Part shown: positions 1-53,527 of the stretch, piece by piece
How positions within the stretch are numbered: the stretch's first letter is position 1
How the letters are laid out: every line of letters begins with the position of its first letter
The notes under the pieces: model-generated
What the model was told of the DNA's origin: nothing
Seen by the model: only the letters and a program-made list of their open reading frames with translations
Databases searched by the model: none
From: a virus
Direction: 5' to 3' (one strand)
Length of the DNA: 53,527 bases
Virus record (IMG/VR): IMGVR_UViG_3300042987_002836
Location: 1-53,527 of that record
Made by a program: the position numbers and the translations under genes

Positions 1-169
1 CGAGCGCGTCCATCGACTCGTCACCTTCTTGGTGGACGAAGTACGCAGTCTCGAAGTCAGAGCGCTTGAACTTGACGACGACGTAGGTGGGCCACACGAC
101 GATCTCGATCGTCGGCGCCTCTACTCGCGAGGTGTCAGTTGCTCCGTGGCTGTAGATGGTGGTTGACAT
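1..169 (-). CDS. Hypothetical protein, C-terminus cut by the window edge
   Basis: Open frame running off the left edge; 56 residues are visible, beginning MSTTIYSHGATDTSRVEAP. The start codon follows a CGAAAGGACA ribosome-binding region shared by many genes of this arm, and a copy of the 15-fold promoter element lies 44 nt upstream. No family recognised. The visible part looks soluble, with a beta-rich stretch (IEIVVWPTYVVVKF). Confidence 0.75.
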   Translation of the reverse strand, partial: MSTTIYSHGATDTSRVEAPTIEIVVWPTYVVVKFKRSDFETAYFVHQEGDESMDAL

Positions 170-212
170 TGCTTGGTTGTCCTTTCGTAGTTGAGTTGGT
201 ATTCTTGGATTC

Positions 213-233
213 TATTATAACAACTTTAGTTGT
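213..233 (-). promoter_or_regulatory. Left-arm promoter element, copy 1
   Basis: Minus strand reads CAACTAAAGTTGTTATAATAG: TATAAT preceded directly by the conserved ACTAAAGTTGT box. It drives the truncated gene at 1-169, with 44 nt between the hexamer and the ATG. This is the only copy with CAAC in place of AAAC at its upstream end. Confidence 0.8.
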
Positions 234-254
234 AGCGCCGATCGAGTGATCGCG

Positions 255-470
255 TTACGACGCGTTGTTTACGTGTACGCTGAAGCCAACGTACTCGTTG
301 TTATTCGCCAGTTGACGAAGAGTTTCGCGTTGTTCAGGATTCAGAAGATCAAGAAGTGCTTGATACGAATCGCTTGTGATCAAGACCGCTGGAATTGAAT
401 TGAACTCAAAACCAGAAACAGTGACTTGATACGGATAATCGGGATTGAGGATTGACTTGTACTTGTTCAT
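255..470 (-). CDS. Hypothetical protein (71 aa)
   Basis: Small, probably soluble protein beginning MNKYKSILNPDYPYQV, with its own upstream promoter element and a GAAAGGACATC ribosome-binding site. Its codon use is less GC-rich than that of its neighbours. The C-terminal half has a likely helix (YQALLDLLNPEQRETLRQLA). No family recognised. Confidence 0.75.
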   Translation of the reverse strand: MNKYKSILNPDYPYQVTVSGFEFNSIPAVLITSDSYQALLDLLNPEQRETLRQLANNNEYVGFSVHVNNAS

Positions 471-495
471 GATGTCCTTTCGGTAGGTGGTAATA

Positions 496-518
496 CCATT
501 ATAACAACTTTAGTTTCA
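496..518 (-). promoter_or_regulatory. Left-arm promoter element, copy 2
   Basis: Full consensus TGAAACTAAAGTTGTTATAA followed by TGG on the minus strand. The TGA stop codon of the gene at 516-686 forms the first three bases of the element. TATAAT ends 27 nt before the ATG of the gene at 255-470. Confidence 0.85.
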
Positions 519-686
519 GACAGGGCACGACTCGATCGCGTCACGAGCGTGGAATCGTCTCTCGAAGCCGCATTCTTTGCAGACCTCGGAGAGTCTCTTC
601 TCTTCCCGAGCGAGATCGTCTACGATCCGCCTTCGGCCGGCCTTGCGGCCGATCCGGTAGGCGACGTAGGTCGAGAGTAGACCCAC
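516..686 (-). CDS. Small cysteine-containing protein (56 aa), GTG start
   Basis: Begins with GTG directly after the TAG stop of the upstream gene, with AGGA seven bases before it, so translation is probably coupled. The protein starts MGLLSTYVAYRIGRKAGRRR and has a basic stretch followed by CKECGF and a later Cys near the C-terminus, suggesting a half zinc ribbon. No family recognised. The TGA stop is shared with promoter element copy 2. Confidence 0.65.
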   Translation of the reverse strand: MGLLSTYVAYRIGRKAGRRRIVDDLAREEKRLSEVCKECGFERRFHARDAIESCPV

Positions 687-887
687 CTAGGAATCCTGAC
701 CGTCATCGAACGGCAACGCGTCCTGGCCTGAGGTCTCACGCAGAAGTTGCGCGACGACGTTGTGCCTCTCTGCGTCGGGCGTTTGCGCGACGATGTCCCA
801 CTCGTCCTCGGTGAAGTTCGGCGCGTCGGTGAGGAGGATGTCCTCCGCATCTCCGTACGATCCGTCCTTAGCGAAGTAGTACAGCAT
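687..887 (-). CDS. Hypothetical acidic protein (66 aa)
   Basis: Starts MLYYFAKDGSYGDAEDIL, strongly acidic, preceded by CGAAAGGAGACAAC and by promoter copy 3 twenty nt upstream. It is followed without a gap by the GTG gene at 516-686. No family recognised. Confidence 0.75.
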   Translation of the reverse strand: MLYYFAKDGSYGDAEDILLTDAPNFTEDEWDIVAQTPDAERHNVVAQLLRETSGQDALPFDDGQDS

Positions 888-905
888 GTTGTCTCCTTTC
901 GTAAT

Positions 906-927
906 CTATTATACTAACTTTAGTTTC
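906..927 (-). promoter_or_regulatory. Left-arm promoter element, copy 3
   Basis: Variant GAAACTAAAGTTAGTATAAT on the minus strand. Here the in-frame TAA inside ACTAAAG is the stop codon of the upstream gene (920-1276), so a different triplet of the element serves as terminator codon than in most copies. Twenty nt separate TATAAT from the ATG of 687-887. Confidence 0.85.
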
Positions 928-1276
928 CTTCGGCCCACGACAGGACACCCGTCTCATCTTTCTTTCCGACTAGCACGCCTGATCCGCTCGGGTGCGGCTT
1001 CCACGCCCACTCGCAGCACGGCACGCTGTCTTCGCACGGATGAAGTCCCGGGACGAGCGTAGCCGCAAGGCGAGGGAATGCCCGCAAGAAGTGAAGAACG
1101 CAGTCGTGACACAGAGCCCAGACCTCGGGATCTTCAATCTCTTCCCACGGCTCGTTGTCCATGAAGCCGCCGTAGTGTCCGAGCGCTCTGAACGGTATCG
1201 TGATCCCGCCTTCAAACTGACGCGCGTTTCCAAACATTGTCTTCTGCACGTACCCGCACGCGTCGCACTCGCTCAT
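920..1276 (-). CDS. Zinc-ribbon-like hypothetical protein (118 aa)
   Basis: Starts MSECDACGYVQKTMFG. It has CDAC near the N-terminus and further paired cysteines (ALCHDC, PCCEW), consistent with one or two metal-binding knuckles. Stop-start junction TAG/ATG with the gene upstream (1277-1567), so the two are probably translated from one message. Function unknown. Confidence 0.75.
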   Translation of the reverse strand: MSECDACGYVQKTMFGNARQFEGGITIPFRALGHYGGFMDNEPWEEIEDPEVWALCHDCVLHFLRAFPRLAATLVPGLHPCEDSVPCCEWAWKPHPSGSGVLVGKKDETGVLSWAEGN

Positions 1277-1567
1277 CTACGAGACGCGCGCCCAGGTCCA
1301 GGTCTGCTTGCCATAGCGGCATGACGCAGAGTCGAAGTGCTCAAGCACCTTGGCCGAGATCATCTGCACGGCCTCGCGCTTGGTCGCGCCCGACCCCATC
1401 GGGTCCGAGTCGTACAGTCCGCGCATGACCCACGGGTCCGAGTGGCTGTATGTCTCGTCGTAGGTGACGTAGCCGAGTTGAATCGGGTCGTCGTTAGCGT
1501 ACTTTGCGAAGACGTCCCACGTCGTGTCCGCACGCTTGCGGGTGTAGATGTCGACGATGAAACTCAC
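1277..1567 (-). CDS. Hypothetical protein (96 aa), GTG start
   Basis: A longer frame exists upstream, but the GTG at 1567, overlapping the TGA of the preceding gene as GTGA, fits the coupling style of this genome and gives the start MSFIVDIYTRKRADTTWDVF. It has a hydrophobic N-terminal strand, a Tyr/Asp-rich middle and an amphipathic helix (KREAVQMISAKVLEHF). No family recognised. Confidence 0.7.
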   Translation of the reverse strand: MSFIVDIYTRKRADTTWDVFAKYANDDPIQLGYVTYDETYSHSDPWVMRGLYDSDPMGSGATKREAVQMISAKVLEHFDSASCRYGKQTWTWARVS

Positions 1568-1827
1568 GCCGGCACCATCTCTTCCAGCGCGCGATCCAGC
1601 ATCTCGATCCAGTCCTCGCCGCGCACGGTGGCGCACCTGAGGAACGCCATTCGAGACGTTGCTTGAATCCTGCCGAGCAGGTAGGCCGGAGTCTCTTCTA
1701 ACTTCGGCGCCACGTCGAAGCTGGCGCTCTTCGCCGAGACGTAGACCTCGGTGAGGATCCGCGAAAGTTCGCGGATGTCGTTCTCGAGGTCGCTGACCCT
1801 GAGTTCTAGTTCTTGCTTTGTTGCCAT
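1564..1827 (-). CDS. Hypothetical coiled-coil protein (87 aa)
   Basis: MATKQELELRVSDLENDIRE at the N-terminus is a likely coiled coil. Preceded by CGAAAGGACATCGAC and promoter copy 4. It overlaps the next gene by GTGA. No family recognised. Confidence 0.75.
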   Translation of the reverse strand: MATKQELELRVSDLENDIRELSRILTEVYVSAKSASFDVAPKLEETPAYLLGRIQATSRMAFLRCATVRGEDWIEMLDRALEEMVPA

Positions 1828-1855
1828 GTCGATGTCCTTTCGTCGTTGGTAGATA

Positions 1856-1878
1856 CCATTATAACAACTTTAGTTTCA
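1856..1878 (-). promoter_or_regulatory. Left-arm promoter element, copy 4
   Basis: Full consensus on the minus strand, including the TGA stop of the gene at 1876-2133 at its upstream end. TATAAT is 30 nt before the ATG of 1564-1827. Confidence 0.85.
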
Positions 1879-2133
1879 GCCGGCCTCTTCCATCACCGGG
1901 TCGACCGCGTTGCGCAGGGCTGTGTCGATCCAGGCGTCCCGGTACTGGGCCGAGAACCTGAAGCCACGATCGCTCGCGCGATTGAAGAGATACCAGCGGA
2001 AGAACTTCTCCGGGTCCTTGGCCTTCACCCGCCCGCACGCTAACTCGATGCGATACAGGCTGCGGAGTTCTGGAGTGTCGAGGTCGCTCAGCGCCGCGAC
2101 AAGCGCGCTGAAGTCTGCGTGTGAGACCTTCAT
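1876..2133 (-). CDS. Hypothetical protein (85 aa)
   Basis: Starts MKVSHADFSALVAALSDL; mostly helical and soluble with aromatic-rich middle (KFFRWYLFNRASDRGFRF). Its ATG follows directly on the TGA of the zinc-ribbon gene at 2134-2418. No family recognised. Confidence 0.7.
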   Translation of the reverse strand: MKVSHADFSALVAALSDLDTPELRSLYRIELACGRVKAKDPEKFFRWYLFNRASDRGFRFSAQYRDAWIDTALRNAVDPVMEEAG

Positions 2134-2418
2134 TCAGTCCCACCCCCTGCATCCGCAATAGAAGATGTCGTGCTCGAGAGCGCCGATCGGGTGGAACTCG
2201 TGATCGAGAATCCTCTTGAGGTGCGTCGCAGTCGGATCATTCTTCGCTCGCTCGTGAGCGACGTCGTGGTAGGCGCAGGTCCCGCATCGCACTTGAGCGA
2301 CTCGTGATCCCTCTCCACGGTACTCGAAGAATGCCAGGTTGAAGTCTGACGGCTCGGTTCGTCCACACGAGCACTTCGCTGTGCGTCCGATGAGTTGGTC
2401 TTGCGTGATGGCTGTCAT
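2134..2418 (-). CDS. Cysteine-rich hypothetical protein, likely zinc-binding (94 aa)
   Basis: Contains CSCG near residue 17, CGTCAYHDVAH in the middle and CGCRGWD at the C-terminus, giving three Cys-X-Cys or Cys-X2-Cys knuckles. Preceded by CGAAAGGACAGCA and promoter copy 5. First gene of a two-gene unit with 1876-2133. Confidence 0.75.
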   Translation of the reverse strand: MTAITQDQLIGRTAKCSCGRTEPSDFNLAFFEYRGEGSRVAQVRCGTCAYHDVAHERAKNDPTATHLKRILDHEFHPIGALEHDIFYCGCRGWD

Positions 2419-2443
2419 TGCTGTCCTTTCGTAGGTGATGATT

Positions 2444-2466
2444 CCATTATAACAACTTTAGTTTCA
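2444..2466 (-). promoter_or_regulatory. Left-arm promoter element, copy 5
   Basis: Full consensus. The triplet TGA is present at the upstream end, but the actual stop of the upstream gene lies about 50 bp away, beyond a strong hairpin. TATAAT is 27 nt before the ATG of 2134-2418. Confidence 0.85.
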
Positions 2467-2471
2467 GCGCC

Positions 2472-2496
2472 GGGCCCGGGCCTCCCGCCCGGACCC
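2472..2496 (-). terminator. GC-rich hairpin between transcription units
   Basis: Ten-bp stem (GGGTCCGGGC with GCCCGGGCCC on the minus strand, one G-U pair) and a 5-nt loop. It sits between the stop of 2517-2696 and promoter copy 5. No U-tract, as is common for actinobacterial hairpin terminators. The stem is almost identical to the hairpin at 8990-9017. Confidence 0.6.
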
Positions 2497-2516
2497 AGAC
2501 GCCTAGTGAATCTGAG

Positions 2517-2696
2517 TTACCACTCGCAGTCGACGGGCTCGAACCCGAGATCACGCGCGACCCTGCGCGCCTCTGCGGCAGTCTTGAATCCATCGAACGT
2601 CGGGCCGACGATCTTCGTCTGGCCTCCTCGCGGATTCTTGTGGACTCCGATGAACCGGCCATTCGGCTGATCCACGATGACCATGACTTTCTTCAT
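2517..2696 (-). CDS. DUF2188-like small protein (59 aa)
   Basis: The ATG at 2696 gives MKKVMVIVDQPNGRFIGVHK and follows GAAAGGGGAAACAC; an upstream in-frame ATG lies too near the promoter. The layout (beta hairpin with Gly-Arg, then a helix AAEARRVARDLGFEPVDCEW) resembles small phage and bacterial domains of the DUF2188 kind. That assignment is tentative and rests on pattern only. Confidence 0.6.
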   Translation of the reverse strand: MKKVMVIVDQPNGRFIGVHKNPRGGQTKIVGPTFDGFKTAAEARRVARDLGFEPVDCEW

Positions 2697-2726
2697 GTGT
2701 TTCCCCTTTCGTTGAAGTTGACGATT

Positions 2727-2750
2727 CAATTATACAAACTTTAGTTTCTA
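2727..2750 (-). promoter_or_regulatory. Left-arm promoter element, copy 6
   Basis: Variant GAAACTAAAGTTTGTATAAT; the TAG stop of the upstream gene (2748-3047) directly abuts it. TATAAT is 32 nt before the ATG at 2696. Confidence 0.85.
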
Positions 2751-3047
2751 GTCCAGGTAGTAGACGAAGTTTGACATCGCTTTGTCCCAAGCGTGAGAGA
2801 ACTCATTCTCATCGGCTTGAGCGAATCCAAAGTTTGGATTGTTGTGCGATGCTCCGACAAGTACTGCTGCTCTGGCCATTGCTGTGTCCAGACCTGGATA
2901 CTTTTCTTGCCAAGCGTTCGCGATGTAGTCACCCCACGTGACGACATACGCGTCATCGGAGATTGAGATGTAGACCTCAATGTCGTCTCCTTGGTGGCCA
3001 AAGAGCAGGTTCTCGGTGTCTTGAACTATTAGTGATTCCATTGTCAT
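2748..3047 (-). CDS. Hypothetical protein (99 aa)
   Basis: The start at 3047 (MTMESLIVQDTENLLFG) follows CGAAAGGACACCA; a start ten codons upstream would lie inside the promoter leader. Acidic and aromatic, with WGDYIANAWQEKYPGLDTAM and an Asn-rich patch. Lower GC than the neighbouring genes. No family recognised. Confidence 0.7.
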   Translation of the reverse strand: MTMESLIVQDTENLLFGHQGDDIEVYISISDDAYVVTWGDYIANAWQEKYPGLDTAMARAAVLVGASHNNPNFGFAQADENEFSHAWDKAMSNFVYYLD

Positions 3048-3074
3048 TGGTGTCCTTTCGTCAGGTTGATGATT

Positions 3075-3097
3075 CAATTATACAAACTTTAGTTTCA
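3075..3097 (-). promoter_or_regulatory. Left-arm promoter element, copy 7
   Basis: Variant GAAACTAAAGTTTGTATAAT with the TGA stop of 3095-3448 as its first triplet. TATAAT is 29 nt before the ATG at 3047. Confidence 0.85.
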
Positions 3098-3448
3098 GAC
3101 TTCGTCAACAGGCACGGCCTTCGGGTACGCGGAGATCGGAGTCCCACCCGGGATCACACTCACGTGTGTCTTCGTTTCGCGGAAGATCGGCCATTCGTCT
3201 TGCGTTTCAAACTTTCGCCAAGGCGACGCTTCTTCAGTTCCACATTCTGAGCAGATCTCAGTCTTGTCGTCAGTGCGCGACAGCGCGCCTGGGTACGCTC
3301 CCGGGTTGTCATTCGTCGGGATGAACGACGACTCGCAGCGTGGGCACACAGTCGCGTAGGCTGATCCGTCAACAGTTTCCGGCCCTGGCCAGGCCTGACC
3401 CGTCAACGAATTGTTCTCTGGCCATGCCGGGCCTGACGTGTCGCTCAC
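3095..3448 (-). CDS. Zinc-ribbon hypothetical protein (117 aa), GTG start
   Basis: Contains CPRCESSF near residue 35 and CSECGTEE near residue 67, a classical four-cysteine zinc ribbon. The N-terminal Pro/Gly/Trp-rich segment is probably disordered. The GTG overlaps the stop of 3445-3717 as GTGA. Function unknown. Confidence 0.75.
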   Translation of the reverse strand: MSDTSGPAWPENNSLTGQAWPGPETVDGSAYATVCPRCESSFIPTNDNPGAYPGALSRTDDKTEICSECGTEEASPWRKFETQDEWPIFRETKTHVSVIPGGTPISAYPKAVPVDEV

Positions 3449-3717
3449 TTGTGCTCCTTGAGGTACGCTTCGATTCCGGCCATCATGTCAGGCAGAGCCT
3501 CGCGTGCCTCGAGCGTGCTTTGCAGCATGCTGATCCGTTCACTCAGCGCGTCTAGGCAAGCCAACTGCGCGCCGACACTCGGGTGAGTCGGTCCGTCTTC
3601 TTGCAGAGAGACTAGGTGATGCATTCGAGTCATGAGAGCCGTCACCACCACGTCAAGCTCGTAGGCCGACATGCTCATCTCGATCGATGGCTCTTCCGTC
3701 TTCTTCTTTCGCTTCAT
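3445..3717 (-). CDS. Hypothetical helical protein (90 aa)
   Basis: Starts MKRKKKTEEPSIEMSMSAYE with a strong GGAGG ribosome-binding site. The remainder is helical with a likely coiled coil in its C-terminal half. The gene lies 81 bp downstream of the VWA-protein gene, across a hairpin and with no promoter element, so it may be transcribed by read-through from copy 8. Confidence 0.75.
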   Translation of the reverse strand: MKRKKKTEEPSIEMSMSAYELDVVVTALMTRMHHLVSLQEDGPTHPSVGAQLACLDALSERISMLQSTLEAREALPDMMAGIEAYLKEHK

Positions 3718-3748
3718 GTGGACCTCCTGTCCGTCATTTGGTTTGTGC

Positions 3749-3791
3749 GGTGCAGGCCGGGGGACAATGGGACTTGGACCCGGCCCGCACC
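3749..3791 (-). terminator. Strong GC-rich hairpin after the VWA-protein gene
   Basis: Thirteen-bp stem with one A-C mismatch (arms 3749-3761 and 3779-3791) and a 17-nt loop, placed directly after the stop of 3799-5649. No U-tract. It could end transcription or reduce read-through into 3445-3717. Confidence 0.55.
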
Positions 3792-3798
3792 ACGATCT

Positions 3799-5649
3799 TT
3801 ACTTTCCTGCTCCGCCGACCGCGGTCAGCGCCTTGGCCGCCGCCGCGCCGATGAGCTGCGCCGCACTCGCGATGTCGCGTCCGCACGCTACAACCTGCGC
3901 CTTGGTGCCGCGGCAGATGTGCTCAGCCTCGCGTGACACGTGGCCGTGGTGCTCGAAGGTGAGCCACAAGACTCCGACACCAGCGCGATCACACTCGTTG
4001 ATCCACTTGCGTGCGGCCTGCCCCTCAGAGTGCGTGTAGCAGCCATCGCTTGCGACGACCAGGAGTCGTGCGCCGCCTCCAGAGAGGAGTGACACTCCAC
4101 CATCGAGAGCCTTGAACGCTTTGTCGAACCGCTCGGTACCATCAGGCGCGCTGTACACGCGGACCTTGTCGAGGTGCTGACCGGGCTTGAGAGTTGGGAA
4201 GACGCCTTGGCCGTAGTAGACCATCGCTGCTCGTCCTTGAACTCGGCGGACTGCCTCAGACATGACCCACGCTGAGACGGCCATTGGCTGCATCGCGTCG
4301 CTCATCGAGCCGCTGATGTCGACCATCATGCCGACCGAGAGGGTCGGGTCGTCGACGTGCTTGCGGACGGTGCGGCGCCAAGGCTCGACCTGCGTCATGA
4401 CACCCTTGCTCTTGAGCGCGGCGCCCTGCACCATCGCACGAGTGCGCAGGCGACCAGGAGGCAAGATCGAGTGGATCTCCTTCTCGTCGCGATCGCGGTA
4501 CTTCGCCTTGTCGAGCATCTGCGCGACCTTGACAGCGGCCGCGCGCTCGGGACCTGTCGGCTGACGCTCCTCAACAAGGCTGCTGTGAGTGTGCGTGTCT
4601 GCGACCGGACCAGTGCCCTTGCCGAAGACGTCGGCCGCGGTGTCGCGTGCGTCCTTGGCTTGCTTCGCGGCACCAGCGCGTGACTTGGCTTCGTCCTTCC
4701 AGTCCTGGCGCTCTTGCTGATCTGCGAGTTGGTCGTTGACAGAGACCGCGGTAGCTTCAGCGGCCTCCTCAAGAGCCTCCATCATCTCAGCGAAGTCCTC
4801 CGCACCGAGACCCGAGCTTGAGCCTTCGCCATCACCCGAGCCATCGCCGCTTCCGCTGCCATCACCGGGCTGACCATCTTCTGCATCCTCTTCGCCGCGC
4901 TCCTCAGAGACCTCCTTGACCAGCGCTTCCCAGCGTCGTGCGATGTCCATGAGCGCTGTGATGTTGGCGGCTTCAGTGTCTTGAGCTTGCTGCCAGAGAG
5001 CGCGGAGCTTGTCGTAGAGCTCTACGCCCAAGATGCCGACGATCATCGTGCCGAGATCGGCAAGGTCGTCGAAGTCGAGGACGCCAGCGTCGATGCGAGC
5101 GTACGTCAGAGCGGCCATGCTCGCGGCGATGCGAGTCTTAGATCCCTCAATCGGGTTGTCGCGCATGTCGGCGACGACCAGCTCGAGAGCGCACGCCTTG
5201 AGGAAGGCGGCCATGTCTGGGTCGAGAGCAACACCGCGCTTCTCGATGCGTCCCTCTTCGAGATACACCAGCGCCATGAACTCGTGGCGCGTGAGCTCGT
5301 GCTGCATCGCGATGATGTCCCACGTGCTGAACCGAGCGTGCATCGCTTCGTGATAGATGGCGCCGATGGCCTTCGGCCACTCGTACATGACGTCACGCTG
5401 AGTGAGGTCGCCGATCATCTCTGGCTTGATGCCTTTGCCGAACGCAGTCTCGACGTTGACCTCAACCTCCGCAGTCGCGGGAGTGAAGCAAGCCGGCGCT
5501 GTGCCGCCTGCGCCTGGTCCTACGTAGGCGATGAGGTCGCCGCGTGATGCCCACATGTTGGCGAGTATGCCGATCTTCGAGCCAACGGGCAGCCACTCTG
5601 ACGGAGTTGCCTGGCCCTTGGTCTTGCGTTTGTAGTCGATGTGTCCCAT
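3799..5649 (-). CDS. CobT-like protein with HExxH metallopeptidase-like and VWA domains (616 aa)
   Basis: Residues 99-136 carry HEAMH followed by LEEGRIE, the layout of a gluzincin-type zinc site. Residues about 250-280 are an acidic Gly/Ser linker, followed by a helical region. Residues about 435-600 form a VWA domain with the MIDAS motif DISGS (444-448) and a later SDG. VWA proteins of this type (CobT and relatives) work with MoxR/CobS AAA+ ATPases, and such an ATPase is encoded directly upstream (5781-6779). In cobaltochelatase, CobS and CobT energise cobalt insertion by CobN; no CobN is seen here. Alternatives are a metal-insertion or remodelling chaperone of another target, or an active protease controlled by the VWA domain. 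Promoter copy 8 and its own leader precede it. Confidence 0.8.
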   Translation of the reverse strand: MGHIDYKRKTKGQATPSEWLPVGSKIGILANMWASRGDLIAYVGPGAGGTAPACFTPATAEVEVNVETAFGKGIKPEMIGDLTQRDVMYEWPKAIGAIYHEAMHARFSTWDIIAMQHELTRHEFMALVYLEEGRIEKRGVALDPDMAAFLKACALELVVADMRDNPIEGSKTRIAASMAALTYARIDAGVLDFDDLADLGTMIVGILGVELYDKLRALWQQAQDTEAANITALMDIARRWEALVKEVSEERGEEDAEDGQPGDGSGSGDGSGDGEGSSSGLGAEDFAEMMEALEEAAEATAVSVNDQLADQQERQDWKDEAKSRAGAAKQAKDARDTAADVFGKGTGPVADTHTHSSLVEERQPTGPERAAAVKVAQMLDKAKYRDRDEKEIHSILPPGRLRTRAMVQGAALKSKGVMTQVEPWRRTVRKHVDDPTLSVGMMVDISGSMSDAMQPMAVSAWVMSEAVRRVQGRAAMVYYGQGVFPTLKPGQHLDKVRVYSAPDGTERFDKAFKALDGGVSLLSGGGARLLVVASDGCYTHSEGQAARKWINECDRAGVGVLWLTFEHHGHVSREAEHICRGTKAQVVACGRDIASAAQLIGAAAAKALTAVGGAGK

Positions 5650-5678
5650 AGTTTGTCCTTTGTCCTTGTCCCTGGTAT

Positions 5679-5703
5679 CAATTATAACAACTTTAGTTTC
5701 TGA
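5679..5703 (-). promoter_or_regulatory. Left-arm promoter element, copy 8
   Basis: GAAACTAAAGTTGTTATAAT on the minus strand, 31 nt before the ATG of the VWA-protein gene. It gives this gene its own promoter although the partner ATPase lies directly upstream, so the two can be expressed at different levels. Confidence 0.85.
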
Positions 5704-5717
5704 GAACCCCTAAGGGA

Positions 5718-5746
5718 GGTCCCTGGACACCTACTATCCAGAGACC
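5718..5746 (-). terminator. Hairpin between the AAA+ gene and promoter copy 8
   Basis: Ten-bp stem with one G-U pair (arms 5718-5727 and 5737-5746) and a 9-nt loop, located between the stop of 5781-6779 and promoter copy 8. The flanks are also GC-rich and palindromic. Probable terminator separating the two units. Confidence 0.55.
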
Positions 5747-5780
5747 CCCCGCAGCCAAGAGAGCCGAAAGGGGTGAAGGC

Positions 5781-6779
5781 TCAGATCTTGGCAGGTCTGC
5801 ACTCCTCGCCAAAGACGCGAGTGAAGACATCGGCGACCACCGGGCGATCGAGCTCGGGCGCTGCCGCGAGCAAGTTGCTGATGGCGAACTTGGTGCCGAA
5901 GGTCGTGCTGAGGTCTCGGAAGGCGAGGAGCTCACGCATCTGCGGAGCCCACGACGTCTCGGCCGAGTCCTGCTTCTTGGCGAGGTTCTGCGCCGCGGTG
6001 ACGGCGGCAGTCGGAACGCCGAGCTTGCGAGCAAGCGACCAGTCGGTGGTCATCTCGGCGTGAACCGCGAAGCGAGAGAGGAGAGCCTCAGAGAGACGAA
6101 CTCCTGGCGCATTCGGGTTGGTGGCCGCGATGACGTAGAACCCATCGGCAGCTTTGACGGTGCCGCGTTCAGGATTGGCTGTGACGTTGTACTCGCGTCG
6201 ACCGTCCATGAGACCGTAGACGATGCTGAGCACCTTCGGGTCGATGAGGCCGATCTCGTCGATCAGCAGGACGCCGCCGGCTTCCGCAGCTTTGACAAGC
6301 GGACCATCTTCCCAGATGAAGCCGCCGCTCGGAGTCTGGACGTAGCCGCCCACAAGATCTGCGACTTCAGTGTCGCCTGAGCCGAGCACAGTCTGCATGC
6401 CGCCGGCCTGGTCGTAGAACGCCGCTTCGACGAGTGCAGTCTTGCCGCAGCCGGGAGCTCCGTAGAGGAGGATGTAGCTGGACATCTCACGCGCTTTGCG
6501 GAGGACCATGACGTCGTCATGCTCGCCCCACTTGCGAGTGTAGTAGGCCTCGCCATTGGGTCGCATGAACTTGTCCATGCCAGTGAGTGATTCGGTGGTC
6601 GTCACGGCGACTTTCTTCTTGGGCGCTGGTGCGCGGGTCGGAGTGATCTTACCTTGTGCATTGACGTGCTCTGCGAGCTTCGCGGCCGCGTTGGTGTCGA
6701 ACGCCTGAGCGGCGGCCGAGACCAGCAGGTCGGCTAGGCCGGCGCTGAGCTTGTCGTAGTCTGGAATTGTTGATGTCAT
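5781..6779 (-). CDS. MoxR/CobS-like AAA+ ATPase (332 aa)
   Basis: Walker A GAPGCGKT at residues 107-114, Walker B LLIDE at 171-175, sensor 1 ATN at 219-221 and an SRF arginine-finger-like motif at 235-237. The region VLGSGDTEVADLVGGYV matches the MoxR/CobS/dynein-like (AAA_5) group. The first 60 residues are Ala- and Lys-rich and probably flexible. It is encoded upstream of a VWA protein, the standard genomic pairing of MoxR ATPases. Expected role: ATP-driven remodelling of a client presented by the VWA partner, possibly cobalt chelation. Function in the phage is inferred. Confidence 0.88.
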   Translation of the reverse strand: MTSTIPDYDKLSAGLADLLVSAAAQAFDTNAAAKLAEHVNAQGKITPTRAPAPKKKVAVTTTESLTGMDKFMRPNGEAYYTRKWGEHDDVMVLRKAREMSSYILLYGAPGCGKTALVEAAFYDQAGGMQTVLGSGDTEVADLVGGYVQTPSGGFIWEDGPLVKAAEAGGVLLIDEIGLIDPKVLSIVYGLMDGRREYNVTANPERGTVKAADGFYVIAATNPNAPGVRLSEALLSRFAVHAEMTTDWSLARKLGVPTAAVTAAQNLAKKQDSAETSWAPQMRELLAFRDLSTTFGTKFAISNLLAAAPELDRPVVADVFTRVFGEECRPAKI

Positions 6780-6816
6780 TTTGTGTTTCCCCTTTGTGGT
6801 TTGTAGGTGTTGGATT

Positions 6817-6839
6817 CCATTATACTAACTTTAGTTTCA
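6817..6839 (-). promoter_or_regulatory. Left-arm promoter element, copy 9
   Basis: Variant GAAACTAAAGTTAGTATAAT, preceded by the TGA stop of 6837-7310. TATAAT is 39 nt before the ATG of the AAA+ gene. Confidence 0.85.
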
Positions 6840-7310
6840 GACCGAAGGCTGCGGGATGATCTTCTCAGGGAAGCCCCACGACTTACGAGTCTTCATGATG
6901 CGGCCGATGACCTTGTACGGCGTGTGGCCACGGCGTACCGCGAGCAGGTCGTCGGCGCTGACCTCAACGACGAGTGGACGCTTGACGAGCTTCCAGCCAT
7001 TGGTGATCAGTGAGACATACAGCGAGTCTGTCAGAGACAGGACGTCGCGGGTCATCTCACGGAGCTGAAGGTCAGTGTGAGTGCTGGTCGTCGGCGTGAC
7101 ACCAGGATTGAGAATCTTGGAGCTTGTGAACTGACGCCAGTTCTTCTTTGGTGCGGCGATTGTGAGACGGCGACGGTAGGTCGTCATCGGCACAACTGCC
7201 ATGTCTGCTGCGCGGCCCTCAGGCATGATGAGAACCTGAGTGACTTGCGAGGGTCGCTCGAACTCTAGATAGAGAGCTCTTCCGACCAGTGTGTTCTTGA
7301 TGTCTGTCAT
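6837..7310 (-). CDS. Hypothetical protein (157 aa)
   Basis: Starts MTDIKNTLVGRALYLEFERP; mixed alpha/beta and basic, with a Trp-rich C-terminus (TRKSWGFPEKIIPQP). Own promoter (copy 10) and a GGGGAAAGACACA leader. Stands just upstream of the AAA+/VWA pair; whether it is a client or partner cannot be told. No family recognised. Confidence 0.75.
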   Translation of the reverse strand: MTDIKNTLVGRALYLEFERPSQVTQVLIMPEGRAADMAVVPMTTYRRRLTIAAPKKNWRQFTSSKILNPGVTPTTSTHTDLQLREMTRDVLSLTDSLYVSLITNGWKLVKRPLVVEVSADDLLAVRRGHTPYKVIGRIMKTRKSWGFPEKIIPQPSV

Positions 7311-7344
7311 TGTGTCTTTCCCCTTTGTTTGTAGGTTGTAGTAT

Positions 7345-7367
7345 CTATTATAACAACTTTAGTTTCA
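7345..7367 (-). promoter_or_regulatory. Left-arm promoter element, copy 10
   Basis: Full consensus with the TGA stop of 7365-7673 at its upstream end. TATAAT is 36 nt before the ATG of 6837-7310. Confidence 0.85.
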
Positions 7368-7673
7368 GGCCTTGGCCTTCGGGACCCGGGCTACCAGGGT
7401 CCAGCGAACTCGGCCAGCCTTGTCCGGGTTCTTGAGGATCGCCCACTCGAGCGTCCAGCCGGTGGACTCATTGAATCGCTTCCGCAGGTTGTAGCGGCAG
7501 GTGTGGCAGTAGGCGTTGCTGCTGCCTTGGTACACGACGCCCCACTCTCCTGCGCGGCGCTTGATCGCAGCTAGGCGACGTGCGTACTTGCCTTCGCGAG
7601 ACTTCTTCTGCGGAGTCGTGCGAAGCTGCGCGACCATCTCGTCGCTGATGAATGTGGTGATTGGTTTTGTCAT
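7365..7673 (-). CDS. Basic hypothetical protein (102 aa)
   Basis: Starts MTKPITTFISDEMVAQLRTT. Very basic, with a single CHTC pair in the middle followed by a beta-rich C-terminal half. Charge suggests nucleic-acid binding. Ribosome-binding site CTGGGAGGGCTCACA. Confidence 0.7.
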   Translation of the reverse strand: MTKPITTFISDEMVAQLRTTPQKKSREGKYARRLAAIKRRAGEWGVVYQGSSNAYCHTCRYNLRKRFNESTGWTLEWAILKNPDKAGRVRWTLVARVPKAKA

Positions 7674-7707
7674 TGTGAGCCCTCCCAGGCGTAGTGGTTG
7701 ACGGATT

Positions 7708-7730
7708 CCATTATAACAACTTTAGTTTCC
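7708..7730 (-). promoter_or_regulatory. Left-arm promoter element, copy 11
   Basis: GAAACTAAAGTTGTTATAAT; the TGA stop of the upstream gene lies one base farther out than in most copies. TATAAT is 36 nt before the ATG of 7365-7673. Confidence 0.85.
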
Positions 7731-8129
7731 TCAGCTCACCGCCGCAAGCTGAGGAGACGGCACGCTGGTGAATGTGATCCAGGCGTCGAAGTGGTTGAAC
7801 GTGTTGCCGCCGACGTTGAGCGTCTGCTTCGGCAGGATGAATCCTGGCGAGCACGGGCACGAGCAGCCTGCGCGCTGCGACCACTGCAACTTGCCGAGAT
7901 CAAACATCTCGCCGAGCAGCGAGCTGTGGATCAGCGTCTTGTAGAGATTGTACGGGCGGCTGCGACGATTCATCAAGTTCTCGACGAGCGTCTCGTCCTT
8001 GACATCGACGTACATGCGCGGAGCCGAGACGTACTCGGAGTAGCGCTGTCCGGCGTAGATCTTACGCTCGATGATCGTGATCTCAATGTCCTTGAGACGG
8101 CACGTGTAGCGTTTGCGGGTATCTTCCAT
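7731..8129 (-). CDS. Hypothetical protein with CSCPC cluster (132 aa)
   Basis: Begins MEDTRKRYTCRLKDIEITII. Residues about 88-93 carry CSCPCSPGF, possibly a metal site. Rich in Tyr and beta strand. Own promoter (copy 12) and a CGAAAGGACAACACA leader. No family recognised with confidence. Confidence 0.75.
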   Translation of the reverse strand: MEDTRKRYTCRLKDIEITIIERKIYAGQRYSEYVSAPRMYVDVKDETLVENLMNRRSRPYNLYKTLIHSSLLGEMFDLGKLQWSQRAGCSCPCSPGFILPKQTLNVGGNTFNHFDAWITFTSVPSPQLAAVS

Positions 8130-8165
8130 TGTGTTGTCCTTTCGTCGTAGGTTTGTATTGCGATA

Positions 8166-8188
8166 CCATTATAACAACTTTAGTTTCA
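8166..8188 (-). promoter_or_regulatory. Left-arm promoter element, copy 12
   Basis: Full consensus with the TGA stop of 8186-8428 as its first triplet. TATAAT is 38 nt before the ATG of 7731-8129. Confidence 0.85.
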
Positions 8189-8428
8189 CAACTCTTCCGG
8201 CCGCAGGCCTTCGACGAGCACCTTGAATAGGTCCTCATGTGTGAGAGTCTGTTCGTCGACGATCTGGCCGCAGCTGAAGAACGCGAACGTGATCTCCTCA
8301 CGACCTACGCTGATCTCGAGTTCTTCTCGTTCTTGGTCGTAGTAGTCTCCGACAAACACCCGCACAACGCGACGCTCTTCATCGCCGAGCTCGCAGGTGT
8401 CGATTGACAGGTCTGGTTTTGTGATCAT
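8186..8428 (-). CDS. Hypothetical acidic protein (80 aa)
   Basis: Starts MITKPDLSIDTCELGDEERR; acidic, beta-rich first half and helical end. There is no promoter copy upstream: a hairpin pair separates it from 8510-8944, so it probably depends on read-through. The nearest GGGAG lies unusually far (about 16 nt) from the ATG. Confidence 0.7.
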   Translation of the reverse strand: MITKPDLSIDTCELGDEERRVVRVFVGDYYDQEREELEISVGREEITFAFFSCGQIVDEQTLTHEDLFKVLVEGLRPEEL

Positions 8429-8455
8429 GATGTGTGTGTCCAGTTCTCCCAGGAA

Positions 8456-8503
8456 CCGGGCTCAGTATCTCCAAGGATGTGAGCCCGGCTCCCAGCATGG
8501 GAG
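8456..8503 (-). terminator. Two consecutive hairpins between 8510-8944 and 8186-8428
   Basis: A perfect 9-bp stem CCGGGCTCA/TGAGCCCGG (8456-8464 with 8480-8488), directly preceded in the transcript by a 5-bp CTCCC/GGGAG hairpin (8489-8503). No promoter element here, so these may be a terminator with partial read-through or a leader structure controlling the next gene. Confidence 0.55.
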
Positions 8504-8509
8504 GTGATG

Positions 8510-8944
8510 CTAGACCGCAGCCCCTTCCTCGCTCAGACCGGCGATCATGTTGACGAACTCGTCGCTGTTGCGAACAGAGTCGCCAGCCGCGAGATCAATG
8601 AAGTCGTCGAAGCTCATTCGCGCGACGAGGTTTGTGATGTTGGACGCCTCACGCATCTCGACGATGCACTTGTCCCAGACAACGACCAGTACGTAGTCGT
8701 AGTCCGGCATGCAGAAGCTCTCTCCTGCGCTGATGCCGAAGTTCAGCTCCTGCGACCAGAGATCTCCGATGATCGTCGACATCGCGATGCGTGTCGCATA
8801 GCTCGAGTCTGACCATCGCGGCTTCGCCTGAATGATCGCTTGCGCGAGATCTTGCCTTTGACTTGATCCGCCCCAGTGGCTGTACAGCCACACCGGCGTC
8901 GCGTCTTTACTTTCCTTGAATCCGAATACTGCCCTGTCACCCAT
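8510..8944 (-). CDS. Hypothetical protein (144 aa)
   Basis: Starts MGDRAVFGFKESKDATPVWL, with a conserved-looking YSHWGG motif, IIGDLWSQELNFGIS, and a helical acidic C-terminus. Ribosome-binding site CTGGGAGGTCAACAAC. I have the impression of a family frequent in actinobacteriophages but cannot name it. Confidence 0.75.
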   Translation of the reverse strand: MGDRAVFGFKESKDATPVWLYSHWGGSSQRQDLAQAIIQAKPRWSDSSYATRIAMSTIIGDLWSQELNFGISAGESFCMPDYDYVLVVVWDKCIVEMREASNITNLVARMSFDDFIDLAAGDSVRNSDEFVNMIAGLSEEGAAV

Positions 8945-8980
8945 GTTGTTGACCTCCCAGTCTTTGTTGTGGTGATGTGA

Positions 8981-9028
8981 CTCGTGAGTGGGGCCCGGGC
9001 GGGATTGCCCGGACCCCGAACTCGCGAG
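8981..9028 (-). terminator. Extended 20-bp hairpin after 9032-9373
   Basis: Inner stem 8990-9000 with 9007-9017 (11 bp, one wobble, 6-nt loop) and outer stem 8981-8989 with 9020-9028 (9 bp, one wobble), with a 2-nt bulge. The inner stem repeats the hairpin at 2472-2496 almost exactly. No U-tract. Probable terminator placed right after the stop codon. Confidence 0.6.
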
Positions 9029-9031
9029 GTA

Positions 9032-9373
9032 TTACTTGGCCAAGAGGACCGTGTAGTTCCCCTCAACCAGCGTCGCGGAGTATGCCTCCGGGAACGCGGC
9101 CTTGAGAGCCTCTCGGTCGATCTTGCTCATGTTGCGGAGCGAGATCGTGATTCGCTCGACACCGCCGATGGTGGCTGAGGTGCAGTCACCGAGCATCTCG
9201 CGGAGAGCCTTCTCAGCGGCATCCTTCTGCGCTTCGAGCGCCTTGATGCCTGCCTTGGCCTCAGCGAACTGCGCGATCAAGGCCTCGGCCATGTCACGAT
9301 TGTCGTCGAGCACCGCGACCGACTTGGTCGTGGTGACCGCTGTCGTCGTGGTTGTGGTGGTTGTGGTTGCCAT
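9032..9373 (-). CDS. Hypothetical protein with poly-Thr N-terminus (113 aa)
   Basis: MATTTTTTTTTAVTTTK opens the protein; a coiled-coil-like helix follows (MAEALIAQFAEAKAGIKALE), then a C-terminal part (KIDREALKAAFPEAYSATLV) resembling the ends of small phage proteins linked to recombination genes. The poly-Thr tract is encoded by a CCA/ACC-type triplet repeat. Promoter copy 13 and CTGGGAGGTTCACAAA precede it. Confidence 0.75.
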   Translation of the reverse strand: MATTTTTTTTTAVTTTKSVAVLDDNRDMAEALIAQFAEAKAGIKALEAQKDAAEKALREMLGDCTSATIGGVERITISLRNMSKIDREALKAAFPEAYSATLVEGNYTVLLAK

Positions 9374-9410
9374 TTTGTGAACCTCCCAGTTCTTGTTGAT
9401 TGGCTGTATA

Positions 9411-9433
9411 CCATTATAACAACTTTAGTTTCA
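9411..9433 (-). promoter_or_regulatory. Left-arm promoter element, copy 13
   Basis: Full consensus beginning with TGA, but the upstream gene stops 57 bp away, so the triplet is conserved here without being a stop codon. TATAAT is 39 nt before the ATG of 9032-9373. Confidence 0.85.
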
Positions 9434-9489
9434 GAGTTCGGGCTTTTCGAGGGCCCTGGCTCCTTGTCCCTAATAGTAAGGACGGGGTG

Positions 9490-9714
9490 TTACAGGGTTT
9501 CGTTGCGCGGCCGGAACGGAATCACCTTCGCATCGGGCTTCTCTGGCTCCGGCTCGGGGACGTCTGGGCGTTCTTTGTCTTCCATGACAGAGACGTAGCT
9601 CAGCTCTGCCTCGAGCTGGTGGCCGATGAACTCGGTGAGATAGTCGGCGATCGCGTCGGCCTTCTCTTCGTCGGCCTGAATCGAGAACGACGCGCTGATG
9701 TTGTACCAGGTCAT
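9490..9714 (-). CDS. Hypothetical protein (74 aa)
   Basis: Starts MTWYNISASFSIQADEEKAD with a ferredoxin-like beta-alpha-beta pattern, followed by an acidic Pro-rich tail. ATGA overlap with the HTH gene 9711-10142, so the two are probably translated together. Confidence 0.75.
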   Translation of the reverse strand: MTWYNISASFSIQADEEKADAIADYLTEFIGHQLEAELSYVSVMEDKERPDVPEPEPEKPDAKVIPFRPRNETL

Positions 9715-10142
9715 TTGCGCTCGTCCGGCCTGATCTCGTACTTGCGGCCATCGGCCTTCTTGAATCGCCAGCCGAAGTTCTTCATGAACGTTCGCAGCTG
9801 GCCGCCGGTGACGCCCATCTTCTCGGCGAACTCGGCGACTGTGAAGATCTGGTAGTGGTTCTCTGGAGTGTTGATCCAGCGTCGAATGACGTCGTCGGGA
9901 TCGATGTCTGTGCGTCGGCCGCTGTTGAAGATCTCCTTGCGCGCCTCTGCCGAGATCAGGTTTCGCTCGCGGCTGCTGAGCACGACCATCGCTCGCGGAA
10001 GTCCGAGAACGTCGACGGCTTTTCGAAGAATGTCCTCGGCCAGCTTCGGGTCGAAGATCTTGTAGCTGTCGTCTCCTCCTCGGAGCTCAGTGATGATCTC
10101 GTGGAATGTCTTTTCTTGTTCTTGCACTTTCGTCGCTTCCAT
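9711..10142 (-). CDS. HTH-containing DNA-binding protein (143 aa)
   Basis: The C-terminal third (TVAEFAEKMGVTGGQLRTFM) reads as a helix-turn-helix followed by a basic beta wing (KKADGRKYEIRP). The N-terminal half is helical. Likely a sequence-specific DNA-binding protein; regulator of this arm is a possibility. Preceded by CCTGGGGAGGTACGTAC and promoter copy 14. Confidence 0.7.
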   Translation of the reverse strand: MEATKVQEQEKTFHEIITELRGGDDSYKIFDPKLAEDILRKAVDVLGLPRAMVVLSSRERNLISAEARKEIFNSGRRTDIDPDDVIRRWINTPENHYQIFTVAEFAEKMGVTGGQLRTFMKNFGWRFKKADGRKYEIRPDERK

Positions 10143-10175
10143 GTACGTACCTCCCCAGGTAGTTGTTGGTAGGTA

Positions 10176-10198
10176 CCATTATAACAACTTTAGTTTCA
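10176..10198 (-). promoter_or_regulatory. Left-arm promoter element, copy 14
   Basis: Full consensus. The conserved TGA is not the stop of the upstream gene, which ends with TAG at 10203. TATAAT is 35 nt before the ATG of 9711-10142. Confidence 0.85.
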
Positions 10199-10202
10199 AA
10201 GC

Positions 10203-10451
10203 CTACAGCTCGAACCGCCAGAAGCCGGGGAAGAGAGACGGGAAGGCGCAGTCGATACAGATCGGCCAGGCCTCTTCGTCTTCGTTGTCGACAAGCAGGG
10301 CGCATGGAATGTAGGTGTCCTCGCAAGGACCGACCAGGATGCCGCAGTTCTCGCACTCGGTGTCGCCGATCGTGAAGTCGAAGAGACCGGATGTCGCGAC
10401 GCGAATCGCGTCATCCGGCTCCTCGAGTATGAGCATTTCGTACGAGATCAT
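10203..10451 (-). CDS. Zinc-ribbon-like hypothetical protein (82 aa)
   Basis: CENCGILVGPC and a later CIDC form a plausible zinc site; the rest is acidic. Starts 21 bp after the stop of 10473-11138 with a weak ribosome-binding region, so it is probably translated from the same message driven by copy 15. Confidence 0.7.
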   Translation of the reverse strand: MISYEMLILEEPDDAIRVATSGLFDFTIGDTECENCGILVGPCEDTYIPCALLVDNEDEEAWPICIDCAFPSLFPGFWRFEL

Positions 10452-10472
10452 GAGCGTTGGTCGCTCATGGTA

Positions 10473-11138
10473 TCACGCGCGGACGATCTTGCGGATCTCC
10501 GCCAACTGAGCTTCAAGCTCAGCCACTCGTGCCATCAGCTTCTCAACGCGGCCATTCGAGACCTCGCTGACAAGAGCGCTGATCAAGTCCGGCGTTGCCG
10601 GCGTAGCAGCTGAGCTCTTGCTCTTGCTCTTGCGACTCGTCGGCTCACGCAGCTCAGCGAGAGCGGCGAGGCGTTCGCCATGAGTCTCGTTGTAGCGGCG
10701 CGAGAGCTCGAGGAGACGCTCTCTGTTCTTGCGGTAGTACGCTCGGCGTGAGCGCTTGTCTCCGCGGCTGATCGAGTTTCCATCACCGAGGATGATCCCA
10801 GGAATGACTCCGCTGCTGACGCGTGTCGGGATGTTCGGCGACATCCACCACAGCATTCCTTGCGTTCCTCGAGTGGATTGTTTTCCGGCTCGAGCGATGC
10901 GCTCTTCCTTGGTTTCTCGGCGTGAGAACACCTGTGACTTGCTCTGCATCTGGCGCAGGACCTGCGTGACTCGCGTTGAGTCGATATCAGTCTCCAGCAA
11001 CTGACTTGCCTGGAAACGGATCTCACCTCCCGCGACAGGCTCTGGGGCGGACGAGAGGATCACGGTGATCGTCTCTTCTAATTGCGGTGTCGTGACTCGT
11101 ATGGCACGAGTCTTGCGACGCGTTGACGTTTTCGTCAT
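10473..11138 (-). CDS. Putative DNA-binding protein with C-terminal coiled coil (221 aa)
   Basis: Basic N-terminus (MTKTSTRRKTRAIRVTTPQ), then a region like a winged helix (residues about 20-85, ending SQVFSRRETKEE), a basic middle (KRSRRAYYRKNRERLLELSR) and a C-terminal coiled coil (VEKLMARVAELEAQLAEIRK). Probably a dimeric regulator or nucleoid-type protein. Transcribed from the most upstream promoter copy. Confidence 0.65.
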   Translation of the reverse strand: MTKTSTRRKTRAIRVTTPQLEETITVILSSAPEPVAGGEIRFQASQLLETDIDSTRVTQVLRQMQSKSQVFSRRETKEERIARAGKQSTRGTQGMLWWMSPNIPTRVSSGVIPGIILGDGNSISRGDKRSRRAYYRKNRERLLELSRRYNETHGERLAALAELREPTSRKSKSKSSAATPATPDLISALVSEVSNGRVEKLMARVAELEAQLAEIRKIVRA

Positions 11139-11183
11139 TTGTCTCTCCTATGAGTTTCGCTCGGCTGGATGCCGAGGTTGACT

Positions 11184-11205
11184 CAATTATAACATCTTTA
11201 GTTTC
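11184..11205 (-). promoter_or_regulatory. Left-arm promoter element, copy 15 (most upstream)
   Basis: Variant GAAACTAAAGATGTTATAAT, the only copy with A in the AAAGATG position. It lies 47 nt before the ATG of 10473-11138 and marks the right limit of the element's distribution. Confidence 0.8.
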
Positions 11206-11330
11206 GCCGGCGTGATGATGGATCTAGAAAGCTATATACGTCTGATGCGACTTTTCATAGAGAGAGCTCTAATAGGACTAATTGTCCCATCTTCAACGAT
11301 TGTTAGTTTTCAATGATTGCAAACTAGAGA

Positions 11331-12164
11331 TCAGGGGAGAATCGAGAAAGTTCGCGAGATTCGGCCAAGAACTTCAAGACTCGCCCAATCTGGTTTTCCA
11401 TTCGCTCGATCTCCGACGTAGCCGATTCGGCGTTGAAATCGAGCCATCGCAGATTCGGTGGCCGAATCCCACAATCCAGGGTTCGCGCCTCTCATTCCGC
11501 CGAATCCGGCCAGAGCTCTCTGGATCAGCTCGATGTCTTCGGATCTTCGGCGAGATCGAGCCTGCTTTTCGATCTTGCTGAAAACGAGACCCGTCAGCAC
11601 CGGCGAGTCTATCCCAGGCCGGGGTTCGCGAAAAAGCTGACCCGTCTCACTTTTTGAGCCTATCCCAGGCCGGGGTTTCTTTTTTCGACGCAGAAACGCA
11701 GGCCGGCCGAACGCGATCACGTCGTTCTGCCAACGAGTCCGAAGATGCACACCGTCTCTATCGTCGGTCTTTCCCTGGCCTGCAACGTTCGCCTCGATCG
11801 CCGTGAAGCACCCGTCGCTCTTCCACTGTTCGACACCCGTCACTATTCCCACATGCGCAGGCCCGAACTGTGAGTCCGTCCCGAAGGCGAAGAAGACGAT
11901 GTCCCCAGGCCGGGGTGAATTGACGATCCGTCTTGCCCAGAAGAACTCTGCCAAGCCTGAACTTGGATTGATCATCGACGGAACGTAGACGCCGGCGTCT
12001 TGAGCGACGCAGTCGATGAAGGCACCGTCCCACGGAGCACCGTGTGCCGTGTAGCCGACCCGTTCAGAGAAGATGTTTCCTCCCCCAGGCCTGCTGTGGT
12101 ACCTCAACCATTTTCCGGCCTCGGCTGTGAAATCGTCGGCCGTCACTAATCTCTCCCAGTACAT
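11331..12164 (-). CDS. CHAP-type lysin with C-terminal peptidoglycan-binding domain (277 aa)
   Basis: Residues about 15-155 have the CHAP/NlpC-like amidase layout: APWDGAFIDCVAQDAGV, PGDIVFF, GPAHVGIVTG with the likely catalytic His104, then IEAN. Residues about 205-277 form a peptidoglycan-binding repeat (DIELIQRALAGFG...LWDSATESAMARFQRR). In most relatives the Trp is followed by the catalytic Cys (PWC); here it is Asp46, and the nearest Cys is residue 52, so activity is uncertain. The linker contains two PRPGI repeats that come from a repeated CCCAGGCCGGGG DNA motif. Strong GAGGAG ribosome-binding site overlapping the end of 12166-12333. Confidence 0.78.
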   Translation of the reverse strand: MYWERLVTADDFTAEAGKWLRYHSRPGGGNIFSERVGYTAHGAPWDGAFIDCVAQDAGVYVPSMINPSSGLAEFFWARRIVNSPRPGDIVFFAFGTDSQFGPAHVGIVTGVEQWKSDGCFTAIEANVAGQGKTDDRDGVHLRTRWQNDVIAFGRPAFLRRKKKPRPGIGSKSETGQLFREPRPGIDSPVLTGLVFSKIEKQARSRRRSEDIELIQRALAGFGGMRGANPGLWDSATESAMARFQRRIGYVGDRANGKPDWASLEVLGRISRTFSILP

Positions 12165-12165
12165 G

Positions 12166-12333
12166 TTACTCCTCGGTAACTAAGCTCTCCAGTTCAGAGA
12201 CAATTGTAGCCGCCTCGTTGGCGCGAGCCGTGATTCGGATGTGCTCTTCTCGAGTCTTCGCCTTCGACACGTCTTCAAGAAGACGATCGAGAAGATCTCT
12301 CGCTGATGTCAGGATCTCATTCATTGTTTTCAT
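12166..12333 (-). CDS. Small helical protein (55 aa)
   Basis: Starts MKTMNEILTSARDLLDRLLE at an ATG six bases after GAGG, overlapping the end of the upstream gene by 17 bp. It ends one base before the lysin ATG, and its last codons provide the lysin's GAGGAG. Entirely helical and acidic. No family recognised; possibly a regulator of the adjacent lysin or packaging gene. Confidence 0.65.
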   Translation of the reverse strand: MKTMNEILTSARDLLDRLLEDVSKAKTREEHIRITARANEAATIVSELESLVTEE

Positions 12334-13237
12334 CGGGCGCCTCAAGCTCTCTCGGTGCGCTTCCGTCCTCGCTTTCTACTTGAACTCCGTCGCTCGCAAG
12401 TCGAGCGGTCACATCAATCGCCGTCGCGGCGAGACGGTTCAAGCGTTCTGCGACGATGTCGCTCGCGGCTCTTCCGTCAGTCACGGTCAGAGACGCGTCG
12501 AACTCGATTCCGCCGCGGACGCCCGCGCGGTCGAGGATCTCGGTGCTGGCCTTGAGCTTCACAGGCTCGCTGATCGCGTTCTCCATTAGATCTTCAAGAA
12601 TGTCGACGGCGTACGGCGCCGCCTGAACGAGCTTCGCTCGAGCGCGCTCGATGTCCTCGCCTGGCTTGCGCTGGATCGACCCGAGGTGAACGCGGCAGAG
12701 ACCGTCATCTTTCACCCGTCCCGATGTCCAGAGCATGCAGCGGATGCCGTCTTCTTTTACATGGCGGCAGCGAGCAGGAAGAGGAGCTGGACCCTTCTTG
12801 GGAGAGACGGGTCCGCCGAGATCTTGCTCTTTCACCCACAGGCGGGTCGCCGCGATCACCCACGGCGGAACGAGATAGTCGGACGCGGACTCGGCCATCA
12901 GGTCGAGACCGGTGAGGTAGTCGGAGTTGATGCGGTCGGGGTCGACCAAGATCGGCTTCTTCTCGGCGAGGCTCAAGACGCGGCGTGCCTTCGCCATCTC
13001 CTGTGAGCGGGCCTGGATCAGGCCGGTGGGAACTCCGTTAGAGCTGTAGACGGTGTCCCAGCCCATCTTCGCGCGGCGCAAGATCTGGCGGTTCTCGAAC
13101 GTGTCTTGGCAGACTCCCCGCTCAACCTCGTCGATGCCCAGCTCGCTTAGAACCGGACGAAGGTTGACGGGCTCGTCGATCTGAACCTCGGGACGTTCTC
13201 TCTCGGGTTCTTCGAATGGTTGGATCGTGGTGCTCAT
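12317..13237 (-). CDS. Possible terminase small subunit-like protein (306 aa)
   Basis: The centre has a Cys/His cluster (CRHVKEDGIRC ... LCRVH), likely a zinc site. Further on, VDILEDLMENAISEPVKLKA and EILDRAGVRGG resemble the helical repeat of some small terminase subunits and gene-packaging adaptors. The assignment is by pattern only; no large terminase is in the window to support it. The next gene overlaps its 3' end. Confidence 0.45.
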   Translation of the reverse strand: MSTTIQPFEEPERERPEVQIDEPVNLRPVLSELGIDEVERGVCQDTFENRQILRRAKMGWDTVYSSNGVPTGLIQARSQEMAKARRVLSLAEKKPILVDPDRINSDYLTGLDLMAESASDYLVPPWVIAATRLWVKEQDLGGPVSPKKGPAPLPARCRHVKEDGIRCMLWTSGRVKDDGLCRVHLGSIQRKPGEDIERARAKLVQAAPYAVDILEDLMENAISEPVKLKASTEILDRAGVRGGIEFDASLTVTDGRAASDIVAERLNRLAATAIDVTARLASDGVQVESEDGSAPRELEAPDENNE

Positions 13238-13280
13238 TTAGATCTCATCGTTGTATAGAATGACGGTGCAAGAAGGTGAA

Positions 13281-13323
13281 GGTGACCCGACGGAGGGGAG
13301 AGAGGGCAATCCGCCGGGCCACC
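13281..13323 (-). terminator. 13-bp hairpin between two genes
   Basis: Arms 13281-13293 and 13311-13323 pair along 13 bp with two G-U pairs in the minus-strand RNA; 17-nt loop. Sits between the stop of 13335-13571 and the start of 12317-13237. Terminator or leader structure. Confidence 0.5.
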
Positions 13324-13334
13324 CTCGATCTTGC

Positions 13335-13571
13335 TCAGCGACCGAAAAGACGAGCGAAGAAGCCCTTCTTCTTCTTGAGAGCCGGAGCCGGCGTCGTTGC
13401 CGGAGCAGAGAGCTTGGCGATCACTTCTTCTGTGATTGCGAACTTTGGAAGTTCCGCCGTTGCCTTAGTGCTCTGAGAAGACGGAGAAGACTTCTTTACT
13501 GGAGTCTTCTTTTGAGCTGGCTTTTTGGCCGGCGTCTTCTTCGCTGGTGCTTTCTTCTTGGGTGCTGACAT
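13335..13571 (-). CDS. Lysine/proline/alanine-rich basic protein (78 aa)
   Basis: The first 30 residues are KKAPAK-type repeats like histone H1 tails; the end is KKKKGFFARLFGR, an amphipathic basic segment that could contact membrane or DNA. Preceded by AAGGAGAGAGAACA. Nucleoid-like DNA compaction or virion DNA binding is plausible but not shown. Confidence 0.7.
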   Translation of the reverse strand: MSAPKKKAPAKKTPAKKPAQKKTPVKKSSPSSQSTKATAELPKFAITEEVIAKLSAPATTPAPALKKKKGFFARLFGR

Positions 13572-13591
13572 TGTTCTCTCTCCTTGGTTAG

Positions 13592-13789
13592 TTACTTGGA
13601 CTGACGACCGAAGGCGAGATCCTTCGGGTTCATGTATCGCATCGCGACAGGCAGGGCTGCGGCCCAGAGTGCGTTGAGCGCCGCCTTCGGATCTCCGGTC
13701 GCGACGTATGTGGCGACGGCAGCTCCGATAAACGAGCGCGCGTAGGACGCGAGCATCGCCTTGTTCGCTGGTGTGAGTAGCTTGTCCAT
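13592..13789 (-). CDS. Holin-like small membrane protein (65 aa)
   Basis: MDKLLTPANKAMLASYARSF followed by two weakly hydrophobic helices (GAAVATYVATG, AALNALWAAALPVAMRY) and a C-terminal NPKDLAFGR. This pattern recurs in actinobacteriophage proteins annotated as holins. It sits near the CHAP lysin, which supports a lysis role. Confidence 0.6.
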   Translation of the reverse strand: MDKLLTPANKAMLASYARSFIGAAVATYVATGDPKAALNALWAAALPVAMRYMNPKDLAFGRQSK

Positions 13790-13977
13790 GATGGTGGTTC
13801 TTCTTTCCGCGTCCTTACAAGACGCGAGGATAACTGTAAGCCAAGAAGATCAGGCTGTGAGTCTCAAAGATTTTTCGGTGAGATCACACTTACAGGAGGA
13901 ACTGCCTTTCAGAAACACGGTCCTGCGGCCGAACACGACCGCTTCTTGAAGTGATTCTGAACTGCCGCTAGAAGTGG

Positions 13978-14346
13978 CTACTTCGTGGTGTCAACGATGG
14001 AATACTTTTCGGCGTGAGCCGAGTTTGGATCAAGAGTCTTGTACCAGCCACGAGACTGCATGAGGACTCCAGGTCTGCCCGTCACCTCACAGGTACGCGA
14101 CGCGATCTCTTCGTACTTCTCCACAACGGCATCCATCTGCGGGATTAGATCTGCCTTCTTTGTACTGAAGTAGTACCTTAGTCCGCCGTACTTCTCTTTG
14201 ATCTGGCAGACTTCGTAGCTAGGATCGATCTCCGTCAGGTCGCGGTCGCAGTCGATCACGAGCTGATACCAGCCGGGTCCGACATCAATCGAGTACCAGT
14301 ATCCAGGCATGATCTTCGCCTTGATTAGTTCTAGCTGTATTTGCAT
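13978..14346 (-). CDS. Phage-conserved hypothetical protein (122 aa)
   Basis: The frame is open through the upstream tRNA, where it would give the well-known false peptide AQLGRASGLGPEGRRFKSCR. The real start is most likely the ATG at 14346, with GGA seven bases upstream. The motifs YEVCQIKEKYGGLRYYF and CEVTGRPGVL belong to a family often seen in tailed phages, of unknown function. Confidence 0.75.
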   Translation of the reverse strand: MQIQLELIKAKIMPGYWYSIDVGPGWYQLVIDCDRDLTEIDPSYEVCQIKEKYGGLRYYFSTKKADLIPQMDAVVEKYEEIASRTCEVTGRPGVLMQSRGWYKTLDPNSAHAEKYSIVDTTK

Positions 14347-14359
14347 TTCTGATTCCATG

Positions 14360-14433
<74 letters not shown>

Positions 14434-14443
14434 TATTTTTGAG

Positions 14444-14517
14444 AGCCCTCGGTGGGATTCGAACCCACGACCACCTCATTACAAGTGAGGTGCTCTGGCC
14501 AGCTGAGCTACAAGGGC
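14444..14517 (-). tRNA. tRNA-Thr (anticodon UGU)
   Basis: Minus strand begins GCCCTTGTAGCTCAGC. Acceptor GCCCTTG/CGAGGGC (one G-U pair), anticodon stem CCTCA/TGAGG with loop CTTGTAA, and T-arm GTGGGTTCGAATCCCAC. Discriminator U, CCA not encoded. Ten bp upstream of tRNA-Pro. Thr and Pro are very abundant in the collagen-like and Thr-rich proteins of this phage. Confidence 0.93.
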
Positions 14518-14546
14518 GTTTGGATCTCTGTACTTTTACTGTACTC

Positions 14547-14960
14547 TTAGAGAACCGGATTGTTGCCTTCTACGATGTCGATCGCACGACGGAGACCGAG
14601 AGTATAGAGGCTCTTGTCGTCCTCTATCGTCTTGTCCCACTCGTCGACCATCGTCCGGAGACGAGAGACGATCGTGTCCTGCCAGCGGCTGATCGTCTCG
14701 TACGCGACAAGAATCATCACGTCTTCTGGAAAGATGTCGCCGAAGGTCTCTTTGACAAGTCTACCGATCTCAAAGGCAGCCTCTTGAGTACTGCTGATCT
14801 CGCGCTGAGGCTCGATCACCTGGAAGCCTCGATCCTGAGAAGTGACAGGCCTGTAATCTGCGGCAGCCTTATCGTCTAGCTCCACCCAACCGGAGTTCTT
14901 CTCCGGATCGTAGACGTAGTTCTCTCGGTTCTCTGGGTCGTAGACGTTCTCGTCGGTCAT
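14547..14960 (-). CDS. Hypothetical acidic protein (137 aa)
   Basis: Opens with two YDPE repeats (VYDPENRENYVYDPEKNSG), then a helical domain from about residue 55 to the end (EAAFEIGRLVKETFGDIFPE, WQDTIVSRLRTMVDEWDKTI). ATGA overlap with the upstream microprotein gene. No family recognised. Confidence 0.75.
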   Translation of the reverse strand: MTDENVYDPENRENYVYDPEKNSGWVELDDKAAADYRPVTSQDRGFQVIEPQREISSTQEAAFEIGRLVKETFGDIFPEDVMILVAYETISRWQDTIVSRLRTMVDEWDKTIEDDKSLYTLGLRRAIDIVEGNNPVL

Positions 14961-15037
14961 TTTTTGCTCCTATTGTTGAGTATGAAGAACAACACTGCGA
15001 TCGGCCCGATCACAAGAAGCGGAATGAGGTTGTTCAT
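14957..15037 (-). CDS. 26-residue single-TM microprotein
   Basis: Encodes MNNLIPLLVIGPIAVLFF followed by a short basic tail ending NRSKK: one transmembrane helix with a positive C-terminus. It overlaps both neighbours by ATGA (15034-15037 and 14957-14960), a chain that strongly suggests coupled translation. Too short for family assignment. Confidence 0.65.
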   Translation of the reverse strand: MNNLIPLLVIGPIAVLFFILNNRSKK

Positions 15038-15525
15038 ACCTCTGTCCTGCACTTTCCGCAGAGAAGCGCGTCGAAGCCTGTCGCGTGCATCGCCGACGTT
15101 CCACGCTGGGTAACAGCGGCAGGAGTCAGGTCGGCTGCCTTTTCCTTGCACCGGTCACAGACTAGATCTTCCAGCCAGTCGATCTTTCCGTCTTTCTGTG
15201 TCAGCGCGTACATTCCACGAGCAAGAGCGTGCAGTCCGCCAGATCCTTCGGTCTTTCTCAGGAAAGGACGTAGATCTGACACCTTCACGACCGGACGACA
15301 CCTCTTGCACGGACAGTCCATCTTGGTCGGCTTGCAGATCGTAAGAGCTCCAGCGACAGTGTGCCGAGTAACCGGATGTCCACAGATACAGATCCGATTG
15401 TCGCGCTTTGGCTTTGCCGCTAGATCTCCCTCAAGAGACTTCATGTCTTCTTGAGTCAGGCCGATCGCTCTCAGTCCGTCTTCCGCGCTTGTCGTCAGAT
15501 CAGAGTTGTCTATCTTTTTTGGCAT
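15034..15525 (-). CDS. Cysteine-rich zinc-finger-like protein (163 aa)
   Basis: Paired cysteines at CICGHPVTRH, CPCKRC, CDRCKE and CGKC give room for two zinc sites. The part CICGHPVTRHT resembles short zinc domains frequent in actinobacteriophage proteins. First gene of the minus-strand run that starts at the strand-switch region; preceded by GGAAGGACAAGACGG and a sigma70-like promoter. Confidence 0.75.
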   Translation of the reverse strand: MPKKIDNSDLTTSAEDGLRAIGLTQEDMKSLEGDLAAKPKRDNRICICGHPVTRHTVAGALTICKPTKMDCPCKRCRPVVKVSDLRPFLRKTEGSGGLHALARGMYALTQKDGKIDWLEDLVCDRCKEKAADLTPAAVTQRGTSAMHATGFDALLCGKCRTEV

Positions 15526-15551
15526 CCGTCTTGTCCTTCCAAAGAGAGAAA

Positions 15552-15580
15552 GTTGTACAGTTCGCGTATTCCCATGTCAA
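15552..15580 (-). promoter_or_regulatory. Sigma70-like promoter for the 11.3-15.5 kb operon
   Basis: Minus strand carries TTGACA, a 17-bp spacer and TACAAC. It points into 15034-15525 and is unlike the 15-copy element, so this block is probably read by the host sigma factor on a different schedule. Confidence 0.6.
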
Positions 15581-15693
15581 GAATCTTACCATGTGAAAGT
15601 GTGCGATGCGTCATCGTGTACCAACTATTCAACTAATACCAACTTATACTGAGTTATTAGTTATTTCAACTATTCTTTGGATACGGTGCACAC

Positions 15694-15711
15694 ATACGCG
15701 TATACGCGTAT
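15694..15711. repeat. 18-bp perfect palindrome
   Basis: ATACGCGTATACGCGTAT reads the same on both strands. Alternating purine-pyrimidine throughout, so it could form a cruciform or bind a symmetric protein. Lies in the strand-switch region. Confidence 0.85.
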
Positions 15712-15854
15712 TAGACTAATAGTTGACATTGCTAATAACTGTATACTTGTACCGGTCATACTACTCTCATTTGTGTGTGAGCACACATCATTCTTCTGTA
15801 GTATCTTTTTTCACAGATCTCTCTCGCTCGCTCAAGAGATCCGAATAGTCGAAG

Positions 15855-15891
15855 GTTGACATTAGTGCAATAGTGTTTAGTTGACATTAGT
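15855..15891 (+). repeat. Direct repeat GTTGACATTAGT (two copies)
   Basis: Identical 12-mers at 15855-15866 and 15880-15891, with a shorter relative TAGTTGACATTG at 15720. They contain TTGACA, but no good -10 lies at the right distance, so they look more like protein-binding iterons than promoters. Confidence 0.6.
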
Positions 15892-16095
15892 CGTACCGCG
15901 ACCTCTCTTGCTCGTTATCTCTGTGCAAATCCTCCGGCAAAAGCAGATTAGTACAATAAGATCTAGACCTAGAGCACTTATCTATCGACCCGCGGGCGAA
16001 CTTGAGAAAGAGACAGTTCAGCAACAAGCAGGTTTACCGTTTTGTCTTGTTCAGTCTCTGTAACGGTCACTTGTAAGTTCCTGAGCGTCGCGCTT

Positions 16096-16110
16096 ATTTG
16101 CTCAGCAAAT
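16096..16110. repeat. 15-bp palindrome ATTTGCTCAGCAAAT
   Basis: Seven-bp arms around a single C. Located upstream of the rightward operon; possible operator. Confidence 0.6.
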
Positions 16111-16145
16111 CCTCTCACAACGTCTTCTCTGACTTTTCAAAGTTC

Positions 16146-16215
16146 CATAATCGAGAACAAAAGTCCTATCTCATAATCCATAATCGCGCCGATGCGCGAG
16201 CATTATGCGCATAAT
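16146..16215. promoter_or_regulatory. Cluster of CATAAT sites with nested palindromes
   Basis: CATAAT at 16146, 16172, 16179 and 16210, and its complement ATTATG at 16202. It includes TCGCGC-cgat-GCGCGA (16184-16199) and the perfect 14-bp palindrome ATTATGCGCATAAT (16202-16215), which ends eight bases before the GTG of the first rightward gene. Probable operator array for the rightward operon. Confidence 0.5.
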
Positions 16216-16223
16216 GAGAGCAG

Positions 16224-16514
16224 GTGAGCGAAGAACTTCACCGCTTGGTGTACAATGACTGCATGGTGTTCTTCGAAGAGGATCCGCAGGAGAAAGCTCT
16301 TCGAAGAATCAACGCGTGCATTCACACGATCGTCAGCGTCATCGAAGAGCTGGCTGATCCGAAGGAGATCGACGAGCGAGCAGATCTATTGATCGCGGTC
16401 GAGAACCTGATGGACGTGTCAACATTCCTTACAGACCAAGTTCGCGGCATCGCGTGGCAGCACAGCCTGACACCGAGCGAGGCCGCAGACAGAGAAGATC
16501 CAGACAGCTACTAA
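16224..16514 (+). CDS. Hypothetical helical protein (96 aa), GTG start
   Basis: The GTG at 16224 follows GAGAGCAG; the ATG at 16263 is an alternative. Sequence such as RRINACIHTIVSVIEELADP and ADLLIAVENLMDVSTFLTDQ points to an all-helical soluble protein. First gene of the rightward unit, directly behind the CATAAT operator cluster. Confidence 0.65.
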   Translation: MSEELHRLVYNDCMVFFEEDPQEKALRRINACIHTIVSVIEELADPKEIDERADLLIAVENLMDVSTFLTDQVRGIAWQHSLTPSEAADREDPDSY

Positions 16515-16523
16515 AGAGAGCAA

Positions 16524-19500
16524 ATGAATACGACTCACCCGTCCGGGTGGGGAGACCAAGGGGCAACAACTTCATACAAGCGTCGCGCGATCCGCAGGCG
16601 CTTTCTTGCCGTTCTTCCGGCCTTCATGTGGGTGCTTGCGCTTGTTCCGCAGCCCAAGTCAGTGAGCGCCTCGGACGGTCAAGGACTTGTTTTTGCGTGG
16701 CAGTCTGCCACCGTCTCTCAAGACGTAGCGGTTCCTGGCAACTGGGCGTCGGCGTCTACACTTACGGCGACCGTCAGCGCGGCGGAGACGCAAGACTGGA
16801 AGGCGTCATCTGACACTCTTACCGTCGGCATCCAGCTTCTTGGCGCAGGCGGAGGAAGCATCTACAATCACAACACGGGCGTCATCACGCTTACCGACGG
16901 CGGAACTTTCAATAACTACTCGATCAGCGTCACGGCGGCTGGCGTCGGCGCGGGTTGGGCAAGCGTCGCTACCGTTCGTATCTATATCATTGGTCAAGAC
17001 GGCGAGTTCTGGGCAGGCAACTACGGCACCCGCGTCGACACCGCGTCTCTCACGCTAGACGGCACGGAGCTGCTCGCGAACGGCGAGTTCGCATCTACGT
17101 CTGGCTGGACATCGTCTCTAGGCTGGCAGACATGCTCGGGCGGATCAGGCGCGTTCCCGTGCGTTGGCCAGTCAGCCGTTCAGATCAACAACCCGACAAC
17201 GACCACGACTTCTTCTACAACTACTACGACCACAACGACCGTCCCCGCTCCTGGAGCAGGCACCGAGACGACCGAGAACTTTGAAGGTCCCGGCCCGACG
17301 ACCGCCGGCCTCACCGCAAGAGTCAACGGCAACGCGCTGACGACATCGAACCAGAGCGGCTGGTACTACGCGAACATGAACAACGGCTACGGCACTCAAG
17401 GCTACGCGATCTACGCGGGCAACCCGAGCGCCGCGATGACGATCACGCTTCCGTCCGCGCTCAATCCGCGAAGCTTCTACTTCCGTGTCGGCGCGAAGAA
17501 CGGCGATGCAACAGGCACCGTCACCTACTCCGACAGCACAACGGCGTCGTTCACGATCGGCAACTCTGTTCTTACCGCCGGCTGCTCGACATGCCAGGCT
17601 CCCGGTTACTACAAGGAGATCTACTTCAACGGCAACGGCAAGATCATCACGAGCTTCTCTCTTCCAGCAGAGGGCGACATCTACTTCGTCGACATGCTGC
17701 GCATCAGCGACGCGACCGCCGTCTCGAGCGGTGTCGATCCGAACCCGTCGCTTACGACTACAACCACCACCACTACTACAACAACAACTACGACTACTAC
17801 TACGACAACAACAACAACAACAACAACAACAACAGTTCCAGCCGCGACTTCTCTCGAAGTGTCCAGCCTTCTAGACGATGGGTCAGCCGGCACCTTGCGC
17901 TGGGCGATCACGCAAGCGAACGCAACAGCAGGCGGCGCGTACGACGCGATCACATTCACGGTGAACGGGACGATCGAGTTGACAAGCTCTCTGCCACAGA
18001 TCACTCAGAGTGTGACGATCACCGGCAACGGAAAGACAAACACGATTATCGACGGGATGACCTTGTACCGTCCGTTCAACGTCGCATCAGGCAGAACATT
18101 GACTGTCTCCGACATGACGCTGAAGCGCGGTCCCTCCGCTAACGGTGGTCTTATCTATAACGGCGCCGGAACAGTGACGGCAAGCAACATGCGCTTCACG
18201 ACAATGGGAGGCGGCAGCGCTGTTTGGAACAACAACGGAACCTCAGTAGCAACATACACAGACTGCACATGGGACGCTCTTTACACGGGCATTGGTGGAG
18301 ACTACGGAAGCACCCCAAACCTTACTGCTGGCTACACCTCGTGGGACGCGGTCAACCCCTCTAATGGAGCACTGATTGCCCCAGACACGGTGTTCTCAAA
18401 TAGGACTTATGTGATAAGAGGAACCTTCACTGGCAACACGTACGGAATCAACCAACAGCGTTTTACGAAAGTCCAAGACTCAACATTTACAAACAACGGA
18501 ATTGCTGCGAGTATCAATGGTCTCAACAGAAGCCAGATTCTTGATTCAACATTTTCTGGAAGCTCTATAGCGATTTATCACAGCTCGTGGATTCCCGTCG
18601 GCTGGAACATGGGCACCAATAATCGACTCATTGACGGGAACACATTCACCAACAACACGATTGCGATAGATCTGGCAGACGGTTACAACAATGGTCAGCG
18701 CTATCAGGGTTGGGCGACGGTTAGTGACAATTCTTGGGATGAAAACGGAACCTGGATTAGATACGCAGTTTGGAACTCAACATCAAATGCGAACACAACT
18801 GGCACTTTGATTCCGGGTCAAGAAACAACCCTGCTCGCACAGTCGGGAAATACCGTCCCTACGACGACAACCACTACGACGACAACCACCACAACGTCAA
18901 CCACCACGACCACGACAACCACACCACCGTCGCAAGAGCAAGCAACGCCAAGCGGAACAACTTCTTCAACTACAGCACCCCCAGCCGAGCCAGAAGACAC
19001 AACACCAGACACAACACCAGATACGACGCCAGATACTTCCGTCGATCCTGAGGACCCAGATACGACCGCACCGGAATCCACACTGCCAGACCCAGAAGAA
19101 GAATCCACGCCAGAGACGCTTCCAGAAGAAACAGAGCCAGAAGAGACAGTGCCAGATACGTCGCCTGAAACAGAACAGACAGAACCTGAAGCGGAAGAGC
19201 AAATAGTTGAAGAGCCTGAATCACAAGAAGACACTACCACTGAACCTGGAGAAATTGTTGAGATCGACACAGAGGCCGCGATTGAAGAGATTCTTTCAGT
19301 TGAGTCGGCGGAAGAGCTGGCCGAGGTGCTGTCGGACATCCTGGATCAACCGATCAGCGACGAGCAGTTCGACGAGGTTATCAGCGCGGTCCTTGACGAG
19401 CCGCTGACGACTCAAGAACTTGAAGCGGTCCTCGACGTCTTAGAGTCCGACTCGGTCACCGAAGAGCAGGTCGCGTCGGCTGTTGACAAGATCCTTGAGA

Positions 19501-20030
19501 ATGAGGTCGACACAGGCGCGGCCGTCGCGCTCGTGACAAGCGAGAAGGTCCTCGAGTCCATCAGCACCGAGCAGGCAGAACAGATCTTCGAGGCGATCGA
19601 CACCGAGCAGCTAGACGACTCGGCCAAGACCGAGATCGCCGAGGCCTTGACAGACGCTCCAGAAGACGTGAAAGAGACGTTCGAGGAGACGATCGACATC
19701 TACGGCGACGGCTTCGACGAGTACACGCCTGTTGGATCTGTTGTTACAGTAGGAGAAAGGCGCACGCTGATCGCCGCGACAGCAGTCTTGTCGACCGCTG
19801 GCGCTGGCGTTGCGATGGCTGGAGGAGCGTCTGGCGGTTCACCGTCAGGCGGTGGCAGCGGCGGGAGTAGCGGTGGCGGCTCTTCAGGTGGCGGTAGCAG
19901 CGGTAACGACGCGGCGAAGAAACCAGAAGAAGAGGAAGAGGGCGGCGGAGAGTTGACGGGGCCAGAAGAAGACGACGATGACGAAGAGTTTACACGCAAT
20001 AGCATCTTCAAGTACCCCGAGGAGTTGTAA
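16524..20030 (+). CDS. Large secreted, Thr-linked beta-helix protein with C-terminal membrane anchor (1168 aa)
   Basis: Residues 1 to about 49 form a long signal peptide (basic KRRAIRRR, hydrophobic core, cleavage near VSA-SDG). An N-terminal jelly-roll-like domain follows, then a poly-Thr linker (about 224-242), a second beta domain, and a 25-plus-residue poly-Thr tract (about 411-437). Residues about 443-772 are a right-handed beta-helix beginning LEVSSLLDDGSAGTLRWAIT, typical of bacterial surface proteins. A third Thr linker, an acidic Pro/Glu/Thr stretch (about 803-912) and a helical repeat region (about 912-1070) lead to a TM helix (RTLIAATAVLSTAGAGVAMA), a Gly/Ser spacer and an acidic tail. 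The architecture resembles Acidimicrobiia surface proteins and was probably acquired from a host. It could be displayed on the infected cell (exclusion, aggregation) or be a virion adhesin. Its stop overlaps the next ATG (TAATG). Confidence 0.8.
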   Translation: MNTTHPSGWGDQGATTSYKRRAIRRRFLAVLPAFMWVLALVPQPKSVSASDGQGLVFAWQSATVSQDVAVPGNWASASTLTATVSAAETQDWKASSDTLTVGIQLLGAGGGSIYNHNTGVITLTDGGTFNNYSISVTAAGVGAGWASVATVRIYIIGQDGEFWAGNYGTRVDTASLTLDGTELLANGEFASTSGWTSSLGWQTCSGGSGAFPCVGQSAVQINNPTTTTTSSTTTTTTTTVPAPGAGTETTENFEGPGPTTAGLTARVNGNALTTSNQSGWYYANMNNGYGTQGYAIYAGNPSAAMTITLPSALNPRSFYFRVGAKNGDATGTVTYSDSTTASFTIGNSVLTAGCSTCQAPGYYKEIYFNGNGKIITSFSLPAEGDIYFVDMLRISDATAVSSGVDPNPSLTTTTTTTTTTTTTTTTTTTTTTTTTTTVPAATSLEVSSLLDDGSAGTLRWAITQANATAGGAYDAITFTVNGTIELTSSLPQITQSVTITGNGKTNTIIDGMTLYRPFNVASGRTLTVSDMTLKRGPSANGGLIYNGAGTVTASNMRFTTMGGGSAVWNNNGTSVATYTDCTWDALYTGIGGDYGSTPNLTAGYTSWDAVNPSNGALIAPDTVFSNRTYVIRGTFTGNTYGINQQRFTKVQDSTFTNNGIAASINGLNRSQILDSTFSGSSIAIYHSSWIPVGWNMGTNNRLIDGNTFTNNTIAIDLADGYNNGQRYQGWATVSDNSWDENGTWIRYAVWNSTSNANTTGTLIPGQETTLLAQSGNTVPTTTTTTTTTTTTSTTTTTTTTPPSQEQATPSGTTSSTTAPPAEPEDTTPDTTPDTTPDTSVDPEDPDTTAPESTLPDPEEESTPETLPEETEPEETVPDTSPETEQTEPEAEEQIVEEPESQEDTTTEPGEIVEIDTEAAIEEILSVESAEELAEVLSDILDQPISDEQFDEVISAVLDEPLTTQELEAVLDVLESDSVTEEQVASAVDKILENEVDTGAAVALVTSEKVLESISTEQAEQIFEAIDTEQLDDSAKTEIAEALTDAPEDVKETFEETIDIYGDGFDEYTPVGSVVTVGERRTLIAATAVLSTAGAGVAMAGGASGGSPSGGGSGGSSGGGSSGGGSSGNDAAKKPEEEEEGGGELTGPEEDDDDEEFTRNSIFKYPEEL

Positions 20031-20221
20031 TGAGAAAGATCCACTGGCCGCGATTCTTCAAGAAGTTCGCGAAAGAGACAAGCGCGCTGTCGTTCACGAT
20101 CGCGAGCAGCGTCATCGTGTTCGTCACCCTGTCGGGAGACACGCGCAAGATCGCGATTATCGCTACCGTCGCCGCGCTTGTCGTCCACTACATCCACGTG
20201 ATGCTGGAGAATGACGAGTAA
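20030..20221 (+). CDS. Small membrane protein (63 aa), two TM helices
   Basis: Basic N-terminus (MRKIHWPRFFKKFAKE) followed by FTIASSVIVFVTL and IAIIATVAALVVHYIHVML. Overlaps the surface-protein stop by TAATG and the next membrane gene by 11 bp, so all three are translated as a set. Possible accessory or anchor for the surface protein; a holin-like role is the alternative. Confidence 0.7.
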   Translation: MRKIHWPRFFKKFAKETSALSFTIASSVIVFVTLSGDTRKIAIIATVAALVVHYIHVMLENDE

Positions 20222-20432
20222 GCTTCGGCGTCTCGCTCTTCAATACTTCAGAGATCTAGTCTCTCGAGAGCGGTACGTCATACTCATGATGCTCCTTCTC
20301 TCTGCGGTGACCTCCGGTAAGTTGAAGCTCATAGTCACGCTTGCTGCTTCAGCATCTCTTGTGATCTGGACGATTCTTTGGGTTCTTGAGAAGATCTTTG
20401 AGGAAGATCAAGACTCTTCATCACGGTTATAA
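20211..20432 (+). CDS. Small membrane protein (73 aa), two TM helices
   Basis: Same layout as the preceding gene: basic N-terminus (MTSKLRRLALQYFRDLVSRE), two hydrophobic segments (VILMMLLLSAVTSG, LIVTLAASASLVIWTILWVL) and an acidic end. The pair may be distant paralogues or partners. Confidence 0.7.
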   Translation: MTSKLRRLALQYFRDLVSRERYVILMMLLLSAVTSGKLKLIVTLAASASLVIWTILWVLEKIFEEDQDSSSRL

Positions 20433-20443
20433 CAACGCCGAAA

Positions 20444-20511
20444 GTTCCTTGTATAATGAACGCACGGCCTGTTCCTGTAGGTCGCACAACAACCCCTAGA
20501 TAACAAGGAAC
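20444..20511 (+). promoter_or_regulatory. Promoter with inverted repeat upstream of the HTH gene
   Basis: TATAAT at 20452-20457 directly preceded by TTG. GTTCCTTGT (20444-20452) overlaps it and is repeated in inverse as ACAAGGAAC (20503-20511), which contains the ribosome-binding site of the gene at 20513. This could be a pair of operator half-sites for autoregulation. Confidence 0.55.
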
Positions 20512-20512
20512 A

Positions 20513-20998
20513 ATGACAACAATGCCAACAGATACAGACATCGTCAAGGCGTACGCCAAGAAGATTCGCCCGCTTCTCCCAGAGGCGCAGCGCGCGTACG
20601 GCGCACGCAACCAAGACACTCCGTACCACCAGGCCAGCCGCGAGTACAGCAGGCTCTTGGTCGAGTACACTAAGGACGGCGGAAGCTTGATCTCGCTCGC
20701 CGAAGAGCTTGGCGTCTCGTACGCCGGACTTCGTCGCCGTGTCCAGACGTTCGACCTTCCGGTCAACGACTTCACCGCGAACCCAGAAGCCGACGTAGAC
20801 GCTCACATCTCCACGATCGAGACAGCCAAGGAAGAAGGCGCGTCTCAGTACCACGAGGCGCTCTACAACGCGTACAAGGACGGCGTCTCGCTGTCCGAGA
20901 TCGCTCGTCAGCTCGACATCACCAACTCGTACCCGCTCTACTACGGTGTCCAGCGACACCAGAAGAAGCTGCAGGGCAAGCACCTCAAGCGCCGATAA
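20513..20998 (+). CDS. DNA-binding protein with two HTH motifs (161 aa)
   Basis: Two helix-turn-helix segments: SLISLAEELGVSYAGLRRRV (residues about 63-82) and GVSLSEIARQLDITNSYPLY (about 124-143). The basic C-terminus ends KLQGKHLKRR. Ribosome-binding site AAGGAACA; the ATG nine bases downstream is an alternative start. Likely a transcription regulator, possibly of its own promoter. Confidence 0.75.
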   Translation: MTTMPTDTDIVKAYAKKIRPLLPEAQRAYGARNQDTPYHQASREYSRLLVEYTKDGGSLISLAEELGVSYAGLRRRVQTFDLPVNDFTANPEADVDAHISTIETAKEEGASQYHEALYNAYKDGVSLSEIARQLDITNSYPLYYGVQRHQKKLQGKHLKRR

Positions 20999-20999
20999 C

Positions 21000-21110
21000 A
21001 TGATCGACGCCGGAAAGAAGCTACCGTACTGCCCCTGCGCCGAAGACGAGAAGATCTGGGCGATCTTGGCGCACCCGGTCTGTGAAGGAGGCCGAGATGA
21101 CGATGACTGA
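21000..21110 (+). CDS. Very small cysteine-containing protein (36 aa)
   Basis: The ATG lies two bases after the stop of the HTH gene and encodes MIDAGKKLPYCPCAEDEKIW and a later Cys, ending in four Asp. It overlaps the start of 21097-21318 by 14 bp and supplies its AGGAGG. Plausible coupled microprotein. Confidence 0.5.
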   Translation: MIDAGKKLPYCPCAEDEKIWAILAHPVCEGGRDDDD

Positions 21111-21318
21111 GCAAGACCGTGCCGAGTTGACGTACACCGTCATATACAGGCAGGTCTACGGCGCGCTGCAGAAAGACGGCCACCCTCACGAGAAGACGCA
21201 CCGCTCAGCGATCCAGATCACCGACGCTTTGTGGTTCATGTACACCGAGTCCCGCTCGATGAACATTCCGGCCACCGAGAGCGTCATCGTCGACATCGTC
21301 CTCAAGAGCTTCAACTGA
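21097..21318 (+). CDS. Hypothetical protein (73 aa)
   Basis: The ATG at 21097 follows AGGAGG by five bases and is preferred over an upstream GTG. Starts MTMTEQDRAELTYTVIYRQV; helical and soluble. Its TGA overlaps the next ATG (TGATG). No family recognised. Confidence 0.7.
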   Translation: MTMTEQDRAELTYTVIYRQVYGALQKDGHPHEKTHRSAIQITDALWFMYTESRSMNIPATESVIVDIVLKSFN

Positions 21319-21503
21319 TGGCCAATCCCCCGACGGGGCCGGTCTGCGAGCTCTGTAAGACGGTCATTGACGTATCTGGAAAAGACGGCTGGTACGGAGT
21401 CGGTGGGATCTGGGCTCCAGGAGAGAAGTACATCTCGCTTTGCAACACAAAAGACCGCGACTGTTTCACACGGTGGTCGGTGCACGGAGTACGTCCGTCT
21501 TAG
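21318..21503 (+). CDS. Zinc-ribbon-like protein (61 aa)
   Basis: Starts MANPPTGPVCELCKTVIDVS at the TGATG overlap. CELC and later Cys residues (SLCNTKDRDC) form a four-cysteine site. The compact beta-rich sequence resembles small zinc ribbons of phages. Function unknown. Confidence 0.7.
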   Translation: MANPPTGPVCELCKTVIDVSGKDGWYGVGGIWAPGEKYISLCNTKDRDCFTRWSVHGVRPS

Positions 21504-21539
21504 TATACAGTAATAAGCAACTACGAACGACAAGGAGAG

Positions 21540-22364
21540 GTGATGATGAACGCGCATAGCTACGGCGACGGTCTTGACATGTTTGACAAGGAAGTCGGAA
21601 TCATTCCTCCGACACCAACCGAACGCGGAGCGTTTGTCAAGATTCCAGAGGCGTACTCGGCGATGCTCGAGGTCTCGATGAAGTACGGGTATCTAGTCGG
21701 ATACGCTCAAGAGCAGGACGGAAAGTACATCCAGCATGTCTATCCGGTAAAGTCCTTCGAGACAGACCAGATCTCAAACTCGTCTAAGACTCAGCTCGAG
21801 CTTCACACCGAGACCGCGTTCCACCCGTACCGTCCCGACTACATCGTCCTCGGCTGCCTTCGCGGAGACAAGGCCGCTAAGACGACCTACGCTCACGTCG
21901 ACACCATCGTGTCTTTCCTCGACAACAAGACCGTCGATACCTTGACTCGTCCAGAGTTCATCACTACTGTTGACCAGAGCTTCCGTCTGCACGGCGAGCC
22001 AGACCAAGAGGTCCTGCTGCCGATCTTGACGACAGATAAGGACACCGGTCGTTGGCGAATGACCTTCGACAAGTCCACGATGCGAGGCACAAATCCAGAA
22101 GCTCAACGAGCTCTTGACCTGTTCGCGAAGGCCGTCGAGCCGTGTGTCAGAGAGATCTCTCTTCAGCGCGGTGATTTTTTGGTCATCGACAACTCAAAGA
22201 TCGTCCACGGTCGCACACCGTTCCCAGCTCGCTATGACGGCACCGACCGTTGGCTCATTCGCGGTTTGATACGCAAGGAGCTTCCGCCGTTCACCGAGCG
22301 CGAAGGCTCGGTAATCACGACAACTCGTTTCTCGAGGCAAGAGCCCGAACTTCAGTCTGCCTAG
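21540..22364 (+). CDS. Fe(II)/2-oxoglutarate oxygenase, clavaminate synthase-like (amino acid hydroxylase type) (274 aa)
   Basis: The iron site is visible: HTE at residues 89-91 and the distal His223 in IVHGR. ARYDGTDRWLIRG provides the Arg for 2-oxoglutarate. The block ELHTETAFHPYRPDYIVLGC and the distal pattern match the CAS-like group (AsnO, VioC, OrfP), which hydroxylates free Asn, Arg or Lys, and whose iron triad uses HxE rather than HxD. Length is a little short of the roughly 330 residues usual for that group. Strong AAGGAGAGGTG site, a TATACA-type promoter at about 21504, and a weak terminator after it, so it may be a separate unit. Substrate unknown: free amino acid, nucleobase-linked group and host metabolite are all possible. 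Confidence 0.82.
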   Translation: MMMNAHSYGDGLDMFDKEVGIIPPTPTERGAFVKIPEAYSAMLEVSMKYGYLVGYAQEQDGKYIQHVYPVKSFETDQISNSSKTQLELHTETAFHPYRPDYIVLGCLRGDKAAKTTYAHVDTIVSFLDNKTVDTLTRPEFITTVDQSFRLHGEPDQEVLLPILTTDKDTGRWRMTFDKSTMRGTNPEAQRALDLFAKAVEPCVREISLQRGDFLVIDNSKIVHGRTPFPARYDGTDRWLIRGLIRKELPPFTEREGSVITTTRFSRQEPELQSA

Positions 22365-22381
22365 CGGCGGCTGATTCTATA

Positions 22382-22402
22382 CCTCTATCAAGAGGCTATT
22401 TC
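22382..22402 (+). terminator. Weak hairpin terminator after the oxygenase gene
   Basis: CCTCT-atca-AGAGG followed by CTATTTCT. The stem is only 5 bp but the loop is tight and a U-rich run follows. Confidence 0.45.
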
Positions 22403-22461
22403 TGTGTGTCACTCGTGCTTGTGACTTTTGTCTAGGATGAGACCAAGGCAAGGAGAGTCAC

Positions 22462-22788
22462 ATGAAGACTAAGACCAAGAAAGAAAAGAAGAAGAAGACA
22501 ATCAACGACCTGTATCCGATCATCGTGCACCAGTCTCGGTACTCGGGAGTATATGAAGGCGGAAAGTGGTTCGCCACGGGCGGAGTAGACTTCGATGAGT
22601 TTGACGACAGGATGCGAGAGTACCTGCACGGCGACGACTCGGACGCAGTGGACTTCTGGTACTCTGCGGAGGCCAACGTCATAGGCGTTGGAGACGATCC
22701 TCAGAGCGCGGTCGTCGACCTGCTCGTGAGAAACGGCGTGGACGACGAGCTAGAAGGCGTGGAGATCACTCCCACATATCGCGATTAG
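22462..22788 (+). CDS. Hypothetical acidic protein (108 aa)
   Basis: Lys-rich start (MKTKTKKEKKKKTINDLYPI), then IIVHQSRYSGVYEGGKWFA, a strongly acidic middle and a helical end. The pattern is reminiscent of small phage-conserved proteins of unknown role. AAGGAGAGTCAC precedes it. Its 3' end overlaps a convergent minus-strand gene by 23 bp. Confidence 0.7.
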   Translation: MKTKTKKEKKKKTINDLYPIIVHQSRYSGVYEGGKWFATGGVDFDEFDDRMREYLHGDDSDAVDFWYSAEANVIGVGDDPQSAVVDLLVRNGVDDELEGVEITPTYRD

Positions 22789-22906
22789 GCAGCGTCAGGT
22801 CTTTTCGCATCTGCCAAAGCTTGTAGACAAGAGTCACAGCAATCGCAGGCAGAAAGACGAAGAACGCTACAAGCGTTGTGGCGTCACGCTTTTTACCAAA
22901 GTCCAT
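22766..22906 (-). CDS. Small single-TM protein (46 aa)
   Basis: Starts MDFGKKRDATTLVAFFVFLP, one TM helix, then a basic LVYKLWQMRKD segment. Good AGGGAGAGAACG ribosome-binding site. Convergent overlap with 22462-22788. Confidence 0.6.
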   Translation of the reverse strand: MDFGKKRDATTLVAFFVFLPAIAVTLVYKLWQMRKDLTLPNRDMWE

Positions 22907-22961
22907 CGTTCTCTCCCTTCTTTTTCTTGATTTCAGAGTAACTTGTTTTCCGGCGATCTTT

Positions 22962-22973
22962 TAGAATAACAAG
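22962..22973 (+). promoter_or_regulatory. Leaderless promoter
   Basis: TAGAAT at 22962-22967, with only six bases between it and an ATG. Transcription would start at or next to the A of the ATG, and no ribosome-binding site fits in between. This is the geometry of actinobacterial leaderless genes. Confidence 0.5.
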
Positions 22974-23132
22974 ATGCCGTTTCTCATCTTATTCACAGTT
23001 ATCATGCTCGCCACCGCGTTTCACAAGCTTGTTCTCATGCGAGCTGTCAATGACTACCACTACAACCACGACCGGCCGAAGCGTAGCGAGCAGCAAGAGA
23101 TCTTAGATCGGCACAGCTACTGGGTCCGTTAG
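22974..23132 (+). CDS. Small membrane protein (52 aa), probably leaderless
   Basis: Starts MPFLILFTVIMLATAFHKLV, a TM helix or signal anchor, followed by a His/Tyr-rich basic segment (NDYHYNHDRPKRSEQQ). The ATG follows a TAGAAT box by six bases. Its stop overlaps the stop of the convergent gene 23129-23335. Confidence 0.6.
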   Translation: MPFLILFTVIMLATAFHKLVLMRAVNDYHYNHDRPKRSEQQEILDRHSYWVR

Positions 23133-23335
23133 TCGGAGCTTGACACCATCTCTTCAAGGTCGATAACCAGGATCTGTCGGACATCGAGCAACAAGTCCGT
23201 GATCTCAGCAGACGACACTAGATCTCGTCCGCTCACCTCGACAAGCGCCTTGTCAATTCGTTCGACGGCCATCGCGTTTGTAACCAGCACAATCTGCTCA
23301 AGCGCTTCTTCTGCTTCTTGAAGCTCTGTTGTCAT
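23129..23335 (-). CDS. Hypothetical helical acidic protein (68 aa)
   Basis: Starts MTTELQEAEEALEQIVLVTN; all helical with two heptad-like stretches. A TAGGAT box lies six bases before the ATG, so this gene too may be leaderless, although AGGTAGGA could act as a ribosome-binding site. No family recognised. Confidence 0.65.
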   Translation of the reverse strand: MTTELQEAEEALEQIVLVTNAMAVERIDKALVEVSGRDLVSSAEITDLLLDVRQILVIDLEEMVSSSD

Positions 23336-23379
23336 ACGACTATCCTACCTACTGATGCCGTAGTATTGACTCAAACGTC

Positions 23380-23432
23380 CCACCCCGTTGACAAGGACCC
23401 TCTAGGTCCTTCCGAGAGGATAGGCGGGGTGG
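23380..23432 (-). terminator. Multi-stem hairpin between two genes
   Basis: Outer stem 23380-23387 with 23425-23432 (8 bp, CCACCCCG/CGGGGTGG) enclosing a perfect 7-bp AAGGACC/GGTCCTT hairpin (23393-23411). Follows the stop of 23438-23749. A terminator is the simplest reading; the branched form leaves room for a structured RNA. Confidence 0.55.
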
Positions 23433-23437
23433 TCTCT

Positions 23438-23749
23438 TTAGCTTCCCGCCGAGCAGGTTTCGCACGAACACCCGGCTGGGTGCTCTGTGTCTTCACTCTG
23501 CTTATTTCTTCCAGTTGAGATCATCAATCCGGCAAGAGTTCCTGTGATGAACGTTGCCACCGATGACAGCACGCCGAAGAACATCTTGTCGTTCTCGGCC
23601 TGCGCTCCGATGGGCTGCGTCACAAACACAAGAGCGTACAAGACGCCGATTGTTGTGATTGTCAACACGGCCGCCAGCACGCAGCCGACGACGAACTTCA
23701 ACCTCGCGTCGAGGTCTTCAGGCGTCATTCTTTGCTTGTTCTTGCTCAT
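23438..23749 (-). CDS. Holin-like membrane protein (103 aa), two TM helices
   Basis: N-terminal RMTPEDLDARLKFVVGCVLA leads into TM1, TM2 is FFGVLSSVATFITGTLAGLM, and the cytoplasmic tail has a CSCETC cluster. Similar two-helix proteins occur with lysis genes of many phages. It overlaps the lipoprotein gene (ATGA), forming a three-gene membrane operon. Confidence 0.65.
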   Translation of the reverse strand: MSKNKQRMTPEDLDARLKFVVGCVLAAVLTITTIGVLYALVFVTQPIGAQAENDKMFFGVLSSVATFITGTLAGLMISTGRNKQSEDTEHPAGCSCETCSAGS

Positions 23750-23994
23750 GGCTGTCCTTCTTCTGCTGGTACAGTTTCATTTGTTTCACTTGTTACGTTT
23801 GTTTCACTTGGCGGGTTCTTTGGGTCGAACCCGATCAGTGTCTCGGTGCACATTCCGTCCACAAGACAGATCGGCGGATTGCACTCCTCGGCGTCCCAGT
23901 TCTCTGGGTCCTGACACTCATATCGGTATTTGCCGTCATAGCCGCATCCTCCTAAGACTAGGACGATAGCCGCCGCGGCGAAAACGCGCCTCAC
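23746..23994 (-). CDS. Lipoprotein (82 aa)
   Basis: Signal peptide with lipobox (AIVLVLGGCGYDGKYRYECQ), Cys17 being the lipidation site. The mature part begins CGYDGKYRYECQDPENW and has several more Cys (EECNPPICLVDGMC), which resembles a lipoprotein family I know from aquatic phages. GTG start overlapping the previous stop (GTGA). Possible spanin-like or superinfection-exclusion role, not demonstrated. Confidence 0.75.
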   Translation of the reverse strand: MRRVFAAAAIVLVLGGCGYDGKYRYECQDPENWDAEECNPPICLVDGMCTETLIGFDPKNPPSETNVTSETNETVPAEEGQP

Positions 23995-24302
23995 AGCGCC
24001 TGCTGTTCTGTGCTTTCGGATACGTACTCGGCAGGAGCCTCAACGGTCTCTGCCTCTGCTGTCTTGACAGGCTGTTTTCCTACCTTGTCAAACACCGCGT
24101 TGATCTCGTCAAGACTGAGCTTGCCGTCGTCCAAGAACGCGCGTGACAGTCCCTCGATGACGGTGGCGACTCCGCCGATTCCAGCCATGAAGATCGCTTG
24201 CCACAGCGGCACACCTGCGATTGTTCCTGCGCCGATGACGCCAAGTCCGGACGCCGCGAAGGTCGCGATGATCCTGAGGATGATGTTCTTGATCTGTGCC
24301 AC
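23991..24302 (-). CDS. Holin-like membrane protein (103 aa), GTG start
   Basis: Starts MAQIKNIILRIIATFAASGL. Two hydrophobic helices with GVIGAGTIAGVPLWQAIFMA, then a soluble EF-like segment (DDGKLSLDEINAVFDKVG) and an acidic tail. GGAGG stands before the GTG. First gene of the membrane operon 23991-23749-23438. Its position next to the lysis genes suggests a holin. Confidence 0.65.
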   Translation of the reverse strand: MAQIKNIILRIIATFAASGLGVIGAGTIAGVPLWQAIFMAGIGGVATVIEGLSRAFLDDGKLSLDEINAVFDKVGKQPVKTAEAETVEAPAEYVSESTEQQAL

Positions 24303-24424
24303 ACAGCCTCCAACAGAAGTTCGTGCCCTCTGATAGAGGCTCCCCAGCCTCGGTCTCCATAGTAACCTATCCGTCGGTTTTTGATACTAAGACTAATAAC
24401 CGCCGCGGAAAGTTACAGATAGAT

Positions 24425-24601
24425 CTATTTCTTGCCCCTGTTGTACCGGTTGGCTTCCTTGCAGGCGTCACAGGTCACGTTGACCTCGTTGAACGTCACC
24501 CACTCGGTGTCAGCCTCGACGCCGCAGAGAGTCTTGTAGTACGAGCCTCCCCAGCCGCCGACCGACAGGTGCACGATCGCATAGGCCTCGCTACTTGGCA
24601 T
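24425..24601 (-). CDS. Small zinc-ribbon-like protein (58 aa)
   Basis: Starts MPSSEAYAIVHLSVGGWGGS at an ATG inside the last codons of the reductase gene (11-bp overlap). TLCGVEAD and VTCDACKEA give a four-residue metal site; basic end. Translational coupling to the reductase suggests related timing. Confidence 0.65.
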   Translation of the reverse strand: MPSSEAYAIVHLSVGGWGGSYYKTLCGVEADTEWVTFNEVNVTCDACKEANRYNRGKK

Positions 24602-26642
24602 TCTCTTTCACCCACTTGATCTCGCACGAGTCCGTCGTGCAGTACGACTCTCCGATCGCGTCTGCGGCCATTCCGGCGTAGACTCCCGAGAAGTCGATCG
24701 GGAACAAAGCCGTCTTCGCCTTCTCGTACTCGTCTTTAGTGATCTGCGTGTACGGCATCTGCGGGTACGTCTCGTTGCCGCTCGGCAAGAACGACACGGT
24801 CTTGAGCTGACCGTCGTACATGTGCAGGACTGTCCCGACATGGTCTGCTTCTTTTTCTTTGTCAAAAGAGATCGTCACCGACACGGAGTTGTCCGACCAG
24901 TACCGCTGCGCGGTCGCGGCAAGCGACATCTTCTCGAAGATCGTCACGTCTTTCTCCGAGCGCTTCGCGACAGATTCAATCGGGAAGAAGACCACCGATG
25001 TTGTATTCGGCGATTCTGACGCTTGCTCCACCCGGTAGTTGGCCATGCGGAAGAGCGGAAGCATCGGGTCATCGTTGGCGAACCTGATCGCTCTCATGAA
25101 GTATTGGCCACCCGGAGTCCAGTGCACTCCCGGCGATTCGCCTGCAAGTATCGACACCGTGCCAGACGGCTTGACGGTCGTCATCTTGATCGACTCGCGG
25201 ATTCCCATCCACTCTGAGTAGACGTTATCATACCGCTGGATCGTCTTGTATCCCGAGTCCATCCAGTCTCTGAGGACCGGCAGACCGTGGATGTCCGCAA
25301 AGTTGGCGACGCCAGACATCGACGTTCCGATGCGGCGGTTTCGCTGCATGATCGCGTTGGTCTCCTCCCAGTGCGTCGGCAGGAGAGTCACGGTCTTCGC
25401 GTACAGGTAGGCGAACTTCAGCGTCCGCTTGTAATCTTCAAGGCTGTCATGTCGGTTCAAGTACGTCTCGACCAGGGTGCAGCACTCGTACGACTCAAGC
25501 GACTGCTCGGCGCACGGGTTGTACCCGACCACTCTGTGGTCCTTGTTGTTCGGCGGATCTACCAGTCGTCCATACTTGCGGCTCATGTCTAGCCAGATGA
25601 CGCCCGGTTCGCCGTTCAGCTTGATGCCTTCGACGATCGAGTCAAGGTCTTCACCAACAGAAGTGAGCACCGAGTTGTTCGACATCCAGCCCCAGCCTGG
25701 AGAACTGGCGTCATAAGAGTTGCGCTCAGGAAACGCCTTCGGGTTCTTGAGGTTCAAGAAGTCGCTGTCATTGATGCTGCCGATCAGCAGCTCTGCCGAG
25801 CGTCGGACGTTGCCAGACACGACGCACACGCCGATCAAGTTGCCGATGTCGGCGATGTCGACCTTTGTGAGCGGCTGTCCAGCTCGCCCGTCAAACAGTC
25901 TGCGAATGTGGTTGTGCAGACGCTCGAGCGGCTCGTGCCCTGCTGCGGTTCCGCCAAACGTCTTGATCGGTGTTCCTGCCGGACGCACGTATTGGTAGTC
26001 AAAGTCGATCTTGTTCATGTCTGGCTTCAAGTACGAGTTCAGCAACAGCACGACAGACTCAACCCAGCCTTCGCGAGTGTCTGGGACCTCGTACACGTAC
26101 GTGCCGACCGACCCAGGCTTGTAGATCGTGAACTCTTTCTCTGCTCCAAGGTTGTCGAACCCAACACCTACACCGAGCATCGACGCCTCCATCAAGAAAG
26201 CGAACGGCTTTGCAGGGTTCGCCTTCGTCATGTCGGCGGTCGAAACAAACGCGCAGTTTTGAAGCGCAGCAGAGTTGCGCTGGTCGTTTACAAGTGGAGT
26301 GCCCATGACCCAAAGTCCTCGGCCAGGTGGCGTCCACTTGAGATGAAACATTCTGTCGAAAGCTTCTTTTGCAGACGCTTGCCCTTTGCTGTCGTTCCAC
26401 GGCAGACGGTTTGTCTTGCAGTGGTCTTTTTGAAGCGAGTACATGCCGTTGATAACACGCTCGCAGACATCGGCCCATGTCTCTTTTGTTCCGTCTTCCT
26501 TCAACCGAGAGTAGGTACGCAAGAACGTGATCTCACCTACAGAGTTGCCACCCGCGTCACGGTAGCCGAACGGCGCGGGCTTGTCACGATACTCGTTGAC
26601 AAACTCCGGCGAAAGACGGAAAGAGAACAAAGACATAGTCAT
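24591..26642 (-). CDS. nrdJ: Adenosylcobalamin-dependent (class II) ribonucleoside-triphosphate reductase (683 aa)
   Basis: Monomeric RTPR type. LQNCAFV with Cys130 is the first redox cysteine; NPCAEQ at 375-380 followed by SYECC gives the thiyl and second redox cysteines; the C-terminal CTTDSC is the shuttle pair spaced as in Lactobacillus leichmannii RTPR. Residues NVRRSAELLIG and GTSMSGVANF fit the barrel core, and GTVSILAGESPGVHW the family's conserved substrate-phosphate loop. Converts ribonucleotides to deoxyribonucleotides without oxygen or a small subunit, using B12. Slightly shorter than the 739-residue type enzyme. Starts near GTAGGGAG; a second ATG lies two codons in. Confidence 0.95.
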   Translation of the reverse strand: MTMSLFSFRLSPEFVNEYRDKPAPFGYRDAGGNSVGEITFLRTYSRLKEDGTKETWADVCERVINGMYSLQKDHCKTNRLPWNDSKGQASAKEAFDRMFHLKWTPPGRGLWVMGTPLVNDQRNSAALQNCAFVSTADMTKANPAKPFAFLMEASMLGVGVGFDNLGAEKEFTIYKPGSVGTYVYEVPDTREGWVESVVLLLNSYLKPDMNKIDFDYQYVRPAGTPIKTFGGTAAGHEPLERLHNHIRRLFDGRAGQPLTKVDIADIGNLIGVCVVSGNVRRSAELLIGSINDSDFLNLKNPKAFPERNSYDASSPGWGWMSNNSVLTSVGEDLDSIVEGIKLNGEPGVIWLDMSRKYGRLVDPPNNKDHRVVGYNPCAEQSLESYECCTLVETYLNRHDSLEDYKRTLKFAYLYAKTVTLLPTHWEETNAIMQRNRRIGTSMSGVANFADIHGLPVLRDWMDSGYKTIQRYDNVYSEWMGIRESIKMTTVKPSGTVSILAGESPGVHWTPGGQYFMRAIRFANDDPMLPLFRMANYRVEQASESPNTTSVVFFPIESVAKRSEKDVTIFEKMSLAATAQRYWSDNSVSVTISFDKEKEADHVGTVLHMYDGQLKTVSFLPSGNETYPQMPYTQITKDEYEKAKTALFPIDFSGVYAGMAADAIGESYCTTDSCEIKWVKENAK

Positions 26643-26664
26643 GGCTGATTACTACTCCCTACAA

Positions 26665-26877
26665 TTATTGAAGCTGTTCGTATATTTGTTTGCAGCGCTC
26701 GCAGACTGGAAAGCCATCTGGGTCTCTTGTCGGTACCCATATCTTTCCGCAAAGAGCGACGATAGGAACGCCTGTAACGACGGCTTCTACGATGTCTGCT
26801 TTGTCTGCGTAGTGAGCGAACTTGTCGTGATCGCCAGAAACGTATGCTTTAGTGTCTGTGCTCTCCGCGACTTTCAC
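26665..26877 (-). CDS. DUF3039 family protein (70 aa)
   Basis: DHDKFAHYADKADIVEAVVT, ALCGKIWVPTRDPDGFPVCE and CKQIYEQLQ match DUF3039, a family found in Actinobacteria. Cysteines in ALCG, VCERC suggest zinc binding. GTG start. It is good evidence for an actinobacterial host. Placed between Nei and the reductase in one minus-strand operon. Confidence 0.85.
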   Translation of the reverse strand: MKVAESTDTKAYVSGDHDKFAHYADKADIVEAVVTGVPIVALCGKIWVPTRDPDGFPVCERCKQIYEQLQ

Positions 26878-26886
26878 CTACATATT

Positions 26887-27684
26887 TTATCTTTGACAGG
26901 TGGGACACCAGTAGAGAGTCCGTGAATCAAGTTCTGTTTCTTTGACCTCTGTCATACAGAGACGGCACGACTGGCGTTGCCGTTTATAGACGTAGCTGAA
27001 CTGAGAACAACCGTGTAATTTGACTTCGTCTTCGCCCAAGTGCTCGGGCGCCACCGTGCGAATCTTGCCGTCCGTCGACCCATCTCGAAGAAGAATGGAA
27101 GCGTTCCGCCATATCTCATCGAACTTCTCGCGCTGCATCTGCGTACCGGGAATAAATGGATCAAGACGAGACAAGAATAACAGCTCGGCACGGTACACGT
27201 TTCCAATCCCAGCGATCACGGATTGATCCATCAACAGTCCTGCGATGGTACGCTTCGACTTCACGATCTTCTTCCACGCTTGTTCTGGGTCTGCATCGTC
27301 GTGTATCGGATCAGGTCCAAGCCTCTTCTTTATCGCGCTCACTCCAGCGTCGTCAAGCAGTTCACATGCTGTCGGCGCTACCAGGTCCGAGATGTAGATG
27401 TCGTGTTGCAGTCGCAACCTGGTCGAGTCTTTAGGCTTCTTGTTTGGGTTCTTTGACAGATAGAACCACCCGTACAGTCCAAGATGCACGTGCACGGTCT
27501 GCCCGGTGTCAAAGTGCAAGAACAGATGCTTGCCGTGCGCTGTCGTATTATTCAATATACGATTGTCGATATTCTTCGCCTCGTCCGCGAACCGCCCCTG
27601 CGGACTAGAAGCTCTCACCGTCTTCCCAGCGAAAGCTCCCTCATGTATCGTCGCCAGGTGCCGTATTGAATGTCCTTCAGGCAT
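26887..27684 (-). CDS. nei: Formamidopyrimidine-DNA glycosylase/endonuclease VIII family (Nei-like) (265 aa)
   Basis: N-terminal MPEGHSIRHLA gives the catalytic Pro2-Glu3; HGKHLFLHF carries the conserved Lys. The helix-two-turn-helix region has IAGIGNVYRAELLFLSRLDP, and the C-terminal zinc finger is CRLC ... CPTCQR. Removes oxidised bases and nicks the DNA strand. MPEGHxI is typical of actinobacterial Nei2 enzymes. Such enzymes are uncommon in phages; probably host-derived. Ribosome-binding site GAGGAAGA. Confidence 0.9.
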   Translation of the reverse strand: MPEGHSIRHLATIHEGAFAGKTVRASSPQGRFADEAKNIDNRILNNTTAHGKHLFLHFDTGQTVHVHLGLYGWFYLSKNPNKKPKDSTRLRLQHDIYISDLVAPTACELLDDAGVSAIKKRLGPDPIHDDADPEQAWKKIVKSKRTIAGLLMDQSVIAGIGNVYRAELLFLSRLDPFIPGTQMQREKFDEIWRNASILLRDGSTDGKIRTVAPEHLGEDEVKLHGCSQFSYVYKRQRQSCRLCMTEVKETELDSRTLYWCPTCQR

Positions 27685-27721
27685 TCTTCCTCTTTTCGTT
27701 GTTCGTCGTTTCCTTGCTATT

Positions 27722-27745
27722 CTACAATAGTTACGGCGGAAAGTT
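27722..27745 (-). promoter_or_regulatory. Likely promoter of the nei-DUF3039-nrdJ operon
   Basis: The minus strand reads AACTTTCCGCCG followed by TAACTATTGTAGAATAG, with TAGAAT as -10. An AACTTTCCGC-like box recurs at 24392-24405, so it may be a phage-specific upstream element. Confidence 0.4.
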
Positions 27746-28019
27746 TGAACTATGACCTATGACGGATCTACGTCATGTTACTATTGCCCTCGCGCCAGAC
27801 GGGCTGAATGGTTGATAGGTCGTCTAGGCCGAGCGCATGTAGTAGGGCGCTCGCACCCTCTCCCAGGGGTGGCCGGCCGGGGCCGTGACGTGCGTTGTCC
27901 TTTCCGACGTCACTGGCCCCGCCATAAGCTCTTCTTGATCAGGAACCGAGACAGGGTTCCAGAAGTAGTTTATAGTTGCTCTTACCGTTTTTACGCCGAC
28001 CTCATAGGAGCTATTCACA
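27746..28019 (+). other. Long structured leader region before the M15 endolysin
   Basis: About 270 bp without a convincing gene. It contains a strong hairpin at 27879-27920 (13 bp plus one bulged base), a GGAACC/GGTTCC hairpin near 27941-27958, and a TATAGT -10-like box at about 27970. Weak reading frames on both strands lack ribosome-binding sites. Candidate structured RNA or regulatory leader. Confidence 0.5.
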
Positions 28020-28880
28020 ATGGGCAAAGTCGCATGGGATTACGTTGTCAAGGTAACGATGCCGGAGGACCTCAAGGGTCACAAGCCGGGCAGACTTCCT
28101 GAGGCGCTGCTGAAGCCAGCGGCGGGCGGCGGCAAGCTCCACTGGCGCGCCGCGAACGCGTGGGGTGCGATGGTCGCGAAGGCTAAGGCCGACGGCATCG
28201 AGCTCAAGCCGGTTTCGTCTGGCGACACATACCGCTCGTACGACTCGCAGCTCAAGGTCTTCCTCGAGCGCTACACCAAAGAGCCGAACGGCAACAGCAC
28301 TCGCACGTTTGAAGGCGTCAAGTGGTACAAGAAGAACGAGAAGCTCGCAAGCCTCGCGGCTCCAGGATCGTCACAGCACAACTTGGGTATCGCCGTTGAC
28401 GTTCACACCGCGAGCGGAGAGCGTCTTGAGTGGCTGATTGCCAACGTCAAGGACTTTGGTTTCTCGTGGGAGGTTGTTCCGGAAGAGCCGTGGCACCTCC
28501 GCTACGTCGCAGGTGACGTTGTTCCAGCCGCGGTCTCGGCTTGGATCGCAGAAGGCAACGGATACGCGAAGCCAGATGTCTCAGCCGCTCCAGCAGCAGA
28601 AGAGAAAGAAGACAAGCCAGCACCGGCTCCTAAAGCTGAAAAGCCAGCCGCCGCGCCAGCACCAACAGGCGACGGAGCGCTCGACGTAGGCGACAACGGT
28701 CCTCGCGTCAAGGCTCTGCAAGAAGCGCTGAAGAAGCAGGGTTATTACCCGAAGAACCCAGACGGCAAGTTTGACCAAGCCACGGCAAACGCTGTGAAGA
28801 TGCTGAAGGGTAAGCACGGACTGAACGCCAAAGAGACCAAGGCCGGCGCCAAGGTCCTCGAGATTCTCGGACTGAAGTAA
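28020..28880 (+). CDS. M15 (VanY-type) peptidase endolysin with peptidoglycan-binding domain (286 aa)
   Basis: Residues about 60-165 carry the zinc peptidase motif SSQHNLGIAVDV (His120, Asp127) and EEPWHLRY (His159, with a catalytic Glu just before). Arg72 lies in TYRS. A Pro/Ala/Lys-rich linker follows (about 187-215), then a peptidoglycan-binding domain (ALDVGDNGPRVKALQEALKK to the end). Cuts peptide cross-links of the host wall; no signal peptide, so it needs a holin. Preceded by AGGAGCTATTCACA. Confidence 0.92.
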   Translation: MGKVAWDYVVKVTMPEDLKGHKPGRLPEALLKPAAGGGKLHWRAANAWGAMVAKAKADGIELKPVSSGDTYRSYDSQLKVFLERYTKEPNGNSTRTFEGVKWYKKNEKLASLAAPGSSQHNLGIAVDVHTASGERLEWLIANVKDFGFSWEVVPEEPWHLRYVAGDVVPAAVSAWIAEGNGYAKPDVSAAPAAEEKEDKPAPAPKAEKPAAAPAPTGDGALDVGDNGPRVKALQEALKKQGYYPKNPDGKFDQATANAVKMLKGKHGLNAKETKAGAKVLEILGLK

Positions 28881-28885
28881 GTCCT

Positions 28886-29170
28886 ATGAACGAGGTGCTC
28901 GTCGCGCTCATTGGCCTTGTCGGCGTCTTAGGCGTCGGCTACATGGAGCATGGCCGCAGAACAAGTAACCGTCGTTGGCAAAAGAACAGTGAAGATCACA
29001 ACTTCGTCGTTGACAAGATCGAGAACCTCGGCAAGTCTCTTGGCCGCTCGATCGACAGAGTTGAAGAAACGGCAGTTCGCACAGAGAACAAGCTAGACCA
29101 GCACATCAACGATCACATGACAGGAAAGCTCAGTGGGCAAGAAAAAGTCCGGCGGCGGAAGCTCGGGTAA
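28886..29170 (+). CDS. DUF2746-like membrane protein (94 aa)
   Basis: N-terminal TM helix (VLVALIGLVGVLGVGYMEHG), a short basic stretch, then a coiled coil (DKIENLGKSLGRSIDRVEET) and VRTENKLDQHINDHM. This layout resembles DUF2746 proteins of actinobacteriophage lysis cassettes. Six bases after the endolysin gene, so a role in lysis is likely. Confidence 0.6.
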   Translation: MNEVLVALIGLVGVLGVGYMEHGRRTSNRRWQKNSEDHNFVVDKIENLGKSLGRSIDRVEETAVRTENKLDQHINDHMTGKLSGQEKVRRRKLG

Positions 29171-29345
29171 GTCGGCGCAGCAGCGCCGCCGCGTGCACCC
29201 AAAGACGGGTGCTGTCGAGATGGTCCCTGGTACAAAAGCCGGCAAGAGGCGTCAACGCCTACCGTACGGGCACGAGCTTCGCACGCATGACCTTCATGGT
29301 CCGGTCGGCGTAAAGAAAAAGCGACCGACCAACGCTTCTAAGTAA
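29133..29345 (+). CDS. Basic small protein (70 aa), GTG start
   Basis: Starts MGKKKSGGGSSGKSAQQRRR and stays basic to the end (GVKKKRPTNASK). Overlaps the preceding gene by 38 bp in another frame, with AGGAAAGCTCA before the GTG. Likely nucleic-acid binding. Its 3' end overlaps the convergent glycosyltransferase by 8 bp. Confidence 0.6.
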   Translation: MGKKKSGGGSSGKSAQQRRRVHPKTGAVEMVPGTKAGKRRQRLPYGHELRTHDLHGPVGVKKKRPTNASK

Positions 29346-30027
29346 GCCACTCGTTTCTAATCCGTCTATCGATCTGCCACTTCATGCTGTTCTGCTCGTC
29401 GACGGGTAGTTCTTCTTTAGCGTGAAAGTATCCGTGGTTCTCGCCGATCGTGAAGTTGTCTCTCTTGTAGAACTCTGGGCTTGAGTCTCTTGTTGTCCCG
29501 TGTGAGTAAAAGTTCATCTTGATTCCGGGTCTCTTGATCAAGCTCGCGAATCCCATTCGTGTAATCCTCCGCGTGTAGTCCGTGTCCTCGTAGTACGCGG
29601 GATAGAAGTTTTCGTCGAATAACCCGACCAGCCTCACGATGTCGCGTCCGAGCGAGAACGTCGCGTATGGCTCTGGGTCCGTTACAACCATGTGGCACTC
29701 AGAGCTCTCGTTGATCAGCCGAGTCAGCTCTCCTGGAATCCACCCGTTGTCATGAGACCCAAAGATCACGAACGGTTCATGAGGATACAACTTGATCCCT
29801 AGGTTCCAAGACCCTGCTACCCCTAGGTTTGACGGCAGGTTCAGGATCTTCAGTTCATAACTGCGGCTGAAGTTTTCAACTAGATCTGTATAATGACCGC
29901 CGTTGTCTATGATCAAGATCTCTTTGATCCTGTCATCGTCCACCGACGCCAGCGTTCTGTCAAGCAGGTCGTAGCCGTTCAGCACCGGTATGACCATCAC
30001 CGCCCGACCGTCTCTCTCGTCTAGCAT
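29338..30027 (-). CDS. Family 2-like glycosyltransferase (229 aa)
   Basis: Starts MLDERDGRAVMVIPVLNGYD at the TGATG overlap with the upstream gene. GT-A features: VIPVLNGYDLLDRTLASVDD, EILIIDNGGH, LPSNLGVAGSWNLGI, VIFGSHDNGW and the later YYEDTDYTRRITRMGF typical of GT2/rhamnosyl- or galactofuranosyl-transferase-like enzymes. Could glycosylate the host surface, phage virion or DNA; no modified-base genes are seen nearby. Confidence 0.82.
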   Translation of the reverse strand: MLDERDGRAVMVIPVLNGYDLLDRTLASVDDDRIKEILIIDNGGHYTDLVENFSRSYELKILNLPSNLGVAGSWNLGIKLYPHEPFVIFGSHDNGWIPGELTRLINESSECHMVVTDPEPYATFSLGRDIVRLVGLFDENFYPAYYEDTDYTRRITRMGFASLIKRPGIKMNFYSHGTTRDSSPEFYKRDNFTIGENHGYFHAKEELPVDEQNSMKWQIDRRIRNEWLT

Positions 30028-30632
30028 CAGTCGTTCTTTTTCTTGCAGCCTTTCATCTCGGGCTTCCAGGTGCATGGGTCCCACGGGCCAAAGCCCGCGA
30101 TGTCATAGAGATACTTGCCCGCCTTGAGGTTCGTTACCGGGTCAAGAAGCGTCTCTTGGTCGCAGATTCCCATGTCGCGGCAGATGCTTCCAGAATAGCT
30201 CGGGTGGTCCTTCTTCCAGTGAGTACCGTTGATCTGGAGCAGCCCCGTGTCCGACCGGTGGTTCCACTCCGAGACCCGAGTGATGCGGCAGTTCTTGTCA
30301 ACAACGTCGCCTCCCCTGCGGTTCGGGCAGCCGCCCGACTCGCGGAGGATGATCTCGCCGAGCTTGTCCCAGGTCTCTTCTGGCCAGCCCGCCTCGGCGG
30401 CCAGCTTCGGCAGCCACGAGATGTCACCGTGCCGAAACACGATTCCGCGGTTCTTTTCCTTCTCCATCAACCTTTCCAGGTGGTCAGCTGCGACTTGGAC
30501 TGGAACAGTCCCGGCCCGGGTAGCGACGACCTCAACGGCAGGTTTCGTAGTGTCTACACTCTCGGCCTTCAAGTTGAAGGCCCCGCTAAGGCTACTAACA
30601 GACAATAGGAATATCGTCAGTAGTTTTGTCAA
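30027..30632 (-). CDS. Secreted lytic transglycosylase (SLT-like) (201 aa)
   Basis: Signal peptide of about 24 residues (MTKLLTIFLLSVSSLSGAFN). Catalytic Glu98 in GEIILRESGG, then SDTGLLQINGTHW (about 127-139), the lysozyme-fold signature, and NLKAGKYLYDIAGFGPW near the end. Six cysteines in the mature part (CPNRR, NCRI, CRDMGICD, PCTW, GC) suggest disulfides outside the membrane. Third wall-degrading enzyme in the window and the only one with its own export signal. Confidence 0.85.
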   Translation of the reverse strand: MTKLLTIFLLSVSSLSGAFNLKAESVDTTKPAVEVVATRAGTVPVQVAADHLERLMEKEKNRGIVFRHGDISWLPKLAAEAGWPEETWDKLGEIILRESGGCPNRRGGDVVDKNCRITRVSEWNHRSDTGLLQINGTHWKKDHPSYSGSICRDMGICDQETLLDPVTNLKAGKYLYDIAGFGPWDPCTWKPEMKGCKKKND

Positions 30633-30642
30633 GCTTTGAGTC

Positions 30643-30700
30643 CTCTCGCTAGGGGGTAGGGACTTGTCTTTAGCGTTGGGTCTATCCTACCAGGCGAGAG
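30643..30700 (+). other. Long stem-loop in the divergent region before the fibre genes
   Basis: CTCTCGC (30643-30649) pairs with GCGAGAG (30694-30700), and GGTAGG (30655-30660) with CCTACC (30686-30691), enclosing a 25-nt loop. Lies between the transglycosylase start and the first fibre operon gene. Could be a leader RNA, a terminator read from either side or an operator. Confidence 0.5.
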
Positions 30701-30802
30701 TCCGAAGTTACACTTTGATTACTGATAGATCTAGTTCAGAGTGTCTTGGTGCAGTTTATGGACTACAATGGTGGCAGTTGTCTGTTTGGAGGTCTCTCGG
30801 AG

Positions 30803-31150
30803 ATGCTTGCAGGAGTTCTGCACTTGAAGATGGAGCAGGGTGCTACGTTCACCCAGCGCCTTACCTGGAAGATCGACGGATCTCCTGTTGATCTAACGTC
30901 TTATTCTGCACGAATGAAGGTCCGTCGCATGGTCCAAGAACCGGCGATCTTGTCGCTGACAACATCGGCAGGCGGCGGGATCGTGCTCGGCGGAGTCAAC
31001 GGGACGATCGACATCACCGTGTCGGCAACGCAGACCGCGCTGCTGAACGCGGGCAAGTACATGTACGACCTCGAGCTTGTCACGGCGGGCGGAGTTGTAA
31101 CTCGTCTCGTCAAAGGAAGGCTCACGATCGACGCAGAGATCACGTACTGA
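30803..31150 (+). CDS. Phage structural-type protein (115 aa)
   Basis: The ATG at 30803 is chosen because it gives [20 protein letters not shown], the usual opening of a family found with phage tail genes, and GGAGG lies about 13 bases upstream; a GTG at 30746 is the alternative. Beta-rich domain with a strand pattern [18 protein letters not shown]. Its stop overlaps the next ATG (TGATG). Probably a baseplate or fibre-attached protein. Confidence 0.65.
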
Positions 31151-32913
31151 TGGACGACCTTGCTAGCAGCGTAGTCTACGTCGATGTCTCGAAGACAACT
31201 GTAGAGGTCACCGAGACCGAAGCGATCATCGAGGTCATCAACGAAAAGACAGAGGTCATCATCTCTGGTGATCAAGGTCCGCAGGGCATTCAAGGACCGA
31301 CTGGTCCAACTGGTCCAACTGGGCCAACAGGTCCTCAGGGCGCGGCGTCAACAGTCACCGGCCCAACTGGACCGGTGGGTCCAACAGGTGCGACGGGCCC
31401 AGCAGGAGTTGCAGGCGCTTCAGGTGCAACAGGTCCTACTGGAGCTCAAGGCATACCAGGAACTGAAGGCGCGACCGGGCCAACGGGTCCTCAAGGTGTT
31501 GCAGGAGTCGAAGGTGCTCCAGGTGTTGACGGCGCGACCGGGCCTACAGGTCCGCAAGGCGCGCAAGGAGACATCGGCGCGACGGGTCCAACTGGACCAA
31601 CAGGTCCGACAGGTCCGACTGGACTTCAAGGAGTTACCGGTCCTACAGGGCCTCAAGGTGTCACGGGACCCGCAGGCGCAGACTCGTTTGTGACTGGACC
31701 AACCGGTCCTGCCGGCGCAACAGGCCCTATCGGCCCAACTGGTCCAACAGGTGCTGACTCAACTGTCACAGGTCCTACCGGCTCAACCGGTCCGACAGGG
31801 CCTACAGGCCCTACAGGTCCAATTGGACCAGCTGCAACGCTGACATCGACGTCCCTCGTTCGTCACCTTGTTCGCAACGGCACCGAGTCAACAATCAACA
31901 TTGGCCAAGCTGTCTACATCACAGGATCAACAGGTACTTCTGGAACAAACATGCTTGTCGCTCCAGCTGACTACAGCGTGGAAATGACTTCTTCAAAGAC
32001 TCTTGGAGTAATGGCAGAGACTATAGCTCCAAACGCTGTTGGATACGTAGTCACAGAAGGTCTTCTTGAAGGATTTGACACATCCGCTGCCGGCGCTGCA
32101 GGTGATCCGATATGGCTTGGCGATAACGGAAATCTGATCTACGGACTAGCAAATAAGCCAGAAGCACCGAACCATCTAGTGTTTATTGGAATCGTTACAC
32201 GAGATCAGCAAAACAACGGAGAAATCTTCGTTCGTCCGCAGAACGGCTTCGAGCTTCAAGAGCTGCACAATGTCTCAATATCAAACCCTCAACCTGGAGA
32301 CACTCTTCTATACAACGCAACAACAAGTCTTTGGTACAACGCAGCAGCGGGATCAGGCGGGTCAGGTGCAACAGGACCTACAGGACCAGCAGGTGCAACA
32401 GGACCTACAGGACCAGCAGGTGCAACAGGACCTACAGGACCAGCAGGTGCAACAGGCACGGCGGGCGCGACCGGTGCGACTGGACCTACAGGACCAGCAG
32501 GCGCAACAGGACCTACAGGACCAACTGGAACATTTAGCTCAGACGGAACAGTCGTCCTCGAGACAGTGAATGAAAAGTTGACGACAATCAGCGGCGCAAC
32601 AGGCGCGACTGCGCTTGACTACTCGCTTGGTTCTATATTCAACTTCACAAACATAGCCGGAAATATCACGGCAAACATTACAAACTTGTCGCTTGCCACT
32701 AACACAGCAACAAATATCACAACTGTTCTTCAGCAAAACGCAACAGGTCACATGATCACCGCTTTACAAATCGCTGGAGTTTCGCAGACAATAAACTGGC
32801 AAGCAGGAATTGTCCCCACCGGCAACGTAGGTAAAAAAGACATCGTAATGTTCACCATCTACAACATTGCCGGAACTTACTTAGTTCTTGGTCAACTAGT
32901 TACGTTCGGATAA
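31150..32913 (+). CDS. Collagen-like tail fibre protein (587 aa)
   Basis: Residues 1-40 are a beta-rich adaptor. GPTGP collagen-type triplets run over about residues 40-232, followed by a globular domain ([20 protein letters not shown] to about 400) known from tail fibres. A second short GPT collagen run (about 404-457) and a C-terminal beta domain follow. Three collagen chains would form a triple helix. The second collagen run is an exact 30-bp tandem repeat at DNA level (32370-32460), so its length may vary. Confidence 0.88.
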
Positions 32914-32916
32914 ATC

Positions 32917-33681
32917 ATGCCGTTTCATGGCGGAGCAAACAGTAGTTTTTTCTCTGGAATGCGTCCGGGAGCGATCACAAACCCGAACGTTCTGCCAAGC
33001 TTGCAGGTGTGGTATGACTCGACGTCGTCTGCTCAGTTCACTCCAAGCAACCCAGCCGACGGAGACACGTTTACTCAATGGTCTGACAAGTCTGTGTTCG
33101 CGCACAACGCAAACCCGAGCGGCGGCGCAACTGTGCGGCCTACGTATCAAACAAACGAACAAAACGGCTATGCTGTTGTCCGCTTTGACGGTGTAAACGA
33201 CAACTTGACAATCAACCCTGCTACATGGGCGGCAAGTCTCTCTGGCTTCACGATCTATGTTGTCGCAAAGATAACAAACACCACAGGCACACGAACAATC
33301 ACAAGCTCTGACCAAAACGGCCAAAAGATCTACTGGAACGGCACAAACTGGGCTGTTTCAACGTCTGGCGGGACCGGAACAAGCACGGCTACGGCAGACA
33401 CGACAAAGTTCAAGATGTTTGGACTGATCTACGATGGAACTAAGACTGGCAACGCCGACCGTCTTGTCTTTCGTTATCAAGAGACGACGCAAACTCTTAC
33501 GTTCTCTGGGACTGTTGGAGCAATAACAAGCGCTTCTACGTCTGTTCTAAACATTGGTTGGTACAACAACTCAGAGTACTTTGCTGGCGATGTGGGCGAG
33601 GTCATCTACTTCAGCCGGGCCATCTCGTCGCCTGAAATCGGCGGAATAGAGTCGTATCTGTCCAACAAGTGGGCCATCTAG
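32917..33681 (+). CDS. LamG/concanavalin-like tail protein (254 aa)
   Basis: A short N-terminus (MPFHGGANSSFFSGMRPGAI), then a jelly-roll domain: LQVWYDSTSSAQFT, VVRFDGVNDNLTIN, SGFTIYVVAKI and the closing GDVGEVIYFSRAISSPEIGG ... YLSNKWAI, the pattern of LamG-like sugar-binding domains in phage tails. Three bp after the collagen gene. Likely a host-surface glycan binder. Confidence 0.78.
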   Translation: MPFHGGANSSFFSGMRPGAITNPNVLPSLQVWYDSTSSAQFTPSNPADGDTFTQWSDKSVFAHNANPSGGATVRPTYQTNEQNGYAVVRFDGVNDNLTINPATWAASLSGFTIYVVAKITNTTGTRTITSSDQNGQKIYWNGTNWAVSTSGGTGTSTATADTTKFKMFGLIYDGTKTGNADRLVFRYQETTQTLTFSGTVGAITSASTSVLNIGWYNNSEYFAGDVGEVIYFSRAISSPEIGGIESYLSNKWAI

Positions 33682-33705
33682 AACCCTTGCTGGACAAGGG
33701 TTTCC
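33682..33705 (+). terminator. Rho-independent-like terminator
   Basis: AACCCTTG-ctgga-CAAGGGTT with an 8-bp perfect stem followed by TCCTGT, directly after the LamG-like gene stop. It closes the first fibre operon. Confidence 0.65.
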
Positions 33706-33710
33706 TGTGT

Positions 33711-33732
33711 ACACACCTAAACTTAGGTGTGT
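33711..33732. promoter_or_regulatory. 22-bp inverted repeat upstream of the serine recombinase
   Basis: ACACACCTAA-ac-TTAGGTGTGT, perfect 10-bp arms around 2 bp, followed by GTTAG-N7-CTAAC (33731-33747). The placement about 55 bp before the recombinase gene suggests an operator or recombination site. Confidence 0.6.
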
Positions 33733-33786
33733 TAGAGTGTAGCTAACGAGTTTTGTACAAGATTGTCACGGAAAGCCTTACTGGAT

Positions 33787-34485
33787 ATGGAAACTAGCAA
33801 GTCGTCGAAGAAGGTAGCGCTGCTGTACACAAGAGTGTCCACTTCTATGCAGGTAAACGACGGAATGTCCCTTGCCGTGCAGGAAAGAGCTCTCAAGAAG
33901 GCTGCCAACGACATTGGATACAAGAAGACCGAGCTTCTCAGGGAAGAAGGCAGATCTGGTAAAAGTATCAAAGGCCGTCCAGTTCTCTCGTCTGCTCTCG
34001 AGCGCCTAGACCGCGGCGAGGCAGAAGCGCTGATCGTCACAAGGGTCGACCGACTTGCCAGATCTACTCAAGACTTCCTGTCGATCATCGACCGAGCGAA
34101 TAAGAACAACTGGCGCGTGGTCATGCTCGATCTAAACCTCGACACGTCTACATACCAAGGACGGTTCGTCGTCACGATCATGTCAGCTTTGGCTGAGATG
34201 GAGCGAGCGATCATCGCCGAGCGGCAGAAAGACGTCCACAAAGATCGCCGAGCTAACGGAGTTGTCTGGGGCAAAGACAAAGGTCCTAAGACAAAGATCC
34301 CCGCTGAAGTCCTCAACGTGATGACACAGTGGCGAGCCTCTGGAATCAGCTACTCAGAGATCGCGCGAAAGCTCAACGAGCTCGAGGTGTCCACTAGCAA
34401 CGGCGGAAAGAAGTGGTATGCGTCAAGTGTGTCTCACGTCCTTCTCAAAGGAAAGCACAACAAAGTAGTTGAGCCGGGACCCTAA
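33787..34485 (+). CDS. Small serine recombinase (resolvase/invertase family) (232 aa)
   Basis: The ATG at 33787 is used (a TTG 24 bases upstream is the alternative). The N-terminal catalytic domain has YTRVSTSMQVNDGMSL with the nucleophilic Ser in RVS, REEGRSGKSIKGRPVL, the VTRVDRLARS arginine motif and a long E helix (IMSALAEMERAIIAERQ). The C-terminal HTH reads GISYSEIARKLNELEVSTS. Length fits resolvases/invertases rather than large integrases. It sits beside tail-fibre genes, as do phage invertases, but no invertible segment was found. Confidence 0.88.
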   Translation: METSKSSKKVALLYTRVSTSMQVNDGMSLAVQERALKKAANDIGYKKTELLREEGRSGKSIKGRPVLSSALERLDRGEAEALIVTRVDRLARSTQDFLSIIDRANKNNWRVVMLDLNLDTSTYQGRFVVTIMSALAEMERAIIAERQKDVHKDRRANGVVWGKDKGPKTKIPAEVLNVMTQWRASGISYSEIARKLNELEVSTSNGGKKWYASSVSHVLLKGKHNKVVEPGP

Positions 34486-34547
34486 GTCTCTCGTCTCAGA
34501 ATCCCGGCTCGTTTTTTCAGCGCCCGTCTCTCCCCGAGCGAAGAAAC

Positions 34548-37163
34548 TTATCTAGCGAATCGCGTAGCAATTCCCCAGTCGACCTCACCTTGCGGTACCA
34601 CTCTCGGCATCAACAGACGACCCATCAACTGTGCGCGTGAGCCGTGACCCTCGACCGCGATGCCTCTGTCTTGCAACTTGCGCTGGAACGCGATCTGTGT
34701 CATTGGCTTTTCGCCACGTTCTTCTGACCAGATGCGGTAGACTGCGTACAGCGACTTTACCGGTGTTGCCGCGCCTTCTGACTCCTTGGTCTCTTCGTTC
34801 AAGAAGAATCCGATGCGGTCCTCGTTCTTGCGGTAGATCTCAGCAGCGTCACTGACTGCGGTGCACCAGCCAAGAGCGTCGCGTGCGCTTGAACTAAGAA
34901 GCTTGATCGCGCCTTCGACTGCCCACGACAGCACCGCCGGCAGCGCACCTTCTGGATCGAAGATGTAGTGCTTGAGGTCTGGGTCTGGATTTTCTGGAAT
35001 GTTTGTGAGCGGTATCGGACGAAGTCGGCGCCACATCGCGTCGTCGCTGATGATCGGCCTGTGGTTTGTGGTGACCCACAGCTTCGCCTGTGACTGGAAC
35101 GTAAACGGCTTTTCGCCTGGCGAACGCGCTGAGATCTCAGAAGAGCCTGTCAGTTTCTTGACCGAGTTCTCTTTCATGCGCTCTGACTCTGGCAACTCGT
35201 CGACCCACACCATGCGGCGTCCGCGAAGCTCTGCCCAGTGATACAGGTCGGCTCCGTGTGCCTGTCCGTCGCCTTGAGCAAGAATACTTGAGTCTAACGG
35301 CCACGCGTACTGCGCAGTACCGAGAGCTTTCACCAGCGCTTCAACCATCGTGTTCTTGCCTGATCCTGGAGGACCATAGACTAGGAACATAACGTCGTAT
35401 GTGCGCAGTCCAGTAAGCGAGTATCCAGCCGCTCGTTGCAGCCATTCCTGAAGCTCTTTGTCGCCTCCTGTCGCGAAGTCAATGAACTGTTCCCAGCGGA
35501 TATTGCGTATTCCAGGATTGTACGCGACCGGCGCGCGGCGAGTGATGTAGAGATCCGGGCGTCCTTTCAAGAGCTCACCGGTGCGGAGATTGATCACTCC
35601 GTTGGCTACGCCAAGAAGAGTCTCGTCAGAGTCCCAGTTGTTGACGCCGACCAAGATGCGAGGGTCTGACGTGGCGCTCTCAATACATGATGTGATGCGC
35701 GAGTTTGACTTTGCCTGTTGCGCCCACTTGATTACCTCGGACTGTTTGTCTGCGTCGTCGAGATAGTGGACAACTTCGCTTGCGACAATAGGCGCGATCT
35801 TCTTTGCAAGTTCTTGCATCTCGAGGCTCTCGACGTCTGGCTTCCAGTATCCGCCGTCCCAGTGGAACCAGCCAAGACCTGGAGTGTATCTGACCGCGGC
35901 GCCGAAAGAGTCAACAAGACGACGACCGTTGCCTGTGTCCGTGAGCGTTCGCTTGCCAGGCTCACCACCCTCTTCTTCGCTGATCGCGTCTGGGTCTTGC
36001 GGTACGTCGATGTTCGTCAGGCTTGTCGCCTTTGCAAGTGAGTCGCCGTCTTGTAAGGCAGCTGACACCGTCCCGCCGATTGTGCCAGGCAGGTACGTCG
36101 TGTCGGATTGAGTAGGAGGACGTGCGACGATTGACGTCGTCGTCATGCCAGCTTTCGCTCGCGTTTCTTCCTGTGACTTGATTGCCCAGTCCTGTAGACC
36201 TGGCCACAGCTTCTCTGTCTTTGGGTTATCGACAACAAACTGAATAGCACGACGCACATGCATCAGCAATCCGCCCTGTCCTTCGAGCTCAAGCGGCGGA
36301 CGTACCTTCTCGGCGTTGAAGCGAATCATCATCGTTTCGACTGCTAGGCGACCTGCCTCGGTGTTCACAGGAAACTTGTTAGCGAGAGCGCACGCGAGTG
36401 CGTAGATGTCAACGGCACGAGAGCCTTCGTCGATGCCTTCAGTAAGAAGCCTGTCAACGTCAACTCGCTCGCCAGAGAAGTCTGCGTCTTCAAGCCAGGT
36501 CCAATCGCCTTCACCGAGTTTAGACGTAGCTCGCTTTCCACGCTTTCTCAATGCTGACAGCAACTCTTCTGGTGCCTGCGCGACCGGGATCTCCCAAGGC
36601 GCCTTGCCCTGCACCCACTCGTAGCACACACCAGAGAAATGCCGCGACGGCGCGATGAGCACGTAGCCGTTGTGCTTGATGTCGATGCCGTTGAGGCCAG
36701 ACTTCTTGAGGTTGCCGACGAGCGACTCTGATTCGTCGCACTTGTAGAAAAGATGCCTGCCGCGAATAATCTTGCCGTTCGCCGTGTACGAGCCAGTGAT
36801 CGCCTCGACTGTTGGCGGAAGCGCGCCCTCTACAAGAGACTCAAACTTCTCAAATGAGTCAGGCCCGCCCGCTCTCGGGTCGATGTCGATGACGAAGAAT
36901 CCGCTCGGTCGGCAGTACACGCTGACGTTGCTATCTTGGTCTTGTGTCCACCACGCTTTGACTGCGTCGATGTTCGCAGTCGCCTGCACGTTCCACTCAC
37001 TTACACGAGGATGTTTGCCTACGTCTTTCGGTTCAGGATGCGAGCCGCCGCATGTGCAGCGTCCGCCGACAATGCCGTAGCAAGGCATGACGAACCAGCC
37101 CTGCTGTGCGTACCATTCGGCAGCTGAACCCAGTCTACCAGTTGCTGATTCCCATGTTGTCAT
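34548..37163 (-). CDS. Bifunctional primase-polymerase / SF3 helicase (D5-like) (871 aa)
   Basis: N-terminal prim-pol domain (residues about 10-215): GSAAEWYAQQGWFVMPCYG, the acidic motif FFVIDIDPRAGG, GRHLFYKC. The C-terminal part has a D5_N-like region and a helicase with Walker A YGPPGSGKNT, Walker B VWVDELPES, and the SF3-type C motif WVTTNHRPII with DDAMWRRLRPI. Starts DNA synthesis and unwinds the fork; the main replication gene in the window. Alone on the minus strand inside a rightward region. Confidence 0.92.
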   Translation of the reverse strand: MTTWESATGRLGSAAEWYAQQGWFVMPCYGIVGGRCTCGGSHPEPKDVGKHPRVSEWNVQATANIDAVKAWWTQDQDSNVSVYCRPSGFFVIDIDPRAGGPDSFEKFESLVEGALPPTVEAITGSYTANGKIIRGRHLFYKCDESESLVGNLKKSGLNGIDIKHNGYVLIAPSRHFSGVCYEWVQGKAPWEIPVAQAPEELLSALRKRGKRATSKLGEGDWTWLEDADFSGERVDVDRLLTEGIDEGSRAVDIYALACALANKFPVNTEAGRLAVETMMIRFNAEKVRPPLELEGQGGLLMHVRRAIQFVVDNPKTEKLWPGLQDWAIKSQEETRAKAGMTTTSIVARPPTQSDTTYLPGTIGGTVSAALQDGDSLAKATSLTNIDVPQDPDAISEEEGGEPGKRTLTDTGNGRRLVDSFGAAVRYTPGLGWFHWDGGYWKPDVESLEMQELAKKIAPIVASEVVHYLDDADKQSEVIKWAQQAKSNSRITSCIESATSDPRILVGVNNWDSDETLLGVANGVINLRTGELLKGRPDLYITRRAPVAYNPGIRNIRWEQFIDFATGGDKELQEWLQRAAGYSLTGLRTYDVMFLVYGPPGSGKNTMVEALVKALGTAQYAWPLDSSILAQGDGQAHGADLYHWAELRGRRMVWVDELPESERMKENSVKKLTGSSEISARSPGEKPFTFQSQAKLWVTTNHRPIISDDAMWRRLRPIPLTNIPENPDPDLKHYIFDPEGALPAVLSWAVEGAIKLLSSSARDALGWCTAVSDAAEIYRKNEDRIGFFLNEETKESEGAATPVKSLYAVYRIWSEERGEKPMTQIAFQRKLQDRGIAVEGHGSRAQLMGRLLMPRVVPQGEVDWGIATRFAR

Positions 37164-37392
37164 TGAAGCGAGAGATCTTCTTTCGGTTGAGAGATGTGCG
37201 AAGCTTCTGGCCGCGCTGTTTGTTGTGTAGGTCGTTCATAATACACCAAGCTTCGTGTTGAAGCGTGAATGTGGACAAAAAAGAAGACATGAATGAGCTT
37301 ACAAAGAATTTGTTGATAGTTCACACGCGATGACAATGAGTATGATATAGTGACTAATGACAAACACCGGCCAAATCATGGGAGGTACGGTT
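37164..37392. promoter_or_regulatory. Divergent promoter region between primase and HTH gene
   Basis: On the plus strand, an extended -10 TGATATAGT at 37343-37351 precedes the HTH gene. On the minus strand, TATTAT near 37238-37243 points to the primase and would give a leader of about 65 nt. A tiny frame (37164-37239) has no ribosome-binding site and is not counted as a gene. Confidence 0.45.
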
Positions 37393-37632
37393 ATGGGAGA
37401 TCTTCTCAAGGAGATCCAAGAAACGGAGATTCACCCTGGAAACAGGTCACGAATCGCCGAGATACTAGAGGCACTCGAGCCGTCAGACAGAAAAGATCTG
37501 CTGGCAGCGCTCGACGACCACTCGATCTCAGCTTCGCGAATCTCAAAGGCAATGGCGCGCAGAGGACATAAGCTCGCCTCATCAGTCATCTCGAGGTATC
37601 GTCGAGGAGAGCTCTCGACGAAGATCAAATGA
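37393..37632 (+). CDS. Small HTH protein (79 aa)
   Basis: The ATG at 37393 has GGGAGG seven bases upstream; an earlier in-frame ATG at 37357 lies five bases after the -10 box and could be used leaderless. The C-terminal half (SASRISKAMARRGHKLASSV then ISRYRRGEL) is a helix-turn-helix with a recognition helix seen in actinobacteriophage proteins. ATGA overlap with the metallophosphoesterase. Could be a DNA-targeting partner of the nuclease. Confidence 0.7.
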   Translation: MGDLLKEIQETEIHPGNRSRIAEILEALEPSDRKDLLAALDDHSISASRISKAMARRGHKLASSVISRYRRGELSTKIK

Positions 37633-38645
37633 GTCTCGAGGACGAGATCAAGCTCGAGGAAGAGATAGCAGATCTCCGAAGAGCTCTAAAGACCGCCCAG
37701 GCTTCTGAATACAAGGCCAAGCGCAAGAACGAAGAACTTGTAGAAGCAGTCTATAAGGCAGCGTACGACGCGGGCATCGCCGCCGGCCGAGGGATCCCAG
37801 ACAAGCAAAAGCCACCAGCTAAAGATCCTCGCAAAGGTAAAGGCGAGGTTGCAGTAGTTCACGCCACCGACTGGCAGCTCGGGAAGAAGACCGTCTCGTA
37901 CGGTATGACTACCTGCGCCGCTCGTATGGATCAAATGATCGTGAAGGTCAATGAACTTTCGACGATCCAGCAGAGCCATCACCCGGTCAGAGAGCTATGT
38001 CTTCTTTTCGGCGGAGACATGGTCGAAGGCATCACGATCTTTCCAGGCCAAGCCTGGGAAGTAGAGGCGCATCTATTCGAGCAGCTCTTTGAAGCCGCGC
38101 GGATCATGGAAAAGATGGTCCGCTCGTTCTCATCAACTTTCGAGAAAGTCTCGATCGTCTGCGAGTTTGGCAATCACGGTCGTCTTGGTCGGAAGGGAGA
38201 GCTTCCGTCAGGTGACAACATCGACGCGATGGCGTATCGGATCTGTCAAGACAGAACTAGAGATCTAAAGAACGTCACGTGGCAGATGTCGGGCGACTGG
38301 TATCAGATCGTCACCATCGGCAACTACAAGGCCTTGCTAGTCCACGGCGACGAGATCAAGAGCTTCGGCGGAAACACGCCGGCGTTTGGTATTCTCCGCA
38401 AGGCCAATGCCTGGGCAACAGGCGTGGTTGAAGACTTTCAAGATGTCTACATGGGCCACTGGCACACGCCGATGGCGCTGACGATGGCGAACGGTGGCCG
38501 AGTGTTTGTGACTGGCTCTCCCGAGTCCGGTAACGAGTACGCTCGAGAGTTCGTCGCCGCGATTGGCAGACCGTCACAACGTATTCACTTCGTCGATCCT
38601 GAAAAAGGTCGAGTGACGGCAGAATACGTCATCTGGCTCGACTGA
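37629..38645 (+). CDS. Metallophosphoesterase (SbcD/Mre11-like) (338 aa)
   Basis: N-terminal coiled coil (LEDEIKLEEEIADLRRALKT), then the metallophosphoesterase motifs VVHATDWQLGKK, FGGDMVEG, CEFGNHGR and MGHWHTP, giving the two-metal active site. The overall plan resembles DNA repair nuclease subunits. Overlaps the HTH gene; probably acts on DNA during replication or recombination. Confidence 0.85.
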   Translation: MSLEDEIKLEEEIADLRRALKTAQASEYKAKRKNEELVEAVYKAAYDAGIAAGRGIPDKQKPPAKDPRKGKGEVAVVHATDWQLGKKTVSYGMTTCAARMDQMIVKVNELSTIQQSHHPVRELCLLFGGDMVEGITIFPGQAWEVEAHLFEQLFEAARIMEKMVRSFSSTFEKVSIVCEFGNHGRLGRKGELPSGDNIDAMAYRICQDRTRDLKNVTWQMSGDWYQIVTIGNYKALLVHGDEIKSFGGNTPAFGILRKANAWATGVVEDFQDVYMGHWHTPMALTMANGGRVFVTGSPESGNEYAREFVAAIGRPSQRIHFVDPEKGRVTAEYVIWLD

Positions 38646-38666
38646 GCGGTCACACTTTCAATGCGT

Positions 38667-38675
38667 TGATACAAT
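38667..38675 (+). promoter_or_regulatory. Extended -10 promoter before the DUF6378-like gene
   Basis: TGATACAAT (TGnTANNNT form) at 38667-38675, about 50 bp before the ATG at 38727, with GGAGTCGTGA as ribosome-binding region. A short GC hairpin (CCGCCG/CCGGC) lies in the leader. Confidence 0.45.
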
Positions 38676-38726
38676 TTGGCTATCCCGCCGTGCCGCCGGC
38701 AGGACATGACTGTATTGGAGTCGTGA

Positions 38727-39110
38727 ATGGCCAAGTCTCGTCGCATCTTGAAGGACTCCCACAAGAGCAAAGTGCTCGAGACTGCACAGCTTGTTGTCAC
38801 CGCGCAGATGGCAGATCAACAGCACACTGACCTTTCAAGAGTCGGTGTTGTGTGGTCTGGAATCTTAGACCTAGAAGGACCGATCCCGCCGTCTGAAGTC
38901 GCCGCGATGCTGAGCGCCTACGATCTAGTGAGAGCGACGACTTTAGTCGATGCTCACGAGCACTGGGTCAGTGCCGCCGCGTACGCCGCCATAGCCGACG
39001 CCACAGAACCAGTTCATGTAAAAGAGCTAGCAGTTCTAGAAGATGAAAAGCCTAAGAGTTCTGAGTCCGCGACCATTGGATTCGTGGCTTCCCGTAGGAA
39101 TGAGGAGTAG
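38727..39110 (+). CDS. DUF6378-like protein (127 aa)
   Basis: The pattern LETAQLVVTAQMADQQHTDL, VGVVWSGILDLEGPIPPSEV, ATTLVDAHEHWVSAAAYAAI matches the small DUF6378 proteins common in actinobacteriophages, usually near replication genes. Function not known to me. Starts after GGAGTCGTGA. Confidence 0.65.
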   Translation: MAKSRRILKDSHKSKVLETAQLVVTAQMADQQHTDLSRVGVVWSGILDLEGPIPPSEVAAMLSAYDLVRATTLVDAHEHWVSAAAYAAIADATEPVHVKELAVLEDEKPKSSESATIGFVASRRNEE

Positions 39111-39164
39111 TCTACCGTTGGTATTATTCTCCAGTAGTTTTAGCATTGTTGCACCCTGCGAGCA

Positions 39165-42100
39165 ATGCAGGACAAGGTGGATTCGTCGGTGAGCTGGTCA
39201 GAGGACATTGTAACTCGTGTTGTAACCGGTAGCTACATTACCGCGCGCGGAACTGCGGGGCGAGGCACGGTCACGTTCACTCCAACTAGCACGGTTGTTG
39301 ACGAAAACGACGATGTCATCGTAACAGATCCCGTCGTGGCTACTCTCGATGGATCAGGTGCGTTCAGCATCACTCTTCCAACAACAGACAACCCAGCGCT
39401 CAAGCCAACTGGCTGGGCATACGAAGTTCAGGTGCGAATCAACGGCGTCAAGCCGACTAAGTTCTGGATCTTCTTGCCTGTTGGTGACGGAAGTCCGGTC
39501 GACATCTTCTCTCAACTTGGCAGTCTTTCTCCTGTCTCTGACGCAACTGCTGGAGCAGCGGCTCGCGGCTCTATCGGTCCGCAAGGTTCAACCGGTCCTA
39601 CAGGTCCTTTGGGCCCAACAGGTCCTATCGGCCCAACAGGACCTTCAGGCGGTCCAACCGGTCCGCAGGGCCCGCAAGGCGAAACCGGTCCGACCGGTCC
39701 AGTCGGCGCAACAGGTGCGACAGGTCCGCAAGGTATTCAAGGCGTTCAAGGCGTCGCTGGCGACACCGGACCTACAGGTCCTGCTGGAACGTCGATCACA
39801 ATTCTTGGCTCATACGCTACATACAACGCACTCATTGCGGCGCACCCGACAGGAAATCCAGGTGATGGATATCTAGTTGACGGCGACCTGTATGTTTGGG
39901 ACAACGTCGGTTCAGAGTGGGACAACGTCGGCAGCATTGAAGGTCCAACAGGTCCGCAAGGCATTCAAGGTCCAACAGGTCCGCAAGGTGATGTTGGTCC
40001 GACAGGCCCGCAAGGCGATCAAGGTCCTCAAGGTGACGCAGGTCCAACTGGTCCGCAAGGTGACGTCGGTCCTCAAGGTGATGTTGGTCCGACAGGCCCG
40101 CAAGGTGACGCTGGTCCAACCGGTCCAGAAGGTGCAACAGGCCCTCAAGGAGATGTTGGCCCAACTGGACCCGAAGGCGCGACTGGTCCTCAAGGTGACG
40201 TAGGTCCGACAGGACCTCAGGGGGACACCGGTGCTACTGGTCCTACAGGCCCACAAGGCTTCGATGCGTTTGAGTATTCACCGCTGCGCGCGTTTGAAAA
40301 CGCGTATCAGCCTGGTGAGATCATCTTCTATAGTGGAAGTTACTTCATCTGTCTTGCGACAAACGACGCGCTTCCTCCGACAGGTGGAAACCTTGGAGTC
40401 TACTGGAATCCGTATTCGTTCGTTGGCGCAGTCGGCGCGACAGGTCCGCAAGGAGACATCGGCCCAACTGGTCCGCAAGGCGTTCAAGGCGACATCGGCC
40501 CAACAGGACCGCAGGGTGACCTCGGACCGACAGGTCCGCAAGGTGACATTGGCCCAACTGGTCCGCTCGGTCCTACAGGTCCGCAAGGCGACCTTGGTCC
40601 AACCGGTCCTCAGGGAACTGGCGTCACCATTCTTGGTTCATACGCGTCGTACGCAGCTCTCATTGCAGCTCAGCCGACAGGAAATCCAGGTGACAGCTAT
40701 CTTGTCGCCGGTGACCTGTACGTATGGTCTGCAACTACGTCATCGTGGGTCAACGTTGGTCAGATTCAAGGACCGACAGGTCCTGAAGGTGACATCGGCC
40801 CGACCGGCCCGCAAGGTGACGCTGGTCCAACCGGTCCGCAGGGCGAGCTTGGTCCAACTGGACCGCAAGGCGATATTGGCCCGACAGGTCCACAAGGCAT
40901 TCAAGGTGAAGTAGGTCCGACAGGTCCACTCGGACCAACTGGACCGCAAGGCGATCTTGGCCCAACAGGACCGCAGGGTGAACAAGGTGTAACTGGTCCG
41001 CAAGGCGATCTTGGCCCAACAGGACCGCAGGGCGACATCGGTCCTACAGGTCCGCAAGGAAACGTAGGTCCTACAGGACCTGAAGGTCCGACCGGACCAC
41101 AAGGCGATCTTGGCCCCACAGGTCCTCAAGGCTCGGCTGTAACAATTCTTGGCGAGTACGCCGATCTTGCTGCGTTGCAAGCTGCGCATCCGACAGGCAA
41201 CGCAGGCGACGGATACCTTGTTGAGAACGGCGACCTGTATGTCTGGGATGCTGTCGGTTCGACATGGGTCAATGTTGGTAACATTCAAGGACCAACAGGT
41301 CCAGTAGGCGCAACAGGTGCGACTGGTCCTCAAGGCGAGCCGGGGCCAACAGGTCCTCAGGGTATCGAAGGCAACGTCGGTCCGACAGGACCTACAGGTT
41401 CTCAAGGTGATGTTGGTCCAACTGGACCGCAAGGTGATGCAGGCCCGACAGGCCCGACAGGACCAACAGGTGACATCGGTCAGTTCGCCATTTCTTCAGC
41501 AACTCCTCCAGTGACTGCTGATCTTGGTGACGCTTGGTTCAACTCTTCGACAGGTCAGATCTTTGTCTACTACGACGGCTATTGGGTTGAGTCAGCGTCA
41601 AGCAACAAAGGTGACACAGGACCAACCGGTCCAGTCGGTCCGGCATCGACAGTTACAGGTCCTCGCGGACCAACTGGTCCAACAGGACCTACAGGTTCAA
41701 CAGGCCCAGCGTCAACAGTGACAGGACCTACAGGTCCAACTGGACCTACTGGACCGACGGGCCCAACCGGTCCTCTCGGTCCTCAAGGATTGCAAGGTCC
41801 AACAGGTCCAGGTATTACTGGTCCAACTGGACCGACAGGAGCTCAAGGTCCACAAGGAGTCACGGGCCCAACTTCGACAACTCCTGGGCCGACAGGTCCG
41901 CAGGGTCCTCAAGGTGCAACAGGTCCTACCGGCCCGACTGGCCCAGCGTCAACAGTTGCTGGTCCGCAAGGCGTCATTGGACCGACAGGGCCAACTGGAC
42001 CGCAAGGTCCAGCATCTAACGTCACGGGACCGACAGGTCCGCAAGGACCAACTGGTCCGCAAGGACTTCCGTCGAATGTCACTGGTCCAACAGGTCCACT

Positions 42101-42452
42101 TGGACCTACCGGTCCAGTCGGCGCAACAGGTCCCGGGTTCTACAATCTTACGTCGTCGATTATTACGTCGTCGCACACGCTCGGCGCGAGTGACGCTGGC
42201 AAGCTCGTCGAGGTCGACTCTGCGCTCGCGGTCGAGCTCACGATTCCAGCCGACTCGACGTACAACTTTGCAGTAGGCACGCAGCTCGTGATCGTTCAGG
42301 TCGGTCTCGGTCAAGCATCTGTTGCTCCTGCCGCCGGCGTGACTTTGAACTCAGAACAAAATAGGCGAAAGCTTTCGCAGCAGTGGTCAGGCGTGTCGTT
42401 GATCAAGCGTGCTGCAAACACGTGGGTTCTCTTCGGCAGCTTGGTAGACTAA
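39165..42452 (+). CDS. Giant collagen-like tail fibre protein (1095 aa)
   Basis: Residues about 1-125 are a structural beta domain ([20 protein letters not shown] ... TNPTGW-like) found at the start of phage minor tail proteins. Collagen-type GPT/GPQ triplets follow, interrupted three times by a module ([20 protein letters not shown]) that ends NVG and by one [20 protein letters not shown] module. A WFN/YYDGYW module lies near residue 775, more GPT repeats run to about 985, and a C-terminal trimer-type domain closes the protein. Modules are repeated at DNA level too. Likely a long rod bearing several receptor-binding heads. Confidence 0.9.
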
Positions 42453-42454
42453 CC

Positions 42455-43372
42455 ATGCTGATCTCTGTTCACGGAGCTATTGGCTCAATCAAACGAGCTC
42501 TCGTTCCTGCAACATGGACGCAACGCACGTCTACGTTTGGAGCGTCAAACATCAACCACGTCACCTACGGTAACTCGGTGTTTGTAGCGTGCGGTGACTC
42601 TGGAAAGATGTCAGTGTCGCAAGACCTTGGCGTGACGTGGTCGTCGCTGTCGTCGTCGTTTGGCACAAGCAACATTTGGAGCGTGCAGTACGGAAACAAC
42701 CTGTGGGTCGCTGTTGGTAGCACAGGAAAGATGGCAACTTCAGTAGACGGAGTGAATTGGTTTCAGCGCGTGTCCTCGTTCGGCACAACAACTATTCTTA
42801 CTGTTGCGTACTACGAAGGATTTTGGATCGCAGCTGGAGTTGGTGGCAAGTTGGCGACAAGCACAGACGGTCTCAACTGGACGCAGCGCACTTCATCGTT
42901 CGGCACGACGTACATCTATGACATCTCGTACGGCGGCGGAAAGTGGGTTGCTGTCGGAGACGCTGGTAAGCTCGCGACATCTGTAGACGGAATCTCTTGG
43001 ATTCAACGTACGTCATCTTTTGGAACAGACAGAATCCGAGAGATCGCGCACACTCCTACTGGATACGCGGTCATCGTCGGCAATAATGGAAAGATCGCCA
43101 CAAGTGCAGACGGCACGACGTGGACGCAACAGGCAAACACGTTCTTGTCGTCTACTCTCGAGGCGGTGTCGTACGGCGGTAATGGAATGCTCGTGGCCGC
43201 AGGTTTTTCTGGCAAGCTTGGAACTTCTAGAATCTTGAGCTCGATCAGCAACGACGCTTGGGTTCAGCAGACATCATCATTCGGTACTACTCCGATCAAC
43301 TCGGTAGTGTTTGGATCTGGCACGTTCGTCGCGGTCGGCCAGGCTGGAAAGATCGCGACGTCATCTGGATAG
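42455..43372 (+). CDS. Seven-bladed beta-propeller tail protein (305 aa)
   Basis: Seven repeats of about 42 residues, each of the form TWTQRTSSFGT ... NxVxYGxxxFVAVGxxGKxATSxDG, exactly the count for a seven-bladed propeller. A longer frame upstream exists, but the ATG at 42455, two bases after the previous stop, is the natural start. Probable glycan-binding or receptor-binding head of a fibre; catalytic residues of sialidases are not evident. Confidence 0.82.
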   Translation: MLISVHGAIGSIKRALVPATWTQRTSTFGASNINHVTYGNSVFVACGDSGKMSVSQDLGVTWSSLSSSFGTSNIWSVQYGNNLWVAVGSTGKMATSVDGVNWFQRVSSFGTTTILTVAYYEGFWIAAGVGGKLATSTDGLNWTQRTSSFGTTYIYDISYGGGKWVAVGDAGKLATSVDGISWIQRTSSFGTDRIREIAHTPTGYAVIVGNNGKIATSADGTTWTQQANTFLSSTLEAVSYGGNGMLVAAGFSGKLGTSRILSSISNDAWVQQTSSFGTTPINSVVFGSGTFVAVGQAGKIATSSG

Positions 43373-43379
43373 GAGAAAC

Positions 43380-43544
43380 ATGGACACATACACGTACGAG
43401 ATTCAAGAGACTCCGCCGATGGCGAAGATCTACAAAGACGGAAGTCTTGTAGACAACTCAGGGCCGTGGGAGTCAGTGTCGGCCGCTGCCGACTGGGCGA
43501 TGCTCATGGTCTCGCGCCTAAACGCAGGCCTGGAGTCGCTGTAG
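43380..43544 (+). CDS. Small hypothetical protein (54 aa)
   Basis: Starts MDTYTYEIQETPPMAKIYKD after AGGAGAAAC. A short beta hairpin then helix (SAAADWAMLMVSRLNAGLES). Similar small genes separate fibre genes elsewhere (53198-53428). Possibly a fibre chaperone or attachment factor. Confidence 0.65.
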   Translation: MDTYTYEIQETPPMAKIYKDGSLVDNSGPWESVSAAADWAMLMVSRLNAGLESL

Positions 43545-43586
43545 AAGTAGTAAGATTTAGGAAGTTCTTGAAGCCGAGGAGCTTTA

Positions 43587-45341
43587 GTGTCAGCAATTGA
43601 TTTTCCAAACGACCCGATTGTCGGTCAAGTACACACCGGAGGAAACTCTCAGTGGGTGTGGAACGGCACCGCTTGGGAGATGCTGCGCATTACTCCGACC
43701 GGTCCTACAGGACCTACTGGCCCGTTGGGTCCAACAGGCCCATACGGAATCTTCTCTATCGCGACCGAGACTCCACCCGCATCGCCGGCACTCGGTCAAG
43801 CGTGGTTCAACGGTGTAACTGGAAAAGTTTACGTTTACTATGACGACTTCTGGGTTGAAGTTGGTGCCGCACCTGTTGGTGCGACCGGGCCTACAGGCCC
43901 ACTTGGGCCGACAGGCGCGACTGGTCCGCAAGGACTTCCGTCGAATGTCACTGGTCCAACAGGCGCTACTGGTCCGGCGGGCGAGTCAATCACAGGTGCA
44001 ACAGGCCCAGCTGGAACAAACGGCAAGTACCTAGCAGGAGAAACATACCCAAACCCGACGCCTGAAGAAGGCGACGCTTGGTTCAACACGATCAACTTGA
44101 AGACATACGTCTATTACGACGGATTTTGGGTTGAGGTTGCAGCGAACGATGCCGGTCCAACTGGTCCGACTGGTCCCGAAGTTCCTGGCCCAACTGGACC
44201 TCAAGGTCCAATTGGTCCGACAGGGCCTCAAGGCGAAGCGATCACAGGTCCTACTGGTCCGCAAGGTCCATTAGGTCCTACTGGACCATCAGGCGGACCC
44301 ACAGGTCCGACGGGACCTCGCGGTGCAACTGGACCAACAGGTCCGACTGGACCTGGAGTTACAGGACCAACTGGTCCAACTGGACCGACAGGGCTTGCGC
44401 TTGTTCCGTTCAGAAACTTGCTCATCAACGGAGACATGCGCATCGCTCAGCGTGCTACGTCGGTGACATCGATCTCTTCAACAAACTACTACACAGTAGA
44501 TCGCTTCAATCACGCGATCTCAGGCGTAGGTATCTGGACGTCAGAACAGGTAAGCGACGCCGTTGATGTTTCTCGAAGCGCGTTGAAGCTTACCTGCACG
44601 GCCGCGACGCCAAGTCCGACAGCTAATGCGTTTTCGCGCATCGAGCAAAAGCTCGAAGGATTTGACGTTCAGTCTGCTAAGAAAGGAACAGCTGGTGCTC
44701 TTGCGCTGACTCTTTCATTCTACGTAAAGTCTAATGTTGTCGGCACGTACATCGCAGAACTCTATGACAACGACAACACTCGCTCGGTTAGTGCCGCGTA
44801 CAGTGTCAATGTCGCGAACACGTGGGAAAAGAAGACAATCACTTTTTCAGGCGACACGGTTGGCCAGTTCGACAATGACAACAACGCTTCATTGATTGTC
44901 GGTTGGTACCTCGGCGCCGGAACTGACTACACAAGTGGAACTCTTGCATCATCGTGGGGAGCTGTAGTCACTGCTAACAGAGCTGTCGGCCAGACAAACC
45001 TCGGAGCATCAGCTTCTAACTACATCATGTTTACGCAGGCGCAGCTTGAAGTAAACACAATCGCAAGTCCATTCGACGTCAGGCCTCTCTCGACAGAACT
45101 TACTCGCTGCATGCGGTACTTTGAAAAGTCTGCAGGCAACTCGCATGCAGTCGTCACGGCAGCGTCTTCGTCTTTCCCGACGGTGTTCTACAAGGTGCGC
45201 AAACGCGCTACTCCAATCCTTACACCTACGTACAACGTCGGCACCGGCGCGTCATTCACCGTAAGCGCAGACGGCCACGTGCAGACCGGCAACCACTCGG
45301 CTGGCTCGCTGTACACCTTTACTTCATCGGCTGAACTGTGA
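43587..45341 (+). CDS. Collagen-like tail fibre protein (584 aa), GTG start
   Basis: Begins with the adaptor [16 protein letters not shown] ... [11 protein letters not shown] shared with 45349 and 46629. Short collagen runs alternate with two [12 protein letters not shown] modules. The C-terminal part ([40 protein letters not shown] to the end) is the known NLLINGDM-type globular fibre domain. GAGGAG precedes the GTG. Confidence 0.88.
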
Positions 45342-45348
45342 GCGTATC

Positions 45349-46629
45349 ATGGCAGTAGACTTTCCAAACTCTCCAGTACTAAACCAAACAGTTGTCGTCG
45401 GAAACAAGACGTACCGCTGGACAGGTGTGTCGTGGGACCAAGATTCAAGTCTCGGTCAGGCAGGACCGACTGGACCTACTGGTCCGCTTGGGCCGACAGG
45501 GCCTACTGGTCCTATCCCGACGATCAACGCTTCCGCTCCTATTGTCTGGAATGCTGGCACTCAGACGCTGTCAGGCCCGACAATCGAGACGGTGTCTGGA
45601 TCGCAGAGCAAGGCAGATGCAGCCGCGGCCGCCGCAGTCGCCGCGCACAATGCGCAGCAAACAAACGTCCACGGAATCTTTGATGTCGAAGAACTAGAGA
45701 CCCAGCTCGGCGCTCTCGAGAAAGCGCAGAATGAAGCCGCTGCCTCAACGGAAGCGCACCGCATCGACACAACAGACGTTCATGGCATTCCAAACACCGC
45801 TGACATTGTTCTTCGAACGATGGTTGATGCGAAGGGCGACTTGATTGCAGGAACTGCTGACAATCTTGTCGCGCGTCTTGGAGTTGGAGCGAACGGCACT
45901 ACTCTCGAGGCAGACAGCACACAAGCTACTGGAATCAAGTGGTCAACAACTGTTGGTGATCACATTGCGGCATCAACGTCAGTACACGGCATATCAAACA
46001 CGTCAAACCTTGTCTACTATTCTGGCAGCGTCGTCAGAGACTCTGCAAACGCGGCTATTAGCCCGTACCACATCGGTGCTCCGTCGCTCACGGCGATTCA
46101 AGGCCACTTCCATCTGTCACCGAATGCGATTGACACCGCTCCGCGAACTGTCAACACAACAACAAGCCTCGCGACTGGAACCGCGTTCTTTACGTTCTTC
46201 ACTCCGCTATACACATTGACGGTATCAAACATCACCTACGTCTCAGGCACGATCATCTCCAGCGGCGTGTCGATCGCGCGGTTTGGTCTTTATACTGTTG
46301 ACGCAAGTGACAACGCAACGCTTGTCGCGCGAACAGACAATGATACTGGCATTCTTTCAGTCGCAAACACGGCGTACACGAAGCCGTTTTCTATACTAAG
46401 CGGCTATCCAGCGTCGTACACATTGACAGCTGGGCAAAGATACGCAGTCGCTATCATCATGGTGGCTACAGGCGCAGGTTCAGTGTACATGAACTACGCG
46501 AGCCCGATCACGACGATCAACTCTCTTCCGCCTCGTATGGCAGGCGCTGCAGGTTCACAAGCAGATCTGCCGACGTCACGCACGTCGTACTCAAACACCG
46601 TGTCAACACCGTGGGCTAGGTTGTCGTAA
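45349..46629 (+). CDS. Tail fibre protein with adaptor N-terminus (426 aa)
   Basis: Adaptor VDFPNSPVLNQTVVVGNKTY and WTGVSWD, a short GPT run, then an Ala-rich helical part, then AKGDLIAGTADNLVARLGVG and ATGIKWS (common fibre motif), and a C-terminal beta-sandwich. Stop overlaps the next start (TAATG). Confidence 0.85.
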   Translation: MAVDFPNSPVLNQTVVVGNKTYRWTGVSWDQDSSLGQAGPTGPTGPLGPTGPTGPIPTINASAPIVWNAGTQTLSGPTIETVSGSQSKADAAAAAAVAAHNAQQTNVHGIFDVEELETQLGALEKAQNEAAASTEAHRIDTTDVHGIPNTADIVLRTMVDAKGDLIAGTADNLVARLGVGANGTTLEADSTQATGIKWSTTVGDHIAASTSVHGISNTSNLVYYSGSVVRDSANAAISPYHIGAPSLTAIQGHFHLSPNAIDTAPRTVNTTTSLATGTAFFTFFTPLYTLTVSNITYVSGTIISSGVSIARFGLYTVDASDNATLVARTDNDTGILSVANTAYTKPFSILSGYPASYTLTAGQRYAVAIIMVATGAGSVYMNYASPITTINSLPPRMAGAAGSQADLPTSRTSYSNTVSTPWARLS

Positions 46630-47090
46630 TGGCTATCGACTTTCCATTTGATCCAACCGTCGGTGACGAGTACACGTACGGCCTGCAGAAGTGGGTGTGG
46701 ACAGGCGTTACCTGGGACCTTGTTGTCACAGAGCTTGTGGGTCCTACTGGACCTACAGGTCCACAAGGCCCGACGGGACCGCTCGGACCTACCGGTCCTC
46801 TTGGCCCAACAGGTCCTCAAGGAGTTCCAACTCTAGTCCTCGCGCAGTTTGAGACATACAATGACCTCGTCACGGCGCATCCTGTTGGTTCAGTTGGAGA
46901 CGCCTATCTTCTTGACAATGGCGATCTCTACGTTTGGATACAATCTACTTCGTCGTGGAATAACTCGGGCAATATTCTTGGACCTACCGGTCCAGTCGGC
47001 CCTCTTGGTCCAACAGGTCCCACCGGTCCTCAAGGTCCAGAAGGCGGCGGCGGACTTGGATTTGCAACAAACTGGTGGCTAGCAACATAG
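46629..47090 (+). CDS. Short collagen-like fibre protein (153 aa)
   Basis: Same adaptor (IDFPFDPTVGDEYTYGLQKW, WTGVTWDL), a GPT run, one copy of the AHPVGSVGDAYLLDNGDLYV module, a second GPT run and a short end (GFATNWWLAT). Looks like a minimal fibre of the same class as its neighbours. Confidence 0.82.
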   Translation: MAIDFPFDPTVGDEYTYGLQKWVWTGVTWDLVVTELVGPTGPTGPQGPTGPLGPTGPLGPTGPQGVPTLVLAQFETYNDLVTAHPVGSVGDAYLLDNGDLYVWIQSTSSWNNSGNILGPTGPVGPLGPTGPTGPQGPEGGGGLGFATNWWLAT

Positions 47091-47100
47091 GAGCTGAATA

Positions 47101-47439
47101 GTGGCAACACCGATTCGACGACTTGGTATCGTCCGACCAACGGCAGATACTCCTATGCTCGCGTTCACGTCTACAAGCTACTTCTTTGTGTCAGTGATTG
47201 CGACAAACGTCTCGGAGACCGACAACGCCACATTCACCGTGTGGGTAGTCCCAGCAGGAAACGAAGCTTTGATCCCCTCGCACGTCGCGTTCAACCTTCC
47301 GTTGAACCTCAAAGATTCTTATGAAACGTATCGGTTTCCGGTCATGAACACCGACGAGATCATGGTTGAAGCGTCTACTTCTGACGTAACTTTCACCGTC
47401 GTCGGTATCGACCAGATCAACGAAATCACGTCAGTCTAG
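47101..47439 (+). CDS. Small virion-type beta protein (112 aa), GTG start
   Basis: Starts MATPIRRLGIVRPTADTPML; a compact beta-sandwich (TFTVWVVPAG, YETYRFPVMNTDEIMV). The pattern is frequent near phage fibre genes. Possibly a fibre cap or connector. Preceded by GGAGCTGAATA. Confidence 0.65.
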   Translation: MATPIRRLGIVRPTADTPMLAFTSTSYFFVSVIATNVSETDNATFTVWVVPAGNEALIPSHVAFNLPLNLKDSYETYRFPVMNTDEIMVEASTSDVTFTVVGIDQINEITSV

Positions 47440-47448
47440 GGGTAACAG

Positions 47449-47793
47449 ATGCCAGGATTCACAGGAAGATCTACCGACGGAGTTCAACGGACAATCGTGG
47501 TCACCGTCGAGGACGCAGACACAGACACTACCGTCTACTCTCCGACTCAGAAGTGCCGCGTTACGTCGCTGATCGCCGCCAACCGGACCGGCGGAACTCT
47601 GCCTTTGACGGTCAAGATCACACGCGGAGCAGACACGCACTACGTCGTCAAAGACCACAGAGTCCCCAACGGAGAGAATAGAGAGCTTGCCGGTAACGGT
47701 ATTATTGTTCAAGCTGGCGATGTTCTTGAAGCAGTTTGTCCAGTAGAAGATTCATTTGATCTAATCGTTTCGGCGGTGGAAGGACTTGTCTGA
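47449..47793 (+). CDS. Small virion-type beta protein (114 aa)
   Basis: Begins MPGFTGRSTDGVQRTIVVTV. Beta-rich (PLTVKITRGADTHYVVKDHR, LAGNGIIVQAGDVLEAVCP), similar in layout to the preceding gene; the two look like distant relatives, with a strand order suggestive of a sandwich. Stop overlaps the next start (TGATG). Confidence 0.65.
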   Translation: MPGFTGRSTDGVQRTIVVTVEDADTDTTVYSPTQKCRVTSLIAANRTGGTLPLTVKITRGADTHYVVKDHRVPNGENRELAGNGIIVQAGDVLEAVCPVEDSFDLIVSAVEGLV

Positions 47794-48050
47794 TGTCAGC
47801 TCCAGACTTTTATAACGTGCAAGACATCGCAGACAAAACGTTCTACGGCCTGCGTTTTGCTCCATCGACAGGGACACTTACGGCAGTCAAAGTAAACGAC
47901 GGAACTCCAGTGAAGCTTCCAGAAATCACGACGGAAGGCGATCCGTACATTCGGAAGCCATCTGATTATCGTGCATGGGTCTGGACCAGCAACACATTGC
48001 GGTTTTCGTGGGATAATACAACAGGACACCTTTTGGTGGAGGTAGTGTAA
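47793..48050 (+). CDS. Small virion-type protein (85 aa)
   Basis: Starts MSAPDFYNVQDIADKTFYGL; a beta-rich short protein with GDPYIRKPSDYRAWVW in the middle. TGATG overlap upstream; the next gene's GTG follows the TAA directly. Probably part of the fibre operon. Confidence 0.6.
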   Translation: MSAPDFYNVQDIADKTFYGLRFAPSTGTLTAVKVNDGTPVKLPEITTEGDPYIRKPSDYRAWVWTSNTLRFSWDNTTGHLLVEVV

Positions 48051-51000
48051 GTGGCACAACTAATCGATCTTGGAAAGCTCCGCTTCTATTTTGCCGGAGA
48101 GTACAGCACCGCGACCGAATACGAGCTGAACGACTGCGTTCGCTACGGCGGTAACGTGTATGTCTACACAAATGAAGTTGCCACAACAGGCACTCTTCCG
48201 ACCGCGACCTCGCACTGGCAGGTCATGGTCGAAGGCATCAACTTCCGTGGCAACTACAATGCCGTAACACCGTACGCGGTAAACGACGTCGTTGCGTTCG
48301 GCGGCATTCTCTACACCTGCATCCAGAACAGCACCAACAACGTTCCGACAAACACGACGTACTGGGAAAAGTTCGTTGACGGTCTTCAGTACGAAGGCAA
48401 CTACAACAACACAACTCCGTACCAGAAGAACGACATCGTCACCTACGGCGCACGCGCGTACATCGCCACCGCAACGACGACAGGAAATCTTCCGACAAAC
48501 ACCTCGTACTGGCAGGTCTTCGCAGACGGCCTCGCGAGCTTGGGTCTTTACAATGCCGCGACAGAGTACAAGAAGAACGACGTCGTCTTCCTCGGCGGGC
48601 GCACGTACGTCGCGCTCCGTGACACAGTAGGAGATGAGCCTGGCGCGACCGGCAGCGGATCCGACTGGGCGGTGTTTGCCGACGGTCTCAAGTTCCGCAG
48701 CAACTGGAACACTGCAACTCGCTACGAGCTGAACGACATCGTACTTCGCGGTGGCAATGCGTACATTTGTACTCTTGCACACACGTCTGCTGGCACGTTC
48801 AATGCAGACCTGACGGCACTGAAGTGGTCGATCTACAGCCAAGGATTCCGCTTCCGCGGCGTGTGGACTCCAGAGACTGACTATCTCGTCAACGACCTGG
48901 TCTCTGACGGAAACTCTACATACGTCTCAAGCGCCGACTTTACGTCCGGCGCGACAAGCATTCTTGACGACGCGTACTGGTCGATCTTCGCTCTTGGCGC
49001 CGACTACCTCCCGGCTCAAGTAAGCAACGAGAACAAGCTTCTTTCAACAGACGGAACTGATCCGTTCTGGTCTTCAGACATCAACATCTCTGGAGATGTT
49101 CAGGCCGGTGGAGTTCTCTATCTCGGCCAAGACGCGTACACGATCGCAACAACAGTCGCTCTTCCAAACCTCATCGGTCTGGCGGTTGGTGACGCTGGCG
49201 GATCGTCCGAGGAATACGCTCAGTTCGTCGTCTGGAACAAGAACACAGACGGTCTAGCCTCAACTGACCTCATCGTACAGACGCACGACGCGTCGGACAC
49301 AGACGGTTTCATCGACATCGGTATCACGGGCGAGAACTTCGACAGCACTACATACGGCATCACCGGACCAAACGACGGCTACCTGTTCATGGTCGCTCCT
49401 ACAGGAACAACCGGCGAAGGCAACCTTGTCTTGGCCACAGGTGACACCGGGACAGCTAACAAGATCGTCTTTGCCGCTGGTGGTTTGACATCTGGTAACA
49501 CGCAGATGGAGATCATTCCAGACACAAGCGTGCACATCGAGATCGCTACTGCGTCGACGAGCACTACAACAGGAGCGCTTGTTGTTGCAGGTGGCGTCGG
49601 TGTCCAGGGTGACATGAACGTCCAAGGCGACCTCAACGTCGTTGGTAACCTCGCGTTGAGCGGTCTTGACTACATCGGCGTAGGTGACGGAGCAGCAGAG
49701 TTTGGCGCTACGTTGACTAACCCGATCGCGACATTCCAGATCGACGCAGACGACTACGCGCAAGTCGCGTTCAGGAACATCAGCGACGCCGCCAATGCGT
49801 CAACTGACTTCATCGCGTATGCTGACGACGGCTCTGACAACGACGGCTACATCGACATGGGCATCACGTCGAGCAACTTTGCCGATCCAGAGTTCACTCT
49901 GACCGGAGCGCATGACGGCTACATCTTTATGAACGCTCCAACAGGTTCTGGAGGAGCGGGCAACCTTGTCTTGGCCACAGGCGCAAACGGCGTTGAGAAC
50001 AAGATCGTTTTTGCAGCCGGCGGTCTAACGTCCGGCAACGAGCAAATGATCATCACACCGTTCCAGTCGGTGCACGTTGAGATTGCTACAGAGTCGACAA
50101 GCGCTACTACAGGAGCATTCACTGTAGACGGTGGTATCGGTCTCACAGGCAACTTGAACGTCGGCGGCAACGTCGGCATCGTTGGTAACGTCGACATCCA
50201 AGGCCAGATCACGATCGCAGGTGGCGGTACAACATTCGACACCGCAAACCTTGCGGTCGTCGACCCGATGATCTACGTCGCGCAGTCTAACTCGGACAAC
50301 GCTGTTGACTTCGCATTCGTCGGCGAGGCAGCGTTCCCGATCACTCCAATCGCGCGCACCGTGACGAACAAGGTCCTCACCGACAACATCGCCACGCTGA
50401 CGGTCTCGGCGGCGCACACGTTCCAAGAAGGCGACTATGTCGTCGTCGCAGGCGTGGACGCAACGTTCAACGGAACTCATCTGATCACAGATCTTCCGAC
50501 AGCTTCTTCATTCAGCTTTGCTAAGACCGCAACAAATGTTCCAGCAGCGTCTGCTACCGGTACCGCGACTGTTTCCAACAGAGCGAAGTACTCAGGTCTT
50601 GCGAAAGACGCCACAGACGGCGTCTGGAAGCTGTTCGCAGACGCAAGCACCAAGCCCGCGAATACCGTAAACTTCTCAGAAGCAGGCGTTCGCTACGACG
50701 ACCTCCAGCTCCGCAATATCACCGCGGTCGGCAACGTCGCTGTCACAGGTACTCTCAAGCAGAACAACCACGATGTTCTGACAAACGACATCGCAAACGC
50801 GAAGGGCGACATCATCGTCGCGACCGCGCCGGACGCGATGACTCGACTTGGTGTTGGATCTAACACGACATTCATTCAGGCCGACAATACTCAAGCAACA
50901 GGCCTCAAGTACACAAGCTTGGCGACAGACACCGTCCTTGGCGCAGTCCAAGTCACGGCTTCTACCTCTCGCCCGGCATCTCCTTCCATCGGTCAGTTGA

Positions 51001-51224
51001 TCTTTGAAACAGACACTGACTACATCAACCGCTATACCTCTAGCGGATGGAAGGCTCTCGGTCCGGTGTTCATCGGTTTTACGACCGACGACAGTGGCAA
51101 CCTCACGGCTGTCACAGGTCCGGACGGAACCTATAATGTTGGAGACTACACCGACTATGGCATTCTCCCAGCGGAGATGGCAGTGTCGGTGAACGCCTCC
51201 GGTCAATTGGTACTCACCTCGTAG
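48051..51224 (+). CDS. Long tail fibre with carbohydrate-binding repeats (1057 aa)
   Basis: GTG start after GGTGGAGGTAGT. Residues about 10-320 are six repeats of about 50 residues (for example NFRGNYNAVTPYAVNDVVAF ... YWEKFVDGL), the CBM5/12-like pattern. Two repeats of about 175 residues follow, each with a motif like GAHDGYIFMNAPTG and NLVLATG ... NKIVFAAGG and ending TTGALVVAGGVGVQG, as in T4-like cyanophage fibres. After a further beta region, an AKGDIIVATAPDAMTRLGVG motif precedes the end domain. Likely a long fibre binding host polysaccharide. Confidence 0.88.
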   Translation: MAQLIDLGKLRFYFAGEYSTATEYELNDCVRYGGNVYVYTNEVATTGTLPTATSHWQVMVEGINFRGNYNAVTPYAVNDVVAFGGILYTCIQNSTNNVPTNTTYWEKFVDGLQYEGNYNNTTPYQKNDIVTYGARAYIATATTTGNLPTNTSYWQVFADGLASLGLYNAATEYKKNDVVFLGGRTYVALRDTVGDEPGATGSGSDWAVFADGLKFRSNWNTATRYELNDIVLRGGNAYICTLAHTSAGTFNADLTALKWSIYSQGFRFRGVWTPETDYLVNDLVSDGNSTYVSSADFTSGATSILDDAYWSIFALGADYLPAQVSNENKLLSTDGTDPFWSSDINISGDVQAGGVLYLGQDAYTIATTVALPNLIGLAVGDAGGSSEEYAQFVVWNKNTDGLASTDLIVQTHDASDTDGFIDIGITGENFDSTTYGITGPNDGYLFMVAPTGTTGEGNLVLATGDTGTANKIVFAAGGLTSGNTQMEIIPDTSVHIEIATASTSTTTGALVVAGGVGVQGDMNVQGDLNVVGNLALSGLDYIGVGDGAAEFGATLTNPIATFQIDADDYAQVAFRNISDAANASTDFIAYADDGSDNDGYIDMGITSSNFADPEFTLTGAHDGYIFMNAPTGSGGAGNLVLATGANGVENKIVFAAGGLTSGNEQMIITPFQSVHVEIATESTSATTGAFTVDGGIGLTGNLNVGGNVGIVGNVDIQGQITIAGGGTTFDTANLAVVDPMIYVAQSNSDNAVDFAFVGEAAFPITPIARTVTNKVLTDNIATLTVSAAHTFQEGDYVVVAGVDATFNGTHLITDLPTASSFSFAKTATNVPAASATGTATVSNRAKYSGLAKDATDGVWKLFADASTKPANTVNFSEAGVRYDDLQLRNITAVGNVAVTGTLKQNNHDVLTNDIANAKGDIIVATAPDAMTRLGVGSNTTFIQADNTQATGLKYTSLATDTVLGAVQVTASTSRPASPSIGQLIFETDTDYINRYTSSGWKALGPVFIGFTTDDSGNLTAVTGPDGTYNVGDYTDYGILPAEMAVSVNASGQLVLTS

Positions 51225-51242
51225 TAGCAAAAAAGGATAGCA

Positions 51243-53186
51243 ATGGCAACGATCAATCTTGGAAAAATCCGTCTCAACTGGCGCGGTACGTGGTCGAGCG
51301 CTACGGCCTACACGGTCAATGACGCGGTGTACCTCAACGGCGACTCGTTCGTTGCTGTAGCCGACAACACAAACGCTCAGCCTCTGGCAGCGGGAGTGCT
51401 CAACGCGAACTGGAACTACCTGTCGCGCGGCGCGTCAAGCGTCGTCACGACACGCGGCGACATCGTCTACCGCGGCGCTTCTGGTCTCACACGACTTGCA
51501 GCTGGTACAGCCGGTCAGGTCCTCACAACACAGGGCACGACAGGTGACCCGTACTGGCAGGACAAGAGCGGCCGTCCGAACTACAGCGTGTACACAGGCG
51601 CCGTATCTGTATTGAACAACGCGTCGCAGTACGGTCGCCAAGACGCAGGCTACGCGATCGGCGGTTTGATGATGAACAACCACGGCTCGAACCCGGGCTA
51701 TGGAAACTTGTTCATGATCACTCAGGACCGCAAGAACATCAAGTCTGCCGGCTACCAGTGGTATCAGAACCTCGGCACAGGTCACTTCACCGACCAGATC
51801 AGCGCTGCGACATATCCAGGATCACGCGCGACGACCGGTCAGTACTGCCAGTTCGACACGGCGCTTGACGCAGACGAGTTCTTTTCGTACGTCGTCCGCA
51901 ACTACGCTTCGGCTGTCGCGGTCACGACGAAGGGTCGTCTCTACTTCACCGGTTACAACGGCTTCGGTCAGTTTGGTTTCGGTGACACAACAACACGCCA
52001 GATCTTCACGCGCTCGGCGTACTTTGGTCCGGGCACCGGCCGCACCGCGGTCGACGTCAAGATCGGCAAGATCTTCTCGGGCTCGGACGGTCTCACGACT
52101 CCGTTCCTTGTCCGCACGTCTGAAGGCGAGATGTACGGCGCAGGCTACAACGGCGCAGGTCTTCTTGGACAAGGCGACACCACGAACCGCACGTCGTGGA
52201 CACGTATCGGTGCCGCGACGCTCAACTCGGGCGGTGCGACGATCACTGGGTACCAGTTCAGCAACAAGTGCTCGATCAACAACGCGATCATCATCGCGTG
52301 GAACTCTGCCGGCCAGATCTTCGGCTGGGGCGCACCGACGCGCAACCAGCTTGGTTTGAACACAACCGCGCAGCAGAACACTCCGCAGCGTCTCACACAG
52401 CTTGAGTCTCTCATCGGCGCAGGCGTTACTCCGGTAGACATCTGCATGCCGGTCGGCGGAAACGACAACAACGGTGTCGTCACTGCTATCTTGATGACCA
52501 ACGGCGAAATCTATACAGCAGGACAGTCACTTCACGGACAGCTTGGCATCGGCGGTGCTGATGGTCAAACTTCTGCGATCTGGCAGATCGCTACAAAGCC
52601 TGTTGGCAAGACATGGTCACGACTCTGGGCGTCGGGCGGCGAATCGGCGACGTTCTACGCGCTGACGACCGACGGCCTTCTGTACTCGTGGGGCTACAAC
52701 GGCTATCGTCAGATCGGTGACACAACAACGTCGAACCGCCAGGTTCCGACGCTTGTGTCTGGTCTTCCGGCCGGATTCCAAGGCAACATCGAGAGCGTCT
52801 GGACGTGGGGCGACTCGAACACCGCTCCGACAGGATTCCACACAACGTGGGTCCGCACGACGACGAACCGCTGGGCCTCTTTTGGGTACTACGGTTTCGG
52901 CACGATCGCACAGGCACAGATTCCGATCTCGACATTGTTCGACGGCACGAACGGCTCATCTGATCCGCGAGAAATCACGGCACAGCTTCCAGACTTCGGC
53001 GCGAACATCGTCAACATCGTTCCTGGCTACCAGACCGGCTCGACCAGCTCGGCCATCTACATCTTGATGCTCGACGGCCGAGTGTTCCACATGGGCTACG
53101 ACGACAGCAACCTGTGGTCTGGAACGAACGACGGCACGAACGTGCTCAGCCGTATCTTCTACCCACGTCAAGTCACGCACTTCTAA
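51243..53186 (+). CDS. RCC1-like propeller tail fibre protein (647 aa)
   Basis: N-terminus INLGKIRLNWRGTWSSATAY with one carbohydrate-binding-type repeat, related to 48051 and 53469. A TRGDIVYRGASGLTRLAAGT fibre motif follows. From about residue 190 to the end, RCC1-type repeats (GRLYFTGYNGFGQFGFGDTT, GEMYGAGYNGAGLLGQGDTT, GLLYSWGYNGYRQIGDTTTS) predict a beta-propeller. Likely a receptor-binding head. Confidence 0.85.
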   Translation: MATINLGKIRLNWRGTWSSATAYTVNDAVYLNGDSFVAVADNTNAQPLAAGVLNANWNYLSRGASSVVTTRGDIVYRGASGLTRLAAGTAGQVLTTQGTTGDPYWQDKSGRPNYSVYTGAVSVLNNASQYGRQDAGYAIGGLMMNNHGSNPGYGNLFMITQDRKNIKSAGYQWYQNLGTGHFTDQISAATYPGSRATTGQYCQFDTALDADEFFSYVVRNYASAVAVTTKGRLYFTGYNGFGQFGFGDTTTRQIFTRSAYFGPGTGRTAVDVKIGKIFSGSDGLTTPFLVRTSEGEMYGAGYNGAGLLGQGDTTNRTSWTRIGAATLNSGGATITGYQFSNKCSINNAIIIAWNSAGQIFGWGAPTRNQLGLNTTAQQNTPQRLTQLESLIGAGVTPVDICMPVGGNDNNGVVTAILMTNGEIYTAGQSLHGQLGIGGADGQTSAIWQIATKPVGKTWSRLWASGGESATFYALTTDGLLYSWGYNGYRQIGDTTTSNRQVPTLVSGLPAGFQGNIESVWTWGDSNTAPTGFHTTWVRTTTNRWASFGYYGFGTIAQAQIPISTLFDGTNGSSDPREITAQLPDFGANIVNIVPGYQTGSTSSAIYILMLDGRVFHMGYDDSNLWSGTNDGTNVLSRIFYPRQVTHF

Positions 53187-53197
53187 GGAGAGATTAG

Positions 53198-53428
53198 GTG
53201 CACATCTACACATACATTCCAGACCTGGTCAACATCGCGTACCTCCAGATGGGTCCGTGGGAGGGCGGTCCGATCCAGGACCTCGGCTACCACAGTGGCC
53301 GCATGTACCTCCGTTTTCCGTCGGCAGAAGCAGTTCAATCTGCCATGCCTGAGGAGAGCATGGACTTTCGTGAGGCGACAAACGAAGAAATCGAAGCACT
53401 CGGGACACTGCCAGAGTACCCAGCCTAA
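53198..53428 (+). CDS. Small hypothetical protein (76 aa), GTG start
   Basis: Starts MHIYTYIPDLVNIAYLQMGP after AAGGAGAGATTAG. Mixed, acidic end (EEIEALGTLPEYPA). Stands between two fibre genes like 43380-43544; possibly a fibre assembly or attachment factor. Confidence 0.65.
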   Translation: MHIYTYIPDLVNIAYLQMGPWEGGPIQDLGYHSGRMYLRFPSAEAVQSAMPEESMDFREATNEEIEALGTLPEYPA

Positions 53429-53437
53429 CCGCTAGGT

Positions 53438-53453
53438 TCTCCGGTCGGAGAAA
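53438..53453 (+). terminator. Small hairpin between fibre genes
   Basis: TTCTCC-ggtc-GGAGAA, perfect 6-bp stem and 4-nt loop after the stop of 53198-53428. No clear U-tract; its 3' arm region leads into the next ribosome-binding site, so it may also tune translation. Confidence 0.4.
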
Positions 53454-53468
53454 GAAGAAAAGAGCAAA

Positions 53469-53527
53469 ATGGCAACTGTAAATCTGAGCAACATCAAGTT
53501 GAACTGGCGTGGAGACTACTCCGCAAC
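53469..53527 (+). CDS. Further tail fibre protein, cut by the window edge
   Basis: Nineteen codons are visible, MATVNLSNIKLNWRGDYSA, closely related to the N-terminus of the gene at 51243 (ATINLGKIRLNWRGTWSSA). So the fibre array continues beyond the window. Confidence 0.7.
   Translation, partial: MATVNLSNIKLNWRGDYSA

Follow-up and report, generated by a model that had tools for sequence, protein, structure and literature searches.

Repeated promoter elements with a swappable upstream box precede many genes of an uncultured actinobacterial phage and its relatives

Results

An array of 15 elements before genes on one strand

The window analyzed here is the whole of a 53,527-nucleotide stretch (IMG/VR record IMGVR_UViG_3300042987_002836), a linear fragment of the genome of an uncultured actinobacterial phage. 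A scan allowing up to three mismatches found the sequence (G)AAACTAAAGNNNTATAAT 15 times, always on the minus strand, between positions 214 and 11204. Shuffled versions of the window gave an expectation of 0.03 copies and never more than 1, and a control pattern gave none. All 15 sites lie ahead of the start of an open reading frame, with 20 to 47 nt between TATAAT and the ATG, so the scan and the shuffles bear out what an earlier note, made from the sequence alone, had said of the number, strand and placement of the copies. The elements and their genes are as follows.

208-233, minus strand: promoter element 1 (positions -26 to -1), before a gene that starts at 169 and is cut by the window's left end
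492-517, minus strand: promoter element 2, before gene 255-470
902-927, minus strand: promoter element 3, before open reading frame 687-887
1852-1877, minus strand: promoter element 4, before gene 1564-1827
2440-2465, minus strand: promoter element 5, before gene 2134-2418
2723-2748, minus strand: promoter element 6, before gene 2517-2696
3071-3096, minus strand: promoter element 7, before gene 2748-3047
5675-5700, minus strand: promoter element 8, before gene 3799-5649 (weak CoxE-like VWA match)
6813-6838, minus strand: promoter element 9, before gene 5781-6779 (AAA_5 ATPase)
7341-7366, minus strand: promoter element 10, before gene 6837-7310
7704-7729, minus strand: promoter element 11, before gene 7365-7673
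8162-8187, minus strand: promoter element 12, before gene 7731-8129
9407-9432, minus strand: promoter element 13, before gene 9032-9373
10172-10197, minus strand: promoter element 14, before gene 9711-10142
11180-11205, minus strand: promoter element 15, first of the array (variant AAACTAAAGATGT), before gene 10473-11138
10473-11138, minus strand: first gene of the array, encoding a fast-diverging protein with a winged-helix domain and a C-terminal coiled coil, a candidate regulator

Apart from these 15 sites, the window's minus strand contains neither TATAAT nor AACTAAAG. The near-invariance of both had been noted before, along with three varying bases between them, but alignment of the sites reduces the variable positions to two, -14 and -13 (GT in 11 of the 15, AG or TG in the others). 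Positions -24 to -15 are constant except for a T-to-A change at -16 (site 11186). Conservation extends past the 20-mer originally described: G occupies -26 in 14 of the sites and -5 in all of them, the latter followed by (A/T)ATC at -4 to -1. The copies are indeed restricted to 0.2-11.2 kb of the window, itself a linear fragment; 26 copies are present in a near-identical contig (G010) and about 32 or 33 in the phage DSL-LC01.

The intergenic position of the elements, often overlapping the stop codon of the preceding gene, might suggest a translation signal comparable to the start-associated sequences found in cluster K mycobacteriophages, or a boundary at which gene cassettes recombine. However, 20 to 47 nt separate the end of the element from the ATG, and this gap has a ribosome-binding site of its own (GAAAGGA); where leaderless mRNAs are predicted (see below), the -10 is placed exactly for a start at the ATG. 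Neither reading seems credible.

Predicted start sites and the missing -35

Thirteen related phages gave 419 copies; the relatives that carry the box are all metagenomic. The first ATG after TATAAT lies at offset 6 in 66 copies, at offset 7 in 23, at offset 8 in one, and at offsets 9 to 11 in none; among 197 non-redundant copies, 32 have an ATG at offset 6 or 7. The 89 of 419 copies with an ATG at 6-7 nt are, by their sequence, predicted to direct leaderless mRNAs. Moreover, hairpins that would stand at the 5' end of the transcript, beginning at offsets 5 to 9, were found 40 times, compared to about 10 in shuffled sequences. The ATG peak and the hairpins agree on a start site at the distance expected of a sigma70-type -10, and the element can thus be regarded as a real promoter, with a -10 of that type and a predicted start about 7 nt downstream of TATAAT.

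The absence of a -35 at the normal distance, already remarked upon in the earlier note, holds at both scales: no conservation is seen there in the 15 window sites, and TTGACA at spacers of 15-19 bp is no more frequent in the 419 copies than at shifted positions, which sets the element apart from canonical -35/-10 promoters. The TG of an extended -10, at -15/-14, is present in 11 of the 15 window sites and is missing in several box-carrying relatives.

A contiguous element of 26 nt, in a single orientation, could also serve a phage-encoded single-subunit RNA polymerase (T7 or N4 type) as its promoter, and T7 promoters are of about this length. What makes this very improbable is the perfect bacterial -10, followed after 7 nt by the predicted start, where the leaderless ATGs lie. 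In addition, PF00940 matched nothing in ten records (a search run without a positive control), and the giant protein of DSL-LC01 has no RNA polymerase match.

A box locked to the -10

The box spans -26 to -15, with a core of C-22 T-21 N N R-18 G-17, and so lies in what would be the spacer between -35 and -10. Of 282 box-TATAAT pairs, 275 have the same distance between the two. Strong boxes occur about 322 times with a -10 in register and 9 times without, the former count being partly by construction, since the matrices were trained on TATAAT sites; reversed sequence yields about 16 boxes without a -10, so that a box without a -10 is found at the level of chance. The rigid spacing and the near-absence of solitary boxes favor a single composite promoter over free repressor operators, and these sequence relationships argue for the box replacing the -35 within it.

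It was suggested early on that the element is read through a phage-specific factor, either as a promoter for an altered host polymerase or as an operator overlapping the -10. The first, an altered or factor-assisted host polymerase, remains the better half of that guess; the second is less supported, owing to the locked spacing. One can imagine a phage repressor that binds over the -10/-35 spacer and shuts all promoters of the array, whether for late shut-off or for superinfection immunity. Many copies in one orientation, variants specific to each phage, and a near-palindromic core (AACTAAAGTT) are all in keeping with such a role, as is the conserved winged-helix gene that heads the array, preceded by a box promoter of its own in 9 of 13 phages. 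But besides the spacing, a repressor site leaves the missing -35 unexplained, and the divergence of the winged-helix protein does not track the box, though another repressor is possible. Within DSL-LC01 the palindrome positions show no covariation, and the signal in the pooled data lies between phages; recognition of AACTAAAGTT by a dimer was rejected on this ground. We consider the operator unlikely.

Box swapping among relatives

Absence of the element from close relatives, which would have told against it, did not occur. Relatives keep TATAAT, but at the position of the box, in unchanged register, they have different sequences: CTAGGGA, CTCAGGAA, CTGGGGAA, CCAGAG and CTAAAAG. Two further phages, L224 and L240, have canonical TTTGACA promoters, and still other relatives have CCTGA extended -10 promoters, which suggests that the upstream module has been exchanged while the promoters of single genes were kept. 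In seven of the ortholog families tested, the element is retained upstream in 8-11 of 12-13 phages. DSL-LC01 has in addition a second class of promoter that lacks the box (ACCTGTTATAAT, at 84349 and 99666).

Outside this group, the exact 18-mer gave 14 scattered single matches and no multi-copy locus in the genomes of 84,980 species, in line with the element being specific to phage. No record title among the 14 names an actinobacterium, and a 14-base scan returned mostly single chance matches among the matches listed. No TATAAT array was found in the 40 kb examined of Pumpernickel, A3Wally, Forza, GodonK, GMA2 and Cece, named cultured phages that are relatives by their AAA gene. The published paper on DSL-LC01, the nearest named phage, does not mention promoters.

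Perhaps no special factor is needed, and host sigmaA, with partners such as RbpA, reads the entire element directly, treating it as an extended -10 of unusual length, with box variants that follow differences between hosts. The TG (a known extended -10), the invariant G at -5 and the rigid spacing would all be accommodated, and the similarity of boxes does not follow that of phage proteins, as a host reader would have it. Yet in four phages (L194, L196, L204 and L207) the TG is gone and the box kept, the exact element is found in no named actinobacterial genome, and DSL-LC01 makes do elsewhere with box-less TGTTATAAT promoters. Direct reading by sigmaA appears rather unlikely.

Candidate readers of the box

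Two genes of the array had been proposed to encode helix-turn-helix proteins that bind the element. One, 9711-10142, was found in only 2 of 13 box phages. The product of the other, 10473-11138, is indeed a winged-helix protein, according to a model, and is found only with arrays. Its divergence, on the other hand, shows no relation to that of the box within the group. Over 24 phages it gave a Mantel r of 0.55, with the VWA protein (0.52) and the product of gene 6837 (0.53) doing as well; within the 13 box phages r fell to 0.04 (p=0.38), and phages with nearly identical boxes share just 19-29% of its sequence. We have rejected it as the reader on these grounds. A screen of 53 shared protein families in the 13 box phages gave none whose divergence followed that of the box once the p values were corrected (best p=0.003), so the reader may be encoded by the host or may be the sigma factor itself.

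Near the array, gene 8510-8944 was found in all 13 box phages and in none of 11 CCTGA phages, a split that may reflect plain descent; its sole match is a PHROG without an assigned function. Of 26 box-phage records, 25 contain Wbl genes, as do 2 of 18 CCTGA-type records, the latter being shorter; there is no match in the window fragment. Searches for a phage sigma factor by its Sigma70_r2 or r4 domain, with PF04545 in 10 records and PF04542 in 17, gave no match, and the positive controls worked, so that a phage-encoded alternative sigma factor has no counterpart in the records searched.

Discussion

A compact promoter with a proposed substitute for the -35

The reading we favor, with somewhat better than even confidence, is that the element is a compact and complete promoter for a host polymerase of the sigmaA type, with the box probably read by a specificity factor that substitutes for the -35. 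It builds on what can be read from the alignments: the -10 geometry, the predicted position of the start, the absent -35, the rigid spacing and the swapping of boxes. Each site would offer the host polymerase a perfect -10 (TATAAT), often with the extended -10 TG, a G at -5, and the box instead of a -35. The factor, which may be encoded by phage or by host, would most likely contact the box and act positively on the polymerase at a fixed distance, taking the place of the contact between sigma4 and the -35. Since most genes of the region own a copy, the many small genes, presumably early genes, would be expressed in a coordinated way as short transcripts, in part leaderless in the relatives, and control through the factor would allow the gene class to be switched together.

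More tentatively, the element may represent a new class of actinobacterial phage promoter, made of a -10 and a swappable spacer box, in which a phage factor assumes the -35 role of sigma region 4. If relatives differ in box specificity, then each phage would reserve its promoters from rivals.

Several hundred promoters can now be aligned from this group of uncultured actinobacterial phages, and because the -10 is constant while the boxes vary naturally, what can replace a -35 is directly testable in vitro with host polymerase. From the array one can further predict where transcripts begin, which mRNAs are leaderless, and a regulon of genes whose function is unknown, and the element serves as a search signature for the phage group.

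Comparison with known systems

The MotA box of phage T4 is centered near -30, whereas the box described here is centered near -20 and abuts the extended -10. The middle promoters of T4 are nonetheless similar in that a phage-specific box stands in for the -35 and the -10 is kept, by way of sigma appropriation by AsiA and MotA (PMC7403470). The middle and late promoters of Thermus phage P23-45 have an extended -10 and no -35, gp39 moving sigma4 off the -35, and they share with the present element a TATAAT-type -10, the lack of a -35, and use by a phage for a class of genes (PMC7403470). They differ from it in that a conserved box of about 10 nt is added here upstream of the TG position, one that varies between relatives and is possible without the TG. 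In Streptomyces, WhiA and WhiB jointly activate promoters that contain the short word GACAC, which one protein recognizes in partnership with a Wbl protein (PMC4850268). The actinobacterial setting and the Wbl genes of box phages recall this case, but the DNA word is different and the window fragment has no Wbl match.

Among repeats of actinophages, the stoperators of cluster A mycobacteriophages likewise number in the tens, lie mostly in one orientation, and vary in motif between relatives (PMC6550527). Those are repressor sites distributed over the genome; these elements are fixed to a -10 before genes, show a single spacing rather than variable distances to a promoter or promoter-free sites, and do not co-diverge with the winged-helix candidate within the box-phage group. 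The 17-bp dyad repeat of cluster O mycobacteriophages, whose genomes also have some predicted leaderless promoters, exceeds 30 copies per genome, many of them between small genes on one strand (PMC4351075), but it is palindromic, mostly away from promoters and partly intragenic, in contrast to the asymmetric composite promoters found here. The start-associated sequences of cluster K mycobacteriophages also precede many non-structural genes in one orientation (PMC3203893); they sit at a distance of 3-7 bp from the start codon, where a ribosome-binding site would be, whereas here the element is 20-47 nt upstream or the ATG is at +1. Gordonia phage Vardy, of cluster DJ, carries a 50-bp motif with TATAAT, a repeated, intergenic, sigma70-like promoter motif before several actinophage genes (PMC9671010), though it has five copies in one phage and is not reported to have a swapped box.

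The element and its setting

The element occurs at 15 sites in the window, all on the minus strand, against a chance expectation of 0.03, and at 15 of 15 the ATG of an open reading frame lies 20-47 nt downstream, just as the earlier note had described from the sequence alone. On that strand TATAAT is confined to these sites, and AACTAAAG is always paired with it. The note had recognized TATAAT and the box just upstream as conserved but missed the conserved flanks: a G at -26 and, 3' of the -10, N-G-(A/T)-A-T-C with an invariant G at -5 (-12 being the first T of TATAAT). At 1876-1878, 3095-3097, 6837-6839, 7365-7367, and 8186-8188, the element (TGAAACTAAAG) shares its first A with the TGA stop of the upstream gene, so genes and promoters are packed end to end.

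Other features of the window:
14359-14517, minus strand: tRNA-Pro(tgg) and tRNA-Thr(tgt)
24591-26642: B12-type ribonucleotide reductase
31150-45341: several collagen-repeat proteins
33763-34485: serine resolvase-type recombinase
48051-53186: CBM_5_12 protein and RCC1-repeat protein

The virus record that makes up the window is linear. Among named genomes, the nearest is that of Actinomycetia phage DSL-LC01 (primase gene about 77% identical), which was also assembled from a metagenome, that of a lake. A search of related phage genomes, proposed in the note, found the element there as well: about 32-33 copies of the related form (A)GATTCTAAAGATGTTATAATNGAATC lie on one strand of DSL-LC01 from 22.6 to 43.3 kb, in a region sharing AAA-ATPase and VWA-like genes with the window, and other IMG/VR contigs carry 5-35 copies each. 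Across 13 phages, the element is kept before orthologous genes in 8 to 11 of 12-13 phages for seven of the tested families and is never present before orthologues of the small gene at 10203-10451. A limited search of the open-licence literature found no earlier description of such promoters.

Start sites

Leaderless mRNAs are frequent in actinobacteria. If TATAAT is a -10, then a leaderless ATG is expected 6-7 nt downstream. Thirteen phages supplied 419 copies, in which the first ATG after TATAAT stands at offset 6 in 66, 7 in 23, and 8 in 1, at offsets 9-11 in none, and in the remainder from offset 12 on, mostly 27-50. With near-duplicates removed, 32 of 197 copies have it at offset 6-7. RNA hairpins of at least 5 pairs start at offsets 5-9 in 40 copies, versus about 10 in shuffled leaders. 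The ATG peak and the hairpin starts, two unrelated features, thus point to one common start site, and the element is very probably a promoter. The window's own copies are all leadered, so their start site is taken from the family.

In the relative G016 (L172-L173) and others, many leaders open with a GC-rich hairpin at or beside the predicted +1 (e.g., TATAATAGAATC-ACCGGCAGCCGCCGGT), possibly stabilizing the mRNA 5' end. The window has one comparable leader hairpin, at 11186.

The box and the -10

The element has no -35: nothing is conserved upstream of -26 at the window sites, and TTGACA finds no better match at spacers 15-19 than it does at shifted positions. The spacing from the box core to TATAAT is identical in 275 of 282 pairs (13 phages). 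About 322 strong boxes have a -10 at the fixed place (a count partly built in, as the motif was trained on TATAAT-bearing sites) and about 9 do not, no more than in the reversed sequence, which gives about 16 without. The fixed spacing and the scarcity of boxes lacking a -10 argue that the two form one unit. Both rules have to hold for a contact that the transcribing complex makes, whereas a repressor operator need show neither fixed spacing nor dependence on a -10. The earlier interpretation is thus partly right: the promoter without a -35 is supported, the overlapping operator less so. Within the transcribing complex, the box probably takes the place of the -35.

Box exchange among relatives

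Relatives collected through the AAA-ATPase (60-81% identical) retain the TATAAT array and differ in the box.

Boxes upstream of TATAAT in the window and related phage contigs or loci
CTAAAG: window, DSL-LC01, G001/G003, G005/G007, L202, L212, L227
CTAAAAG: G016
CTAGGGA: L196-198
CTcaGGAA: L204-206
CTgggGAA: L194
CT.gGGA: L203
CCAGAG: L207

All have C at -22, and all but G016 have G at -17. A second group (a motif type, not necessarily a clade) has CCTGA immediately 5' of TATAAT, in L226 with an additional -35-like TTTACTT, and L240 and L224 carry canonical GATTTGACAAA promoters ahead of many genes. One promoter per gene is thus a habit of the wider family, the variable part being the module upstream of the -10.

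A second promoter class without the CT box, (A/G)CCTGTTATAAT, occurs in L148/L149 (DSL-LC01 84349 and 99666), G002 (13996), and G008 (9360); in DSL-LC01 it precedes genes for nucleotide metabolism and repair that lie outside the array. The array-less relatives L252, L272, and L273 have 12-14 copies of another one-strand repeat (type TTTTCATTTTT), which often lies some tens of nt 5' of TTGAC-like sequences. In L231, a repeated CGAACGTAAAGAATGTGTACG lies immediately 3' of terminator-like T runs.

Candidate readers of the box

The records searched yielded no sigma factor domain, and host sigmaA is therefore assumed. The array opens with gene 10473-11138, whose product is modeled as a winged helix (pLDDT about 80-93) with a C-terminal coiled coil; most of its best structural neighbors are winged helices of the PadR, LmrR, and Fur kinds, with no match reaching E 0.001. 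The gene is present in 37 of the scanned loci, every one with an array. It was found neither in the array-poor relatives nor in six cultured phages, and several of the array loci that lack it lie on contigs starting just upstream of the AAA gene. The protein diverges fast (24-31% versus 75-77% for the AAA protein), and phages with near-equal boxes have winged-helix proteins as unlike as any others (L212 and L227 show a box distance of 0.02, yet an identity of 0.25). Box and winged-helix divergence correlate at 0.04 in the 13 box phages and at 0.55 over all 24 phages, where unrelated proteins give 0.52-0.53. A screen of 53 protein families against box divergence gave nothing significant after correction.

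The family of the protein at 8510-8944, whose sole match is a PHROG without assigned function, is found near the array in 13/13 box phages and 0/11 CCTGA-type phages.

On balance we lean slightly toward a separate factor that reads the box and acts positively. Possible readers are a phage protein not among the families sampled, a host factor, and sigma itself. Wbl genes occur in 25/26 box-phage records versus 2/18 CCTGA-type records, many of the latter short. Since Wbl proteins act with sigmaA and, in Streptomyces, also with a DNA-reading partner (PMC4850268), a Wbl-assisted activator is a fair lead to the reader of the box, and no more than that.

Follow-up and report, generated by a model that had tools for sequence, protein, structure and literature searches.

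A conserved phage clade of clavaminate-synthase-like oxygenases with a pocket predicted to hold a free cationic amino acid

What use would a phage have for an oxygenase of a kind otherwise met in antibiotic pathways? The question is raised by one gene in a stretch of 53,527 nucleotides (here called the window), which is the virus record IMGVR_UViG_3300042987_002836 of IMG/VR and is thus viral, as had been assumed. A preliminary description placed the product of this gene with AsnO, VioC and OrfP, enzymes of peptide antibiotic pathways that act on free amino acids, and regarded it as unexpected in a lytic-type phage. In a literature search covering titles and abstract starts, with subscription journals mostly outside its coverage, no clavaminate-synthase-like (CSL) enzyme in a phage appeared among the matches listed. 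Phage genes of this superfamily have been labelled "TauD/TfdA family dioxygenase", as in phage DSL-LC01, or read as sulfur genes, as for a freshwater-virus tauD (PMC9469726).

The coding sequence of the Fe(II)/2-oxoglutarate (2OG) oxygenase occupies positions 21540..22364 (+) and comprises 274 amino acids as listed, counted from a GTG. It is a real gene; matches to known proteins (Pfam TauD at 4.8e-18, and CSL chains of the PDB down to 2.5e-36), together with dN/dS, rule out a chance reading frame. Against the TauD superfamily profile PF02668 the protein scored 66.4 bits, above the gathering score of 27, and PHROGs returned weak matches alone, the best being phrog_18172 at 5.7e-4. A Shine-Dalgarno-like AAGGAG, read in the sequence at 21532..21537 (+), precedes the candidate start codons by 5 nt (ATG 21543), 8 nt (ATG 21546) and 2 nt (GTG 21540). 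Because this spacing suits either ATG better than the GTG, translation more likely begins at ATG 21543 or ATG 21546, and the protein is probably 272-273 aa long. The promoter-like region once ascribed to the gene was not recovered: between 20900 and 22800, sigma-70-like sites numbered 0, against 0.5 in shuffled sequence. The proposed terminator fared in part: a site scan found two short, weak stem-T hairpins (22382-22395 and 22408-22425, +), and both strands of the scanned stretch held 4 terminator-like sites against 1.5 +- 1.1 in shuffles, but the putative terminator stretch folded no better than shuffled sequence (z -0.04).

Relatives of this gene recur in uncultivated viruses. A search of IMG/VR with six peptides of the window protein gave 227 encoding stretches, a lower bound, from which the best 80 were retained, and a profile-based search gave at least 332. 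Together with DSL-LC01, the window and its refetched copy, the retained loci made 83 rows, which were reduced at a 90% identity limit to 40 representatives; since these were drawn from the best 80 of 227 loci, they stand for the nearest part of the family. Among named phages a relative was present in only one of 50,697 records, that of Actinomycetia phage DSL-LC01; in view of the IMG/VR count, the surprise first voiced at such an enzyme in a phage should nonetheless be moderated. The DSL-LC01 protein (OQ999401, WJZ48424.1), 46.5% identical to that of the window over 89%, is another member of the phage clade, is named for its superfamily alone, and has some neighbours in common with the window gene (reductase, Fpg/Nei, VanY). 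At the DNA level, similarity of the region was found among named phages in DSL-LC01 alone, and there just in the large gene upstream. DSL-LC01 is called lysogenic by its authors; the main text of their paper contains neither "TauD" nor "dioxygenase", and of its two places with "oxygenase" one concerns DSL-LC04 and one a reference (PMC10611076).

Low dN/dS values indicate that the gene is strongly constrained by purifying selection. The window gene differs from its near relative L001 by 63 synonymous and 3 nonsynonymous changes (3 amino-acid differences; dN/dS 0.011) and from L002 by 62 and 3, with the same ratio, L001 and L002 themselves being separated by a single synonymous difference. Values of 0.056-0.103 were obtained for six other phage pairs, 0.105 for one cellular short-form pair, and a median of 0.085 over the 66 pairs of the L021 cluster. 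For a seventh pair of phages, L035/L075, the ratio was 0.454, the start of L075 being uncertain, and synonymous sites were saturated in L026/L028 and L017/L038.

Both profiles and predicted structure place the phage proteins among the CSL enzymes. At E <= 1e-5 the family profile matched 16 distinct PDB sequences, all of them CSL enzymes, with the L-lysine 3-hydroxylase KDO1 as the best (7e-51). A structure model of the phage protein was obtained from 38 related sequences (pLDDT 90.6, pTM 0.89), its alignment (A1) holding 38 of the 40 representatives and omitting L081 (DSL-LC01) and L075. In structural comparison, ranks 1-43 were all CSL entries, the next being the gamma-butyrobetaine hydroxylase BBOX1 (Z 19.4). 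KDO1 came first (Z 30.5), followed by VioC (29.2), AsnO (29.0), NapI (28.7), CmnC, OrfP (28.0) and clavaminate synthase (CAS, 27.9), with KDO5 lower at about 24. The 50 listed Foldseek rows were likewise CSL chains, with AsnO and KDO1 on top, so the proposed kinship with the AsnO/VioC/OrfP group is sound at the level of the structural family. The best BFVD match was a giant-virus gamma-butyrobetaine-dioxygenase-like protein at 15% identity, and no phage DNA or protein hydroxylase was present among the structural and Foldseek matches listed. The best NCBIfam models all remained far below their cut-offs: GntD, an L-enduracididine beta-hydroxylase (NF041363; 176.6 against 345 bits, E 7.7e-52), VioC (TIGR03946; 155.6 against 418.6 bits) and clavaminate synthase (NF043003; 148 against 450 bits). 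Given the structural ranks and these scores, the phage protein belongs to the CSL family without being any of the enzymes for which curated models exist. Taurine dioxygenase proper has an HxD carboxylate ligand, whereas the corresponding residue is Glu, within HTE, in all 40 phage representatives.

The closest characterized enzyme is KDO1 (PDB 6f2a, PMC6224419), the best VIA match as well as the best profile match of the phage protein. The two superpose over 255 residues (rmsd 1.9, best structural match), have identical iron ligands, 2OG residues and listed lysine contacts, and carry a similar FD/YDxxxMRG-type segment after pocket position P15. They differ in overall sequence (31% identity over the model) and in the spacing from P12 to P15, which is 30 residues in 27 of the 40 representatives against 34 in KDO1. 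VioC, OrfP and CmnC, the L-arginine beta-hydroxylases of antibiotic pathways, adopt the same fold (Z about 28-29) and have in common with the phage protein the iron triad, the 2OG site, the Asp pair at P12 and P15, and the HGR and RYDGxDRW motifs; at P2, however, the Glu of the phage proteins is replaced by Gln in VioC and OrfP.

The catalytic residues were scored in the 40 phage representatives and are intact throughout. The motifs named in the preliminary description, HTE (residues 89-91), HGR (223-225) and ARYDGTDRWLIR (230-241), are all present, and the enzyme type that it had assigned agrees with the invariance of the iron triad and both arginines. HTE, at 21804..21812 (+), supplies the putative iron ligands His89 and Glu91. 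The segment HGRTPFPARYDGTDRWLIR, at 22206..22262 (+), supplies the third, His223, as well as Arg237 for 2OG and Arg241 for the substrate alpha-carboxylate. The His-Glu/Asp-His triad of CSL enzymes (P8, P9, P17) is thus complete in 40/40, and no loss of the iron site was seen in the predicted structure. The two arginines, at P18 and P19, are present in 40/40, with roles as described for CSL enzymes (PMC6224419), and Thr115, assigned to 2OG, is equally invariant.

The substrate pocket is conserved to the same degree. Glu58 and Gln59 (P2 and P3; 21711..21716, +) are found in 40/40; in most CSL groups the amino group of the substrate is contacted by a Gln or Glu in position P2, and Glu is the predicted alpha-amino contact there as in KDO1 and AsnO. 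Ser79 (21774..21776, +; 40/40) is the equivalent of KDO1 Ser168, a contact of the substrate carboxylate (PMC6224419). Asp145 (P12; 21972..21974, +) and Asp177 (P15; 22068..22070, +), which correspond to KDO1 Asp234 and Asp268 in the substrate sub-pocket, are also invariant, as in CSL enzymes with cationic substrates. The KDO1 residues reported to touch lysine are Glu180, Arg332, Asp234, Asp268, Ser168 and Ser236 (PMC6224419); their counterparts Glu91, Arg241, Asp145, Asp177, Ser79 and Ser147 are identical in all 40 representatives. In the same study, an Asp pair at P12 and P15 goes with substrates whose side chains are positively charged, and an Arg in position P3 with reaction at C4 (PMC6224419). 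Since the phage proteins have the Asp pair, and Gln rather than Arg at P3, the rules of that study predict a cationic amino acid and attack at C3. We therefore think it probable, with moderate confidence, that the phage enzyme C3-hydroxylates a free cationic L-alpha-amino acid, likeliest lysine or a similar diamino acid, in an infected actinobacterium. To read the gene as a sulfur gene would mislead for a large and strongly selected phage clade whose pocket predicts such a substrate.

The same pocket sets bounds on this prediction. P12 and P15 are Asp in 44 and 51 of 54 other bacterial CSL rows, so the pair narrows the substrate class only. At P16, where VioC and KDO1 carry Asp, the phage family varies (Asp in 5/40, Ser in the window protein), so the cationic pocket would be weaker than theirs. 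Lysine, ornithine and arginine cannot be told apart by this pocket, and ornithine, arginine and others are candidate substrates as well. It is quite improbable that this CSL enzyme uses another free amino acid or another chemistry, for instance that it hydroxylates asparagine or, like NapI, desaturates arginine. AsnO and NapI are structurally almost as close as the best matches (Z 29.0 and 28.7), and AsnO, an asparagine hydroxylase, has the phage iron site and Glu at P2. AsnO nevertheless has no Asp at P12, where the alignment shows Pro, matching the motif PPSD of the published comparison (PMC6224419); Asp145, in contrast, occupies P12 in every phage representative, so the AsnO sub-pocket is not present. 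NapI in turn lacks the P2 Glu (Leu in the alignment) and the P14 Ser. On these residues, we favour attack at C3 of a free amino acid with a cationic side chain over an AsnO-type reaction. Least probable of all, to the point of being barely credible, is a chiefly non-biosynthetic role as a consumer of 2OG or as an effector that binds amino acids. ORF78 of DSL-LC04, another phage 2OG oxygenase, has been proposed to act by way of 2OG levels (PMC10611076); a mere 2OG sink, however, would have no need of the substrate-pocket residues that are invariant here.

In the mechanism that we propose for C3 hydroxylation, the putative enzyme would take Fe(II) on His89, Glu91 and His223, 2-oxoglutarate on Arg237 and Thr115, and O2. 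The alpha-amino and alpha-carboxyl groups of a free substrate would sit on Glu58 and Arg241, and its cationic end would be held between Asp145 and Asp177, under a lid. Hydroxylation at C3 would then take place in the cytoplasm of the infected actinobacterium. As a first guess, the phage may benefit from a change in host amino-acid metabolism; for example, a beta-hydroxy amino acid might be cleaved by a host threonine aldolase to glycine and an aldehyde.

The phage proteins are short for their family. Apart from two over-long mechanical reading frames (513 aa), the phage frames encode 254-305 aa, against mostly 307-336 aa in the nearest long-form bacterial frames and 324-394 aa in the solved CSL chains matched, all of which are longer than the phage CSL proteins. 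Among the eight helices of KDO1, three (alpha2, alpha3 and alpha8) build the contact between the subunits of the dimer, and a conserved helical dimer interface is described for KDO1, KDO5, VioC, OrfP and AsnO (PMC6224419). The phage model has four helices of at least 4 residues, and its first residue aligns with KDO1 residue 80, so the helices upstream of that point are absent from the phage protein. In the model, these would correspond to alpha2/alpha3 and so probably to part of the dimer interface, and we infer that the usual interface is gone or reduced. The absence of these helices counts against the proposed C3 hydroxylation.

Phylogenetic analysis separates the phage enzymes from those of the antibiotic pathways. 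In a careful tree of 50 of the 126 rows, arbitrarily rooted, phage proteins and short cellular forms lie together on one side of a 100/100 branch, apart from the VioC/OrfP/NapI clade (100/99) and the AsnO clade (100/98), which are themselves separate; CmnC was not in the tree. A quick tree of 120 rows (L089, L104, L152, L155, L156 and L159 left out as partial or split), also arbitrarily rooted, recovered the phage-plus-short clade with a support of 99. The antibiotic-pathway link made at the outset holds at the family level only, and the phage proteins were not seen to group with DNA or protein hydroxylases of phages, the outcome that would have spoken against an amino-acid hydroxylase. Long-form, mostly Acidimicrobiia bacterial proteins are likely the sister of the phage clade (93/89, not starred), while a grouping of phage, long-form and KDO1 proteins had a support of just 79/23. 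None of the constrained topologies was rejected (p-AU 0.154 for phage with VioC, 0.287 with AsnO and 0.418 with KDO1). Like the variable P16, these branch supports weaken the case for C3 hydroxylation of a cationic amino acid.

Genomic context was compared in bacterial relatives, taken as the best 80 of 455 from genome contigs. Many of the bacterial contigs, and some of the viral ones, stop close to the gene, so a missing neighbour does not amount to absence. The 19 sister long-form loci (L090-L108) comprise, by title, 13 from Acidimicrobiia or its subgroups, 2 from Actinomycetota and 4 proteobacterial ones. An RpiR-type regulator lies near the oxygenase in 11 of them, and a threonine-aldolase-like (PF01212) gene adjoins it in 5. 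Threonine aldolases cleave beta-hydroxy amino acids, and in guanitoxin synthesis GntD is paired with GntG in a retro-aldol step. Since such aldolases cleave these compounds and their genes adjoin, the long-form oxygenases probably make beta-hydroxy amino acids, and by analogy the adjoining aldolase in 5/19 sister loci fits beta-hydroxylation. The five loci (L090, L091, L094, L096, L107) show a mostly Acidimicrobiia group of CSL oxygenase, threonine-aldolase-like gene and RpiR-type regulator, possibly an amino-acid breakdown route; in L090 the aligned aldolase part overlaps the oxygenase frame by 5 bases, and L091 and L096 are near copies (aldolases 95% identical). The phages are thereby linked to an apparently uncharacterised Acidimicrobiia oxygenase-threonine aldolase gene pair.

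This context does not extend to the phages examined, which counts against the proposed C3 hydroxylation. A phage-borne aldolase partner was rejected, with PF01212 in 0 of 26 records and no tblastn match at 1e-3 in the phage or short-form loci searched. The 26 records were chosen among those carrying the oxygenase, mostly as longer contigs, and were scanned whole for PF01212, collagen, GT2 and WhiB. WhiB genes, described as a mark of actinobacterial phages (PMC6802176, PMC10202952), occur in 16 of the 26, including the record of the near relative L001, and none matched in the window itself. These genes suggest that the hosts are probably actinobacteria.

The short-form cellular members of the clade point in another direction. 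The contigs of all seven loci (L083-L089) are titled actinobacterial, those of L083-L088 coming from related Actinomycetota MAGs, and in L088 the gene looks chromosomal, being surrounded by genes for a chaperonin, an alanyl-tRNA-synthetase-domain protein, and GlnD- and PAC2-type proteins. A conserved 405-aa protein (c73), with no Pfam match and no PDB match at E <= 1, adjoins the gene in 6 of 7, the seventh contig ending in the gene. Matches were found in 21 of 61 genomes sampled from the family of one short-form genome (17 stronger than 1e-60) and in 12 of 148 from its order (2 stronger than 1e-60); the genomes of L087, L088 and L096 belong to one family sample. Kdo-type sugar genes (DAHP_synth_1, SIS-CBS, cytidylyltransferase, GT8) lie near the short-form gene in 5 of the 7 loci, a sugar-biosynthesis rather than catabolic setting that weighs against the metabolic role proposed above.

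The sugar genes bear on what we grade as the main rival, though an unlikely one: a pathway of glycan or surface decoration directed by the phage would draw a beta-hydroxylated amino acid from this enzyme, which would work with nearby glycosyltransferases and methyltransferases in remodelling the host envelope or the virion. In 13 of the 40 representatives, a gene from a glycosyltransferase or SAM-methyltransferase cluster (c19, c26, c39, c43, c68) lies within two genes of the oxygenase, a suggestive count with no fair background, since neighbours were annotated for their nearness and by one example per cluster. GT2 genes occur in 16 of the 26 records (15 over the cut-off), but the other 10 have no GT2 match, and in the window the GT2 gene (29338-30084) is 7 kb from the oxygenase. 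The neighbours moreover vary between phage lineages, and no amino-acid-activating or ligating enzyme is found among those annotated.

About 1 kb separates that GT2 gene from a gene for a collagen-like fibre (31150-32913), and the window has 24 matches to the collagen family PF01391 at E <= 0.001, a few of them on the opposite strand; DSL-LC01 also has collagen-like proteins. Hydroxylation of a virion or surface protein, for instance of collagen-like tail fibres in the manner of collagen lysyl hydroxylases, is nonetheless very improbable. Collagen matches occur in only 8 of the 26 records, and a general role as collagen hydroxylase was rejected on that count. P4H, AspH and other protein hydroxylases are treated as a separate family whose pocket is constructed in another way (PMC6224419). 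The contacts for the alpha-amino and alpha-carboxyl groups of a free substrate are retained in 40/40, which disfavours both the virion-protein and the nucleotide-linked substrates first considered for this enzyme.

What the locus encodes, then, is a phage version of a known enzyme family, strongly conserved, recurrent in uncultivated viruses and open to a testable substrate prediction. The gain is a substrate list for assay and a set of CSL proteins whose length falls below that of all solved CSL chains matched. On C3 hydroxylation of a cationic amino acid one may build a broader and rather doubtful idea, that during infection actinobacterial phages use their own minimal CSL enzyme to produce a basic, beta-hydroxylated non-protein amino acid, either as a building block, for example of a glycan on the host surface or the virion, or to starve or rewire the host lysine/ornithine pool. 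If true, this would be a phage-encoded step of a kind characterized so far in bacterial secondary metabolism.

Several other features of these phages deserve mention. Upstream of the oxygenase, the window encodes a 1168-aa protein (16524-20030, +) with 17% Thr and long poly-Thr tracts; by eye it has a signal-peptide-like start and, near the C end, a hydrophobic stretch and an acidic tail. It has no Pfam or PHROG match and looks like a phage-encoded, mucin-like protein of the host surface; of 89 loci surrounding the oxygenase gene, 31 encode a relative. Its own gene contains, at 17760-17834, about 25 consecutive in-frame codons that resemble ACA (88% matches). The window also carries a tRNA-Thr with anticodon TGT, which reads ACA (14443-14517, -), and a tRNA-Pro TGG (14359-14433). 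Large collagen-like or repeat-rich tail-fibre genes lie at 31150-32913, 39165-42452, 43587-45341 and 48051-51224, followed at 51243-53186 by a fibre-like protein for which PHROGs gave matches to RCC1-like repeats. At 3799-6779 (-), a protein with a weak VWA match, below the Pfam cut-off, stands beside an AAA_5 ATPase, a pair resembling one in DSL-LC01 whose members carry the annotations AAA ATPase and cobalamin-biosynthesis protein. In DSL-LC01 (OQ999401, 101148-107690), a tryptophan-halogenase-like gene lies beside a glycosyltransferase, with collagen-like genes one gene further; by its predicted product, it is a second enzyme of secondary-metabolism type in a phage of the same clade.
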